Source: Rhyzopertha dominica
Lineage: Eukaryota; Arthropoda; Insecta; Coleoptera; Bostrichidae
Assembly: GCA_025024175.1 (NCBI GenBank)
Contig: QCXZ01000064.1
Location: forward strand, 43,917,325 to 43,981,324
Direction of reading: 5' to 3'
Length of the DNA: 64,000 bases
The notes beneath the pieces are model-generated. The model saw nothing but the letters and a program-made list of their open reading frames with translations, made no database searches and was not told where the DNA came from. Every line of letters begins with the position of its first letter. Position 1 is the stretch's first letter. Both the position numbers and the translations under genes were made by a program. Below, piece by piece: positions 1 through 64,000 of the stretch.

Positions 1-43
1 AGGTTAACAAAATACATAGTCAGTAGTAGTTAGTGATCAACAA

Positions 44-130
44 GTCAGGCTGTTCAACAGATCAGGCTGTTCCAACAGATCTGATCAGCTGTTAGCTGTT
101 CGCGCTGTTGTCAAGAGCCTATAAAAATAG
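44..130 (+). promoter_or_regulatory. TATA box with upstream CAGGCTGTT-type repeats
   Basis: TATAAAAATAG lies at 120-130, only about 12 bp before the ATG at 142. Upstream, 44-110 carries several imperfect copies of a CAGGCTGTT / AACAGATC motif. With TATA this close, the transcript would have almost no leader, which is common in compact viral genes. The promoter role is inferred from position. Confidence 0.5.
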
Positions 131-141
131 AGGAGAGAAAA

Positions 142-823
142 ATGGATCCAGATACGGTTAATAAAATTATTCAAACGTGCAATGTAATTCGTAAAAAGTA
201 TGCTGCCTTAAAGGAGGGAAGATCCGAAGCAGAAGTTGGACCGGAACGCGTCTTTCAGCCTATTATAACACCGCTCAAGAAACTGGCTGAACTACCTCAA
301 CAAATACGACACTTTCCAGACGCGCTCGCTGGTAAATTAAAGACAGAAAAGCTCGAACCGGATACAAGCATTACATTTGGTTCGACCGACGAAATCCTCT
401 TCTTTTGACCAGGATGTTACTTCACCGTCAACATTAGTCACACCCGACATTAGTTTTCAAGACTATTCAGGCACATCTTCAGATTTTTTAGAATATAGTA
501 CCAATAAATTTATGGATTCGATAAAGCTAGATGCCAATTACGATTCTAAATACGGACCACGTTATGATTCGAAAGAGTTTCCCTGGAAAATTGGCGATTC
601 TTCCTTTGTAGTAATTGACTCGAATGCTGTAATAGATGGAAAGGTTTATCCTCTAACTCCAGGCTTGCAAGAACTTCTATTTTCTCGACATCCTTCGGAG
701 AAGCTGTTCACGGAAAATGACGTTAATTCATATATAGATATTGTTGAAACAAGTGGAGTTGCACATCGTAATTATGACAGAACGCTGCAGTATGCTGGAA
801 ACAAAAGTATAAACTTATCATGA
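142..823 (+). pseudogene. DUF8207-like protein of the virus-like element, split by a frameshift
   Basis: Two overlapping reading frames, 142-408 and about 379-823, look like one protein broken near 385-405. The first starts with a good ATG and is rich in charged helix. The second has no convincing start of its own (only TTG at 377). It ends with a conserved-looking module: a YGPRYD motif, a KIGDSSF segment, TPGLQELLF, and a C-terminal AHRNYD motif. I recall this pattern from a DUF8207 family found beside integrases in arthropod mobile elements; its function is not known. The single break could be real decay or a base error. The second frame overlaps the next ORF by ATGA. Confidence 0.5.
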
Positions 824-1038
824 GTCTTTTAAAGCGTAAACAATCTCTACCGCATACCGGTTCGGGATTAATGAATTATTCCAAAAATAAGTTGGATTAC
901 GTTTACTGGGATGACCCAAATGAATTGGTTAATAGACTGAAACTTTTACTGGCATCTCAAGAAGCAGGTCATAATAATCATAAAAAGGAAATTACCTCTA
1001 TATTGGAAGAGTTAAGGGAGGCAAACATTATCGTTTAA
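820..1038 (+). CDS. Small conserved protein of the virus-like element (72 aa)
   Basis: It starts at an ATG inside the stop of the previous frame (ATGA, 820-823), so the two are tightly coupled or were once one protein. It has a basic start, then GSGLMNY, a central YWDDPNELVNRLKLL segment and a C-terminal helix ending in ELREANIIV. I recall this DPNELVNRL / ELR.A.II pattern directly after DUF8207-type modules in arthropods, where it is usually the C-terminus of the same protein. No enzyme motif is visible, and a structural or virion-associated role is only a guess. Confidence 0.55.
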   Translation: MSLLKRKQSLPHTGSGLMNYSKNKLDYVYWDDPNELVNRLKLLLASQEAGHNNHKKEITSILEELREANIIV

Positions 1039-1054
1039 ATTGAATAAAATTTTC

Positions 1055-1471
1055 ATGTCTCGCTTCATTTCTAACATGGGTATTGATAAGTTTGGACGTG
1101 CCGTCAGCTCTGAAGGTCCACAATCTTCTCATTCAATGCCTCTTACTTTTGGATACGTACTAAGATCCGACGGGGATGATGCAGTTACTAAGGAGTTTGT
1201 TGATGACGCGTTGAATGCATTAAAAGGTGAACTGCGAAAAAACGTTTATTTCTTGGAGAAGAAATTTGAAACGCTAGTTGTTCCACCAAAAAATATATTA
1301 CATACCGGTGGTGAAACATCGAATTCTGCACATAAATCGCATTCAGATGAATTGAAAAAGCTTAAGACTGAGTTGTCTAAATCCATTATTGGTGAACAAC
1401 CGAGCAGTAAAAAAAAACACGCATTTTATAAATACGCATTATATTCGGTTTTATTGTCATTTTCCGAATAA
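1055..1471 (+). CDS. Unrecognised protein of the virus-like element (139 aa)
   Basis: The first ATG in this frame is at 1055; the frame is open from 1040 but only with TTG. It starts MSRFISNMGIDKFGR, has a central charged stretch, then a Lys/Glu-rich helical segment that may form a coiled coil, and a basic run (SSKKKHAF) before a hydrophobic C-terminus. It lies 17 bp after the previous stop and 6 bp before the integrase start. No known domain was recognised. A minor virion or DNA-binding protein is possible but unproven. Confidence 0.45.
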   Translation: MSRFISNMGIDKFGRAVSSEGPQSSHSMPLTFGYVLRSDGDDAVTKEFVDDALNALKGELRKNVYFLEKKFETLVVPPKNILHTGGETSNSAHKSHSDELKKLKTELSKSIIGEQPSSKKKHAFYKYALYSVLLSFSE

Positions 1472-1477
1472 ATCGAA

Positions 1478-2413
1478 ATGAGTAAAGTTCAACTGGTAAA
1501 CGAGCTACATACTCAGCCACGTCGAAATTTTAAGCGACGTCCAGTTATAGTGAAGGGACTTTTTGATCTCTGGCAAGCTGATTTGGTTGAAATGCAGCCG
1601 TATGCCTCCGACAATAAAGGGTTCCGTTATCTGCTGACAGTTATCGATGTGTTTTCAAAATATGCTTGGGGCATACCGGTGAAAAATAAGTCTGGAAACG
1701 AAGTGGCTAAGGCGATGGAAAGCATTTTCATTAAAGGATCATCATCATCATCACCACCACCGGCCAATCTGCAAACCGATTTAGGAACTGAATTTTACAA
1801 TATTCACTTTCAAAAGCTAATGAAGAAATATCATATAAATCATTATTCTACGTATAGTACGTTAAAAGCATCAATAGTCGAAAGGTTCAATAGAACTCTT
1901 AAAACATGGATGTGGAAGCATTTCAGTTTGAATGGTAATTACAAGTGGATAGACATTCTGCAAGATTTGATTGATAAGTATAATAATACTGTTCATCGAA
2001 CAATCAAAATGAAACCTGTCGATGTAAATAAAACCAACGAAAAGAAGCTGTTGGGTTTGGTGTACAGAAAAATTAAGACGTTTCCTTTGCCAAAGTTCAA
2101 AGTCGGCGACAAAGTCCGTATAAGCAAGTACAAACACCTTNTTGAAAAAGGTTACACTCCCAACTATACCACGAAGATTTTTGAAATTGANAAAATTAAA
2201 ATTACCGACCCTGTTACGTATATGCTCAAGGATTATCAAGGACAAACGATTCGCGGTAGCTTTTACGAACAAGAATTGTTAAAAGTCAGAAATTCTGATA
2301 TGTATCTTATTCAAAAAATATTACGCAGAAAGGNTAACAAATTATTTGTAAAATGGTTGGGTTTCTCGAATAAACATAACTCGTGGNTCGATAAATCTGA
2401 TGTTTCCAACTAA
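1478..2413 (+). CDS. DDE integrase with C-terminal chromodomain
   Basis: This is a retrovirus-type integrase of about 311 aa that would insert the element's DNA into chromosomes. The catalytic triad is readable: Asp35 (LWQADL), Asp100 (QTDLGTEF) and Glu134 (IVERFNR), giving a D-x(33)-E spacing close to the usual D-x(35)-E. After the core comes a basic SH3-like region (KFKVGDKVRI) and a C-terminal chromodomain (MYLIQKILRR to KLFVKWLGFSNKHNSW). The N-terminal HHCC zinc finger seen in retroviral integrases is absent or very short. Integrases of this form occur in Polintons/Mavericks and adintoviruses. Four codons contain N, so the frame is open but not fully resolved. Confidence 0.8.
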   Translation: MSKVQLVNELHTQPRRNFKRRPVIVKGLFDLWQADLVEMQPYASDNKGFRYLLTVIDVFSKYAWGIPVKNKSGNEVAKAMESIFIKGSSSSSPPPANLQTDLGTEFYNIHFQKLMKKYHINHYSTYSTLKASIVERFNRTLKTWMWKHFSLNGNYKWIDILQDLIDKYNNTVHRTIKMKPVDVNKTNEKKLLGLVYRKIKTFPLPKFKVGDKVRISKYKHLXEKGYTPNYTTKIFEIXKIKITDPVTYMLKDYQGQTIRGSFYEQELLKVRNSDMYLIQKILRRKXNKLFVKWLGFSNKHNSWXDKSDVSN

Positions 2414-2707
2414 AATTTGTAAATAAGTTCAAGTCAAAAACCTCTGTCGCTCGATATACAGTACGTAGTACTCGCAAACAAAAACTTGTTTTGCATCTAA
2501 AACTTTATATGATAACCTCTGACGTTTAGATAACGTCATCCTGTTTTTTTGAACCAAATAAATTTCGTAAACAGCTTCAAACAGATAACCTCTAATACTT
2601 GGAGTTAAACTGTAAACAGGGTCAAGTAGATAACCATTTTTCTTTGATAGCTTGAAACGTGTATAAACATGTAGGTGCGCTGATGGTGACGTGTGCAAAA
2701 ACAGCCT

Positions 2708-2716
2708 TATATAAGG
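2708..2716 (+). promoter_or_regulatory. Second TATA-like box of the virus-like element
   Basis: TATATAAGG about 85 bp before the ATG at 2801. It would drive the second gene group, which encodes signal-peptide proteins. Position is the only evidence. Confidence 0.3.
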
Positions 2717-2800
2717 TAAACTGCAACCGTGAAATTTTCATTAGTCAAGTTTTCTTGGGTGTTACAGCGTTAAAAATATATTTTTTTCTCTACGTGCAAC

Positions 2801-3263
2801 ATGTACCGAATCGTACTGCTTCTTGTTCTCGTTTCGCTTTACCTGTTTGCCGCGTCGACTATGCAAATTGTGAATCTATCTAGATGGCAACAAAGTAGCT
2901 CGCATGAAATTTATGGTTAACCTGCCCACCAACGAGAGTGTTCAGGTGAATTTGGCTTTCAAATTATTAACAGCCAGTCCAGCTCTGCCAGAGTTTAATA
3001 TTTCGATTCCCGCAACCAATACGTCAACACCAACAGCGTATGCTGAAAATCTCGTCTTGCGATCAACGTCGTCGTCGTCAGAAACAGATTCTGATGCAAC
3101 CGATGCATTTACCACGACAACTGAAGAAGCATTTACAGAAGCCACTTCCACAACAGAAACAGCAACCACACCCAGTGAGAAGCAGAGTGAATATCAAAGT
3201 CAGCAAACTGAGGAGTATGGTGGTCAATACAAGGAGACACTGTGGATNAACCAAAGCTCTTGA
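2801..3263 (+). pseudogene. Secreted or membrane Thr/Ser-rich protein, frameshifted
   Basis: A short frame from the ATG at 2801 to 2920 begins with a strong signal-peptide-like segment (MYRIVLLLVLVSLYLFAAS) and stops. A second frame, 2904-3263, overlaps it and contains several Asn-x-Ser/Thr sites followed by a long Ser/Thr/Glu-rich stretch, as in mucin-like linkers. They look like parts of one secreted glycoprotein separated by a frameshift. No family was recognised. An attachment or fibre protein is a guess that rests only on composition and its place in the cluster. Confidence 0.4.
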
Positions 3264-3589
3264 CTGTTGAAGAAGCGATAGAAGNTTTTCGACAAAACCT
3301 GNTCATGAAGGAACTCAAAATTGCGGGCATCTTTGAGAGCGAGCAGCCTTTTTACAGACATTTCAAATTGGAGTACGACAACGGAGATACGGTGCCAATT
3401 CGCTGTACGTATGTGGCTCATTTTGAAGATCGAAAACTGCAAATTTCCTGCTATGAATACCGTGATTTCGGCACGCATCGAATACTCTCTAACGGACAGG
3501 TGGACGATCAAGCGATGCCGCAATATGGACCAGCATATATTGATGTAAGGAGTGTAAAACAAACGTACGCCATGTCTATTTCAAAATAA
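3242..3589 (+). CDS. Unrecognised protein of the virus-like element (up to 115 aa)
   Basis: The frame is open from 3242 (GTG); the first ATG is at 3305. It has a mixed alpha/beta composition with many aromatic residues (FYRHFKLEY, CYEYRDFG, QYGPAYIDV) and no obvious membrane segment. It overlaps the end of the preceding Thr-rich frame, so it may be the C-terminal part of that protein after a second frameshift. Three Ns fall in its first 25 codons. AATAAA follows at 3664. Function unknown. Confidence 0.35.
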   Translation: MDXPKLLTVEEAIEXFRQNLXMKELKIAGIFESEQPFYRHFKLEYDNGDTVPIRCTYVAHFEDRKLQISCYEYRDFGTHRILSNGQVDDQAMPQYGPAYIDVRSVKQTYAMSISK

Positions 3590-3708
3590 ATATTCTAATG
3601 TATGTATATAGTATATTTTACAATCAATAAGCAGATGTAAAAGTGTTTCTTTGTTTCATTGCTAATAAAACCAACAAGCACTCGTTCTAAAGTGTCAGTC
3701 TGCTTAGA

Positions 3709-4089
3709 ATGGCGTTCTTAAGCACAAGTCTGCTAATTTTTGCTGCTTTAATAAATAATACGTTTATTTTACATCATGGAATTAATAACGTAGACAAGGG
3801 TTTTGTCTGCTTCAACAAGGGCAACGATTCATTTCCATATAACTGGATTACTCTAAGACCTACAGCACAAGTCAGTTTACAAGTTTTTAAAATTTCAAAC
3901 GTATCTGCTATTAACAAACAAGTTGTCGCATACAAAGTTAGACTAGTATTTCCCAACAAAAGTTACGGGGACAGCCATTGGAGAAAGGTGTTAAACGAAA
4001 CATTTATTGCTAACGAATATTCTAGTCAGGCGCTCAACACGTCGACAGAATCGCCTCATTTCACTGAAGTCTCGTTACAATTTGATTAG
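3709..4089 (+). CDS. Putative secreted protein of the virus-like element (126 aa)
   Basis: The ATG at 3709 is followed by a hydrophobic leader (MAFLSTSLLIFAALINNTF) typical of a signal peptide. The mature part has several Asn-x-Ser/Thr sites and two Cys near the start, and no second membrane segment. It follows the previous gene's AATAAA and keeps the same strand and compact spacing. I do not recognise the family. An envelope, host-derived or immune-facing role cannot be decided from sequence alone. Confidence 0.4.
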   Translation: MAFLSTSLLIFAALINNTFILHHGINNVDKGFVCFNKGNDSFPYNWITLRPTAQVSLQVFKISNVSAINKQVVAYKVRLVFPNKSYGDSHWRKVLNETFIANEYSSQALNTSTESPHFTEVSLQFD

Positions 4090-4330
4090 AAGACTGCGGT
4101 TGTTGTAATGCTCTTCGTATGCACAATAATCTCCGTATCTTATCTAACAAGATCGTTATTTGCGCACTACATGAATCAGATACAAAGACATCAGCTAAGA
4201 GACGGATGATTGGGGCGTGAATCGAGATTAACAACATATCTCTTTCTGTTCTAGAACGGCAGCTAACATTGCGGGGGAAATAAATTAGATTGATGTTTAT
4301 GTAACCCTTATGCTACCCAATAAAATTAAT

Positions 4331-5585
4331 TAGCTAGTCATTCTGGTTTTATTTCTTTCCCAGTGCGATAACCTATTCGATAACTTGCACGCGATGCGGG
4401 TCCGTTGCCCGTCAGGAGAGCGCGGGCGAGAACCAGCTCGCCCATAAGAAATTCGCCGTGAGGAACAGCTTTGCTGCTCCTCAATGCTTTTAAGATGGGA
4501 TCAAAAGTGGGTCCTCACTGGCCTAGAACACAGGTATTCCTACTGCTGTGGTGAACCTGGGTTTAGATCGAAAACAACGAATACAATACGATAAACATTT
4601 GGAGTTAGCCTTACGGCGAGAGAAAATAAAAAATTGTTGCAATAATAAATACTGCATTGTTTTTAAACCTGGATGTGGGTTTTGCGCGGTGAACATGTTC
4701 AATAATCAGGTGGGTCAGACGGTGACTGCCTAGCAATTGTAAAGGATGCCTAACGTCACAGACTAATCGAGAATGTCTAAGTCGACCGGCCACCCTGAGG
4801 AAACCACGTTTGTCAGCGAAAACAGCTAGTTGCGATACAATTTGGGCAATAATCTCTTGTTCCGAAGAGAATGAAAAATTTCAGGAAACGATTGTTGTAC
4901 AATTCTCACTAGTATGTGCAATGCATCTTGCAGATCAGCCTAAGAAAATGGGGAGCAATTTTTCTCACCGCGTCTGAGAGAATCTTCTAACATACGCTAC
5001 AATGCGTTGAATTTTATACAATGACGAAAAATGGAAACATTTAAAACAGTTGTTGATTCTTCCAAACTACCAGAAGAAAATGTTTCATGAACGACATTGG
5101 ATTGTGGAGGCCAACTGTTTCTAGAATGAGATAACCAATGGGAACCCTTCCACCACAATTCATTATTCAACAACTGACGGGTGTTTGGCCACGTGATGCG
5201 TTATCTGCTGGATTATGTTCAGATGGAACGTAATACCAACAGCTTTTAGGGATTTCTGCTTGAATGTAAGATACCCTGTTAGCTATAAATGTCTTTCATA
5301 TGAGGAGAAGCAGACAACCATGCCAGCACGATCTGCGAATCAGTCCAGGCATAAACATTGTCTATAGCGATATTGACAGAAATAACTGTTTTTAAAGTGT
5401 TAAACAAATACTTAAAATCTACAATTTCTGCTTACAAAATTCATACTTTCCTACTATCGGAAAAAACTGAAAAGATCATCAAAAATAGATTGCAACACAA
5501 ACTACCAATAACATCAACCCATTACTAATTCTGGTGTCAAATGTGCATGCATGCTCAATTGCGAGCTGGAAATCTGCTGCTATAT
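4331..5585. other. No gene recognised between the virus-like element and the LINE
   Basis: A GC-richer patch at 4370-4530 includes a small hairpin (GCGGGCGAG / CTCGCCC). The rest is decayed sequence with scattered short frames. No domain, terminal repeat or RNA gene was recognised. Confidence 0.4.
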
Positions 5586-6743
5586 TTTTAGTTAGACATA
5601 AAAAAGGCATTTGATGCAGTATGGTATAATGATCTTCTCTATAAGCTGTCTATGGTGAACTGCCCAAGCTATTTGTTGTGGATGATGAAAATGTTCCTGG
5701 AAAATAGGAAAATCAGTGTTCGAATAAATGGCATGATATCTTCACCTATTACTCCTGAGCAAGGACTGCCACAGGAGTTGCCACTGTCACCGTGGCTCTA
5801 CAATATATACTATTATGACACGGTTTTGGACAAATTACTGGAGTAACCTAACCGCCATACATATATACTTCAATTTGCGGATGATACCGCAATTTTATGT
5901 CACAGGGAAACGTTAAGTACAGCTATAGAATCTCTACTACAAAGCACATATATGATCACATATTGGCTCAATAAATGGAGACTAGAAGTTAACCCACAAA
6001 AATTTAAAATGGTTATTTTCCATCATTCCCTTAAAGATACATCACCCACGATCAGCATATACAACCACACAGTTGATCCTCAGTCAAGTGTTAGATACCT
6101 GCATCTTGGGATCACTTTGGACAGTAAAGTTAATTTTAACCAACATACCAAACAGGTTAAGGGTCAGGTCATAACAAGAGCCATGCACTTTCGCTCGTTG
6201 GCATATAGAAACAAAGGAATCAGTCTGGAAACTGCCATACATATCTACAAAATGATATGCAGACCACTTGTTGAATATGGAGACATAGTAAACAAAACAT
6301 GTAGAAGACCAGCACTCAACAACATTGAAACAGCAGAACGAACAGCCCTTAGGAAGTTGACAAAAATTAGACACCCTACGAATCCTATATACCATCCCTC
6401 AAATAATCTTCTCAATAAGCAAACAAAGATCCAACCTATCCTCTCCCGATTCAACGATTTCACCCGAAAGGCATTAGAAAGGATACTACCACTGGTTGAA
6501 CACCAAATAGTCCCTATACCAAACTTGCCCCGAAGACGCAGAAGGTTCCCAGAGAAACCTCTATACACCCTTCTGAAGGATGACGCTGATCAAATTTAAA
6601 TAACAGTCTTAATATATCCACTATGTACAAGCATTATTATTAATTAATTAATTATTAATTTTTATAGTGTATTATTTTTAAAATTGAATGGGCCGAAAGA
6701 CTTCGGTCGATAGCCCTTTGAGTTCACTCAATAAATTACTTTA
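5586..6743 (+). mobile_element. Jockey-type LINE, 3' part of ORF2 (reverse transcriptase)
   Basis: One frame runs from about 5592 to 6599 with a single in-frame TAA at 5844-5846. It encodes the palm of a non-LTR reverse transcriptase: DIKKAFDAVW (first catalytic Asp), GLPQELPLSPWLYN (a changed form of the usual QGSVLSP), then ILQFADDTAI with the catalytic Asp pair near 5874, a WLNKWRLEVNPQK motif, and the thumb and C-terminal region to 6599. The 5' half, with gag and endonuclease, is missing, as is usual for 5'-truncated LINE copies. A short 3' UTR with AATAAA leads into a (CT)n tail. Only the in-frame stop shows it is dead, so it is fairly young. Confidence 0.85.
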
Positions 6744-6776
<33 letters not shown>

Positions 6777-6793
6777 CTCTCTCTCTCTCTCTT
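6744..6793. repeat. (CT)n microsatellite at the LINE 3' end
   Basis: About 50 bp of CT repeats with two TATC interruptions, directly after the LINE 3' UTR. It may be the LINE's own simple-repeat tail rather than an independent microsatellite. Confidence 0.85.
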
Positions 6794-6873
6794 AACTAAA
6801 AGTACTGCCACACAGTGTTCGAGCCATGGCAAAGATACAATATTCAGCGACGCGACTTTGGATTTTCAACACA

Positions 6874-9800
6874 CTAAATTAGTATCAGCATCACCTGAGC
6901 TATATTCCACGCGAAAATACAATACCGTTTCATAAGTTGCCTGGAAGGCATCGCAAAAACAATGTAATTCAGTGCGAAAAGAATGTACGAACAAAAAATA
7001 TCGAGGAACTTTGAGATTTTCCAATAAATGGAACTCCATTTCCAACTGTTTATTCCAAGCGAATCGTATCTGGGTACTGGATCATCCCAACCTAACTTGC
7101 CACTCCAAAAGTGCTGCACTAAAATTTTAGCTCGTAAGATAATAGATGCCAAAAAACCCATTGGATTATGGGTTCTAGCCAATTCGGCCAAGATGTGACG
7201 TTTTGTACAAACACTTTTATGTGATGTATACGTATATGAAAAGGAGTCGGAAACGGGATACCAGCGAAGGCCTAACACTTTTACGAAACTCTGTTCTGTA
7301 CTACCAAAGTTAACAGACTGCTGGACAGATGAAGATGGAATATTCTTTAAAATGTCCGCTTTGTTGCTGCACCATATTTGAATTCCCCAGACTTTGGCAA
7401 TTTTGAAGACGAATTGCTTCTTCTAGAGAATTCGCATCTGCAACGACGTCGTCGACGAAAATGTCGGTTTTCAAGACCTTGGATGCAGAAGGAAAGCGAT
7501 GAGCTTCCCCTTCAACTAATTCTTAGTACGAATAGCAAGAAATGGACTGTTACTAACGGTGTTTAACTCGAAAATTTGGATGGGATCTTCCGGTGAAAAT
7601 CTCCACAAAATTCTGTGATAGTCTCGGTGATCAACATCAAGAAGAATTTGACGATACATTTGTTTGACAACCGAAAATCATCGAAAATTGAGTAAAACTT
7701 CGAAAATACTAGTTTGAAGTTTTGGACCGATATCGTTGAGGAAAAGGCCTACTACTCCAAGGCGTGTAGTTGTGTTATCGGGTTTCATTACGCTATGATG
7801 CGGTATGTAATAACCTGGACACGATATTTTATTTGAGAAAACAGGGATATGTGGTTTGATTGGATATAATCTTGCATGAATTCACTATATGAAACATAAA
7901 GATCGTGATCTCTCAGCAAACGCTTTTCATGCAAGTTGTAGCGCAAAGCTATTGGATACGTATCGCCCATGCCCTGGTTGTCGTGTTTAAATGGAAGTGA
8001 CACGATGAAGCAACCAGATGAGTCACGCTTAAGTGTTTCCTCTATATAGGGCTTCACATTTTACCTCATCGGAAGTCGATAAAAGCGACCCTTTTATATC
8101 TTCAAGCTCCCAAAAACGTTCCAGACATCAAGCAACATGGCAACTAAGAAAAGAAGAAGCAAGAAAACAATTCGCTTTTCCTTGTAAACCCATCCAAGTA
8201 CAATTTCAACGGCAACTAGCTGATCCTCTTTACCGAAAAACGATTCGAACCAAAAATATATGGAATTAATTCCGCTCCGATCAATATGTCTATAGGCCCG
8301 GATGTATCGCAAGAACTATTTGCTAACTTCAAGTTACTATAATGTGGCCAAAGGCTTAAATTAAGCTGCATCTTAGGTTGCGCTGAACATATTTTAGGCA
8401 GTATAATTGCTTCAACATGGAACACAGGNTCATCACTATTACATGGTTTTATGGAGCAAACGCACNCTCNATTGTTACGATTGGTAGTCATATTATTTAG
8501 ACCTTGTATAAAAACGGGTGCACGACGACGTCGTATCCTAAAGCGATGAACGCAAGCATCTGAGATAAAATTGACCATGCTTCCAGAATCGAACAAAATT
8601 CTAACCTTTTGGAAGGTTTCATGAGCATCTTTTATGAATACGAGGTATACACTTCGGCGGTTGATAATAAAACAGTGGAAAGACTGATGGAACTTGTTAA
8701 AACTTCCACCTCGGGAGAGAGAACTACAGAATGCGGTTCCTGATGCGTTGAACTTGCGCCACTAAATTGAGCGACATCAGGATTGGAGTTGCTTGACGAA
8801 GATTCTTTAGTAACTTCCGAATTATGTTCACTATTACTGAACGAATGTTTCATATGCAATAAAGTTTGGTGCGATATATTGCAAACTTTGCACAGGTTTT
8901 CACGGGACATGAAGGGCTCAAACCATTTATACAGCGCTTGTATTGTTTAACTACAATAAAATGCTCTTCTGAAGATTTTGATAAAAAGACTGGACATCTA
9001 TATGTTTACCGGGACAAATTTTACATTTAAAAGTACTAGGTACGAACGTACACGAAGGTCTGTTATTGCAGGTTGCGTGAGCGAGCTGTGACTGAATATG
9101 CCTAACTGGTTTATTATTGTCGAGTTTAAGCTCTAAAGAATATGAATTAGCTAGCTGTACTGATTCAAAACCACGGCGATATTCCTCTAGAAAGGAAAAC
9201 AATTGGTGATATGTAGGAAGGCCTACATGGCTATACTTTAATTCAAATTCAGTATGGGTTTTTGTATCTAATTTCTGAAGCAATATGTTAAATAGCAAAA
9301 AAATACCAGCTGTCCACAGGAAATTCGAGTGCACGCAAAGCAGCGAGATTTTCTCTAAATGTATCAATAAGCTTTCTTAATTCTTCTGACGTTGGCTTGA
9401 TTATCGTGGAACTATTAAATATTTCGTGATAATAGTTGCTCGCTAGGTATCTTCTATTCTGCTACCTTTCTTTAAGGTGTCGTTAGCTATAATATAATTA
9501 TTATCAGTCAATGGCAATGATTTAATCAGAAATTGGCTCTTTAACTAACTAAGTTGTTAGATAATGGAATTTTTCTGTATTTGACAATGTGTCATTAACA
9601 TGAATTAAAAATTTCCATCAAAAATAGGTAGTCTAATTTTTGGCAATTTAGGAGTAGATGGAGCTACGCTTCTATCGACTGATCGCCCAAATATTGACCT
9701 CTGTTCCCGCAAAATCTGCTCTGACACTATAAAATGCTTTATCAGTTTCACTTCTAATAGCATCATGATCTGCGAACTCCTGATCGTCTGTTAGGAAAAC

Positions 9801-9990
9801 TATAACTTCGTTATGACACTGCTTAAATTCAAGGTAAACTTTATCTATTTCCGCGGCATGAGCTTTGAATAACGGAACTAACAAATAATCAGTTTTCATT
9901 TGCCTACGTAGCACTTGTGCTTCAACTAAACGAATAAAAGCAGTTTTTCGTTCTAGAATGGCTTTGTTTAATCTTGCTTTAGCCATGATG
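6874..9990 (-). mobile_element. Decayed BEL/Pao LTR retrotransposon (gag, protease, RT)
   Basis: Read on the minus strand, the order is that of BEL/Pao. A gag start lies at 9986-9672. A BEL gag core at 9367-8951 contains LLFNILLQKLDTKTHTEFEL and Cys-rich KCKICPGKH. A second zinc-knuckle-like segment starts at 8910. An aspartic protease lies near 8596-8216, with FDSGSMVNFIS in place of the usual DSGS/DTGA motif. The start of the reverse transcriptase is at 8057-7788 (EKRLLRDHDLYVSYSEFMQDYI), and the later RT/RNase H region reads through to 6874 (VLGLRWYPVSDSFSYT). Many stops and frameshifts and several Ns show long decay. No integrase and no matching LTR pair could be identified. Confidence 0.8.
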
Positions 9991-11319
9991 ATGATGGCGA
10001 ATACCTAATAGTGGTGAAATGCAGGCTACTATTTCGAAATGTGATTAATAACAACAAGGTTAATCAAATACAAAATCAAGTGACAAAATTAATATGGCGA
10101 ATCGAACACTTCCACACGATCGGTGCGGTTAAAGAACTTGATACACATAGGTACTGATCAAAAAAGAGTTCCAAGGTTCAAAGATAGCACTTTGAATACG
10201 AAGACTAACAAGCGAGTATAGAAAAGCGAAATGCGGCATCCACAGTACTGGACTCACCAGTTATGGATGGACACATGGAGCGTTCTTAGTTATGTGAATT
10301 TTTCGCCGGCTGTCAAACGAATACCTTGAATTTTTGCGAAGGGATGGGTGAATAGGTGGACCAAGCATGTGCAAGAATTAAAAATAAAAACGGTTACCAC
10401 TACCAGTGCCTTAACAGTACGTATTTCAACATCTGAGATTTTGGTTAAATTCAGCTAAATATTTCGAAGGAAGTCAACTTCTACTGAAGCTGGCAACTTA
10501 TTTATTCAAATACGTATTTAATTTTTCTAAATTAATGTTGTAAGGGTTTTCATACATCATTTAGATGTTAAGCAATTCACATTGTTATAGTGTATACCGC
10601 GGTTCACAAAACCCTGCCACTGTATTACCACGGTAACAAAACGTGCCAGGATCTCCACCAATCAGGTTCGTTTCAAGCCCATCGAAACACGCCTTTCAAG
10701 TAGTGTGCCGGTTTAACCGGAGGCCATAGTGTCTTTGGAAAAATGTTTAGCTATTATAGTATTCGGAAGTAAAACAAACTTTATTAAATTAAAGTAGAAG
10801 TAAAAATAATATTTGTTATTGTAAAAAAAATTATTTTCAAATTAAAATTACGTCATGTCCAGCACTATTGCTTTCATGTAGTTACACTTAGCAATATCGA
10901 TTGTTTTGTCCGCTTTTCTTTGACTATTACAGATTCGTTTGCCATTGCGCAATGCTTCTAGCCCTGCTTGTAATACGTTATAGTATAGTATTCTACTACT
11001 ATTCTACTTTCTAATCCTAATTACTATGATTGAACTGCATTGTACAAAATCTATATTAAATAATGTAAATAAGTTTATAACCATCCATGGAATATTACGT
11101 ATTACACAGGCACATTGCAAACGATTTATTTTCAGTCTTAAATTCTACTTATAAAAAATGCTTACGGGCAATATTTTAATAGAACAAATATATTAAGATT
11201 GACTGTTATTTGATTCTACTAATTGAACACCTAACTGAGGCATCGGAAGCCTTTAATGGATATGACAACCACGCTTAATTCGATAATGAGTACACTAAAC
11301 TAAATAGACGTTTACTAAC
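9991..11319. other. Sequence between BEL remnant and exchanger exon; no gene seen
   Basis: The first few hundred bases may be the BEL leader or 5' LTR, but I could not define repeat ends. The rest is AT-rich and lies downstream of exon 6 of exchanger copy 1, so it may be intron. No voltage-sensor exon is present here. Confidence 0.35.
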
Positions 11320-11494
11320 CTCACGTTCGAACATTCTGTGTAATCCTTCCAAATCAATAAGCACGTCTTCGGTATCCATCGCTATTTCTACAGCTTGGTA
11401 AAGAATTCTTACAGCCTCTTTTGACAACATGCCATTTTCGTATTGTCGGCCATAAGATATCTTTTTTGCTTTGAGTATTCTAGACCTGGCTTCT
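11320..11494 (-). CDS. SLC9C1: Exchanger copy 1, exon E6 (linker helix)
   Basis: 175 bp, acceptor TTTAG and donor GAG|GTTAGT, same length as in copy 2. It encodes EARSRILKAKKISYGRQYEN, GMLSKEAVRILYQAVEIAMD and a final amphipathic helix. SLC9C proteins have a similar helix before the voltage sensor. It is the last exon of copy 1 that I can place. Confidence 0.8.
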
Positions 11495-11552
11495 CTAAAC
11501 AAAAAATAAACAGTATTTATCTTTACTTATCATTAGTTAACATCGTGTTTAC

Positions 11553-11741
11553 TTCGTCATCTCCATGAGTTCTTTAGGAGTTGGATCGGTGGGAACTTCT
11601 TTCTTACAGTCCGGACACAATGTGGTCCTATAACCTAGGTAATAATCATCTTCGTCTTCGTTTTCGTCTATGTTAATTTTGTAAGGATGTTTGAGAACAG
11701 TAACTTCATTAACCATTGGCCAATTCGCGTCTGCTAAGAAC
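11553..11741 (-). CDS. SLC9C1: Exchanger copy 1, exon E5 (cytoplasmic linker)
   Basis: 189 bp, acceptor TTTAAG and donor GAA|GTAAAC, same length and phases as in copy 2. It reads FLADANWPMVNEVTVLKHPY, an acidic run (DENEDEDDYYLGY), a CPDC pair, then PTPKELMEMTK. This is the link between the exchanger and the voltage sensor. Confidence 0.8.
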
Positions 11742-13728
11742 CTTAAACATGAAGAACGTTTTTCGTGACATTTGTACAATAGTTCGAGAGCTTGGTCACT
11801 TTTACTACCTTGAATCTCCGGACGATTCTAATATTTTCTAAACGGTTCGTCATGAAAACACGTCCCCTAAACGCCAACAGTGCCGGCGCAATCCTTCCGA
11901 AAGCAATTAATATTAATTAATAACCGGATACGTTTTCTTTAATGTGAACCTTTTTTTCCCAGACGCTTGAAAACAGCATTAAAATGTGCATCCTGCCGCT
12001 ACCCTATAGACATCGCGGCGATAAAGGGGTTGGAAAAAACTAGTTATTTACCTTTTTCTCCAGACAAATACTCAGCACCGTGGATGAAAGCGGCGCGCGT
12101 TCAGTTCCATTTTTTGTATCATCGCGTTGATATACTCAACTAAAACGGTATTTTTTTACGAGAACTGCATGTTTTCTTACTCGCATTTTAATCCAACTTA
12201 ATTATACCCACTTAAAACGCCAATAACTAACAATTGAAGAAATTATTTCAGGGGCTCCCGGTAACTATTAATTCTTGTTTAGTATGAGCAAAATATGCTT
12301 TACTGTTTTTTTATTAGTATTCTTATTTACATTTAAATGCATTTTTTCAGTTGGGGTTTATACTGGTTTTAAGATATACAGGGTCCGCCACCTAAAACTC
12401 CCCAGGCTCGTATTTTCTTTATTTTTTTACGTACAACCTTAAGTTATATGTCAAATTGTAGGTATTTTTATTTAAACTCTTTAAAAATAGCTTGGTGGGT
12501 GTACAAAAATTTTTTTTGCAGATTATCATATTTTGTGTTTAAAGTTATTTTTTGTAAATATTTTTTAACCTTACCTCGTATAATAAATATTGCTTCACAG
12601 TTGAATGCCGACTTTAGTCTTCTTCAATCTGTGTCCTTATCATGTATGCCTAATTTTTACTCCTTCTTAGTGAAAAACAAGAAAAACTATTTTCCGCCAT
12701 TTTTGTTTATAAGGTTGTTCAGAATTGTTTAAGTGTTATTTTAGTAGCCTATTACGGTACAAATTATGCCTACATACCTATTGCTGCACGCAAAACCTAA
12801 AAATTTTAAGTAACTTTTAAATAAATCAAGTACAAACAATGAAACCCCGTGACGAGGCTAGTAGGCGATGTAGAAAAATGTAGAAAAAAACGTCTCCGAT
12901 TATCATTTAATATTAATTGCTCTCGGCAGGATTTGCCGTTTGAGGGACATATTTTCATGATGAACCGTTTAGAAAACATTATAGAATCGTCCGGAGTGTC
13001 AAGGTAGAAAAATTTGAATTGAAGGAACATAAGTTTTTTTTTATGAAATATAATATTACGGCCCATGGGCGTATGATGTGACACCATTAACGCTATCTGT
13101 AGACCAGTTACAATTATTATACTATCCAAGCACAGTGTGGCCATACGTGCGGCGGATGCCATGTTTTCCTCCAAAACAAGTATTTGTCAATCTTTGGAGA
13201 GCCATATGGTCGGTGAACGAAGAAAGAGTTTGAACTGAACTAGTTAGTGTGCTTCTGTTTGTGTTTGCGTGTGGCTACTGCTTTTGTATATTGTTGAGAT
13301 TTGTTAATTATTATGTTTTGTGCTGCTGTGGTTATATGAGAGCTGAAATTACTTTTTCCTCGGGACTCAAGAAAATTGAAAATTAAAGTTGAGTTCTTAA
13401 ACATGAGAAAAAAGTTGCGTTACTAAATGAACTGGGACATTCTCATCTTACTTGTCCACCATTCAAAATAGTACACAATAATAGTTACAACGTTAAAATT
13501 AATAATTGTTTGTTTAAATGATTTAAAAATACAAACGGAGAACATCAGCAGGTAAACATTATAGTGTGTACTGTGTACAGCAAATCTCTAAGGATATAAT
13601 AATAACCTGATTACTAGTGACGTTGTGCGTGGTATAAATTAACGATTCTCAATTTAATAAATCATTCTGTGATCAATCTAAAGTTGTCGAGTTTATTTTT
13701 AATAACTAATTTGCAAAAAGTAGCATAC
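11742..13728 (-). other. Intron E4-E5 of exchanger copy 1
   Basis: About 2.0 kb of AT-rich sequence. A possible weak repeat at 13,110-13,175 shares an ATGGCATCC...GTATGGCC pattern with 31,740-31,785. Nothing else was recognised. Confidence 0.4.
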
Positions 13729-14039
13729 CTATCCATTTTCATTATGCCGATAGTCCTTTCTCTCCTCGACAGCACATACTTGACGCAATTATTCATGTTG
13801 ACCTTTCGTGCCATCGATAATTCTGATAATCCCAGAATTTTCAGAACAAATTGCATTGAAGTCCCATTTATGAGTAACGTCAAGCCCACGATACCAGTTG
13901 TATGTATGACCAGCTCTCGTCCAATCTTGTGTAAAAGTGGATGGAATTCAATTATTAATGCAAGGCACAAGGAGAAGATACCATGGAGACCACCCCAAAC
14001 GCACACAGTCATTTGACGAAACGTTATACCGTAACCAAT
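13729..14039 (-). CDS. SLC9C1: Exchanger copy 1, exon E4 (last NHE helices, Arg site)
   Basis: 311 bp, acceptor TTCAACAG and donor AG|GTATGC, same length as in copy 2. It encodes IGYGITFRQMTVCVWGGLHG, two more membrane helices and a conserved cytoplasmic start (GLSELSMARKVNMNNCVKYV). In canonical NHEs the GGL(R)G motif carries an Arg needed for transport; here it is His (codon 13,983-13,985). Confidence 0.85.
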
Positions 14040-14567
14040 CTGTTGAAATCAAACTTATTACCAACTGTGAGACAACGTACAATGATTGAATAATAAAATA
14101 TTTGCCCGGAATTGATTCTGTAGTACGGCAAATAAAAAATAACAAGACCTTAGGATCGGTGGTAAGATTTCTTAGCATATATGGCCGATAAAATATCGCC
14201 AAAAAATTTTCTGGGAAGTTTATTTCACTTTGAGCTTTAGTTTCTTTCACTGAATTTATAAAAGACAGATTATTGAAGTGTTTTTATACCTTCCAATGTA
14301 ATGAGACTTTTAAATAAAGAAGAAAGCGAAAATGTTATTCAAGACCGCGAGAATGATGGTAAATTCTTTTACTTCAGGACCAAGTAATGACAATAAATGA
14401 AAATTTTATGCAAAGCTACTGCCAATAATTTTCTTTTTAACTACAAATCAAATTTTATTAAACTGGAAAATTGGACCCCTTTCGGTTTGTTATAAGCTTA
14501 ATACAACTAGCAGTATAGTAAGATAACTTATCTTACACCATTATATGAATCAACGTTTTTTACTGTA

Positions 14568-15664
14568 CAGGGTGTCGCATTCTCGTTGTAATTGTAGGGT
14601 ATNTCAGTAACTATTAATGCTCGAGGGTTGCGGTTTCGACATTATGAGTTGAGCTGTANCATCGCCNNTTTAATTAATTTAATTTTGTTTTAAAGCTATA
14701 GCCAACTTTAAATAATGCAATATTTCTTCAGTTGCAATATCTCGCTTGAGTATGTAGATACAAAAAAAATACGCAGACATTTTTATAGATATTTTTTTAA
14801 TCCAGTGGCGTACTGGAGCACGTTTTTGAGATATAACACGAACTTGCGTTTTTAAATAGAAACTGTAGTCGACTTTCGCATAGTTGAAAATCTTTTCTGA
14901 TTAAGAAAATATATAAATTGTTAAGTTTATTTTTACAAATTGCATTATTGAGTTTTCTTCTAGTAATTTAATCAGCTTTTATGTTTACATCCAGGAGGCT
15001 ATGGAACAAGAAAACACATTATAATTTACATTATTAAGTAAAAGTTTTAATCCATTAAAAAGATGTCTTACTTAATTTGGATGTATACATAAGACTTCTA
15101 AAGGCGCTCATGCAGTTTTTTTTAATCTGTAATCTATGGTGCCATATAACTAATGAAAATCATTATTTATTTGGAGATACGCATCTATGTATGGTTTAGC
15201 GTCATATTATTTACATCTAATTTGACGAAAAACCTAAAATCTCATTAAATTATTACATAAAATTGGAATAACAAAATTAGTAAAAATAAACCACATATGT
15301 GTTTTCTTAATCAGAAAAAATAGGCCTTTTTAACCATAGCAAAGCCAATTGTGGTTTCAAAGTTTATGTTATACCCCAAAATTTCCTAAAGAAATATGAG
15401 TTCGCCACAGGATTCGAATTAAAAATATGTAATAAAAATTTCTTCACGGTTCTTTTTGTATATAAATACCCATGCAAGATATTGAAAACCGAAGAAGAAT
15501 TATTCAAAAGTTGGCTATAGCTCTAAAACAAAAGACGACACAAAACGGCAACCACATACCTCAACTCACAACAAAAAAGTATTAGAGTAATATGAAAACC
15601 TTAATACTCTAGCATTATTAGTTACCGAAATACCCTACAATTACAACGAAAATGGGACCCCCTG
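14568..15664. mobile_element. Foldback DNA element with about 400-bp inverted arms
   Basis: The two ends are inverted copies: CAGGGTGTCGCATTC... at 14,568 and ...GGGACCCCCTG ending at 15,664, with TCGTTGTAATTGTAGGGTAT shared exactly between the arms. The similarity continues inward through matching blocks such as AGCTATAGCCAACTTT and TTCTGATTAAGAAAA to about 15,000 and 15,230. Only some 230 bp in the middle is unpaired. No transposase frame is present, so it is non-autonomous. It sits in the intron between E3 and E4 of copy 1. No clear target-site duplication was found. Confidence 0.7.
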
Positions 15665-15841
15665 GAATAAAATGTAAGGTTTACAATTATTTTTTACCAT
15701 TTAACCACGTCATATGTGCATCATCATTTCATATCAACCTTCTTTTAATTTCTAATCAACACACGCAATAAATTATGACTAACACTCATTTCTAGCAAAC
15801 TATAATACTAAATCATAAAACACGAAGTAAGTAGTACTTAC

Positions 15842-16254
15842 CCGACTTAAAATTGGCGCCAAAAGGATAAATGCCAGAAATCTGCCAAAAATTGCCAGTG
15901 TGTAGGTAACCAATACCAGTGCAAAGTCTTCGATACTAGAATCCTTCATTAGTAACTGTGTGGTTAGGATCCCGAATTTGATGAAAATTGGAGTGTTGAT
16001 GACGAAAGCTAGCAATGACCAAAAATTTGTGAGGAATACCTCAACATCTATGGGTAAGCTGGCACGTTCAGTACTTATCATGACTCCCAAAATCACGATA
16101 CTTACTGCACCGGATACGGATAGCCAAAATTCTGCTATATAGTACGTCATAAATGAGGCCACTAATGTTGTTGACAGCACATTTACTCCATCGTTAAATA
16201 ATTTACTAATTACAGCGCAAGTTACTTTTCCAATAACAAATCCAAATACAAAAC
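15842..16254 (-). CDS. SLC9C1: Exchanger copy 1, exon E3 (NHE membrane helices)
   Basis: 413 bp, acceptor TTTTGTAG at 16,255 and donor CGG|GTAAGT, phase 1 in and phase 0 out. It encodes several membrane helices including FVFGFVIGKV, TTLVASFMTYYIAEF, SVSGAVSIVILGVMIS and AIFGRFLAFILLAPILSR. It is one codon shorter than the copy 2 exon and clearly homologous over its whole length. This region matches TM6-TM9 of the NHE fold. Confidence 0.85.
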
Positions 16255-16972
16255 CTACAAAATAAATTCAAATGTTAAACATATTGAACGAGTTCTTTAG
16301 TTGACAGTTTGATTTTAATGAGACCTATGCTTGAAAATATCAGTTTAGCTAAGAGAATTTAAGATATAAAACAGGCGCTTCTACACTATTGCTATTGTTA
16401 CGAAACCACGGTGTAGGTTACATGGCAACAAATTAACTTTATTATAGGTATACTAATCATGATGGAAACGGTGTTAGCAGAATAAATTATTTGTAAGTAA
16501 ATCTTAATTATTACTTATTCAGCGACAATAGCTGCTAAGTTTCCAAACTCACTAAATTGTACGAAATAAATGATCTAGGTGTCTGTCTATTTGACCTGCA
16601 GCTCTAATTTTATTTCACTTTAAAAAAATTCTTAAAACCAAAAATTTTCCTGCATTTAATTAATTCCCCAAAATTAAGTTTAAACTAGAAAAAAGCGAAA
16701 GCATTTTTCAAGTTCTTTGTTTACCACAGTATATTTCTTTAAACTCAGCTATAGCCACTGAAAAATGTTCCTTAAACTCCATTCCTTTAAACAAAAAAGT
16801 TAGGGTTATCCCTTTTATTACCAGTCAGTGAAGCCAATGAGTATTACCTTCGTTAAAAAGAATTATTGCTTTGACCCCTTTAAGTATTTTCTATAAAACA
16901 AACGGAACGGAATTTTCTCCAGGTTTATATGCCTTAATTGCTTAGGAATGGGTTAGATCAAAATGTTTTTTT
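16255..16972 (-). other. Intron E2-E3 of copy 1, left part
   Basis: AT-rich, no frame or repeat recognised before the palindrome complex begins. Confidence 0.4.
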
Positions 16973-17745
16973 TCTACAGCCGTCAAAAAATCGTGACATT
17001 TATGCATGGTTACCTATGCGCGAAGTTTGACGTTTTTTGACTGTGAAAAATAGTAATTTTTGTATTAAGTGCGCGAAATGAGTGTTTTTTTAATGGCGCC
17101 TGAGAATGTTATTTTAGTCGAGACCGCCAGGTCGAGACCTAAAAGACATTCGAAGGCGCCATTAAAACATGAATTTCGCCACGAAATACAAACATCGTTT
17201 TTTCTACAGCCTCCAGATGAAGAAAAAAGTAACAGAAATTAGTTGGAACAAAATGGTCTGATAAATCGAGTTGCTTGCATGGTTACGATGATAAATAAAA
17301 GTGATAGTTGCGAAAAATTTGTCACAATAGGTGCACAGTTAAAAAATATTATTTTTTCACTGTGAGACCGTGAAAAAATAATATTTTTTCACAGTGAAAA
17401 AACGTCAAACTTCGCGCATAGGTAACCATGCATAAATGTCACGATTTTTTGACGGCTGTAGAAAAATATTATTTTTTCACGGTTTTACAGTGAAAAAATA
17501 ATATTTTTTAACTGTGCAGGCAACTCGATTTTTCAGATCATTTTGTTCCAACTAATTTCTGTTACTTTTTTCTTCATCTGGAGGCTGTAGAAAAAACGAT
17601 GTTTGTATTTCGTGGCGAAATTCATGTTTTAATGGCGCCTTCGAATGTCTTTTAGGTCTCGACCTGGCGGTCTCGACTAAAATAACATTCTCAGGCGCCA
17701 TTAAAAAAACACTCATTTCGCGCACTTAATACAAAAATTACTATT
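16973..17745. repeat. Interlocked and nested inverted repeats
   Basis: Segment A (about 16,973-17,052) has a near-perfect inverted copy A' at about 17,390-17,465. Segment B (about 17,051-17,274) has a near-perfect inverted copy B' at about 17,521-17,743. The order is A-B-A'-B', so this is not one simple hairpin. B is itself an older, diverged palindrome, with TTTAATGGCGCC on one side and GGCGCCATTAAA on the other. Between the arms are several short palindromes of the form GTGAAAAAATAATATTTTTT. TTCTACAGCC occurs at several arm edges and may be a terminal motif. No coding frame. Confidence 0.75.
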
Positions 17746-17869
17746 ATATGAACAACCTTAAAGAAGGCCAAGTCAAAAATTTTTTACATCTTAAATGAAA
17801 CATCTTGTATATAAATAACTGGCTTTTGATGTAACTTGTACTAGATAAAATACTTCGTATACAGGGTGC

Positions 17870-18735
17870 ATTTTGTAGTCGAAGTCGAAGAGGACACACT
17901 GTTTGCAGTAATTTTTGGACATGTACTATCTGTTGTGCCAGTTATATCGCTTTAAAATGCTCAAAAACGTCCAAAAACAAAATTTGAGGAAAAAAGTTCT
18001 TATCTGTATATGTCTGTCTGTGTATGGAAGCGATAACTTTCGAAAGACAACATATGTATGAACTCGAAATTAGGCATACATATAAATCTCAACTACCTAC
18101 CCAAAGCGACCTATTGTTTTTGAGGTTAGTAGGGTATAGGGAAGGGGGTAAAATTGCAAACTTTTCGTTTTTTATTTTTTCCCTTTTAGTATGTGATTAT
18201 TAGTATAATTGCTAGTATTATTCGTCATTATAAATTTTCGGTGCAGCAAACTGTTTAGAAGATATTAGCAAAAACCCGTCATTTAAAAAAACCGGGTATT
18301 CCTAAATATCTCCGAAAATACTTAATATATTCAAAAAGGGAAAATACCATCAGGTAATAAATAAAATTTCTCAGTGTTTTAAAAGATTTTACTAAGGTTT
18401 TGAAATTTTCGAAATATTTCCAAAAAAATGGATTTTGGGCCCTGTCAGGATTTTTTGTTAAATTTTGCTATTATATAGAAAATCAAATTTCTGATCAAAA
18501 AGCACTCTTGCAATTGTTTTGTTAAGTTAATAGTTTTCGAGTTACTTAGAAAAAAACGATTTACAACTTTATGGATTTTTGCTATCACGAGAACCGTTTG
18601 TCGTCGAAAAAAATGTTTAGAGAGAAACAACGCTCAAAACTTCATTATTGATCGTATAATATAAGAAATAATAGCGTAAAAGTCATTTGGACAATTTGAA
18701 GTGGAAGTATTGATTCGATTTGCAGCGGTTTTCAT
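17870..18735 (-). repeat. Interspersed repeat R-18, unit 1 (reverse orientation)
   Basis: This is the reverse complement of the units at 56,545-57,380 and 61,150-62,190. Shared landmarks, read on the opposite strand, are AACCGCTGCAAA, TTGCAAGAGTGCTTTTCGAT, AAACGGTTCTCGT and a CAATAGGTCG...GGGTAGT block. Non-coding; class unknown. Confidence 0.65.
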
Positions 18736-19020
18736 TATCTGACGCAAATCTGTTCTAAAATTGTTGCACAAGTAACAACAGAATCTATCATTTCCACACT
18801 TTTTTGAAAGATAAATGTACCATCGCTATTCGCTTAGGTAATTTTGGGAATCAAATTGATATTTTCAACACAACGTGCACTGCCAAGTAGCCCTATGCAA
18901 AACAGAGTGTTTCCCACTATGCTCTATCTCTCTCTAACGCGACTGGCTACGGAATCGGTCCACTCCACACGGCATCGTGCGTATACCTCTCTATCTACTA
19001 CCGTGCAGAAGACTACCCGA
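18735..19020 (+). repeat. Interspersed repeat R-18, unit 2 (forward)
   Basis: Matches 62,475-62,745 in the same orientation, including TTGTTGCACAAGTAACAACA and CTCTAACGCGACTGGCTACG. Unit 1 next to it is inverted relative to the 62 kb copy, so the junction at about 18,735 marks a rearrangement. Confidence 0.65.
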
Positions 19021-19259
19021 CGCGACAGTATAGCGTTTATAATCCACATTCATGTCGTCATTAACTTGGCCGCCTGGCATTTGAAGTCATATATCTAAGA
19101 AGCAGAGAGTGTGCTAGGTTTTTTGATTGTTGTGCTAGACTATGCAAAAGGTGCTTATTCAGCAGCGATAAATAATTAAAAGAGAAGGGTCGAAAAGGGG
19201 GGTGGGGGACAACATTAACTTTCCCTCCTAAATATTTTTTTTAAATAGAGAAAACGGCA

Positions 19260-19690
19260 TATGTGCTAGCTGTATTGAATCCCCTGTTTAGATGGATGGT
19301 ATTTTACAACTGTTACCTGCTTTTGTTTCCACATTTGCTGTATTTCTATGGCAAGATCGTGATATTTGTCTATTTTCCTGTTATATGTAGTTGTTATGTT
19401 ATTATCATTTGGAACGGCGATATCAATTAAATATGTTGTTTCTGTATTTTATCTTGCAATGTGATGTGTGATCTATTGTGTATTACTGGTTTATCTGTGT
19501 ATATTGTTCGTCCCCAGTAATGCTGGTTTTCCAGTTTGTAGTGGTTTGCTATGGTTTGGTGTATTATGCATGTAGCGCGGTGTTAAGCGTTCAGTGTATT
19601 CTGTTGTAGCTAACAGTTTGCAACCGCCGGTGATGTGGTCTATAGTTTCTTGTGTTTAGTGACATCTTCTGCATCTATCATCGCTAACCG
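19260..19690 (-). mobile_element. LINE ORF2 C-terminal fragment
   Basis: Minus-strand reading gives pieces typical of the C-terminal region of insect LINE polyproteins: TIDHITGGCKLL (His/Cys motif), a KLENQHYWGR block, PVIHNRSHITLQDK and an IDIAIPNDNN-like block. Several stops and frameshifts separate them. It ends near an (ATT)n tract. Confidence 0.55.
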
Positions 19691-19691
19691 T

Positions 19692-19709
19692 GTATTATTA
19701 TTATTGTTA

Positions 19710-19783
<74 letters not shown>

Positions 19784-19784
19784 G
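19692..19784. repeat. (ATT)n microsatellite
   Basis: About 93 bp of TTA/ATT repeats with a few GTT and ACT interruptions. The poly-leucine frame across it is an artefact. Confidence 0.95.
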
Positions 19785-20159
19785 GAACATACATTAATTA
19801 AAATTATTAATCCTGAACTTATTACAAACTAATCCTACTGAATGACATTATTTTTATGTTAATAAAATAATAGGTAAAAGCCGCAGACTGCCTTAATGTA
19901 CGTTGATTATTTATGCATATAAGGTAAAATCAGTCCAAGTATATAATATTATAAAAATGAAGACACCATATTCCAGCTGGGCGCCAACTATGCTACGCAG
20001 GAAACACACTAGGCCGCAAAAAACCAATTTATACTCACAGTAGAAAAATATGACGATGTTGAAATGGAAAAACCTTTAAACCAGAAAAACGAAACGCGTG
20101 TATACTTTCAAATTGAAACTTATTATACCTATATCTTCGACTAACTCTAACAAACTTAC
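19785..20159 (-). other. Intron E2-E3 of copy 1, right part
   Basis: Short AT-rich stretch up to the E2 donor. Nothing recognised. Confidence 0.4.
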
Positions 20160-20569
20160 CTCCTCCAAGAAGCCGTAATATCACAAATACAAACTGATAC
20201 CATTCGATGATGTACAAATCTATGTATCCCAAAAGTATTTCGAATACGATTAGCACTGATGCAACGCCCACAATCGACTCCCCCTCTAATAGTACGATTA
20301 TCTGCTTCTGTTGGCCGATTTCTCTTAACAAGTTCACAATCATTAATGGATATATCGGAGTGCAGATCATTCCAAACAAAATAGCTGCAGCGTATGTCCA
20401 TTCTGTTTGTATGAGTATCATGCTAAGAAGGCCAATGAATGCGCCATTTATTAGGAGGCCTGGGATGGAGATGATAGTGATTTGCAACCACGCTCGTAGA
20501 AAAGCATGGGCATCGATGCAGAAGGCGGTCTTAAAAACCAGCACCGGGATTATTACGTTTAGGAAAAAT
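20160..20569 (-). CDS. SLC9C1: Exchanger copy 1, exon E2 (NHE membrane core, DP and ND sites)
   Basis: 410 bp between TTCTAG and GAG|GTAAG. It encodes four to five membrane helices of the NHE fold: VIIPVLVFKTAFCIDAHAF, then ITIISIPGLLINGAFIG, then AAILFGMICTPIYP, then LLEGESIVGVASVLIVFEIL. In canonical NHEs the third carries the Asp of a DP motif and the fourth carries GESLLND. Here the sites read IYP (20,347-20,352) and GESIVGV (Gly-Val codons at 20,263-20,268), so both acidic positions are lost. Same length as the copy 2 exon. Confidence 0.85.
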
Positions 20570-21445
20570 CTAGAATATAATCCTGTATAAGTTAAAGCAT
20601 TCATTATGTTTTCATTGAAAATAATTTATATGTCGAACACTTCTTATCAAATTTTACTAGTCGGAGATTTCTGTGTGCAACTAGTTTTTAAATTGTTACT
20701 TTGTTCTTCCATCCTATACCCCTCTATATACCAAATCAAACTAATTAAGAAACAGTAGATATACGTATCGCGCAAAACAGCGAGTTCATTCCCACCCGCA
20801 TTATTAAAAATTTGTAAAACCGAAAGTGTGACACCTAGAAGGCTAAAACATCATTTAAAAACTTTTTTATAGTTTTGGGAAGATTTCACTTCACACGTGT
20901 CTACCTATAAATGTCTAATAATTCACATACTTCATCGCACGGTGAAGTTTTCAGTGCAGAGTTTAGCAGCTTGCGAATATAAAGCATGTTTATTCAAAAA
21001 CGGCATATCTTACAAAATGTTGGTTTATTCCCTTAAAAACGCCCTTGTTTTCTGTATAAATGGTCCAAAAATTTCAAAATTTTAGCTTTACTCGTTTGTT
21101 TAAAAAAGAGATGTAAATTACGACAAACACATTTTTTTGAGTTGCTCCAATTGGCACACAAAATTGAATTTTGCAGTTTGGTACTACTAAAAAAAGTTCT
21201 AGAAATTCATTTCTGATAGCCAAAAATTTGCTTTACAAGATGGTTAGAATTTCATTTGGTTATATCTTAAAAAAGTATCTTGTACCTTAAAAAAACTACC
21301 AGAAATAAGAGAGATAAGAGGAGCGATTTTACTCCACTGTTTACACCCTAGTACTAAAATATACTAAATTCAAACACAGCATACTAGTACAATATACTAC
21401 TGTTCCAACATCACTAGTTCAATGTAACACTATCCAGAATACTAC

Positions 21446-21622
21446 AATTGGGTGTTTTCACATTTCTTAGAAATCATGCCATGCGTATATTTGGAGCACC
21501 TTTGTTACGTCCTAAAAATTTAAAAAATTTTCTAGCACCAGTTTACGAAAAAAACCGTTCTGAAGTTCAAATATAAAAATTGACCACACAAACGCAGTGT
21601 CCCGGGATGTAGACGGTGTGAC
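21446..21622 (+). mobile_element. 5' fragment of the THAP-bearing element also seen at 27.7 kb
   Basis: It starts AATTGGGTGTTTTCAC and follows the 27,731 element closely for about 175 bp, through TGCCATG[CT]GTATATTTGG and a GTCCCGGGATG block, and then diverges. Both copies are preceded by AC, so the true element start may be one or two bases earlier. Confidence 0.65.
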
Positions 21623-21849
21623 CACTGACCTGACCCGGCCTGCTTAAAATTTCATTTTAATCTCAGAGGATACTGGCGATGAGAGAAAGAGAGAAATTTG
21701 TAAACACCTGTGTACCTGCCAGAGAACCTTAGCTCCGTGCTCTGGGATGACATGTGGTACCTACGGAATTAGTGACCATTGCTAGACCAGCCTTAACTTC
21801 ACATACATCTCTAGGAGGTATGTGATCATGTAGGACTAATTGTACCATT

Positions 21850-22047
21850 TATTGGTGCCGATATTTTACTAACACATGATACTGCCTGTAACCCACGTGC
21901 TGCGGAAGTTGCTGGCTATCTAAATGTGGACGAGGTGTCTTCTATAAACGTTAAGCACGGAATCCAGATATTAATCCTATAGAATATGTCTGGGACATGT
22001 TAAAACGCCGCAAGACAAGAGAGCAAGCTCCAGAAAAATTTATTTAG
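21850..22047 (+). pseudogene. Tc1/mariner transposase C-terminal remnant
   Basis: Two frames read through a Tc1-type DDE domain end: one gives THDTACNPRAAEVAGYLN (the second catalytic Asp region, usually QDNARPHxA), and after a frameshift near 21,960 the other gives NPDINPIEYVWDMLKRR, the diagnostic NPIExxWxxLKR motif. A stop follows at 22,047. The upstream two thirds are not recognisable. Confidence 0.75.
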
Positions 22048-22674
22048 ATGAGGGGCATTCCTTAAGAATACATTCTAAACTTAATTACATAAATGTTACA
22101 AAGCTTACAATAGTTTAAAAACTCCTAAAGCATCATGTGTTTGTTTTTAATTTTTTATAGATCGTTCATCTAAGCTAGTTAAGCCTCCTAAAGCCTTAAA
22201 AGAATAATAAAAAGTGGGAACAATAAAATGTTCAAGGGTGCCAATAAATAATGAATTAAATAAAATAATAAAGCATATCGCGAACCCTATTTTCCCCTAA
22301 ATTTATACCAGCATTTATAAAAATGCTTGCAAGGACGTGCAATAGTAAGTAGTGTTGGTCGATTCTAAATTTTCATCGATTGTATGCGAAATGATGTAAA
22401 ATGATATATTTTGAAATAACAGTAAAAAAGATAAGAACATATTGATAAGCGCGATAGTTTGATTTCTCGGTAAATTTGTGTGAACCAAAACTCCCAGGTG
22501 CCTGAGACTTATCTCTGTCTGAGACAACAGCCAAATTAATCACAAGCTCTAACGTCAAAGCCTTCAAAACACGCTTCCTTTTCCATAGCAACTCTTACTT
22601 TCATTTAATAACTTTTTGCCCGTCTGACAATTTCTAATGTCGTAATTTTATGATTTTTATCTTTTACCTCTTAC
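22048..22674 (-). other. Intron E1-E2 of copy 1, distal part
   Basis: No gene seen. The Tc1 remnant, the THAP-element fragment and this stretch fill the 2.1 kb intron between E1 and E2. Confidence 0.4.
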
Positions 22675-23009
22675 CTTGGCGGTATATCCAGGACTCGTAG
22701 AAAATCGACAATGTTTCCATTGTATCGACCCACCACTGCCAACAAGGAGCCGACCGTCAGCATGAGGACTGCATACGGAATTGGCACGTGTAGCCCTCCC
22801 ATAAGGATACGAGCTAGCGTACCAATAGCCAAACCACCAAATACGAAGAGGATGAAGTGCGGATGTAAATCGAACGTGCCTCTTTCGTCGTATTTGCTTG
22901 CTTGGAATTCTGACCTTTCAAGATTGATTCTTCGAAGCCTCTTATCTCGTTCTTGACAGTGGACGAGAACTGCAAGTAGTAATAATGTCATTACAAAGAT
23001 CGCACGCAT
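22675..23009 (-). CDS. SLC9C1: Exchanger copy 1, exon E1 (start, signal peptide, TM1-2)
   Basis: The ATG is at 23,009-23,007, followed by a clear signal peptide (MRAIFVMTLLLLAVLVHC). A polar stretch of about 30 residues follows, then two membrane segments starting HPHFILFVFGGLAIGTLARI and VPIPYAVLMLTVGSLLAVVG, and LDIPPR at the donor (AG|GTAAGAG, phase 2). Copy 2 has the same exon with the same donor position and a similar HPDFILFLFGGLAVGTL segment. Cleavage would leave a short extracellular N-terminus. Confidence 0.8.
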
Positions 23010-23774
23010 ATTGTAATTTTAGAATGTCTTCCTTCTACTCTGTTCGTGTTATTTTAGAGTTTTTAGAAACTTCAAATAGTTTGTTTTAATGAGTGGGAAA
23101 TATATTGTTTACAGTAAAGCTTTTGTTTATTACAGTAACTTTTACCACAACCTACGTTATACCTACGTAATTTGATCTAGCAAATGCATGTTGGTATTGG
23201 CAATTCCTTGGTAAAGTATTTGTAAATTAGTGCAATATTAAAACTTTTAAGCCAATATTGAACCAATAGCGGTTATAGATATGTATGGAATATTGAATTT
23301 TCTATACAATACAATATTGGTCATCAAATTACCTATTATTGTACGAGCATATACCTAAGTTCTATGTTGGAAACTGATCAACATAAAAAAGTCAATGTTG
23401 AACTTATAACTAATAAATATGCGGTCTATATTAAATTTTCTATACTGCTACAATATTAACCATAAATTACTATTGTAAAAAAATAAAAGTGCAATATTGG
23501 AAATACATTATTGATCAATCAATCTGTTAGCTTACATTTAGTTGTCGTTTAACGTATTATAAAGTTCGTTAAAACGGGTGTAGTAGACAAGGGTTGTTTC
23601 TATGGTTTTCTGCTAAGCAAAATAATGTTAGCAGTAAAAAAAAACACTATACATATACTATCGCAATCAGTGAAAATTCTGCATTAATATTCTTCGCGTA
23701 GCACGGCCAACCAAAGGATTCTACCGTTTGAACAAATTATTGCTGTTCGTTTATTCTGAATCATCTGTGTAAGT
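23010..23774. other. Upstream region of exchanger copy 1 with a diverged tandem repeat
   Basis: This is the presumed promoter side of copy 1. At 23,275-23,520 two diverged units of about 130 bp share the pattern ATATT[GA]AATTTTCTATAC, CAATATT and a CATAAATTAC-like end. I see no clear TATA box close to the ATG. Confidence 0.4.
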
Positions 23775-24455
23775 ATGTACATAATTTGTGTTATATACGT
23801 TTACTACTTGGTGCTCAAGAGGTGCAACAGATGCCAGGACCTAGGACACTTTGACAAACACTGCAAGGTGGAAGGGATATGTAGTCACTGTGGCAAAGAA
23901 GAACACAAGAAAATGAAATGTCCTGACAAGTACAAACAAAGGAAATGCATACCATGCACGAACAGAGGCAAGCAGTGTGTTAAGGAACCCAAGGAGTGTC
24001 CCACTCATAAGTTATAAGTCATAAGTTGGAGAGAATGATTGAAAAAACAGACTATGGACTGTAAAAATAAAATAAATAAAATGAACCGAGAGAAAGAAAA
24101 CCAAAATGAGGCAGTAAGAAAAAACACAAACAACCCCCGTAAAATTATGAGAGACTGGTTAAGGGCAAAGATGTATAGGAGCAGGAAGTTAAGGCAGGAA
24201 ATCGCAAAAGAAGAAGATCCAAGAGAACCAACACATATACCAAGTGAAGAGGTAGGCAGAAAAGATGCAAAGAGAAAGGTTTGGAAGAGAATCAGCAAAC
24301 TGACCCAAATAGGACAGAGTAAAAAACAGAAGCAGGCGGCATGTTCGCCGAGGACGAGTACTGACAATCCAACTGAGACTATCACTGGAGAGTTCATGTA
24401 CGTAAATATAGAAAATGGAATGAGACTGAGCAGACTGGAGGAGAAAATTTGCTGA
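23775..24455 (+). pseudogene. LINE ORF1 (gag-like) fragment with zinc knuckles
   Basis: It encodes CNRCQDLGHFDKHC, CSHCGKEEHKKMKC and a third Cys-rich set (CIPCTNRGKQC): CCHC-type knuckles that bind RNA in LINE ORF1 proteins. The frame stops at 24,017; another open frame (24,039-24,455) is Lys/Arg-rich and may be the overlapping start of ORF2 or the end of ORF1. It belongs with the LINE pieces downstream. Confidence 0.65.
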
Positions 24456-25010
24456 CTGAGCTGAGATACCTGGTAAGATGTCTACATGAAAGGAGCAGAA
24501 ACATTGCTTTACCTCTTCCAAAAGTGATAGACAGAATTCAACTGAGATACATCAACCTTCCGACTGAACCACAGGAACTTCAGAGGTTGGTGAAGCTTTT
24601 ATTTCAGAGGAGAGAAGCGGCGTATAGGGACTTTGTGAGGTTTTATGGACGCGTAGTGTTTTATAACACATAAACATGGCCGAAGTGCTATATGGTGGTG
24701 CGGACTCTGTGAGTAAATGACAAGTGAAGGTAACCACGAACTAGCTGCGCTGGCAGTAGAGAAGGGACTCTCGTTATATGTGCGTGCAGGAGCCGTACAT
24801 TCGGGCGGGTAAACTTCCAGCAATGCCAATTGGATCGAGGCAGCTGGTCACGATGACAATCCTATGGCGGCAGTGATATTCAATAAGAACAATAAGACAA
24901 CACACAGACGAACATTGCGTGTGTGTGGAGATTATAGTGGAGAAATACAGGTTTGTGTTAGTGAATCTTATTTACATATCAAAGCCGACAGTGAGCATGT
25001 TTCACACTTG

Positions 25011-27215
25011 AACTAAAGGTAGTGTGATTGCCATTTATAACATCCCCTTTCCATGTCACAGTGGTTGCTCATCAAAAACCTCCCATAAGACTTGCACTTA
25101 AGACACAATAAGCTATTCGACGCAAAAATGTGTTTGTAACAAGAATTTATAAATAAAATAATGAAAAAAAATAAAACAAAGTCAAATCATAATCGTGAAA
25201 CCAAGTGTTCCTACCATCTTTCACAAAACAATTCAAAACGAACTGAAATATTACTGGATTGACCCTGTAATTTGTAATTTACACCTATACACGGTCACAT
25301 ATGACTGAGTAGGCGGAAACTACTTCTAAACCTTACAGAAATTACACCAACTCTAGATAACTCTTTAGCATTTACTTGCTACAAGTGGTCCGAAATTTAT
25401 GTTAACTATATCAAAATTGCTATGCGAATCAACGTCGTCGTCACAATTTGAACTTGGTCAAGCTGTAGTCTTTTTACCTATTTAATTTATATAGGGAAAT
25501 TAGCAAATTGAGTTAACCAACTATAATTAAGTAGTAAGTAATTTTGATATGCTGTAAAGATGCTTTCATCAACATTTTGCAATAATAAGCTCCCTGTCAA
25601 GTGATTGTCCAAGAGAACCTTGACAAAAATTATATAAGTGGGACGAAAATAATTTGGATGTCCTCTGGTTCAGTTCTAGCGAAATGAACACAAATATGTC
25701 ATTTTGCTGCAGATGTTCTCCTTAATAAGATAATTTGGTCTGACTTTTAGTGTAACAGTTTTTTTTAATTTTTAGTACTAAATTGGTACTATACTAATTG
25801 ATACATTTAGAGCCATAAAAACAGTAATCTAGCAGTAAGCAGCACTGGCACTGGTACTAGTACCAGAAACCAACATACATACTTAACATATCATAGCACT
25901 GAGAATGACCGCTTTTTAGTGGTCGGGGGCGTTCTGCTTTTTTGTAATAAACAATGTGGGACTAGACTTTGACTTGCTTTTTTCATTTGCATATAAGGTT
26001 CTGACCACTCAAATTATTTAGGTGAGTACTACGCAATGCTGTTGATTCCAACTTTTTTCAGGAAACATTTGTTATTGATACGCAGGTGTAACAGATTTTG
26101 ATTTCAGATATGATTAGGTGAAAATAAATTCAAATAAACCAAAATCTTTTCTCATAAAGATATTTACCATCAATTGCAAAACTACAAATGCGCCAAATGG
26201 CGCGCTAATAGGCTCACTATTAATTCAGATTTTTTGAAATACACGCTTTGGCCGATTGTCACTTATGTCTTGGTGGTGTAATGGTATGCACGTTGAGGCG
26301 TCCTTCCAGAGGCCCGAGTTCGATTCTCGGCCAAAGAATCTGTTTGAATTTTGCCTGCTTCACCAATAAAACACAATTACTTTATATCGGGTGATAAATT
26401 ATATTATACTTATTTATTTTATATTATGTAGAAAATTCAAAAATTCAAATTCAAAAAAAAATTTAATTTACCACGTTTTTAAATGGGACTATAAAATTAT
26501 TTCTCCTAACCCTATACAGATTTATAATCCCATGCGAGTTCCTGATCCTATACAGATTGCCAAGAAAATGAATGTCACCGCGGTTCCATCTTAAAAACTA
26601 TGCAAATGAATGGACGCAAACTTAACATTTTCTGTCGTACAAAAGCGGTTTAAATTTGATTAAATTTCAACTCAAAGAGTAGGTTAGCAACTGAATCTGC
26701 TGCTTTGATTGGTATTGCAATGACCTGAAGTTGAACTTACAGTCGGGCCTAATTTTATTTTAGAATTTGTTTTATTTTTATGGTATTAAATATTTTCACT
26801 TTTTGTTTTAACTTTTCAGAATGTGGTTTTTGCTTGTTATTTGTGTGATACGTTAAAAAAAATTATTGAGAATGTTTCTGTTCCTTGAGTTGTTTACATT
26901 ATCTACATTAATTACATCCTTCAAATACTCTACGTCTGCATCATTGTCTACTTGTCAACAATGCAATTGTCTACACCGCGAATCCCTGTGCTTCAGTTAT
27001 CAATTGCGTGTGCACCACGTCTTTTGTTTTAAATCTTGCAAGTATATATTCATAGCTATTAAAAATTAACAATCACAAATTAAACATTAAACATTAAGTT
27101 GGTATATTGCACAAAACGAAAAAGAGCCTCACTTGCCACTTTAAATAACCTTGATGGATCCCGAATTAATAATAGTAAAAGTGTCTTTCAGTAATGTATT
27201 ATCTATATTTTCAAT
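25011..27215. other. Insertion 1 in the LINE; origin unknown
   Basis: About 2.2 kb of AT-rich sequence that interrupts the LINE endonuclease. It contains the tRNA-like block at 26.27 kb and short frames only. I could not define its ends or a target-site duplication. Confidence 0.4.
26268..26338 (+). tRNA. tRNA-Gly(TCC)-like sequence, probably pseudogene or SINE head
   Basis: A good T arm (CCGAG-TTCGATT-CTCGG), a D-arm-like TGGTGTAATGGT and a CTTCCAG anticodon loop (TCC) are present. The acceptor 3' strand CCAAAGA pairs with TCTTGG, which lacks one base, and the anticodon stem pairs poorly. These defects suggest a decayed tRNA or a tRNA-derived SINE. Boxes A and B look usable for Pol III. Confidence 0.45.
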
Positions 27216-27730
27216 TTAGGGACACAGTACAAGAACATTCGAACAGGACTAGGGCGATACTGAGAAAGTATAGAGGAAGTGACTTGGTGTTGACGATAGA
27301 TGCAAACGCGAAGTTGGGCATGTGGAGTTGTGAAAGAACTGATGAGCGAGGAAAAGACATGCTAGTTGCTGAAGGGGATCTACAGATAATCAACCGGCTT
27401 GGGATCCCCGCCACATACCGAGGCAAAACGGGTGTGCACAGCAATATAAATGACTCTGGCAAGCGCAAATATAGGGCAGCGCATCAGCGGATGGAAGGTA
27501 GAAGATATGATAACAAGCAGTGGTCACAATAACCTCATATATATGACGCTGGAGGATGGGAACTGCGATGGTGATGGAAATATTATGTACACACCAAAGT
27601 ACAACCTAAGGAGGGCCGACTGGAAGATGCAGAAAGTATAATATGCGCATCAGGAACAAATAGCAATCGGGCATTCAGACGGCATGGCCAGGGCACTGAC
27701 GAATAAAATCAGGACAGTTATAGAGGGAAC

Positions 27731-28810
27731 AATTGGGTGTTTTCACATTTTTTAGAAATCATGCCATGTGTATATTTGGAGCACCCTTGTTACGTCCTAA
27801 AAATTTCAAAATTTTTCTAGCACCTGTTTTCGAAAAAAAAACCATTCTAATATAAAAATTGACCACACAAACGCAGTGTCCCGGGATGGAGACGGTGTGA
27901 CGTAGCACCCCATGTAAACAAAGAATATAGGTTACGTTACCTGCGTGCCTTTGATTGTGCCGAGTGAAACGAGCTCCTAACAACAAACCAGAAGCTAACA
28001 GCAGATGGTGCTTTGAGCCAGTGTTCAAATTTCAAATGCATCCGTCAATAGTCTCAACAAAATATTCGTAAGTGCACCCGGAGACTACGAACGCAAACGG
28101 AGATGGTTTAAAGCAGCCAGAAGAGGTATGACCAAGACAAAATCTACATTTTACTGTTGTGAGACTTAGAGTAACTGCATAATTTTTTGCACGAACTTTG
28201 TGTTCCGGGCATATCTTGGACTGCAGTATACATATAGGCCCCTCTCGCTTCACCTGAAAATAACCTATAGCTGCATCTCCGTGTTGCTCACGACTTGCAC
28301 TAGACAAAAGATGCATTTCGTTCAAAATATCAATGATCCATAATGTATTAAATTGCAGATTAAGCTGCTTTATTAATTACTTATACTGCTGCTTTAGCGC
28401 CTTTGATTTCGGCAGCATTAAAACGTGGGTCGCTCTTGATAAATTCGGTGACTATAAACGTATCTACAGCCGGCAAATTGTTCGAAACCGCTTTAACAAA
28501 GCATTCCGACGACATATTGTTGATTTCATAAAAAAAACAAACGAGAACACTCTCAAACATAACCAATAACGCAAACGAAATACGGAAAGTAGCGGACGCT
28601 ATTTTGTTTATATGGTATGATACGTCACAGCCAGTCCTAGTCAATCTAAGCGTGTCTTAAAACTGCGTTGTTGCGCACTGAGAAGTTGTAACCAATTTAT
28701 CTTGGTTAAAAATTTTTTTGCAGCGTTATGGATACAGATACACACTTAATTAAGTACTTTTTTTTAATGTATAAAAGTTTATATTTTATAACTAGTGAAC
28801 ACACCCAATT
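27731..28810 (+). mobile_element. 1.08 kb DNA element with THAP-domain remnant
   Basis: The ends are inverted copies of 16 bp with one mismatch: AATTGGGTGTTTTCAC at 27,731 and GTGAACACACCCAATT ending at 28,810. On the plus strand, 28,000-28,170 encodes a decayed THAP zinc-finger: a WCFEP start, then in another frame KIFVSAPGDYERKRRWFKAA and a final CCET before a stop. THAP domains are the DNA-binding part of P-superfamily transposases. No catalytic region is left. It interrupts the LINE, whose reading continues on both sides. AATT flanks both ends, so a 4-bp duplication cannot be told from TIR sequence. Confidence 0.65.
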
Positions 28811-29600
28811 TCCAAAGATAAGCAATAAACCAAAGATACGAGTCAAGAACGGCTAGGCAGAGAAGAAAAATTATCAAAGGGCGGTGGGGGATGAGGAATG
28901 AGAGGAGGCTTCATACCTACAGAGAAGCAAAACGAAGGTATCAGGAATAACTATGGAAAAAAAAATCAAGCTCCTGGGAGGCTTTATGGACGAATGCCTC
29001 CGATTGAACGTGTGGGGAACACTACTAAATAGTAGCACAGAAAATACGATCACCAGCAGTGCTGTGCTGTGAAAGAAATATGACAAGACAAGCGATAAGA
29101 TCACCCGCAGTGCTGTGCTGCGAAGGGAATATGACAAGAAACTGGATGGAATCAGTGGAAGTACTGATAGATTTCTACTAAACAGACATCCAGGTGCAAA
29201 TGAGAGTGAGAATGATTGAGCCTCATGGTGAGAACCGCACATGATTACATTAGACATTAGAGGACATAAGGAATGCCATAGAAAAACTGAAAAAAAGAAG
29301 GCCCCAGGGCTGGACGGACTGCAGTCTGAGATACTCCAGGGTCTGGGAGATCACCTTTCAGAGGATAGGCTAAGAATGAGCAAACAGTGCCTCTTGACGA
29401 GAAGGTTTCCGACAGTGTGGAAGAGAACGGACTTTGTCATACTCCGAAGGGGGGAGGACAGGGATCCAGAACAGCCCTAATCCTGCAGGCCGNTGTGCGT
29501 CTTGAATAACATGGGAAATGTCTTGGAGAGGCTCGTATGCAATAAGATACAGGAGCTGAGGGAGTTAAAGGGACTGCATACTGACCAGTATGGTTTTATG

Positions 29601-32600
29601 TACGAAGGTTTCGGCGTCATAGATTTTCAGTTTGATGTCAATCGTATTATAAAAGTTTCTTTTTTCTATGTTTTGACCTAAAATGTACTGACGATGACTA
29701 CCTGTTAGTCGAAAGTGCTTTACAATTAAAGAATTAAGTGGATTACACTTCAAGAATTATTATATTAAAGAAGAATTCATTAAATACTATTCCACTTTGA
29801 GAGTATGGATCACTTTCAATTTTTCAGTTTGTATTAATTAACATTTCAAAATTGGCGCCTTGGTTGGAATTAGAGATGGGCGTTCTAATTCACTAGTTCA
29901 CTAGATACGGTGTAATAGGACACTGCAAGTAGTGATCCTAGCTTATACAGATTGCAGGGAATATCTATACCGAGGTCGATACTCTCCAGGGGATTCTACT
30001 TCGGGAAGTTTCGAGAGCGTCTAGAAGGTGTCGCTTCTGGAATTTCTGACGGAGTGAGCGCGGGAAGTTCTGAATTCGAATGGCGGTTATAGAAGCGACC
30101 AAAAGGCCTAAAGAAGTAGGTGTTTTAGTTCACTGAATTAGTGGTGTAAAACAGTAGTGTTTTAAACTAGTTGTGTTTAGACTTAGTGCATTTGATACTA
30201 GTGTTTTAAATAAAAGTGATTAAGTCAGAAATCCGCAGTTTTCGCGCCCGGAAGGTCGCAACAATACTCACATTATCTTAGTTTTAAGAAATTACTCAAT
30301 AGGTATAGATATTGCAGTTTATTTCCACATAAGTTTACTACAATATACTTTATAGTAACCAAGTAAAAAACAAAAACTAATACAACTTAAAAAAAATAAC
30401 TTTTGCAATTTTTACAATAAAAGTACCTATCTTCCGTATACAGCTTTCTAAATTAACTGAGTACCCGCTATATTCTCCTTATTTTATCCTTTTTGCTTGA
30501 AACCTAATAGTCGATCTTTTGTTGGATTTCAAGCTACATGCTGTTATTTCTGTCTCTCGCTTCTAAATTTCTTTACTGATGATGCTCGTTTTGATGAAGG
30601 TGTAAATTCGTTAGTCATTGAGACGTTACGTATTTCTTTTTCATCCATATTTGCCCAACTTGTCTACAAAAAAGTGGGTAAGTGCATGAAAACCACGCTA
30701 TTATCGGCAACATTAACAGGTACAAATGCAATGGGGCCCTTATTTATTACTTTCAATGAAAATAGCACCAACTTTCAATGCAATTCAAACATCACCTAAT
30801 TCAAAGTGAAATGGAAATTATTAACCCGCAAGTGATGGACTTTAAGCTATGTTCTTTTTAACAAGAATGGGGTAGTATGTTCTCTTTCGGTTCAGCATAA
30901 AGAGAATCCGACAAATACACTGGCAAGTTCTCAAAACACAAAAGGCCGGTTTTTCTTCTGCATTTTAAGATAAAGTTAAGTATAATTAAAATCTAAACTA
31001 CATACCTTACTTTAGGGTGTTGTGTTTACCGGGATGGTTTTAGCTACTGATAACTCCACTAAGGGTACGATTTTTCATACTACAAAATGGTTCTGCTTAT
31101 AGAGATAACAAGAGCTGACCGCTAGGTAGCGGCAGCGTACAGGTGTATGATTTACACTTCATCGTAATGGGAAAGTTGCCTTAATAATTCCTTATTTTCG
31201 AAATTCAGACGGTTTAGATGCTATTGAGTATTGATGAATTGAATGTTGTTTTTTTTTTGTTATTTATGTGATATGCATATAAAGGAAAGACGGCATTACT
31301 GTCTACAAGTAAGAGCAAATATTATTTCATAGGAGTATTTAATATAAACTTTTAATATAATCTGAGCAAATACCAAACGAAATAGGATAGCTACCGCTTT
31401 TTTGAAGGTTCGTTTATCTTTTAAATGCTTTTAAACTTATTTTAGTTTGTATTGATAAATTATTTAACATTAAATATGATAACAATTACGGTCGCTTAGA
31501 GTAGTCAAACAAATTAATCTGTGGTAGTACATGAGTTTCTTAATTATTATATTACAATCATTATTGTTATTATACAGTAATTTTATACTCACAACATTAA
31601 ATTGAATGGTTAGTATATGCAGTTGTATTATTTGAAATGAAGATAAAAAGTAACATTTATCCAGTAAACAAGAAAATGTGTTATATTGTGGTTTAGCTTG
31701 TTCAAATCTTATCCACCTACAGTGGTTTATAAGGACAGTCTGGCCTATATTCTTTGGTCTGGCCATACAGTACATGGATGCCATGTTTTAACTAAATTAC
31801 TAAATGGTATTGTGAAACATTAGATAACATTGGGCATTTACTGTTGTACTAGGTATTTATATGTTGTAGATTGTAAGCTGACTGTAAGTTTTTGAACCAA
31901 TAACCCAATATATTTATTTCTTATTGAAATATGCAAAATTTCAATTCGATACTACATTGAATAATTACTATATCTTCTTATCTATCTAATAATTGCCCAT
32001 TGAATTTGGTGAAACCTATGAAAGCGGACTTCAGAGCGTAAAAGAGTTAAATTGGATACGAACAGTATAATCGCCTAGAAGGTAATGATAAAATGATAAC
32101 CACCAAGATGTGTACTTCAAATTGACGCAAACGACTGTTTTGTAGGGTTGGGTTGATCGCGAACGAACTCTTAAGAGGAACTGACTCTCGGGTGCGAACT
32201 AGTTCGTGATATTAAGTTGGTCTTATAGAAGTTGATCGTTCGCGAACGAATTGTTGTTCCAGCTCTTCCCGCAGACAGAGGAGTCATAGTAGAGCAATAA
32301 CGGAGGAAGTTACAATGCAAGCAGTTATAATGAACAAGTGAACGCTGATCAGAAGTGCCAAAATTAGGACGAGCAGCGAAGAGTGATACTGATGGAAATG
32401 GATTGATGAATCCGAATGATTCCAATTAGTAGTTATGATATGCTCTCAGCGTGNCTAATTATTCGNAAACTGATAGCTTTGTTCAGAATACACATATTTA
32501 GATACTTATATAAGATAGAAACAAACATGTATTGTCTCAAAAGCAACATGTAGATAACAAGTCAATCAGAGAACTGAAACAAAATTGTAACTGACAGAAA

Positions 32601-33942
32601 TAAAAAAAAAGTTATGTTTGTGCATATTTCCATAAACGATCAACCTAAACTTCTATATATGATTATAATAACAATTACAGGAAATAATGCACACATTAAG
32701 ACTATCATTTTTCAAAAACATGATTTTGTCAATTTTTAAGGTACTTAAACTAATTGAATGAAGTTAGTAAATTTAAATTGAAATGAGTAAATGTTATCAA
32801 CGTAGGCATCTGCACTGCATCACCACTATACGGGAAATGGGAATCGCCACGAGTTACTCGAACTTACGGGTATAGTCGATTCCATTTCTATAAAACCACT
32901 CCCTAGTGTAAGTTTTTTAAAAAAAATTGGGTATGAATCAGGATCTTATGAATCTAGTTACTTTGGCTACTTTGAGGATACGTGCGGTCAGTCAAATATT
33001 CGATAATCGGTTGTACCGTATCCGTATTGGAGTAATCAGTAGTTTTAGTTAATAGCAACTTTAAAGAAGAGAAGAAAACTGACCCACTGACTATGAAATC
33101 ACTGTAGTGCAAGGTAAATCCCTACGAACCTTCTGTCAGCCAAGATCACGAACTAATATATGGGACAATATTAGGTACCTGCATTATGCAACTTTCAAGT
33201 TTGTTCGTAATTTCAAGTGATAGCGCTGAAACAAAGCTAATTTAAGCTAAAATGAGTTAAATACTGCAAATTCCTTGAAATTTTAACAGAGTTTAACGAG
33301 ACCGACACATTTGCTCGACGAATTTGATGATCCTAACTGAACAAGAAAGCTAAAACTAAAATTTATGAACAGAAAGTTTTATTTGGATAAACGTAGTATA
33401 ATTTAACACATTTAAAAGCTGCAGATAGCAGTTTCCTCCAATTTTTCAAATTCGGAATATCGATTAATATGAGGTATCGTCCTGCTTGCAACAGAGTGCG
33501 GCATAAGTTTGTAAGCCAGAGTTGTGAAGGGTGACCCTCAGAAAGTGCTAATTTGGACTAGATATAATACACGGCTTCTATAAATGATTCATGCAACTCG
33601 GACGGCGTTGATTTCTGAATTCTTTGTGCCGCTTTTTTGTAACTGCTACCAAACTACAATATGCACGGCGGCGATAGTACTGAAAGTTGCAGATCAATGT
33701 CACCCCACAGCGCCGAAATGTGAGCTTTCTGCAACCTTAAAGTTAATTGTCCCACAAAACACTACAGAATATGCTGAAAATATTCACTCCCAAGCGTTTT
33801 CTCTTATTAAAATATATCAAATACGTCACTTTCCTGAAAAGCGGCAAATTGATTTAATCGATAATTTCCATAAGCGCCCTGGGCGCATGGATAATTTGTA
33901 GAAACCCTGTATTTACATTAATATAACCTTCAAATTATGTAC
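29601..33942. other. Intergenic region or 3' part of exchanger copy 2; no gene recognised
   Basis: The last exon or exons of copy 2 should lie here but I could not identify them. At 29,913-30,266 a block starts TGTAATAGGACAC and ends GGTCGCAACA, with AATAAA at 30,208, and may be a solo LTR (low confidence). At 32,200-32,260 a GTTCGCGAACGAA palindrome may be a MITE end. A plus-strand frame at 33,584-33,901 has no recognised domain. Confidence 0.35.
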
Positions 33943-34101
33943 CTCGTTGTTCACGGGNGTTTTAGTGCAGGACAAGTGTGAAGACACGTGCGACTGCTTA
34001 GCATGAAGGTCTACATTAAAGGTTGTTCTCTTTCTTCTTCTAGCTTTAATAGCTTTATTTTGTATTGTATGTCGTAAACAACGAAACGATGATGTAGATA
34101 T
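33943..34101 (-). CDS. SLC9C1: Exchanger copy 2, exon E14 (basic tail)
   Basis: 159 bp after a 53-bp intron, acceptor ATTGCAG and donor GAG|GTACAT. It encodes a Lys/Arg-rich tail (KAIKARRRKRTTF) and then a His/Ser-rich stretch, with one N. The open donor implies at least one more exon at lower coordinates. Confidence 0.65.
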
Positions 34102-34154
34102 CTGCAATTATACGAGAAGTTCTTAACCGTGACTACCATTACATAAAATATTAC

Positions 34155-34293
34155 CATTTCCGACATTTCTTCTCCAGTTTCCATAACTTCATACGCCTCG
34201 GCATCCTTTATAGGTATAACAAGGATTCTAGTCTCTACATCTGTGTGCAAATTCATGTAGCTACTTTTAGGTAGTATAAGCCTTTGCACAGCC
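34155..34293 (-). CDS. SLC9C1: Exchanger copy 2, exon E13 (C-terminal region)
   Basis: 139 bp, acceptor TTTGCAG and donor ATG|GTAATA. It reads AVQRLILPKSSYMNLHTDVE, TRILVIPIKDAEAYEVME and GEEMSEM. Phase joins E12 and E14 exactly. Confidence 0.75.
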
Positions 34294-37036
34294 CTGCAAA
34301 AGATATTGTTCACCAAAAATCCATTAAGATCCTGAATTTATCTATACGTTATGTCCAACAGATACGTTCAAATATTATTTGCAGACATTTTAAAAGGAAC
34401 CGAGCTATTCAATGCGTTATTTTCTACTAGACGATACATCTTCCTTTTTAGACAGTAGCCAGTTTTGAAATATTACAGAAAGCCTTCTTATTTAGTATGC
34501 TGCCCAATACAAGTGTTTTTGGAGCTGGTAGATAAAGTTCCAAACCCCGATCATACCAATACTTTTTTAATTGGCGCAACTGGAAAACACTTCTTGTATA
34601 TTTATTTAATTAGTAACTTTCACATAAAAGAATGGGTTCATCATAGTTCAGTGAAATAGAATAAAGTGTTGGCACGGTTGGAATCTGAACCTAAATCTTT
34701 TAACTTACAAAAATTTGCCTTACAACATTGGGCTGTCAGGTTCGTGCTTTCAGAACTGGATGAGTAATTAAATAAATAATTCGTACTAAATACAAGAGTT
34801 TTTCCAAGATATTTAAAAGCTGTTTTAGTAAATTCCTAAAAAAAGAAAATCTGATAACAGTAAACGGAGCATAGCTTTGTGACCTTAAATTTCTTTGGAA
34901 ATGTTCCTCAGAAACATTCTTTGGAACACATGATGAGAAGCTCAAATATTAAATGAACAATTTCGTGTCTCAATGTAGTTTTTAACAAGTTATATACTAT
35001 TCCACATAATCAAATAGTTCCATTTAAGATAACAAAATTTTAACTTTTTTTAAACTTTTGACACCAAATGGGTATCAGAAAAAAAGTCATTGACACAAAT
35101 ACTTATTAGTCCAATATTTAGTGTAATATATTATATTGAGTAAAACTAACTAGATAATACGTCTTATCCACTCCTATCTAAACACAGGGTCTGTTAATGG
35201 CTTGATATTCTACATCCCTGATTTCGACATCGTGATAAACAAATGATTATTATAAGCTATAGCATAAATGATATAAAGTCAAAATTTTATTTATAAGCTA
35301 ATAATACCAACACAAGCAGTTGTAAATTTTTGTCCCATTGGTAACCTATTGCTCATGCTACGGTTGCTTTGTAAATATACTCTAGTGTATGGGTCCTCTA
35401 TGTGTTAATTATTATTTGTACTGCTTGGTTTAGTACGCGGTACGCGCATATCTGGCATTCAGATAACCTAAAATATTGACGCGCATGACGGGAAATACAT
35501 AACCTAAAAATTTTAATGTTAACGTTCGGTAATGTAGTAATCTTTATGTGTGATGTGTGCATGTGTGACGATCGCGATTCGCGAAACAGCAAACAAAAGG
35601 TAGGAAGGAGATGATTTTCTAATGTTAAGTAGATAAATAACGACGAAAAATGAATGACATGTTATGAAAACTATCCGGACTTTTACAAGGTCAGATGAAA
35701 CCAATTTAGATTCTGTTAACTCTGATTTCATTAGCTTAGATATTAGGGTTTAGAGATTAGATTTGTATTGGTCAGGTTTTAATAGTTAGAATGTAAGAAT
35801 TTTTGTTTTTGATTTTGTATTTATGTTTGTATGTTTTTATTTCCTTTAGATTTTTGCATTTGCATTCAACCTTTGGCTTTGCTAAATTCTTATCTTGTAT
35901 TCAAAAGTTCATTTTATTTTTCTATTTTTGTCTGTCTTGTTTGTTCATAATTTAATTCATGTTTGCATTATAATTTAATTATTTGTTTTGGTACTCAAAA
36001 GTATTAACTCACTGCTTCGTTTAGATTTACGAGTATTACCTTTACCAACATGAGCCCGCTATGTCAGATGTGTATTTGATTTGATGTTTTGAATGTTGTA
36101 TGTATTGTTATCTATGTTTCTGTTATATAACATGTCTTTCTTGTCATGGTATATATATTTTGAATATTTACATGATCTTGATATTTGCTTTTTATCTTTG
36201 TATTTTATGTGCATTGTCTTTTGTTGTATTTATATGTATTTACTACCATATTATGTGTTTTACCATGTCCATATTTTGATATTTGCTTTTTATTATTGTT
36301 GATTATGTCATGCTATTTGTGTGTCTGTGAATGTCGAGCTTTTCATATGGATTGCACAGATACATGATGCTCACCCATCATTATGGATTACAGGTGTGAA
36401 GCGTTTTATATAGATGTATTCATTTGAAATAGCCAAGTACTATTCTCGATATATTAACTAAAGATGGGTGAGAGACGTCTTGGTTATTTGTAGAGAAACG
36501 GTACGACATTACTGTGTGCTAGGTACGGATATGACGATGCTTCCTTGCATCATGTATGCATGGATAGCGGGTTCATGGGTTGAGCTAGTTGGGACGGAGG
36601 TTTTCTCTGCCGTGGCTCTTTTCCCTCCTATAGACCAACGTGAGTCACGGCACTTTGTTAAGCTAGGTAGGAAATTAAATCAATAAAGAATCTTTGTGTT
36701 CATTTTTTAGGGTTGTGGTAATCTTGTGTTTCATTGTCTCAACTTTCCCATTTCAGCTTTCCCAACAATGCATCCCAAATACAAGGTAGGTAAATTTAAC
36801 ACAACGTAGGCCTGGGTAAAATTAACTAGACGATCATGCCAAATCACGCCAGATTAATGTTAAATTGAAATATATTAAATTTTGATAGATATCAAAATTG
36901 GCAACTATTGTCATTATGATTTAATTTGGGTTAATTTTATTTGAGTTTGAAGTATATCAAAATTGACAACTGTCTGATGTACATTTAATGTATTGGGTAG
37001 AACTGGGTAGAACCTTGGGGATATTACAATACCTAC
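34294..37036 (-). other. Intron E12-E13 of copy 2
   Basis: About 2.7 kb, AT-rich. 35,760-36,340 is a T-rich, low-complexity stretch that makes long meaningless frames. No element recognised. Confidence 0.4.
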
Positions 37037-37285
37037 CGTGGAATGTACACCGGTGCAGTGTAACAGTCTCTAGTGTTAAAATCGACCACCACCCCCTCAA
37101 TTAAAATTATGTCCTCGACCAAATCGGTAATAGAGAACAACTTGAAGTGTTTTAAATTTGGCACAAATGCCCTTTCCAAGCTATACTTAATTTTCTCTTG
37201 GGTTGACAATTGATATGCCGGAACATCCATTAAAATAGCTGCTGCTAGGCGAACGGATATGCATTTCCACATTCTAGCTTCCAGT
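37037..37285 (-). CDS. SLC9C1: Exchanger copy 2, exon E12 (CNBD C-helix and after)
   Basis: 249 bp, acceptor TTTTAAG and donor CG|GTAGGT. It reads LEARMWKCISVRLAAAILMD, then EKIKYSLERAFVPNLKHF and DCYTAPVYIPR. The first helix is the C-helix that caps the cyclic-nucleotide pocket. Confidence 0.8.
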
Positions 37286-37338
37286 CTTAAAATATGGATT
37301 TATGAAAATTATAATGCGCCAATTCAGAAGGTACTCAC

Positions 37339-37612
37339 CCTGCTGTTGGATCTGAGCTTTTCTCCATGGCTCGCTTGATGATGTCTTTGGTAAGAACATA
37401 CACTTGACTGGGAGTGTCCGCTGTGACTGTCGAACTGTATGGTCGGCCTGTTAAAACTGCTAGTTCTCCAATGCAGTTTCCGGAAACCACATAATCTTCC
37501 AACGCCTGTTCAAAACGAGAAGAGCTTATATAATCCAAGACTGGAAGTTCTCCATATTCTGCTAGTCGATCTAAAGTTTCTTTTTTGGGGTTGTAGGTGA
37601 TCTTAAGAAGGC
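37339..37612 (-). CDS. SLC9C1: Exchanger copy 2, exon E11 (CNBD phosphate cassette)
   Basis: 274 bp, acceptor TCTTCAG and donor GG|GTGAGT. It continues the CNBD: LLKITYNPKKETL, an inserted stretch, then SGNCIGELAVLTGRPYSSTV and ADTPSQVYVLTKDIIKRAME. The Gly-Glu of the phosphate-binding cassette is present, but the Arg that contacts the cyclic phosphate in HCN and PKA aligns with Tyr here. Confidence 0.8.
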
Positions 37613-38179
37613 CTGAAGAAAAAGATACAAAATATGAAATCATTAATTGCGTCAGAATTTGTCAAAAATATGGTTTATTTCAGTTTCTTTTCACCTAATC
37701 ATATCTGAAATCAAAATCTGTTACATCTGCTCATGAATAACGAAGGCTTACTAAAAAAAAGCGTTATCAACAGCACGCCGTATTCCTGATCGGGCAACCC
37801 ATCAAAGAGGGCGGGGGAAAAAACCAGTTTTAAACAATGAGTGTGATTAAAAGCAGATATATATAGCTGTCTAGGAACTTGATCCGTCAGTGTGTTAGTC
37901 GGGCTCGTTGAACAAGGGTAGGTTTTGGTCAAATATCTTATAGGAGAAATATACGGGGAACAAGACATATCCCTTGAAGCAAACATGTAGAAAAGAATAG
38001 GTATATGTCCCATCCTTGTAATGGGACGACTAAAAGTACGCAGAATCGAAAAGCAAGCATTTGATTGGCGTTTGCCGGTTGGCGCCAGGCGGCAGCTGTC
38101 TCTCTTTATCCCTCTTCTAGTTTGCCATTCGCATTCTGTACAAGCGGTATGCAAAGATAGAAAACTATCTTCTTTCTCT
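37613..38179 (-). other. Intron E10-E11 of copy 2, part near E11
   Basis: No domain recognised. It runs into the jockey fragment. Confidence 0.35.
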
Positions 38180-39368
38180 GTATATTTCTATTATAAGGTA
38201 TTTGGTTATGGTAAGATAGTTTGTGTTTAATTGTGAAGGTTACTTTGTGTCTTCTTATGTTTGCTGTGTCTGTAGTTAGTCTGCTATTGTTCAATTTATG
38301 TCTGTAAAACTTTACTGATATATTGTAGATGTATTCGTCTATTATCGGTAGGCCTGCAAGCCTCTTTAGATCTGTGATTTTTGTGTATCTGTCGCTATTT
38401 GTAATTAGTCGCAGGCATTTGTTTTGGTAGTGTTGTAGTCTAATCTTTGCCGTTTTTTAATCGTTTTGCCAAATAGGAACTGCGTACGTCAGTAATGGTC
38501 TGATGATAAGTGTGTATATTAGTTTTTTGTTTCTTTATGTTAAGTGTGTTCGTGCCATTATACCATTAGATGGTAGAGTTTGTTCGTAACTGTATATGTT
38601 TTGGTTATTGTGTTTTTAAAGTGTTGATTGTACGTCAGTCTTTTGTCCAAGGTAATCAGCTCCCAGGTATTTTCCAGTGTCAGTTTGGTGTATGTCTTCT
38701 CCGCTTATCTTTATTTTTGCATTGCTCTGTTATTAGCAAATATTATGTTTCCTGTTTTCTGTGGGTTAACTTCTATTTTCCATTTGCAAAAGTATTTAGT
38801 TAGAATGTCTGTATGTATTTGAAGTTGTTTGTTGGCGACTATGTCGTAAAATGAGTGTATGTAAATCTGCGTAAAGTCTGGGGTTTGTTTTTGTAAAAGA
38901 CTGTTTGTCGTTTAAGTAGGTATATGGAAAATAGTTTCGGTGACAACGTCGACCTTTGAAGAACGCCAGCGTGAATAGGTTTTATGTTTGAATAACTGTG
39001 GTTAAATTTGACTTGAAATGTTCTATTAAGTAAGAGTTAAGGCGGTTTTTACAAAACTCTCATTTAATTGTAGCTGAATTAATTTATGCTAGGCTTTANC
39101 AAACACGNTTTTTTAAATCAAGTACCTAGCAAAAGCGCAGTATTTTTATTTTTATTGAAATTAAATGAAATATCATTAGTTACTCTGAGTACTTGCTGGA
39201 TTGCTTCAAGGCCGGGCCGGAAACTAANTTGATGTTGNGAGGTCAGTTCAAAGTTCTGGTATAAGTCTTGTAGTTTGTATAATATGATTTTTTTGTCACT
39301 TTCGATACGGAGACGAGGCTGATCTGATGGGTGCTTGCCAGGTTTGGGTATTGGGATGATGTAAACTA
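38180..39368 (-). mobile_element. Jockey-type LINE reverse transcriptase fragment
   Basis: Minus-strand reading starts with YIIPIPKPGKHPSDQPRL (the finger motif before the RT core), passes through a decayed palm region, and ends with IIRPLLTYAVPIWQND, RLQHYQNKCLRLITNSDRYT and DLKRLAGLPIIDEYIYNISV, the typical thumb and C-terminal region of insect jockey elements. It has many stops and four Ns. The upstream end is cut by the THAP element at 39,369. Confidence 0.75.
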
Positions 39369-39636
39369 ATTAGGCTTTTTAAGATTACGTCATTCAACAT
39401 GGCTTTCAGGGGGCATCCAGCGCGCGCATGGAACGCGCCTNTGAAACCGTGGNAACGGACGCGTGACTGATAGAGTTGGGTAATTCATGACCAAGTACTT
39501 CAAATTGAATGATTGATTCGGCTTGCAGCTAATGAATCAGCTTCCTTCGTGCGTCGCTTATGGTTGACGATTGGCTGGCTGGTTACTGTTACAGGACACA
39601 TGTTACAGCTGTCAGCTGTCTTTAAGCAGGTCTAAC

Positions 39637-40261
39637 CACTGATCTCTAAATAACTGGATGTCGCTTACATACTAAAATGCATGTAAATTAATTGTGGCAG
39701 ATTTAAGCCACCTTAGCGTTTCTAGCCGCTGGTCATTGTACTAAAATTTTGACAAAGATTCGCATGACCTGTAAAAAAGTCCGCATTAACATTATACACC
39801 TTTCTCAGTAAGTAGCAAAGCACGTTGTGTTCGTTTTTGTTATTGAATGGCATATTCGGCACCCAAGACGATTATATAATTTAAGTATGGTGCATTGCAA
39901 ATTTTGTAAAAAAAAAGATCTACTACATCGAAGCACCTCTCATTCCACTTGTAAGTGTTTCTCATCTTTATAGTAATTGTGTGCAGTCAATGCAACTCAT
40001 CATTACATGTCTGCAGATATCCAAAAGATGATCCTTGTAGTGTTGGGTGAGAAACATGTGCCGTACAAACTGAACACTACCTTTAATCATAACCATATTA
40101 TATATAGTTAGGGATTTACTAATTTAACCTAAAAATACGGCATTTAATTTGAACGCTCCATTAAATTGATAGTATACCATGACCATCGGCATGGTGGCGC
40201 ACGAGTCTCTTGTTACAGTTCTGAATGACTTATACGACATCCAGTTATTTAGAGATCAATG
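39637..40261. mobile_element. 625-bp MITE with 27-bp TIRs and 8-bp target duplication
   Basis: The terminal repeats are 27 bp with one mismatch (CACTGATCTCTAA... and its inverted partner ending ...TTAGAGATCAATG). The 8-bp GGTCTAAC flanks both sides (39,629-39,636 and 40,262-40,269). Target duplications of 8 bp fit hAT or P superfamilies; CA at the ends fits both. No coding frame. It inserted inside the left arm of the larger THAP element, so it is younger. Confidence 0.85.
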
Positions 40262-41090
40262 GGTCTAACAACTCAGTAACTAATTCACAGTAATGATTCT
40301 TGAACGACTTGAATGATCCGAATTTATGCGATTGATTGAACGATTTGAATTAAATCAAATGTTTTGAGGTTAACGTTACCTAATTATCGGACGAAGGGTA
40401 CAAAATAAAAGTATATATATGGATATAAGCCCACAAAAGTGTAGTATTTAAAGTTATTTCAATTAGCTGAAGCATTGGGGTTATTATTTCGTTTCCATTA
40501 TGGAATATTATAATCAAAGGCTCAAAGTACATCATGTTAGAGCTGTAATTTCAAATTCAATAATGATCAAACGTAACAATTAAACTGTAAGCATTATATC
40601 TATTACCTAAGGTTGTCATCTTTTTGTTTTGTTATACCATTATACTTCGAAATGTTTGTATTATTCCATCATATACTGTGTGATTCATAATTAATGTAAT
40701 TTATTGACAACTATGTAATTAAGAGAAGATGATGGCAAAAGGCACAATGATACTGCATAGTCATTACCAGAATAAATAATCAGATAACTTGGATTAAGAC
40801 ATAAATTATAATCAGGTCCGTCGTTAGGAATTTTCTTGTGTATGCTATTACTGCTTTTCTACACCCTAGGCAGTTGTGCAAATTTCGTTATCGGCATTAT
40901 AACTTCTGCCTCACTGCTGTATCCATTGAAAAAAAAACAACAATAATTTGTACGATTTATTTGCTTATAAGACAGTAATAAATGAATAAATAAAACCAAA
41001 AAGTCTGACAAATGCACCATTTAAGAAACAGCTGTGAAAAGAAATTGCTGCAAATAAAGTTTATAAAAGTATAACTTTGTACATTCTTAC

Positions 41091-41342
41091 CATCCTTTTT
41101 TAGCTTTCTTGGTTGTAAATTCAATAACCTAGCTCGCATTTCATCCTCGGTATCACATGAACACTGCATATCTTCTTATTGTCAGCAGTCCATTTATCTT
41201 GACGATAACATTTCCTGACCCATTCCTTTCGAATTTTAACATCTTTAGGAAATGTAAAGAACATTAAATTTTCTCCTTTTTCCTTAGCCTTTTTCGAATT
41301 ATTCTTGCAGACAGCCACACTACAAACAGTTCCACCAGACAT
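41091..41342 (-). pseudogene. THAP-domain exon with one frameshift
   Basis: From the ATG at 41,342 it reads VCSVAVCKNNSKKAKEKG, FFTFPKDVKIRKEWVRKC and KKICSVH: the C2CH zinc-finger of a THAP domain (Cys-x4-Cys near the start, CxxH near the end). A base is missing just after the His (about 41,155), and the next frame gives EDEMRARLLNLQPRKLKKDG before a good donor (GGATG|GTAAGA). It lies inside the long-TIR element, so it is probably the first exon of that element's protein. Confidence 0.7.
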
Positions 41343-42446
41343 ATCTGTTATTATTTAGGTACCTATAATAATAGTTTTAACTTGACTTCTCATTTCACAA
41401 AAATATGATAAAAAATTACCTAAACGATATTTGCAACATACAAATTCTGGCACAAACGTTATTGTTGCCCTTTATCAAGCAAAATAGCCAAAGAACAGAA
41501 GCACACCAAGCATCAGACCACTGACAGTTTTTGACGTCTGGCATCTGGCACCCCCGATGACGCGCAACCCCCACTCCAAAAGATTTTGGCCTTAGTTACC
41601 AGACAACCTATAAAATCTACTAACCTTGAGAAGCTGCATCGTTTTTACAGCCCCTTCCCCACCCCCTGCNGCCACTTCGNAAGTCACGTGTTCTAAAAAG
41701 CAGTCACTAAAGCTGGGACATTCGATTCAATTCAAATCGTTCAATCAATCGCATAGATTCGGATCATTCAAGTCATTCAAGAATCATTACCGAGAACGAG
41801 TTATACCCATTTGTTAGACCTGCTTAAAGGCAGGTGACCGTTGCAACAACAGTAGNCAGCTAGCCAACCGNCAACCATGACCGACGCACGAAGGATGCTG
41901 ATTCATTAGCTATGAGCCGAATCAAACGAATCATGACATGAGTNATTCAATTTGAATAACTTGGTCATGAACGACGACATAAACGCGTAGGCGCGTTCCA
42001 TGCGCGCGCTGGGTGCGCCCTGGACGCCATGTTGAATGACGTAATCTTAAAAAGCCTAATGGCCAATTGAGGTTAAGTTCATAATTTTGTTCAGGAAACG
42101 AAGGAGCTGTTTTAATTATTAAGACTGATATCGCCATCTGGACAGATTAGCGTATGGCTCACATTAGCTATCGAGTTCTAAATAAAAGTAAGCAGCGCAA
42201 ATGTGGCCTTTAAAAGCGTTTTCAGGTAAAAACCCTTGATTGCTATTCCATTCTCCGATTCCATTTTTTTTAATGAAATCTTAAAGGCAATGATGGTGAC
42301 TTTGAAACAAGAGCGCACTTGTTATTAAAACATATAAATTACAATTATTAATATGTCAAAAATTTGTTTTATAATAATCACCCTAGAGCATTCTCGGAAT
42401 GATATCCCAGGTGTATAAAATTAAAAATAAATAAGAAAATACTTGC

Positions 42447-42695
42447 CAGTAACAATAATAAAAATGCCATCGGCTGTTTTTCCTTCGGCGCATACTATAT
42501 CACCGGGGTCGAATACTTTTGTGTGGACATTCTCGTAAAGAAATTCTATTATTGTTTCGTCACTAGCCATCCACGGCACCTCTTGAAAAACCACTTTCGG
42601 TGGACTCGGTTGTACTGATTTGATCGATCCTACCCGTTTCAAGCGTTCATCTAACGATTCCATAAGCTTCGCATATTCAACTTCATCTACCCATC
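42447..42695 (-). CDS. SLC9C1: Exchanger copy 2, exon E10 (CNBD start; GC donor)
   Basis: 249 bp, acceptor TTATTAG. It encodes WVDEVEYAKLMESLDERLKR, a linker, then the first beta strands of a cyclic-nucleotide-binding domain (HTKVFDPGDIVCAEG, DGIFIIVTG). The frame needs the exon to end ACTG, so the intron starts GCAAGT: a GC-AG intron. Confidence 0.8.
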
Positions 42696-43195
42696 CTAAT
42701 AAAAAGAGTAGGGTGCTTAATTTGCAGTAGGTAATAAAACTCATAAATACATTGCTTTTTGTTATTATAGAGTTAACAGTAGCACAGTACCTACGGTACA
42801 CTATAGGTATACCTAAATAAAATTACTTACAGGCAGCGAAGTTTGTACATATCGGATACGAAACTGTAGAAGACAAAATTTTACTAAAAGAATTGATAAT
42901 TTTTGTTAGGAAGAAATAACGAATGTCAGATTTAATATTTTTATCATTTATGATGTTTTAAGGTAGCAGATCATATACGAACTTTTACAATTTTCTGCTG
43001 CAACAAAGCTCTAGGAACAGAAAAATTAATTACTTGAATTTGCTATTTTTTCGAGAATTCGCAAAAACTTTGATTATTTTTTTCATAATCTGTGCAGCGA
43101 AAGCATATGAATTAGGTCTGGTATTATAACTTATTTAAAAATGAACCAATAAATTTTATGCTTCGGGTGCAATTATTGAGAAGTTAGTCAAGTAC
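42696..43195 (-). other. Intron E9-E10 of copy 2
   Basis: 500 bp, AT-rich, nothing recognised. Confidence 0.5.
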
Positions 43196-43430
43196 CTGAT
43201 ATTTTTAGCTCATTTACAGCATCTAGCATGCTGTTAATTGTTGATCTAATCGCTTGTTTAGTTTTTACAGTTATTGCAATCCAGGGTCTGTCTTTTTGTA
43301 TCAGCCCAAGTTGCTTTGTAACAGCAAGCCTGTCTGCTTCCATTTTTTGTCGCATGTCCTCCCGGATTGTTTTGTTATCAATCATTTGAACGAGCATATC
43401 AGATACTTCAGTTTCTCCATTTACGAATCC
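43196..43430 (-). CDS. SLC9C1: Exchanger copy 2, exon E9 (helical linker)
   Basis: 235 bp, acceptor TTTTCAG and donor CAG|GTACTT. It encodes GFVNGETEVSDMLVQMIDNK and a long charged helix to NELKISG. In SLC9C proteins this helical segment joins the voltage sensor to the CNBD. Confidence 0.8.
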
Positions 43431-43891
43431 CTGAAAACAAATATATGCAGCATTTTCATGACACACAAAAATTTTATTCTTTGGATTACGCAAAAAAACA
43501 GTCGAAAATCTTTTCGGTTTTCTCAGTTTTATTTTTTTTGTTAGTAAAGAGGTACATCATAAATAATATACGAGCTAATTTTGGTTTTTATTTTACTTAA
43601 CTATAATGGTAATCGTTTGCCGCAATAATTTAGAAAGTCTACACACGTATTTAGGCAGCTAACTGCCATCTTCAGTAGAAATTAAAGCAAGCCATTCTTT
43701 GAGAGGCTGATAATTTGACGGGGAGAATATTTAAATCTAGCCAGACATTTCAAGAAGTCGATTTCTTTAACTTCTACTGAAGATGGCAGTAATACGAAAT
43801 ACGTATCCCGTATACCATCTAAATTATTCTGGTAAGTGTTTTGTATATTATAGATTAATAGGTACAGGTACAACATCATAAAGGAATTTAC

Positions 43892-44147
43892 CTTTCCGAC
43901 ATCATAAGCGAAAGCCATTTTGGTATCAATTTTGGACTCACACCACTTAAGCAACTTAGGGTAGGAGTCCCTAAATATCCTTACTAGTCGTATTAACCGA
44001 ACAATCCTAACAAGTTTACCTGCAGCCGTAATTTTTGAGGCCTTTGACTCGGCCTTATTGAAATTAGTAAATGCATCCACGTAATCCAATATTAAATCTG
44101 CTAAGGCGGCTAGCAGCAAAGCGAAATCAAATATGTTCCAGTAAGAC
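43892..44147 (-). CDS. SLC9C1: Exchanger copy 2, exon E8 (voltage sensor S3-S4)
   Basis: 256 bp, acceptor TTTGCAG and donor AAG|GTAAAT. It encodes S3 (SYWNIFDFALLLAALADLIL), then an S4 with a positive charge at every third residue (KLVRIVRLIRLVRIFR: one Lys and five Arg), followed by a cytoplasmic helix ending YDVGK. This is a textbook voltage-sensing helix and the strongest single sign that the gene is SLC9C-type rather than an ordinary NHE. Confidence 0.9.
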
Positions 44148-46121
44148 CTGCAAAAAAAATCAAACGATTGACATGACAAAGAGTGTTTATCATATATTTG
44201 GGAGGCACCGCAGGTTAGTTAGTTATCTCAAACTAACAGCTTGTGAAATATAACTGGGGAGAAATAATTAGTTTAACGAATCATTGTAATTTTTATATAT
44301 AGTTTTTTGGATAGATTAGTTGTGCAGGACAACTCACTTTAAGGCTTTAAAATATAAATACAAAATGAATATGTTGTCAGGAATTCATTGAATAATAAAC
44401 AAAGTACCTTTTCTATATTTGTAATAAGATTCGTAAACAATGTAACAGCAGACGTCTCTTATTGATAAACGAAAATATTTATTTGGAGAAATATACTGAT
44501 GTTCTGTTTGAAGAGACTGCTTACAGGACCGCTGCGTTTTTAATATTCAGTTAGGTATAGGAATTAGCTTGGCTTTCCAGGAAATGGTAACTTGGTAATA
44601 TTGGTTTTCCTTATCTCGATACCTGGATGGGATGCGTCTAACGCTCTGGATTGCAATCACACTCAGTTCAAGATGCATCTTCAAACAGTGAACAGTTTTA
44701 GTAAAGATAATTATTAATCCGTGCATGATTTTTTTTCTGTTGAATACCGGAATATAATAATGTAAACTTTAATAATTGCGTGTTGTTACGAGTTTCCCAC
44801 TTGTGAACATTTCAAGCCATGCCGAATGTTTTATTGACCCTATGCGATATTCTAGAATCTACCAGGACTTAAGTAGAAGAACATCTGATTGAAGAACTAG
44901 TTACATCCAGGTTAGTGATTCAAGTTTGTTGCTTGTATACGAAAATACCCGCCTACGTATATCAAGAAAGACGTTTGACTTTCTGTGAAAGATCAGAACA
45001 AATTACGGTCAGAAATTTTAATAGTTTTTTATTAAGAATGTTAAGGTGGTTTTCTAAAGCAAATACGACAAAAATAAGTCTTTGAATGATCTCATTTTAA
45101 AAGGAAGGCTTAATATTAATAAATCCTTCTATACTTATTGCTGATTCACTTATATACAGTGCATAATATGTCGCAGTAAGAATCTTGTCAACATTAAAAA
45201 GTTTCATTGTATTTTATCATTCCTGATTATCGCAGTTTTTACATAAGTATTTCTTAGATTAAAGTACGATTCAAATTTAAAAAGTATTTAAATTACTGAT
45301 ATTACAATGCCTTGTTTTCTACACATGCATTAGCAGCTCTAGCTTACCCGCAGTTTTATTAAAATTGAGATTGATTGCGCCGGAATGGACAAGAAACGAT
45401 AATATTTGCTTGGTGTATTGTACACACATTTTATAAAAGTGTTTCTGAAAAACATGTGTCAATTATTTTTAATCGGCGATAAAACTGCACAAATTAAACA
45501 TTTTTTTTCTATTTGTATTTTTTCAATAAAAATTTCGAAATTTAATTGAAAATTTGGAAAAGGCAACATACTGAAACGCTGCCTGTAGGTTACATAAATA
45601 AAAATATCGAAACATGTTTGGTAAAACTCGATATCCGTACCTGACGAGCCCCAACAAGGGCGAAACTAGTCGTAGGATCCGGGTGAATTGACCAGAGCAG
45701 ATGTTTATTAATTTATATTTTGCATTGTTATTTAATAGCAACTTGCGGTAGGTACATTGTTAAGGGCCCAAACTGTCGCCTTTTTAAGCAAACAAAAATT
45801 GATCACAAAAATGTATATCTACAAATTATTTTTATTATGAACTAAAAAATAAACAAATACTAAATATTACTCAACTTTATAGTGTATTATAAAATTACTA
45901 TAACTGAAATGGTAGCTGTTTTTTACTCCAAAATTCCTTTATTAACTCGGTTACCGGTTTCGAGGTTTAATGCAACCTCATCATCGGACCAGGAATAGTA
46001 ATGCCATTACTACCCACTAAAAGTTTCACGGATGATGGCGCCACTTGAAAGTTAGCTCATAGCCTATAGGCACAGTATAATATTATATTATACTGTGCTA
46101 TAGAGCAAAACACGACTCTTA
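44148..46121 (-). other. Intron E7-E8 of copy 2, first part
   Basis: A block at 45,930-46,010 (GGTTACCGGTTTCGAGG and CAACCTCATCATCGGA) looks like a common insect interspersed-repeat end of unknown class. The rest is AT-rich with no element recognised. Confidence 0.35.
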
Positions 46122-46531
46122 GGCCCGGTTGCACAAACATGGATAAAATTTGATAAGAGTTTAAGCCAGAGAAATATAGTGGGGAGAACACGCATAGGCC
46201 GACAGCACATCCCAATTTAGCTGGGACACTGTAATGGTCGCCATATTGTCCACAGAAACGTCAAAAATCAGACAGTGTTGTCAAATGGCAGTACTTTTTT
46301 TGAATTAAAAGAATTTTAAGTATACCTATAAAAATGAAAAATTTATGTAGGTAAACTTGTTTACTAGCATTCGCGCAGATCCATGAGCGTTCTCCCCACT
46401 CTAGCTCTCTGGTTTAATCCGCGGTCGTTGCTATAACAGCACCAGTCAGAACACCGCATTCGTGACGTTGCTAGGCAACGCCCACGGATTACACTCGGAT
46501 TAACTTTGATCCGCGTTTGTGGAACCGGCCC
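46122..46531. mobile_element. 410-bp MITE with GGCCGGTT-type ends
   Basis: Left end GGCCCGGTTGCACAAACATG and right end (inverted) GGGCCGGTTCCACAAACGCG, each followed inward by GGAT. TTA lies on both flanks and may be a 3-bp target duplication, as in PIF/Harbinger elements. No coding frame. Confidence 0.6.
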
Positions 46532-47703
46532 TTTAGGGTACCGCACTGCTTGCAACGTTCGTGCCCCTGCAGCATTTCCAAGACCTTCACCATACAGCAG
46601 TACGATTATCCGTTAATTCTTGATTTGAAAAATGTTTCAAATTCAATAATCGTTTAGATATTTTAGAATGTCATGTATTTTGAAAGAAATTTAAAGTAAC
46701 AATGAAATTTGTTGTTCTGGATATTAAAAAATAGAAATTGGTTATAAACAATAAGAGCGACTCCTTTACAAAAAAAAGGAGGGAAAACAATGTAGAGTTG
46801 TTTTAATTGGCGAGCTCTTGCACGTGTTAAAAATTAACACATGTGTTTCTGAAACACCCATTATAGCGACAAGAACTATAAAATTAAAAGGAGGTATGCA
46901 GGTTGCGAGCCGCATAAGCCTTCGACTACCTTAAGATGCACAAGTAAATTGTTGATCAAGGATTCCAAGATAATGTGTTTATTAATAGTAGTCAGTTTCT
47001 GGAAAACAGAATACTTGTTTGTAAGTAAATGCAAATAGCAACAGATCAAGCAAAATTAACCGACAGTTAAAATTAGGTACCTACAATGAAACGACAAACC
47101 AGTGAGGGCATCTGCAAGAAACTCTTAAAAATTATCTGTAATTAATGTTTTAGTGACGTTTACAAAAAAAACGCATGAAGAAAAAAGAAATAAAAAAAAT
47201 CAAAAAGAATCAGCCCTAAAAAGTACTCAAAAGTCAGAAAGATGTGTTTGCTATTAAAAACAGCTTATAACGCAAACGATAAAAAGGCACCCCTTTTTAT
47301 TTTAAACGACTCGGTGAACAAGAATATGGTGTTTTCGTGCAAAAAAGTGTGAAAATTTGTACGAAGTATGGATGAAATGTTTTCGTATTATTCAAAGTAC
47401 CTTTTGATGCATTTTTTTTACTTTTCACTTTACAAATGGCTGCCACATTCAAGTAGTATTTATATTGCTTACTACCGGATCAACCTCGAACGACACTACA
47501 ACTCTATTTTTCTTGCTAACACGCATAACGGTGAAGCGCCGTACCAATATCGCATACAGAAAAAATATTTTCTATATTAACCAAGATGGTTTAGGTGCAT
47601 TGAAGCACGGTATGCAATTACGTATAAAACATTACAATAAAATATAATACATCTTTTAACTTAATTTTTTATTAAACAAGTAAGGTTACTTATACCTGCT
47701 TAC
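46532..47703 (-). other. Intron E7-E8 of copy 2, second part
   Basis: AT-rich; short frames at 47,368-47,647 have no recognisable domain. Confidence 0.4.
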
Positions 47704-48034
47704 CTGAAATACGTTTTAATACCATGTTCCCACAAATAGATCCACGAATAACCGTAAACTTTTAACAGAAATTCTATCAAGTAGACGAGAAAGAAAAATG
47801 TGTTAGCAGCTTTGATGTAAATTACTCCCATAGGTGATAGTTGTGTAGGACCTTCTTCTATAATGATGGGTATAACATTTAATAATATAAAACGTTGATC
47901 ACGTATTCAAATGCAGGTTTCGTAACAATTTTGTAAGCAATACGTCTCCAATATTTACGTGGTGGTTTTATGTCATCATCAGTCTTTTTCATGAAAAAAT
48001 GCACGAACTTTCTTGTAGCGGAATTGAAAAATCC
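47704..48034 (-). CDS. SLC9C1: Exchanger copy 2, exon E7 (voltage sensor S1-S2), frameshifted
   Basis: 331 bp, acceptor TTTCCAG and donor TTCAG|GTAAG. The first part reads GFFNSATRKFVHFFMKK, a polar stretch and the start of S1 (PAFEYVINV). The frame then breaks at the A run 47,889-47,892 (a T run on the coding strand), and the downstream frame gives ILLNVIPIIIEEG and NTFFFLVYLIEFLLKVYGYS (S2). One extra base in the run would restore 332 bp and the phase needed by both neighbours. It is therefore either a one-base deletion allele or a base-calling error. Confidence 0.75.
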
Positions 48035-48134
48035 CTGGAAAGAGAAAGAAAACTTAAACAAATAGAATAAATATTGAAATAAATAAAAATATCACAAACA
48101 TATGGTCAAAAAGTTGATATATACACCTCAACCA

Positions 48135-48181
48135 ACTGCAGATAGTACTGTTTCGCTGTCATTACAGCTCATCAGTGCAGT
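48135..48181 (-). ncRNA. Hammerhead ribozyme motif, minus strand (sense to exchanger gene)
   Basis: Core in order: ACTGCA, CTGATGA, stem II GCTG-TAATGA-CAGC, GAAA, short stem III, ATC, TGCAGT. Stem I pairs ACTGCA with TGCAGT. Stem III has one mismatch compared with the other two copies. The outer half of stem I is lost by a deletion of about 11 bp, so activity may be weak. It sits about 100 bp upstream of the E7 acceptor. Confidence 0.6.
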
Positions 48182-48446
48182 TTAGACAGCACAGCATAGA
48201 CATGCATTTTAATGTATGTTGGTTCTTGCCCGCTAGCAAAAAGTGCCGTGGGGGCCTGCTGTCAAATTGAAGTATGCAGTTGCATGCCAATTTGTCAGGC
48301 TACAGGTCACTTCCTTTAGGAAGTAGTACCCGTTAAGGCAGCTAGGTGGCTTTGTCATCATGTCAGCGTAATGCTGACAGATGGCATTGCCATCCTAAAT
48401 TCTTACTTTCATCATACCATTGCTTTGGTATATAAGCAAAACCAGT

Positions 48447-48552
48447 TCTATGCCGTGTTGTCTACACTAGACCTAAACTGCACTGATGAGCTGTAATGTC
48501 AGCGAAATAGTACTATCTGCAGTTGGTTGAGGTGTAGACAGCACAGCATAGA
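48447..48552 (+). ncRNA. Type I hammerhead ribozyme, complete motif
   Basis: All conserved parts are present: stem I ACTGCA (48,477-48,482) with TGCAGT (48,518-48,523), CTGATGA (48,483-48,489), stem II GCTG-TAATGT-CAGC (48,490-48,503), GAA (48,504-48,506), stem III ATAG-TA-CTAT (48,507-48,516) and C at the cleavage site 48,517. An internal loop follows, then an outer helix of about 21 bp (48,447-48,467 with 48,532-48,552) with one C-A mismatch and one G-U pair. This is the minimal type I form known from metazoan retrozymes and Penelope-like elements. It is antisense to the exchanger gene. Confidence 0.8.
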
Positions 48553-48560
48553 CATGCATA

Positions 48561-50285
48561 GACCTTACAAAATTACTTATCGACCCACGGCGCTGTGTGT
48601 GGAAATCTCAAATAAAAAATATTGATTACTGTACTAGAAAGTCTTTAAGAACCCGGAAACATTTCATAAAGTCATCAAATAGTCCCAGGTGGACATTTGC
48701 AGCAGTATTTGTAAGAGTTCGTACTATGTTTGTTAATACAATGAAACGCTTTAAATAGATGTTCTTTATCTTGGGTCAATGAAACTACTCATGCCTAACT
48801 GGTCCCACCTACTCGCTCAACAAGGATAACAAGACAACAGGATAATATCAAACTAAAATACTAATAATTGAAGCTGGACAACTGACATCGTCAACTGGTT
48901 GGATTATCACATGCGACACTTTACCGACTCAGTCGGAAGATATTCTTTGGTCGGAAGTTTTTGTGAGAAGCACGTGTAATTGATATTCTATCTCCGTTAC
49001 CTTTTCGGATTGAAGCTCCGTGATTTTTTAACGGATTGTCCGATTTCAATTTCTAACCGCGAGCGTGCTGCTACATAAATTTTTGAATTCATAGCGCCTG
49101 TGGTGCCAACTTTAATTTTCAAAAATATATCACCTTTTAAAAATAGGTACTTTCGTAACTAATTTTTACCCGAACATTATCCAAAGCTTCTAACTTTACG
49201 CGTTCAAACATTAGGGAAGGAACTTGTATATACTAAACACTGCTAAATCTAAAAACGGAATACTCTTTTAGAGATTTCAGCAATCTGGTCACTTTAGTGT
49301 ATTACTGGAACATAAGCATTCGCTACTTTATTGGTTTTCTCCAAACAAAGAATGCCGTGGCAGGAAGTATTTCATAAAATGCATTAAAAGATTTAATTGA
49401 AAACTGCATATATATTTGGTTATAGCGTCAGAACGCTTTCTTCCATTTGCAAATTGGATATTTTCAGTTTTTTTTTTAATTTGGTATAATGAAAGCATGT
49501 GTAGGTACATGTAAAGTATGTGATAATGTAAAAAAAATAAAAATGCAAACGCTAGAAACTCGCGCTTAAACAGCAGTTCTAAAGATGACGGCACGTCGCA
49601 TATCAACATATATATCGTTTTTAGGAGACCGTTGGCTGTAATAAGGCACTTATTGACCCCTTACGGCATTGTTTGGTTATTTATCTCGCTAAAATCAAAA
49701 CTTCTACGAGTGATTACACCAGTCAATAATTGTAGAGTTTGTGAACTTATAAACACATATGTACAGACCTCATAAGTTCCAAGACATATTTATTTATCTA
49801 TATACAATTCACTGAAGCTACGAGCAGCAGCTCTAGTGCATCGTTATTTTTGTCAAATAAACTAACAATTTCTATACACTCGTTCATGAATGGTAAGCAC
49901 TATTTTGGATTGCTAACTCTCAACGTTAGATAGTGATCAGTTACAAGATTCAAACTATACTAATTAAATTTGTCAGGGAGGTAAAAATACACGCTAAAAG
50001 AAGACTGAATGCCGATTAGGTTGCCCCAGTTTTCAATGTATTAGAGATGCAGTGATGCATGAATCATTTTAAACTTTTAAGGAAAAAAATTGAAGTGATT
50101 TAACATTTCCTGATAAATATCTAATTTTGGAAAAAAGTTCTCAAATTTTCCCTATGCATTTTAAAAGAGGGCTTGGAAAACCCTTAAAATTACTCATCTC
50201 TTCCTCCTCATTCAAGCACTAAAGGTTGGAGTTGCTAAGGTTAGAGGGTTATTCTGACAGCTTCAACGTTACATACAACATGTCC
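48561..50285 (-). other. Intron E6-E7 of copy 2, middle part
   Basis: AT-rich, no element recognised. Confidence 0.4.
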
Positions 50286-50365
50286 TCTAAAATAAATTTT
50301 ACTCGAATTCGTCACAAANGTTATTGAAGGAAGCTCGTTTTCACTATACACCTGATATAACTAAG

Positions 50366-50526
50366 ATGCCGGTTCATTTTTGGTGTTTTGTGCCTGATTA
50401 CACGAAGACATCGTACAAAATTTGTGTGCGAGGGCAACTGGCGATTTAAAGCGTAAAAAACAATGGCTTAAAGCAGCCAGATGTAACATGCCCAAATCAA
50501 ATTTCTGCTGGGAATATCATTTTAAT
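50366..50526 (+). pseudogene. THAP-domain exon remnant
   Basis: The ATG at 50,366 is followed by PVHFWCFVPDYTKTSYKICV. After a frameshift near 50,445 the next frame gives DLKRKKQWLKAARCNMPKS and CWEYHFN before a GTAAGT donor. The WLKAAR and final HF motifs fit a THAP domain, and it resembles the remnant at 28.0 kb. Confidence 0.6.
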
Positions 50527-50604
50527 GTAAGTTAAGATCGAGGTTCTATTAATAGATAAATGCTGTATATCGTTTGTAGGAAAATGTGTTATCGAGCTTT
50601 CCAC

Positions 50605-51120
50605 GACGTTTTACCGGTTCGAGTGATCGGCAACCTCAGAGATCTGTAAGTGATTCTGTCTTGGTTCGACTTCTGCGGCAAACTATCAAACTGACTCGGA
50701 TCTCGCGCGCAAACCGTATTGATGCCGTGGTGGTCCCTTATCAGTACCTGTTCATTTATTGGCAATTTTTGTATTAGCAAGTGCCGATAGCTAGGCTTTG
50801 CTTAGTTTAAGAGTTTCCTCTTGCCGGTTAAAGTTGTCCTTGTGTTTTTCAATCTCTATGGCTTCCCGGACTAGTCGACAATGATACCCGGCGGTCGAAG
50901 CAAGTACTTGCGTGTCCTCGAACAGTATTTCATGGTGTCCGTTGCCGAGCGCATGTTCAACTGCAGTAGATTTTTGAACGAACAGGCACTGATGAGGGAC
51001 CACCACCATCAATACGGTTTGCGCGCGTCAGCTTAACAGTTTGCCGCAGAAGTCGAACCAAGACCAAGACATACCTCTGAGGATGCCGGTCACTCGAACC
51101 GGTGAAACATCAGGGATAAT
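50605..51120 (-). mobile_element. Penelope-like element 3' remnant with inverted flanks
   Basis: Minus-strand 51,012-50,791 encodes STAVEHALGNGHHEILFEDT and VREAIEIEKHKDNFNRQEET, the end of the GIY-YIG endonuclease domain of Penelope-like elements. About 140 bp at 50,610-50,755 is an inverted copy of 50,975-51,115 (shared GTTCGACTTCTGCGGCAAAC), so the coding tail sits between inverted arms. The RT and the rest of the endonuclease are absent. Confidence 0.6.
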
Positions 51121-51930
51121 ACCCAACCGACTACGGCCAAAAAGCCCGATAACACAGTTTTCTACAAACCTTGACCGCGAAAGCCTAAACCAATATTTGT
51201 ATATCGTTTGTATTATTAGCTGGAGGAAGACATTAAAATTTGCACATGTTATAGATTGATGGGTGGAAACGTATTAATGAAGTCGGACGTTGTTCCACAC
51301 ATTTTAAATTGTTAAACAGGTCGGAAAATAACCGTAAGTTAGTCCTGTGCCTCCGGTGCCTATAAAAAAAGAGAAAGAAAACGCTTAGTAGAAAAAGCTG
51401 TAGCTACTTGTTAGCAACAATTTGTCAATCAGCTTTCAAATTTAGATGCTACTTCTACCAGTAAGTTTTAACTATATTAGTGATTTTTATGCATCCACAA
51501 TAAACATTATTTGTACAGTTCTATGCTTGCTTTCTAAACTTAAATATTTTTAGGTTTCTTAGCAGCTCAGATGCAACAAATAGTGGAAGTGATCGAAGGC
51601 ATTTTTGAAACACAAAAAAGCCTTAATGTTCATGTTCGTCCTTCTGAAAGTGGAAAACACAAAGAAAACATTTCAAGCAAGCAGCAGCAGTAAAACTGAT
51701 AAATTAGAGTGAAGTTCATTCGCACCAAGTACTAGTACAGCTGATTTAATGCGTTTGTCGTAATTAAAATACATCGTTCTGGTTACCCTGCACAGTTTTC
51801 CAAGATGATTAAATTAGTGTCGGTACTCCTTAGTAGCAATTGTTGTGTATTTAACTCAAAATGGAATTTATGGCAACTATCTAATTGCACAATACCACTT
51901 TCACACTCCACCCACCATTGAATCACGCAC
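51121..51930 (-). other. Intron E6-E7 of copy 2, near E6
   Basis: A stretch at 51,550-51,710 could be the 3' end of a decayed frame followed by a stop; no domain recognised. Confidence 0.35.
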
Positions 51931-52105
51931 CTGCTTCTGAAATAGTTTATGTAGACCTTCCAAGTCTATCAAAATCTCTTCCGTGTCCATAGCTATTTCA
52001 ACTGCTTGATAAAGAATCCGTACACCCTCTTTAGACAGCATTCCGTTTTCGTACTGTCTTCCATAAGAGATCTTCTTTGCCTTCAGTATTCTAGATCTAG
52101 CTTCT
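51931..52105 (-). CDS. SLC9C1: Exchanger copy 2, exon E6 (linker helix)
   Basis: 175 bp, acceptor TTTCACAG and donor CAG|GTGCGT. It encodes EARSRILKAKKISYGRQYEN, GMLSKEGVRILYQAVEIAMD and a final helix ending QKQ. Nearly identical in sense to copy 1. Confidence 0.8.
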
Positions 52106-52171
52106 CTGTGAAACAAATATGTTTTAGCAAAATTGGCAAATAGTGCTACAAACTACTCGTATAAAACCTAC

Positions 52172-52360
52172 TTTGTCATCTCGGCTAGTTCCTTGGCCGT
52201 TGGTTCAGTCGGTATTTCCTTTTGGCAATCTGGACATGTGGTTAGTCTGTATCCCAAATAGTAGTCGTCGTCTTCGTCATCATCAACCAAAAGTATTTTG
52301 TACGGATGTTTCAAAACGGTTACTTCGTTTACCATGGGCCAGTTTGCATCAGCAAGAAAC
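52172..52360 (-). CDS. SLC9C1: Exchanger copy 2, exon E5 (cytoplasmic linker)
   Basis: 189 bp, acceptor ACAAG and donor AA|GTAGGT. It reads FLADANWPMVNEVTVLKHPY, an acidic run, DYYLGY, a CPDC pair and AEMTK. The frame and length match copy 1. Confidence 0.8.
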
Positions 52361-54478
52361 CTTGTTTGTAAAATAATATATTAAAATAAGTTTTCAAAAA
52401 CAAATAGGTTTATTTTACCTAATGCTTCCCTATTAAATAATAATAATAATAATAAACTTCGTTCGGAAATAGGCTTATAGCGACATAAGATGTTTAAGAA
52501 AAAATCACAAATTCAAAAGTTAACTGACTTAAAATTAAAACGTTAGGACTCGTGTTTCCAGGAAGAAAATGCAACTGAGGCGATATGTTGTGTGACTGCG
52601 ATATACTGTGAACGATAGATGGTACTAAATGAATAGAAAAGATGGAATTCGAAGGTTCTGTGGGCAGGGAAAAATCAGAAAGTTAAATATTGACACCGGT
52701 GGCGTAAGAATTATTGATAATAGCAGAGGAGTTATAACACGATATATATCGGCCGCCAACATCGACATCGGAGGGGGCTGGGAGCAAGCATTAATCTTGA
52801 CAAGTAAAGAGATGCTGACAGAAGCTGCGAATCTGCAGGCTGGCACTGGATATATTGATTTCTTGGGGAAGAAGAAGGGCATTGTACAACCCTTTGGATA
52901 TATTTCTATAGCAGGGGATAAAACGACAAATATCTGCTACCATAGACGGATTTATGAGGTAGTGGAGGGGGCAGTAAGGGTTTAAGCATCACAAAATTAA
53001 AATTTGGTGAACAAGCAACAGACTCATTTAAGACATTGTTAAATTTCGGGAAATTTTTTAAATCCTCATTAAACAAAATGGTCACTTTAAAGAAAGTGAC
53101 CATTATAAAAAGTTATATATAAAATTCAGTTTTGCTTCGTGAGTGTCCCTGACCGCTGACCTGAGCGCTGGCTTTTTCGCAAAAGAACCACCAAAGATAA
53201 GCCGATAACTAACGATGTAGATACAGAAATAACAATTACAACATACTTTAATGCACATTCTACTAATCTTTCTCAAGACGCGGAAAAAATTTAGGTATGT
53301 CTAGAATTCGTATACTCAGAATTGAACAAAATAACTGATACGCTCACAAATTGCAATTTATTCGGTATTTATGAAAAGTAGAATAGAACAACGCACAATT
53401 TTTACGAGTGGTTTCTGTTAAAATCGCAAACAATACTTCTGACCGGCGATAGTCTCAATTAGAAAAGGAAATTTTGATGTTTTTGGAATTTTAATGGATG
53501 TTGTGTAATTCAAGTTGATACTGTCACTACATTTTTATGAAGAAAATCTTAATAGCAAGATATCTCTTTTATTTTAAGAATCGTTATCTTTGCAGAATAT
53601 TAATTATTATATATTTGTAAATAATGATGTATTTTATATTTTTACGCGGATATTTGTAATAAATTTAACCCAAAAACACAATGATGCGTTTAAAATTGCC
53701 ATGGACGTACCGAAGAGGGCGGGAAAAGGGGGGCGTTGGGCAGCTGCCCCTCCTTGGACCAAAGCTGCCATCTCTAAGCCGTTTCTACCTCCTATGCACT
53801 TAGATGGTCAATTATATGTCTACAGCGAAAAGCTGTTTTATTTACATGAATAATAAATAAGTCAAGTGTTTTTCACGACGACCCACACTTATTAGAGAAG
53901 ATCATTATCTTCTCTAATAAGTCGTTGTCCAATGGTTTCTAAGCTTAATCGATGCCATGTGCGTTTGAAGCTGTGACTGCAACATACCTACATTCGCCAG
54001 TTTCCCTATAAGGATGGTTCAACTATACATGATCCTGTTATCAGTGTAATACGACTGCTTGAACATATCAAGCAGGTACCAAACTAAATTCGCCTTGCAT
54101 TTTAACAATTAATACAGAGAAGACTGCAGAGGATTCCGTGCACGAAAAATTTCAAGAAGGAACATTAATGAAGATTTAATGCATATGCTCTCGATAACTT
54201 CCGATCCAGTTATATCCAACTTACGAAAGTTAAATTCAACAAAAACAAACGGTTTTCCAGAGGAAGTTAAAGCAGGATTCATTAAAAGCCAGTTCGGAGA
54301 TGATATTAGTTCCTCGTCGAGTGAAAAGTTTTAATTAGCAACAAACGTTATTTTCTATGTTTAATGTTCGAGAGGAGCACTAAAGCTCAGCGTGAATCGG
54401 AAAATAAAAGAACGCTCATAATCTAAACTATCTACATATATTAACTCTTGCTACAACGAATGAATAACCGAACCGTAT
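52361..54478. other. Intron E4-E5 of copy 2, part near E5
   Basis: A plus-strand frame of 118 codons at 52,629-52,985 has no recognised domain. A frame ending at 54,334 (NEDLMHMLSITSDPVISNLR, then FGDDISSSSSEKF) looks like the C-terminus of an unknown mobile-element protein. An inverted repeat, AGAGAAGATCATTATCTTCTCT, lies near 53,895; it is split here only by naming it. Confidence 0.35.
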
Positions 54479-55580
54479 TTGACAATGGTTGAACCGGAAG
54501 TTACAAGAAGTACAGAACTGACCAAAATTTATAAAGACGGCTCAGGCGCATTGTTGCCACCCAATCACTACGGGGTTGGAACGTCCCGATTACCAAAACT
54601 TCCCCTCGAGACAACCCCTTGGTCCTTGGTTGACTTCCTCATCAGCCCCAGTACCCTCTTCGCTACACACCGATGTATGTGGGCCAATGCGTGTTCCTTC
54701 CCACGGGAAGAAGCTCTCTATTTTGTAACTTTTATAGATGACTTTTCTGGATGGTGTGAGATACGTTTCATTGCACACAAGAGCCAGGTTCTGGATGAGT
54801 TCAGAGACTTCATAGCCCTTATAACTGCCCACCGAAGAAATAACATCAAATATCTGCAGTCCGATAACGGAAGGGAGTACGTGAACCACGACTGACGAAT
54901 TGCTAAAGAGAAACGGCATTGTGCGCCGCTTGACGGCTCCGTACAACCCTGAACAGAATGGCGTGGCCGAAAGGCGCAACAGGACGCTAATGGACACAGC
55001 GAGATGCCTCTTGATTCAGTCAGGGTTACCGATGGTTTTCTGGGCCGAAGCCATCAACACAGCGAACTTCATCCGAAACATGTCGCCCACAAGCAAGCTC
55101 AAGGGGAAGAGCCCATACGAGCTGTGTCATGAGAGACCCCCCGGACGTAAGCGGATTAAAACGCTTTGGTGGAGAAGTCTTCGTAATGGACCGATCAGTA
55201 GGCAGATCAAAGCTAGAGCCGAGATCCAAAAAGGGAATCTTCGTGGGCTATAGCACTGAGTCGAAAGCGTATAGGATTTGGTTGCCCGGGGAGGGAAAGT
55301 TAATGGTGTCCAGAGATGTACGGTTTCTGGACGAAACTCCAGTGTATTCAGAAGATGTGTACGAGGGCTTGTTTCCCGAAGAACCGGACGTAAGCATCGA
55401 CTTATAGCGTGGCACTGAACGAGAAGTTCAGACCACCCAGGAGGTCCAAGAGAACACGGACGAGGTACGTGACGACGTAGAAGAATTATCGGACAAAGAC
55501 TTCTTAAGATTCCCTCCGGAAGTCAGGCAAGAGGCGCCAGTTGACAACCGAGAGAAGAGGTCCCAGCAGACCACGTAAAG
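54479..55580 (+). mobile_element. Ty1/copia retrotransposon fragment (integrase region)
   Basis: Three frames follow one protein. At 54,479-54,895: YFVTFIDDFSGWCEIRF and LQSDNGREYVNHD, with the first two catalytic Asp. At 54,900-55,130: GIVRRLTAPYNPEQNGVAER, with the catalytic Glu, and SPYELCHERPP. At 55,129-55,407: KKGIFVGYSTESKAYRIWLP and MVSRDVRFLDE. One frameshift lies near 54,890 and one at a run of six C near 55,137. An acidic linker continues to about 55,580. No gag, RT or LTR. GC content is higher than in the surroundings, which suggests a young copy. Confidence 0.85.
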
Positions 55581-55594
55581 AAAGGACTCACCTA

Positions 55595-55952
55595 CTTTTG
55601 ACTTTCTTTCGGATTTCTTTGGAAATGCTGGCCGGCACATCTTCCCCTGCAGGCAGACGCTGCATTCAAAGTCACTTTTTGCGCCCTTGACATAATAATA
55701 AAGGTTTACACGATTCGCGGTCAGCACAACATTTCTGTCACAGTCTACGACCTCCGCCTTTGTTTTGTGGAATACAACGGTGTACCAACATTTAATAGTA
55801 TATTTCTTTTTAAACATTACTGGTGTTTGCTTTATTAATTTGGCCCAGCTAGATTTCACAAATGGACCACTGAGCCACGGCTCGAATTGACAAGACGACC
55901 TGAAAATATCAGCGTATTTGCTAGACTTTTGTTGATTCTTTGCTGTTACCAT
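55595..55952 (-). CDS. Unrecognised exon-like ORF
   Basis: From the ATG at 55,952, with a favourable context (AAAAATGG), about 119 codons run without a stop to a plausible donor (AAAAG|GTAGGT). It is Lys/Ser-rich with Cys pairs (CSVCLQGKMC) and a WAKLIKQ / CWYTVVFHKTKAEVVDCD central part. Beyond the donor the frame runs antisense to copia and is likely meaningless. I recognise no family. It could be a first exon of a mobile-element gene nested in the exchanger intron. Confidence 0.35.
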
Positions 55953-56540
55953 TTTTGTTAGTTATTTGCTTGATTTATTACTAAAGCGTCTACAATTTCA
56001 AGCAAATCGTTATAAAGGTCAATTACCTGAAAAATGTTTACAAGATTACGTTAATACAAACCTTGAAGTTGAGTAAGTACTTAATTTTTACTATTCACAA
56101 TAAAACAAACTCGTGCAGATCTTAAAAACAATCGATTAGACCTGTTGAACAGCTTAAAAGTTACTCAAAGTGAAGTTAGATCGCCCAAGGTATGCAAACA
56201 CAAACCGATGTTTTCAGGTTGGTTCAACTTTTGCGCCTTTCAAACGCCAACGTCGAGTCAATGCGCAAATATGCGCCGCAAGATTTTGAGGCAGCTATAC
56301 ACTATACTAGTGCTCCTGACCATAATACGATTGCAAGGGGTGTTTAACGCTGAAGCAATTTAGCGGGTTATTATTGCGGCTTTTTTTCGTTTTAATGGTT
56401 TGATGCATTAGCCAGTACTAATGTTGATGTCTGATTAAACGTATTTTTACTTCTTATATATTTTGCAATATTCAATTGTCAGTTTGTCATGCAATTTGTG
56501 AAAATGCCATACTTAAATGTCAAACATCGTATGTATCTCC
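55953..56540. other. Intron E4-E5 of copy 2, middle
   Basis: No gene recognised; a short frame at 56,145-56,363 has no domain. Confidence 0.4.
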
Positions 56541-57385
56541 TAGACAAAAACCGCTGCAAATTAAATCAATACTCCCACATCCAATTATCAAAATGACATT
56601 TACGCTTTTATTTTTGAACACTATACGATCAGTAATCAGGTTTTGAGCATTTTTTCTCTCTACACATTTTTTTTAAGACAAACGGTTCTCGTGATACCAA
56701 AAATACATAAATTTTTAAAATCATTTGTTTCAAATAACTAGAAAAATATTAACTTAACAAAAAAATTGCAAGAGTGCTTTTCGATTAGAAATTTGATTTT
56801 CTGTATAATACCAAAATTAAAAAAAATCGTTTCGGTAGATTCCAAAATACGTTTTTTTGCAAATTTTTCGAAAATGCCAAAATTTTTGATAAATTTTATT
56901 TCCTATCTGATTTTGAATATATTAAGTATATTCGGAGATATTTAGGATAAACCGTTTTTTTGAATTGAGGCTTTTTTGGCAAGATTTTTTAAACAGTTTG
57001 CTGCACCAAAAATTTATAAGAACTAATAACACTCGCAGTTATACTACTAATCACATATAAAACGAAAAAAAAATAAAAATTTGCAAAAAGGGTAGTATCC
57101 TACAATTTCACCCACTTCCCGATACCCTACTTACCCCAAAAACAATAGGTCGCTGTGGGTAGTAGAGATTCATATGTATGCCAAATTTCAAGTTCATATA
57201 TTAAGTCTTTCGAAATTTAACGCGTCCACACACAAAACCAGACACCCAGACAAGAAATTTTTGCTCAAATTTTGTTTTTTTGCGTTTTCGGCCATTTTAA
57301 ATCGATTGAGCAAATAAAAAATTTTGAAAATTTTTTTCGCGATACAGTACTTCCCATCTATTGGATGTAGAAGTAGTGGAAGTAA
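56541..57385 (+). repeat. Interspersed repeat R-18, unit 1 (forward)
   Basis: Starts AAAACCGCTGCAAATTAAAT and follows the 61.15 kb copy through the ACGGTTCTCGT, TTGCAAGAGTGCTTTTCGAT and CAATAGGTCGCTGTGGGTAG landmarks to TTGGATGTAG-like sequence. No coding frame. It lies less than 200 bp from E4. Confidence 0.65.
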
Positions 57386-57567
57386 ATGGAACAGTAAAAA
57401 TAACCAAGCCGTTTTAAATCATCAAACCATATTTTTTTACCTTTTTATGAAGTTATTCAATATTTTAAAACAACTCAGAACCCGAATAGGTATAGAGCAA
57501 GTACAATAATGCTAAAATGTTGCTTACGTCAATACTGTTAAATTAAAAAGAAACTTATATTACGCAC

Positions 57568-57878
57568 CTATTCATTTTTAGTATGTTAATTATCTTCTCT
57601 CTTCTCAAAAGTACATATTTCATGCAGTTGTTCATATTAATTTTTCTTGCCATCGACAAATCAGATAATCCAAGAAGTCGAAGTACTAGCGGCATGGTGG
57701 TAGCATTTATGACTAAGGTAAGGAAAACGATACCGAGTGTGTGTATCATTAAAGCATGGCCCACATCATGCATCTGAGGGTGATGATGAACTAAGTGTGC
57801 AAGACAGTAAGAGACAACACCGTGTAGACCTCCCCAAATGCATACAGCCGTTTGTTTAAATGTAATGCCATAACCTAC
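57568..57878 (-). CDS. SLC9C1: Exchanger copy 2, exon E4 (last NHE helices, Arg site)
   Basis: 311 bp, separated from E3 by a 64-bp intron. It encodes VGYGITFKQTAVCIWGGLHG and two further helices, then GLSDLSMARKINMNNCMKYV. The NHE Arg position is His (codon 57,822-57,824), as in copy 1. Confidence 0.85.
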
Positions 57879-57942
57879 CTGTAAAGAAAACATTTCCTAA
57901 TTAAAACTAAGGTTTATCGAGTAGATAGAGTGATATACTTAC

Positions 57943-58358
57943 CCGACTCAAAATTGGTGCAAGTAATATGAATGCGACAAACCTTCCAAAGATGGCCAAG
58001 GTATAAACGACTAACATTAGTGCGAAATTGTTCAAGAGCTGATGCCTGATCAGAATTCCAGTAGTTTTAACTCCAAACATGATAAATACAGGGGTATTGA
58101 TGAGAAAGGCAACCATCTCCCAGAAATTAATTAAAAGCTGTTCAACGTCAACTCTCAAACTGGCTCTTTCTATGCTGAGCATCACTCCTAACGTTGCCAC
58201 GCTTATTGTGCCTGACACAGAAAGTACGAATTCTCCTATGTAGTAAGTCATGAATGTTGATACCAGGGTAGTCGAAATAACAATTATTGCATCGTTAAAC
58301 AACAGCCGGTTTATTAGAAAGGAGCTTAGCTTTCCGGCTAGAAATCCAAATAAAATGC
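57943..58358 (-). CDS. SLC9C1: Exchanger copy 2, exon E3 (NHE membrane helices)
   Basis: 416 bp, acceptor TTCCAG and donor CGG|GTAAGT. It encodes ILFGFLAGKL, TTLVSTFMTYYIGEFVLSVS, FLINTPVFIMFGV and AIFGRFVAFILLAPILSR, matching copy 1 along its length with one extra codon. Confidence 0.85.
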
Positions 58359-58499
58359 CTGGAAAAATATCTTTATTAGATAATATAAATAACAAGGATA
58401 AAATATACTTAACAAGCACGAATTAAGTACACATAAGAGCATACATCAATTTCTTTAAAGCTTAGATATATAGATATTATAAGAACTGCAATTTTTAAA

Positions 58500-58740
58500 A
58501 TGCATGTCTATACTGTGCTGTCTACACCTCAACCAACTGCAGATAGTACTATTTCGCTGTCATTACAGCTCATCAGTGCAGTTTAGGTCTAGTGTAGACA
58601 ACACGGCATAGAACTGGTTTTGCTTATATACCAAAGCAATGGTATGATGAAAGTAAGAATTTAGGATGGCAATGCCATCTGTCATCATGTCAGTGTAATA
58701 CTGACAGATGGCATTGCCATCCTAAATTCTTACTTTTAAC
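58500..58740 (-). mobile_element. Second copy of the hammerhead-bearing repeat, with a perfect-armed palindrome
   Basis: Reverse complement of the right half of the 48.1 kb element. Beyond the ribozyme it has a long palindrome, about 58,651-58,735: 31-bp arms (GTAAGAATTTAGGATGGCAA... and its complement) around a small hairpin TCAGTGTAATACTGA. It lies in the E2-E3 intron of copy 2, ending about 140 bp upstream of E3. Confidence 0.7.
58507..58612 (-). ncRNA. Type I hammerhead ribozyme, complete motif, sense to exchanger gene
   Basis: On the minus strand: outer helix, internal loop, ACTGCA, CTGATGA (complement of 58,570-58,576), stem II GCTG-TAATGA-CAGC, GAA, stem III ATAG-TA-CTAT, C at the cleavage site, TGCAGT (complement of 58,536-58,541), internal loop and outer helix. 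All core bases match the hammerhead consensus. The motif would be transcribed in the exchanger pre-mRNA, within the intron before E3. Confidence 0.8.
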
Positions 58741-60085
58741 TGCAATTTTTGTTTACATAATAGCGCAATATGATAGCTACTTCTGTATACTTATTTTCAT
58801 CAATATGCCCTTTAGTACGCAAACAACATTAGAATTACGTTTAATTAAACGTCATATGTAANTAGCAATTAGCAGTTTCGTATTATAAAATTCTGGTGAA
58901 TTACAAAANAACTGAATTTGAAATTGAAATTATGCATTTGAATTTTATTTGTAATTTAATTCTATGCATACAGAATGTATAACAACTTTAAATTATAGGT
59001 TATAAAAAGTTGCAAGATTTTGAAATGTAGCACATCTAATTCAAATAGTGCAATTCTAAATAAAATATTTTGAAGCCACCACAACCCCGTTTTGTACGAG
59101 AATTAGCTGGTACTTACGCATTTCAATTTGAACACCGTGTATTTTTTTTCAGATTTCAAAAAAACTAATGCAAACTAACAATTGAAGAATTCAAGGCTTC
59201 GTACCCTTCGTACTACAGGATTTTACTTCAAATTTCATATAATATGTCAGGACAGTGATTAATTTAATTGTTTGTGACATATTATAGTAATAGGACTGTT
59301 AATGTTACTTGTCAGCTTTTTGACGGATTATTACACTTTTTATGTTCTATTTTCAAGAACTTTCGTTAATTTATAATAAAAACTGATATAAAAACGGATA
59401 AATGTACAGCAAATTCATTCTTAAATTACAACTTTATACTGGCGAAAACAAAAACTTCAGAAATTTTTGTACCTTTGACCTTGACCTTCAAGGAAAAAAT
59501 TCTTTTTTTATTTTGTGGTCTGTATATACTATTTTGGTAATAATGGAAAATCACATTCGTCTCGAGTTTTCACCACTCTCTTTCTAACATTACATCCTAC
59601 AAAACGAAGTTTTTCAAATGGCGCCCTCTGTAGCTATTAAGAGAAACCAATTTTGGAACAATTTATCATTAATATTAATCTCTTAAAACCCCTTTAAAAT
59701 GAGTCCTAGTTCGTTAAATTTGGTTAAGGCGTTTAGAAGATATATATCATCTAGAAGTTTGCAGGGCATTTTGGCTTGTAGTGACATTACCACGGCAATC
59801 AGATAAAAAATGTGGCAACGAAACTTTTAGATTCTAAAAATTCTATCTTCCACCTACATTTTATCGGCGAATTTTAGATTTAATATTATAATATTTTTAG
59901 TGAATTTCTCTGGTGCCTTTTTATCCAAAAAAATTTTCCTCTCCCATCACCCTGTAAATCACCCTGCATATATAGGTATATTTCTTATTAATATTATTGC
60001 AGCAACTAAACAAGTCCAAACTCAAAATTTACTTGCGCTAGAATTAATTCTAAAATTTAAGCAACTGAGCCGTTACATGACTTAC
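58741..60085 (-). other. Intron E2-E3 of copy 2, rest
   Basis: AT-rich; two Ns; no element recognised. Confidence 0.4.
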
Positions 60086-60495
60086 CTCCACCAGCGAATC
60101 GAACGATTACTGAAATAAAGTGATACCAATAAACAACGTACAGATCTTCCCATCCGAAGATAACTTCGAAAACTATTATAACTACGCCGATTCCAACGAT
60201 GGATTCACCTTCCAGCAAAGCAATAATCTGCTTCTGTAGGCCTATCTCTTTCAATAGTGTAACCACCTCCGCAGGATATATAGGGGTGCATATGGTCCCG
60301 AAAAGGACGGCCGTCGCATACGACCATTTGATTTGTATAATGATCATGACGAGGAATCCAATAAAAACTGCGTTTATTAGGAGTCCAGGAATAGAGATTA
60401 AGGCAATTTGCAACCATGCTCGTAAAAATACATGAGCATCAATACAGAACCCAACCTTGAAGACGAGTATTGGTATAATGACAAAAAAAACGAAT
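60086..60495 (-). CDS. SLC9C1: Exchanger copy 2, exon E2 (NHE core, DP and ND sites)
   Basis: 410 bp, acceptor TTTCAG and donor GAG|GTAAG. It encodes VIIPILVFKVGFCIDAHVF, LISIPGLLINAVFIGFL, AVLFGTICTPIYP and LLEGESIVGIGVVIIVFEV. The DP motif of NHEs reads IYP (60,273-60,278) and GESLLND reads GESIVGI (60,189-60,194), so both acidic sites are lost as in copy 1. Confidence 0.85.
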
Positions 60496-60940
60496 CTGAA
60501 ACAAATCAAGTTTGGATTAACAAACATAAAATACAAAATCATAAATACCATCTAACTTGGCAGGATATTACAAATACATTAAAAATACAAACACCGTGAA
60601 GTTAATACTATAATATCTACAACTTCGATACAGTGGTGATGTGTTTACAAATTATAGGTTCATGTCTCACAAAGGTCAGACAGGAAAATGGAAGATTCGA
60701 TGTGGCTGAAAACAGCTTCAGATTCAGATTCAAGAAACGAATTTTTACCGCGGACCAAACAAGTCATCAACCAAAAATGGCAAACACGCAGAACTACTAA
60801 TTACGTGCTAAAAATGGAACGTAAGTTGTGTTAAATCATTTCTCCCATCACAAAAATACAAGTATCTGCCATCCAAACTTCTCCTAAAATTAATTAATCC
60901 CTTAAGATTTAAAACTTTCTCATAGCAAAAAATTAAGAGT
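60496..60940 (-). other. Intron E1-E2 of copy 2, part near E2
   Basis: Nothing recognised. Confidence 0.4.
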
Positions 60941-62750
60941 CGGTCAAACCTGAAGTCACCACCTCAATGATTTAAAAATTCGCAGAAAGTAGAGGAATAG
61001 TTGATGCAGGTTAAAAATTTGCGTGTATGCTTCTAGTAAAAGCCTAAATACCATATCAATCAGACACAAAAAAAATCGGTGTCGGTCACCCTGAAATCAT
61101 CCCCTGAAAGATTAAAAAATTTGCAAGATTCCAGAGGAATGATGCAGGTTAAAAAACCGCTGCAAACTGAATCAATACGTCCACATCCAATTGTCAAAAT
61201 GGCATTTACGCTTTTATTTCTTATATTATACGATCAATAATGAGGTTTAGAGCATTTTTAGTCTCTGCGTATTTTTTTAAACAATAACGGTTCTCGTTAT
61301 CAAAAATACATAAATTTTTAAAAATCTTTTTTGTTTTGTAAATAACTCGAAAATTATTAACTTAATTAAAAAATTACAAGAGTGCTTTTCGATCAGAAAT
61401 TTCATTTTGTATATAATATCAAAATTGGACAGTGTTCAAAATCCAGTTTTTTTTAATATTTCTAAAACGTCAATTTTTTGGGAAACAAATAAAACACGTT
61501 TTGTGAGAAATTTTATTCCCTATATGATGGTATTTTCATATATTAAGTATTTTCAGAGATATTTAGGAAACATAATAGCAAAATTTTAAAAAAGTCGTAA
61601 GAGCAGGGTCCAAAATAGGTTTTTTGGAAATATTTCGAAAATGTCAAAATTTTGAATAAATTTTCTAAGACACTTTTTGTGAGAAATTTAGTTTCCTATC
61701 CGATATTTTCATTTTTTGAATATATTAAATGTATTCGGAGATATTTAGGAAAAACAGTTTTCTTTAACTGACGGATTTTTGCTAATATCTTCTAAACCGT
61801 TTGCCTCACCGAAAACTTATAGGAACTAATAATACTCGCGATTAAATCACACGCTAAAAAGAAAAAAGAAAAATTTGCAAATAGGGTAGTTACCCCCTAA
61901 TTTAATCCCCTTCCCTACACCCTACTTACCCCAAAAGCAATAGGTCGGTTTGGGTAGTTGAGATTTATTTGCATGTATGCCAAATTTCAAATTCATATGT
62001 TATCTTTCGAAAGTTATCGCGTCCACACACAAACCAACAGACACACAGACAAGAAACGTTTTTTTGCTCAAATTTTGTTTTTTTTTACGTTTTCGACCAT
62101 TTTAAAACTAATGAGACAATACAAAATTTTTGAAAATTTTTTTCGAGATACAGTACTTCGCATTCGTTGGATGTGGAAGTAATAGTGTATATAGTAATTG
62201 ATGTGGTGAGTTCAAATTAAAAAATTAACCAATAAGTAGTAGCCCGTATTGCAAAATTGATACAAGACAGTAATAAGAAAATTTGCACGTGGGCCACTAA
62301 TGCAAGCATAAATAACATATCAATCAGACATGAAGAAATTCAGAGTCGGTCACCCTGAAATTACCCCCTCAAAGATTCTAAAAATTCGGAGACTAGAGGA
62401 ATAATTGATACAGGTTAAAGATTTGCACGTGGTCCTCTAATACAGTCACCCCGAAATACCTCCTCAAAATTCACATTATCTAAAGCAAATCTGTTCAAAA
62501 ATTGTTGCACAAGTAACAACAGAATCTTATCATTTCCACACTTTTTGAAAGATAAATGAACCATCGCTATTTGCTTAGGTAATTTTGGGAATCAAATTGA
62601 TATTATCAACACAGCGTGCGCTGTAAAGTAGCCTTATGCAAAGCGAACCGATTCCCACTATGCTCTATCTCTCTCTAACGCGACTGGCTACGGATCGGCC
62701 CGCTCCACACGGCATCGTGCGTATACCTCTCTATCTACTACCGTGGTTAT
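60941..62750 (+). repeat. Interspersed repeat R-18, longest copy, with satellite-like subrepeats
   Basis: It has three parts. Subrepeats of about 110 bp, with AGAGTCGGTCACCCTGAAAT-like starts and a GAGGAATAATTGATACAGGT-like end, occur at 60,945-61,150 and 62,300-62,470. Unit 1 (61,150-62,190) also occurs at 56.5 kb and, inverted, at 17.9-18.7 kb. Unit 2 (62,475-62,745) also occurs at 18.7-19.0 kb. No coding frame. The class is unknown; non-autonomous. Confidence 0.65.
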
Positions 62751-63626
62751 AACCTAACTCATCTACCTATACAAAATTACAGTATCTAAAGCCAAACAAC
62801 GAAATCGTAGATATTAAGAGTAATCATATGTCCTTTAATTGCCCACTTAAACAAACAAACGCACAACAAAGATCAACTTTATGATGGTTTACATCCAACA
62901 CCATTAAGTGCCTTATGAGTGATTCTTTCTATACCCGCAATGTAAACCTCAAAAACGGTATTCAGTTTCCCGCGCACATCCTAAATATTATACTTAGAAT
63001 AAAATAAAATAAAATAAACTCGAGGCTGGCTGTCCGCACGTAACAAGAGGCCATAAGCTAGGCAAGCCCAAGATACTTTTTGCGTTTTGAGGGAGCTTAC
63101 TAAGAGCGCATTTCGTTGAAATGTACGTACGCCTTTTTGGGATGCATCAAAATCCATTGATTTAGATGAAATAGAAAATTTTCATAAAGAAACAAAACAG
63201 CCATTTCATTGTTATGCCATCGTCGGGACAAAATGTGTGCCGGCGAACCATGAGCGAACAAAATCAGAACTCTGTGCAACACTATGGCCTATGTGTATGT
63301 ATGTACATCTCTATGATATACGCCCTACTTCTCTTCCTAGGAGTCCATGATGAACCATTATCGTTGGAACTGCAGGGTTCAAAATAAGATCCGTTAGCGC
63401 AACCAAAGAAAAAAAGAGATCAGGGTCTAGGATCCTTTGCATTCGAGTAAAGTGATGTGACCGTAACATTTTAGATTTATCGTAAAAAATCAGTCAGAAA
63501 ATGTAGTTTAAGTATCCAGGGTAACTCACATTTAATTATAGTAAAATACTTTATTGACGTTTAAATCGTCTGTAATTTTAACTTTAACCGTTTCAATAAC
63601 ATATTTGTTCGCGTACTTGCTCTTAC
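62751..63626 (-). other. Intron E1-E2 of copy 2, part near E1
   Basis: AT-rich; a short (AAAAT)n tract at 62,998-63,017. No gene recognised. Confidence 0.4.
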
Positions 63627-64000
63627 CTGGGTTGAATATCTATGACTCCTAGAAAGTCAGCCACTAGGATGTAATAATTTGAAAATACCGCCAACACCGC
63701 ACCCAGAAGCAGCATTGCAATCGGATAAGGAAGGGGAATGTTGAATGCTGCCATAATCGTACGTACAAGAGTGCCGACTGCCAGCCCGCCGAACAGGAAC
63801 AAAATGAAATCTGGATGCGCGCGTAGTCCAGTCCTTCCACCATATGTAGGAACTTTGTTCTCATCAGTATCGAGATGGGGGACGTCCTTTTGCTCGCCTT
63901 GTGCGTGATTTTTAATCATATCCTCTTCGTTATCCGGTTGATCTTCGTCGCAGCTCACAGTTGCTAACAGCAGCAAAATCACGAATGCGACGTACGTCTT
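63627..64000 (-). CDS. SLC9C1: Exchanger copy 2, exon E1 (partial; signal peptide, TM1-2)
   Basis: The ATG lies just outside the window. The visible part starts within a signal peptide (KTYVAFVILLLLATVSC), then has an acidic stretch of about 35 residues longer than in copy 1, then HPDFILFLFGGLAVGTLV and a second helix, ending DIQPR at AG|GTAAGAG (phase 2, as in copy 1). Confidence 0.8.

Follow-up and report, generated by a model that had tools for sequence, protein, structure and literature searches.

Two insertions of one non-coding repeat, each in a different intron of an exchanger gene, very probably represent a small non-autonomous retroelement belonging with the metazoan non-LTR retrozymes, whose cycle would run through a ribozyme, an RNA circle and reverse transcription. 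They lie within the window, i.e., the whole 64-kb stretch of Rhyzopertha dominica DNA analyzed here. The surrounding gene, on the minus strand, has the "Sperm-specific sodium proton exchanger" as its best PDB match (E 9.5e-20), and Pfam places Ion_trans and cNMP_binding domains downstream. By this match and these domains, the gene is classed as an SLC9C-type exchanger (the animal sperm-type sodium/proton exchanger), and the location in exchanger introns, proposed by an earlier sequence-only reading, is supported. As a protein-search query, an exchanger exon gave 2 matches. Elsewhere in the window, an integrase frame (1,472-2,413) matched 7,542 proteins, with a protein of the wasp Leptopilina heterotoma among the matches listed.

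The sequence-only reading had described three type I hammerhead ribozymes in these introns. All three are present with a full core, at 48,135-48,181 (minus strand; A_L), 48,447-48,552 (plus strand; A_R, with an outer helix) and 58,507-58,612 (minus strand, the sense of the host gene; B, with an outer helix); a fourth, at 45,623-45,693, had been missed. Each of the three combines CTGATGA, a stem II of GCTG/CAGC with a 6-nt loop, GAA, A15.1 and U16.1, C17, and a stem I of ACTGCA/TGCAGT that amounts to 7 bp when the flanking A-T is counted; in A_R, cleavage is predicted after the C of ACTATC. Unpaired bases in stem I and the 6-nt loop II could provide elements for a loop 1-loop 2 tertiary contact. 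The stem III region, AUAGUACUAU, is a fully self-complementary 10-nt palindrome, and the type I stem III stands in A_R and B, with 4 contiguous pairs. It is broken in A_L, where a T-to-C change leaves 1 contiguous pair instead of 4 in an otherwise intact catalytic core; the best Rfam model for A_L is type III, with an alternative stem III that uses a flanking arm (7 pairs, including one G-U). The outer helix, reported as 21 bp, exists in both long copies, but with 20 of 21 positions paired and one C.A mismatch in both. The idea of compensating structure is not supported: the long copies differ at only 3 of 189 positions and none of these is a two-sided change: one lies outside the hairpin, one is in loop II and gives B a fifth stem II pair, and one turns a G-C of the outer helix into G-U. 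In the 47-nt core of A_R, the hammerhead is not the minimum-energy fold (-7.7 versus -11.4 kcal/mol).

Insertion A (48,122-48,559, sense plus) consists of an inverted 5' segment followed by slightly more than one full unit. The inverted segment (48,122-48,185, minus) corresponds to unit positions 329 to 266 and carries A_L. A_L and A_R thus belong to one insertion, and a reading as three independent motifs is not supported. The direct part starts at 48,183-48,186 and ends at 48,559; the two parts abut (unit 266-329 inverted, then direct from 328-331 onward), with a 3-nt microhomology, TAG, at the junction (48,183-48,185). The unit boundary is marked by a direct repeat on the plus strand, TAGACAGCACAGCATAGACATGCAT, at 48,183-48,207 and again at 48,535-48,559, where the insertion ends at ATGCAT; over 48,180-48,207 and 48,532-48,559, 27 of 28 positions are identical. 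Between these marks lies one complete unit of 352 nt and 44% GC (48,208-48,559, plus), a length derived from locus A alone, with two insertions in the 64-kb window. The final 28 nt of a preceding unit (27/28 identical) pass straight into a full unit, and the direct part (374-380 nt, or 1.06-1.08 units) crosses the unit junction, while the first hammerhead is inverted. No longer array of direct units was found in the 64-kb window, nor was a target site duplication (TSD) of at least 7 nt at the flanks of A. The linear unit has no long protein frame, as had been claimed, its longest stop-free run being 58 codons. Folded as a circle, it reaches a minimum free energy of -142.4 against a shuffle mean of -95.3 (SD, 5.7; z, -8.3; 0/100 shuffles equally low), with 70% of the bases paired versus a shuffle mean of 64%.

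Insertion B (58,497-58,737, 241 bp, sense minus) is bounded by two copies of AACTGCAATTTTT (58,484-58,496 and 58,738-58,750), a perfect 13-nt match; among 3,000 random flank pairs, none reached 13 and three reached 10. Its direct part covers unit positions 168 to 355-357 and its 5'-inverted part positions 202 to 146, so that here the two parts overlap, whereas those of A abut. The overlap forms a 35-bp perfect inverted repeat with a 17-nt loop (58,650-58,736), and the junction carries a 5-nt microhomology, TGACA (58,680-58,684). Matches to microRNA families at about 58,643-58,745 correspond to this inversion-made hairpin and were not taken as microRNAs. A and B share 98.4% identity over 189 bp; this identity, together with the intact TSD at B, makes the copies look recently inserted. 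Their direct parts end within about 5 nt of each other (at unit position 352 for A and 355-357 for B), B extending at most 5 nt beyond the unit junction seen in A, and within both direct parts the hammerhead cleavage site is uncut. In both insertions, the 5'-inverted segment is joined at a short microhomology.

The kinship to animal retrozymes proposed by the sequence-only reading is supported by the description in PMC7229834. There, Cervera and de la Pena (2020) give these elements as tandem repeats of about 170 to 400 nt with a GC content below 45 to 50%, type I hammerheads, no LTRs and TSDs longer than 4 bp, and a mussel and an axolotl construct are called 353. Further marks of the class are the lack of PBS and PPT, tandem hammerheads in one orientation, tertiary contacts between hammerhead loops 1 and 2, many genomic copies, and self-cleaved linear and circular RNAs in tissues. 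The repeat described here agrees in its 352-nt unit, type I hammerhead, 44% GC, lack of LTRs and of protein, TSD of more than 4 bp (13 bp at B) and strongly self-paired RNA. Unlike the tandem retrozymes, its larger insertion holds only 1.06 to 1.08 direct units, and both insertions start with an inverted 5' segment, a feature without mention in the parts of PMC7229834 available to us. The palindromic stem/loop III recalls, by description, the dimer-type hammerheads reported for Aedes aegypti and for amphibians (PMC3088659, PMC7229834), though here a monomer stem III of 3 to 4 bp could also form. For the Aedes type I hammerhead, a 10-bp helix between two ribozymes has been proposed, and the Aedes and Nematostella motifs, both with a suggested dimeric form, failed to cleave in vitro (PMC3088659). 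Another arthropod non-coding repeat with a hammerhead is the pDo500 satellite of Dolichopoda cave crickets, for which single and double forms were proposed; it differs in being a satellite of about 500 bp that accounts for about 5% of the genome in one species, in contrast to the dispersed insertions seen here (PMC2837043).

Penelope-like elements (PLEs) share the type I core, and A and B could be pseudo-LTR fragments of an autonomous PLE rather than a separate retrozyme, a reading that we consider unlikely. PLE pseudo-LTRs do hold tandem type I hammerheads (PMC6155905, PMC7761336), and the fourth motif, on the plus strand about 2.5 kb away, is close to their minimal type. It belongs to another hammerhead family than the three and has a CTGACGA core, a 4-bp stem II, a GTC cleavage triplet and, as stem III, the self-complementary ACTAGT only (2 bp). 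This motif is the best-scoring hammerhead in the window (Rfam HH9, 37.3 bits, E 7.9e-6 for the whole window; gathering cutoff, 52), while its descriptor is weak by itself, matched in 83/5,000 shuffles at minimum lengths of 4/2/3 for stems II, III and I and in 1,179/5,000 at 2/1/3. Its resemblance to the PLE type would relate the repeat to PLEs only indirectly. A nearby GTTTCG...CATCATC stretch (about 45,960-45,990) might, as an idea, be a decayed PLE hammerhead; it is absent from the listing of the one-mismatch core scan. A Pfam search with 20 ORFs of the window showed reverse-transcriptase pieces (RVT_1, 5,592-6,599, more than 40 kb from the unit), which might speak for a PLE, and an endonuclease piece (27,179-27,532); no GIY-YIG domain was found in these ORFs. 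Against a PLE origin, stop-free runs in the 352-nt unit do not exceed 58 codons, leaving no GIY-YIG/RT frame, and PLE hammerheads are described as minimal and usually without helix III (PMC6155905, PMC7761336), whereas the stem III of A_R and B has 4 contiguous pairs.

That the ribozymes serve the host, cutting the exchanger pre-mRNA from within its introns and tuning expression, is very unlikely. A_L and B do share the sense of the gene, insertion A lies 86 nt from a likely splice acceptor (48,035), and intronic hammerheads are described for human genes. However, the in-sense A_L has lost its type I stem III, and the apparently recent insertion of the copies also speaks against this reading.

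We give still less credence to a MITE or other DNA transposon that would hold a hammerhead by accident in its terminal inverted repeats. The ends of locus A are indeed inverted repeats of 71 nt (48,115-48,185 versus 48,473-48,543, 93%), but homology to B continues for 16 nt past the right one, and no inverted repeat links the two ends of B. Furthermore, a 13-bp TSD is long for cut-and-paste elements. This reading was rejected because the borders of A and B have neither terminal inverted repeats at both ends nor a short fixed TSD.

Hardly credible is a chance likeness to hammerheads within an ordinary SINE-like repeat: scores stay below the Rfam gathering cutoff and a loose descriptor (4/2/4) is met in 37/5,000 shuffles, but the real stem lengths occur in none of 5,000, the hammerhead caps a helix paired at 20 of 21 positions, a second hammerhead family is present in the window, and the unit is of retrozyme size and without a relaxed Pol III B-box. 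A Pol III promoter was rejected separately, with no relaxed B-box on either strand of the unit and 3 A-box matches, all on the sense strand. The shuffle figures come from stem-length descriptors run on the whole window and on dinucleotide shuffles of it. With stem II of at least 4, stem III of at least 3 and stem I of at least 7 bp, the window gives 2 matches, against no match in any shuffle; with stem I relaxed to at least 6, 1/5,000 shuffles matches. The core and stems of A_R and B are beyond chance. A_L passes only a 3/1/4 descriptor, also met by 19/500 shuffles. The bare CTGATGA-N8-24-GAAA pattern occurs three times versus 0.64 expected (3/100 shuffles reach 3). A core scan allowing one mismatch yielded six places, namely, the four motifs plus 14,013 (plus) and 60,274 (minus), each of the latter with a core mismatch. 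The ribozyme pattern had no match in the viral contigs scanned. With covariance models, named as a check by the sequence-only reading, nothing reached an Rfam gathering cutoff. Hammerheads account for 3 of the 8 full-window Rfam matches at E ≤0.05, namely, the fourth motif, B (58,522-58,592, 28.0 bits, E 0.008) and A_L (48,145-48,192, 29.2 bits, E 0.04); A_R (48,467-48,537, plus, 24.8 bits) is recovered only when the search is narrowed to 901 bases (E 0.0012).

The build of both copies hints at the route by which such retrozyme-like elements insert. The transcript would cleave itself through its type I hammerhead, and the palindromic stem III makes a dimeric form probable; a host ligase would then seal the RNA of about 352 nt into a circle, and the reverse transcriptase of some other element would copy this circle or an uncleaved multimer. 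With a nick in the target as the starting point, this copying would proceed by target-primed reverse transcription. Support in the sequence extends to the core, the 352-nt repeat spacing, the continuity over the unit junction and the cleavage site, the 3' ends, the TSD and the inversions. Points against the retrozyme reading are the missing TSD at A, the lack of a longer array, the Rfam scores, the minimum-energy fold of the core, and the published in vitro results on the Aedes, Nematostella and PLE hammerheads. A 5'-inverted segment with a short microhomology is what we take to be the twin-priming pattern, a name and model from work on LINEs. The inverted segments, microhomologies and nearly shared 3' ends fit target-primed reverse transcription with twin priming, and the insertion structure appears consistent with either a sealed circle or an uncleaved multimer as the template.

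Circular ribozyme RNAs were proposed to be copied back into the genome, with the priming and the enzyme (LINE or PLE) left open in PMC7229834. For PLEs, reverse transcription also begins internally, and mutating the hammerhead of one PLE left insertion in vitro unaffected (PMC11167929). The readable borders of A and B help on the priming question through their near-coincident 3' ends, the 13-bp TSD, the junction continuity and the inversions in both insertions. We tentatively propose, as a possibility only, that animal retrozymes may integrate by LINE-like target-primed reverse transcription and twin priming, using circular or multimeric ribozyme RNA directly as the template and starting from a fixed site just 3' of the ribozyme hairpin. 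If this is true, loci A and B would preserve, as fossil evidence, the integration step left open in the retrozyme literature available to us.

All three hammerhead motifs proposed in the sequence-only reading are present in the window. A descriptor for the type I hammerhead (CUGANGA, stem II, GAA, A...U stem III, H17, stem I) matches at 48,483 (+; stems I/II/III of 7/4/4 pairs) in motif A_R (48,447-48,552) and at 58,576 (-; 7/5/4 pairs) in hammerhead B (58,507-58,612), while the match at 48,175 (-; 7/5/1 pairs) belongs to the inverted motif A_L (48,135-48,181). Among 5,000 dinucleotide shuffles of the window, none has a match when stems II, III and I are held to at least 4, 3 and 7 pairs, one has a match when stem I is relaxed to at least 6, and 37 satisfy a loose rule of 4/2/4 (minimum stem II/III/I pairs). 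A_L passes only when these minima drop to 3/1/4, a rule satisfied by 19 of 500 shuffles. A_R and hammerhead B, being two copies of the same repeat, provide a single observation against chance. The bare core pattern, with three matches in the window against 0.64 expected (at least three in 3/100 shuffles), is weak evidence taken alone.

The Rfam search of the full window gives eight matches at E ≤0.05, of which three are hammerheads, at 45,623-45,693 (+), 58,522-58,592 (-; 28.0 bits, E 0.008) and 48,145-48,192 (-; 29.2 bits, E 0.04), but none at gathering thresholds; the A_R region (48,467-48,537, +; 24.8 bits) surfaces only when the search is restricted to a sub-region. The outer helix reported as 21 bp in two copies exists in both, but with 20 of its 21 positions paired. 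The accompanying claim of compensating change does not hold: across 189 positions the two long copies show three differences, none of them two-sided.

The match at 45,623-45,693 (+) adds a fourth hammerhead, more minimal and different in kind, with the top score in the window (HH9 model, 37.3 bits, E 7.9e-6, under the gathering cut-off). Its stem III, ACTAGT, is minimal, and its stem I is extended and contains a bulged G. Similar minimal hammerheads have been described from Penelope-like elements (PLEs). Because 83 of 5,000 shuffles satisfy the descriptor at its stem lengths (4/2/3), the case for it rests on the Rfam score.

Insertions A (48,122-48,559, +) and B (58,497-58,737, -) were mapped onto a doubled repeat unit, set at 352 nt (44% GC) by a direct repeat in A (48,180-48,207 and 48,532-48,559; 27/28 identical). 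A starts inverted, from unit position 329 back to 266, and continues with a direct segment of 374 to 380 nt, which begins at unit 328-331 and takes in the whole of the following unit, stopping at position 352. On the minus strand, B likewise starts inverted, from unit position 202 back to 146, and continues with a direct segment (unit 168 to 355-357). Since 352 of the direct nucleotides of A define the unit, its junction is independently backed by the 25 to 28 nt before it and the last nt of B. The motifs are therefore not three separate ones: A_L corresponds to the inverted segment at the 5' end of A. Microhomology at the fusion points amounts to TAG (3 nt) in A and TGACA (5 nt) in B.

On either side of B lies one copy of a perfect target-site duplication (TSD) of 13 bp, AACTGCAATTTTT (58,484-58,496 and 58,738-58,750); among 3,000 random pairs of 20-nt flanks, 13 nt was reached in none and 10 nt in three. 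The flanks of A contain no TSD of at least 7 nt. Age is an unlikely reason, because the two copies are so alike; target deletion or another insertion route is possible.

On the unit, the two insertions terminate at almost identical positions, directly beyond the outer helix of the hairpin on its 3' side. Their direct parts run uncut across the predicted cleavage site, and in A across the unit junction too, which argues against a linear monomer with its end at the cleavage site; the template would instead have been either a multimer left uncleaved or a closed circle. In twin priming, known from work on LINEs, an inverted 5' segment adjoins the direct part, the second target strand priming at an RNA position that lies upstream of the first cDNA. 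The inverted 5' segments beside the direct parts of A and B would follow this pattern. The segments abut in A, whereas in B they share 30 to 35 nt of template, which makes B the less clean fit. Of the eight papers listed by a literature text search, none named both twin priming and retrozyme. Beyond the sequence anatomy of A and B, we infer the mechanism throughout, and a model based on the borders of two insertions may serve as a lead, not as a rule.

In A_R and hammerhead B, a perfect 10-nt palindrome, AUAGUACUAU, separates GAA from C17; the A_L counterpart is ACAGUACUAU. Within one molecule the palindrome can fold into a 3-bp stem with GUAC as its loop, and two copies could pair as a 10-bp helix. 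For a hammerhead of Aedes aegypti, PMC3088659 gives a proposed dimer whose stem III has 10 bp; the Aedes and Nematostella hammerheads did not cleave in its assay. In a plain energy model, which leaves out loop contacts and dimers, the hammerhead fold lies above the minimum in A_R (-7.7 versus -11.4 kcal/mol), A_L (-6.3 versus -14.1) and hammerhead B (-7.2 versus -12.3). Those failures to cleave and these energies make us doubt easy activity of the A/B hammerheads. The whole unit, as a predicted circle, folds at -142.4 kcal/mol, against -95.3 ± 5.7 for 100 shuffles, none as low. The best Rfam match of A_L is to the type III model; there, the flanking arm offers GUGCUGU as a partner for ACAGUAC (7 pairs, including one G-U), a pairing made possible by the inverted setting and a T-to-C change. 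This type III reading (48,135-48,200, -) is probably a coincidence.

The placement of the motifs in introns of an exchanger gene stands, and exon matches and domain order identify the gene as SLC9C-type. The exchanger exon (E 9.5e-20) and the voltage-sensor exon (E 5.6e-6) match 'Sperm-specific sodium proton exchanger' chains, and Na_H_Exchanger, Ion_trans and cNMP_binding follow in this order on the minus strand. Insertion B and A_L are in sense with the gene, and the distance between insertion A and position 48,035, a likely splice acceptor, is 86 nt. From similar exons we infer two tandem SLC9C-type genes on the minus strand (11,000-23,000 and 37,000-63,000), with 66 to 69% DNA identity in three pairs of counterpart exons.

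Other repeats share the window, and by their style the host is probably an arthropod. A dispersed family (17,946-18,732, 56,546-57,306 and 61,152-62,745), apparently intronic in both exchanger genes, has copies mostly 76 to 78% identical, with one 92% stretch. Nested direct and inverted repeats cluster at 16,960-17,745, and a possible MITE at 46,120-46,540 was recognized by eye only from its inverted ends, GGCCCGGTTGCACAAAC ... GTTTGTGGAACCGGCCC. An integrase frame at 1,472-2,413 (+), with rve and a weak chromodomain, has relatives 93% and 85% identical among contig-encoded proteins, among the matches listed, and possibly belongs to a recently active Maverick-like element.

Animal retrozymes, as described in PMC7229834, are small repeats of about 170 to 400 nt with type I hammerheads, low GC, TSDs larger than 4 bp and no LTRs; they occur in many phyla, crustaceans and insects included, and were expressed as circular RNAs in the animals tested. 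In those of the axolotl, helix III is reported to be weak, its tetraloop palindromic, and cleavage better in the dimeric form. LINEs or PLEs are named as possible helpers, and the paper leaves undecided whether target DNA or a small RNA primes. Since, in PMC11167929, mutation of the hammerhead of a PLE left insertion in vitro unchanged, cleavage need not belong to integration. Most of the features tested in the A/B element fit the description of animal retrozymes in PMC7229834. By comparison with the literature as text, the element is probably a new member of the retrozyme kind.
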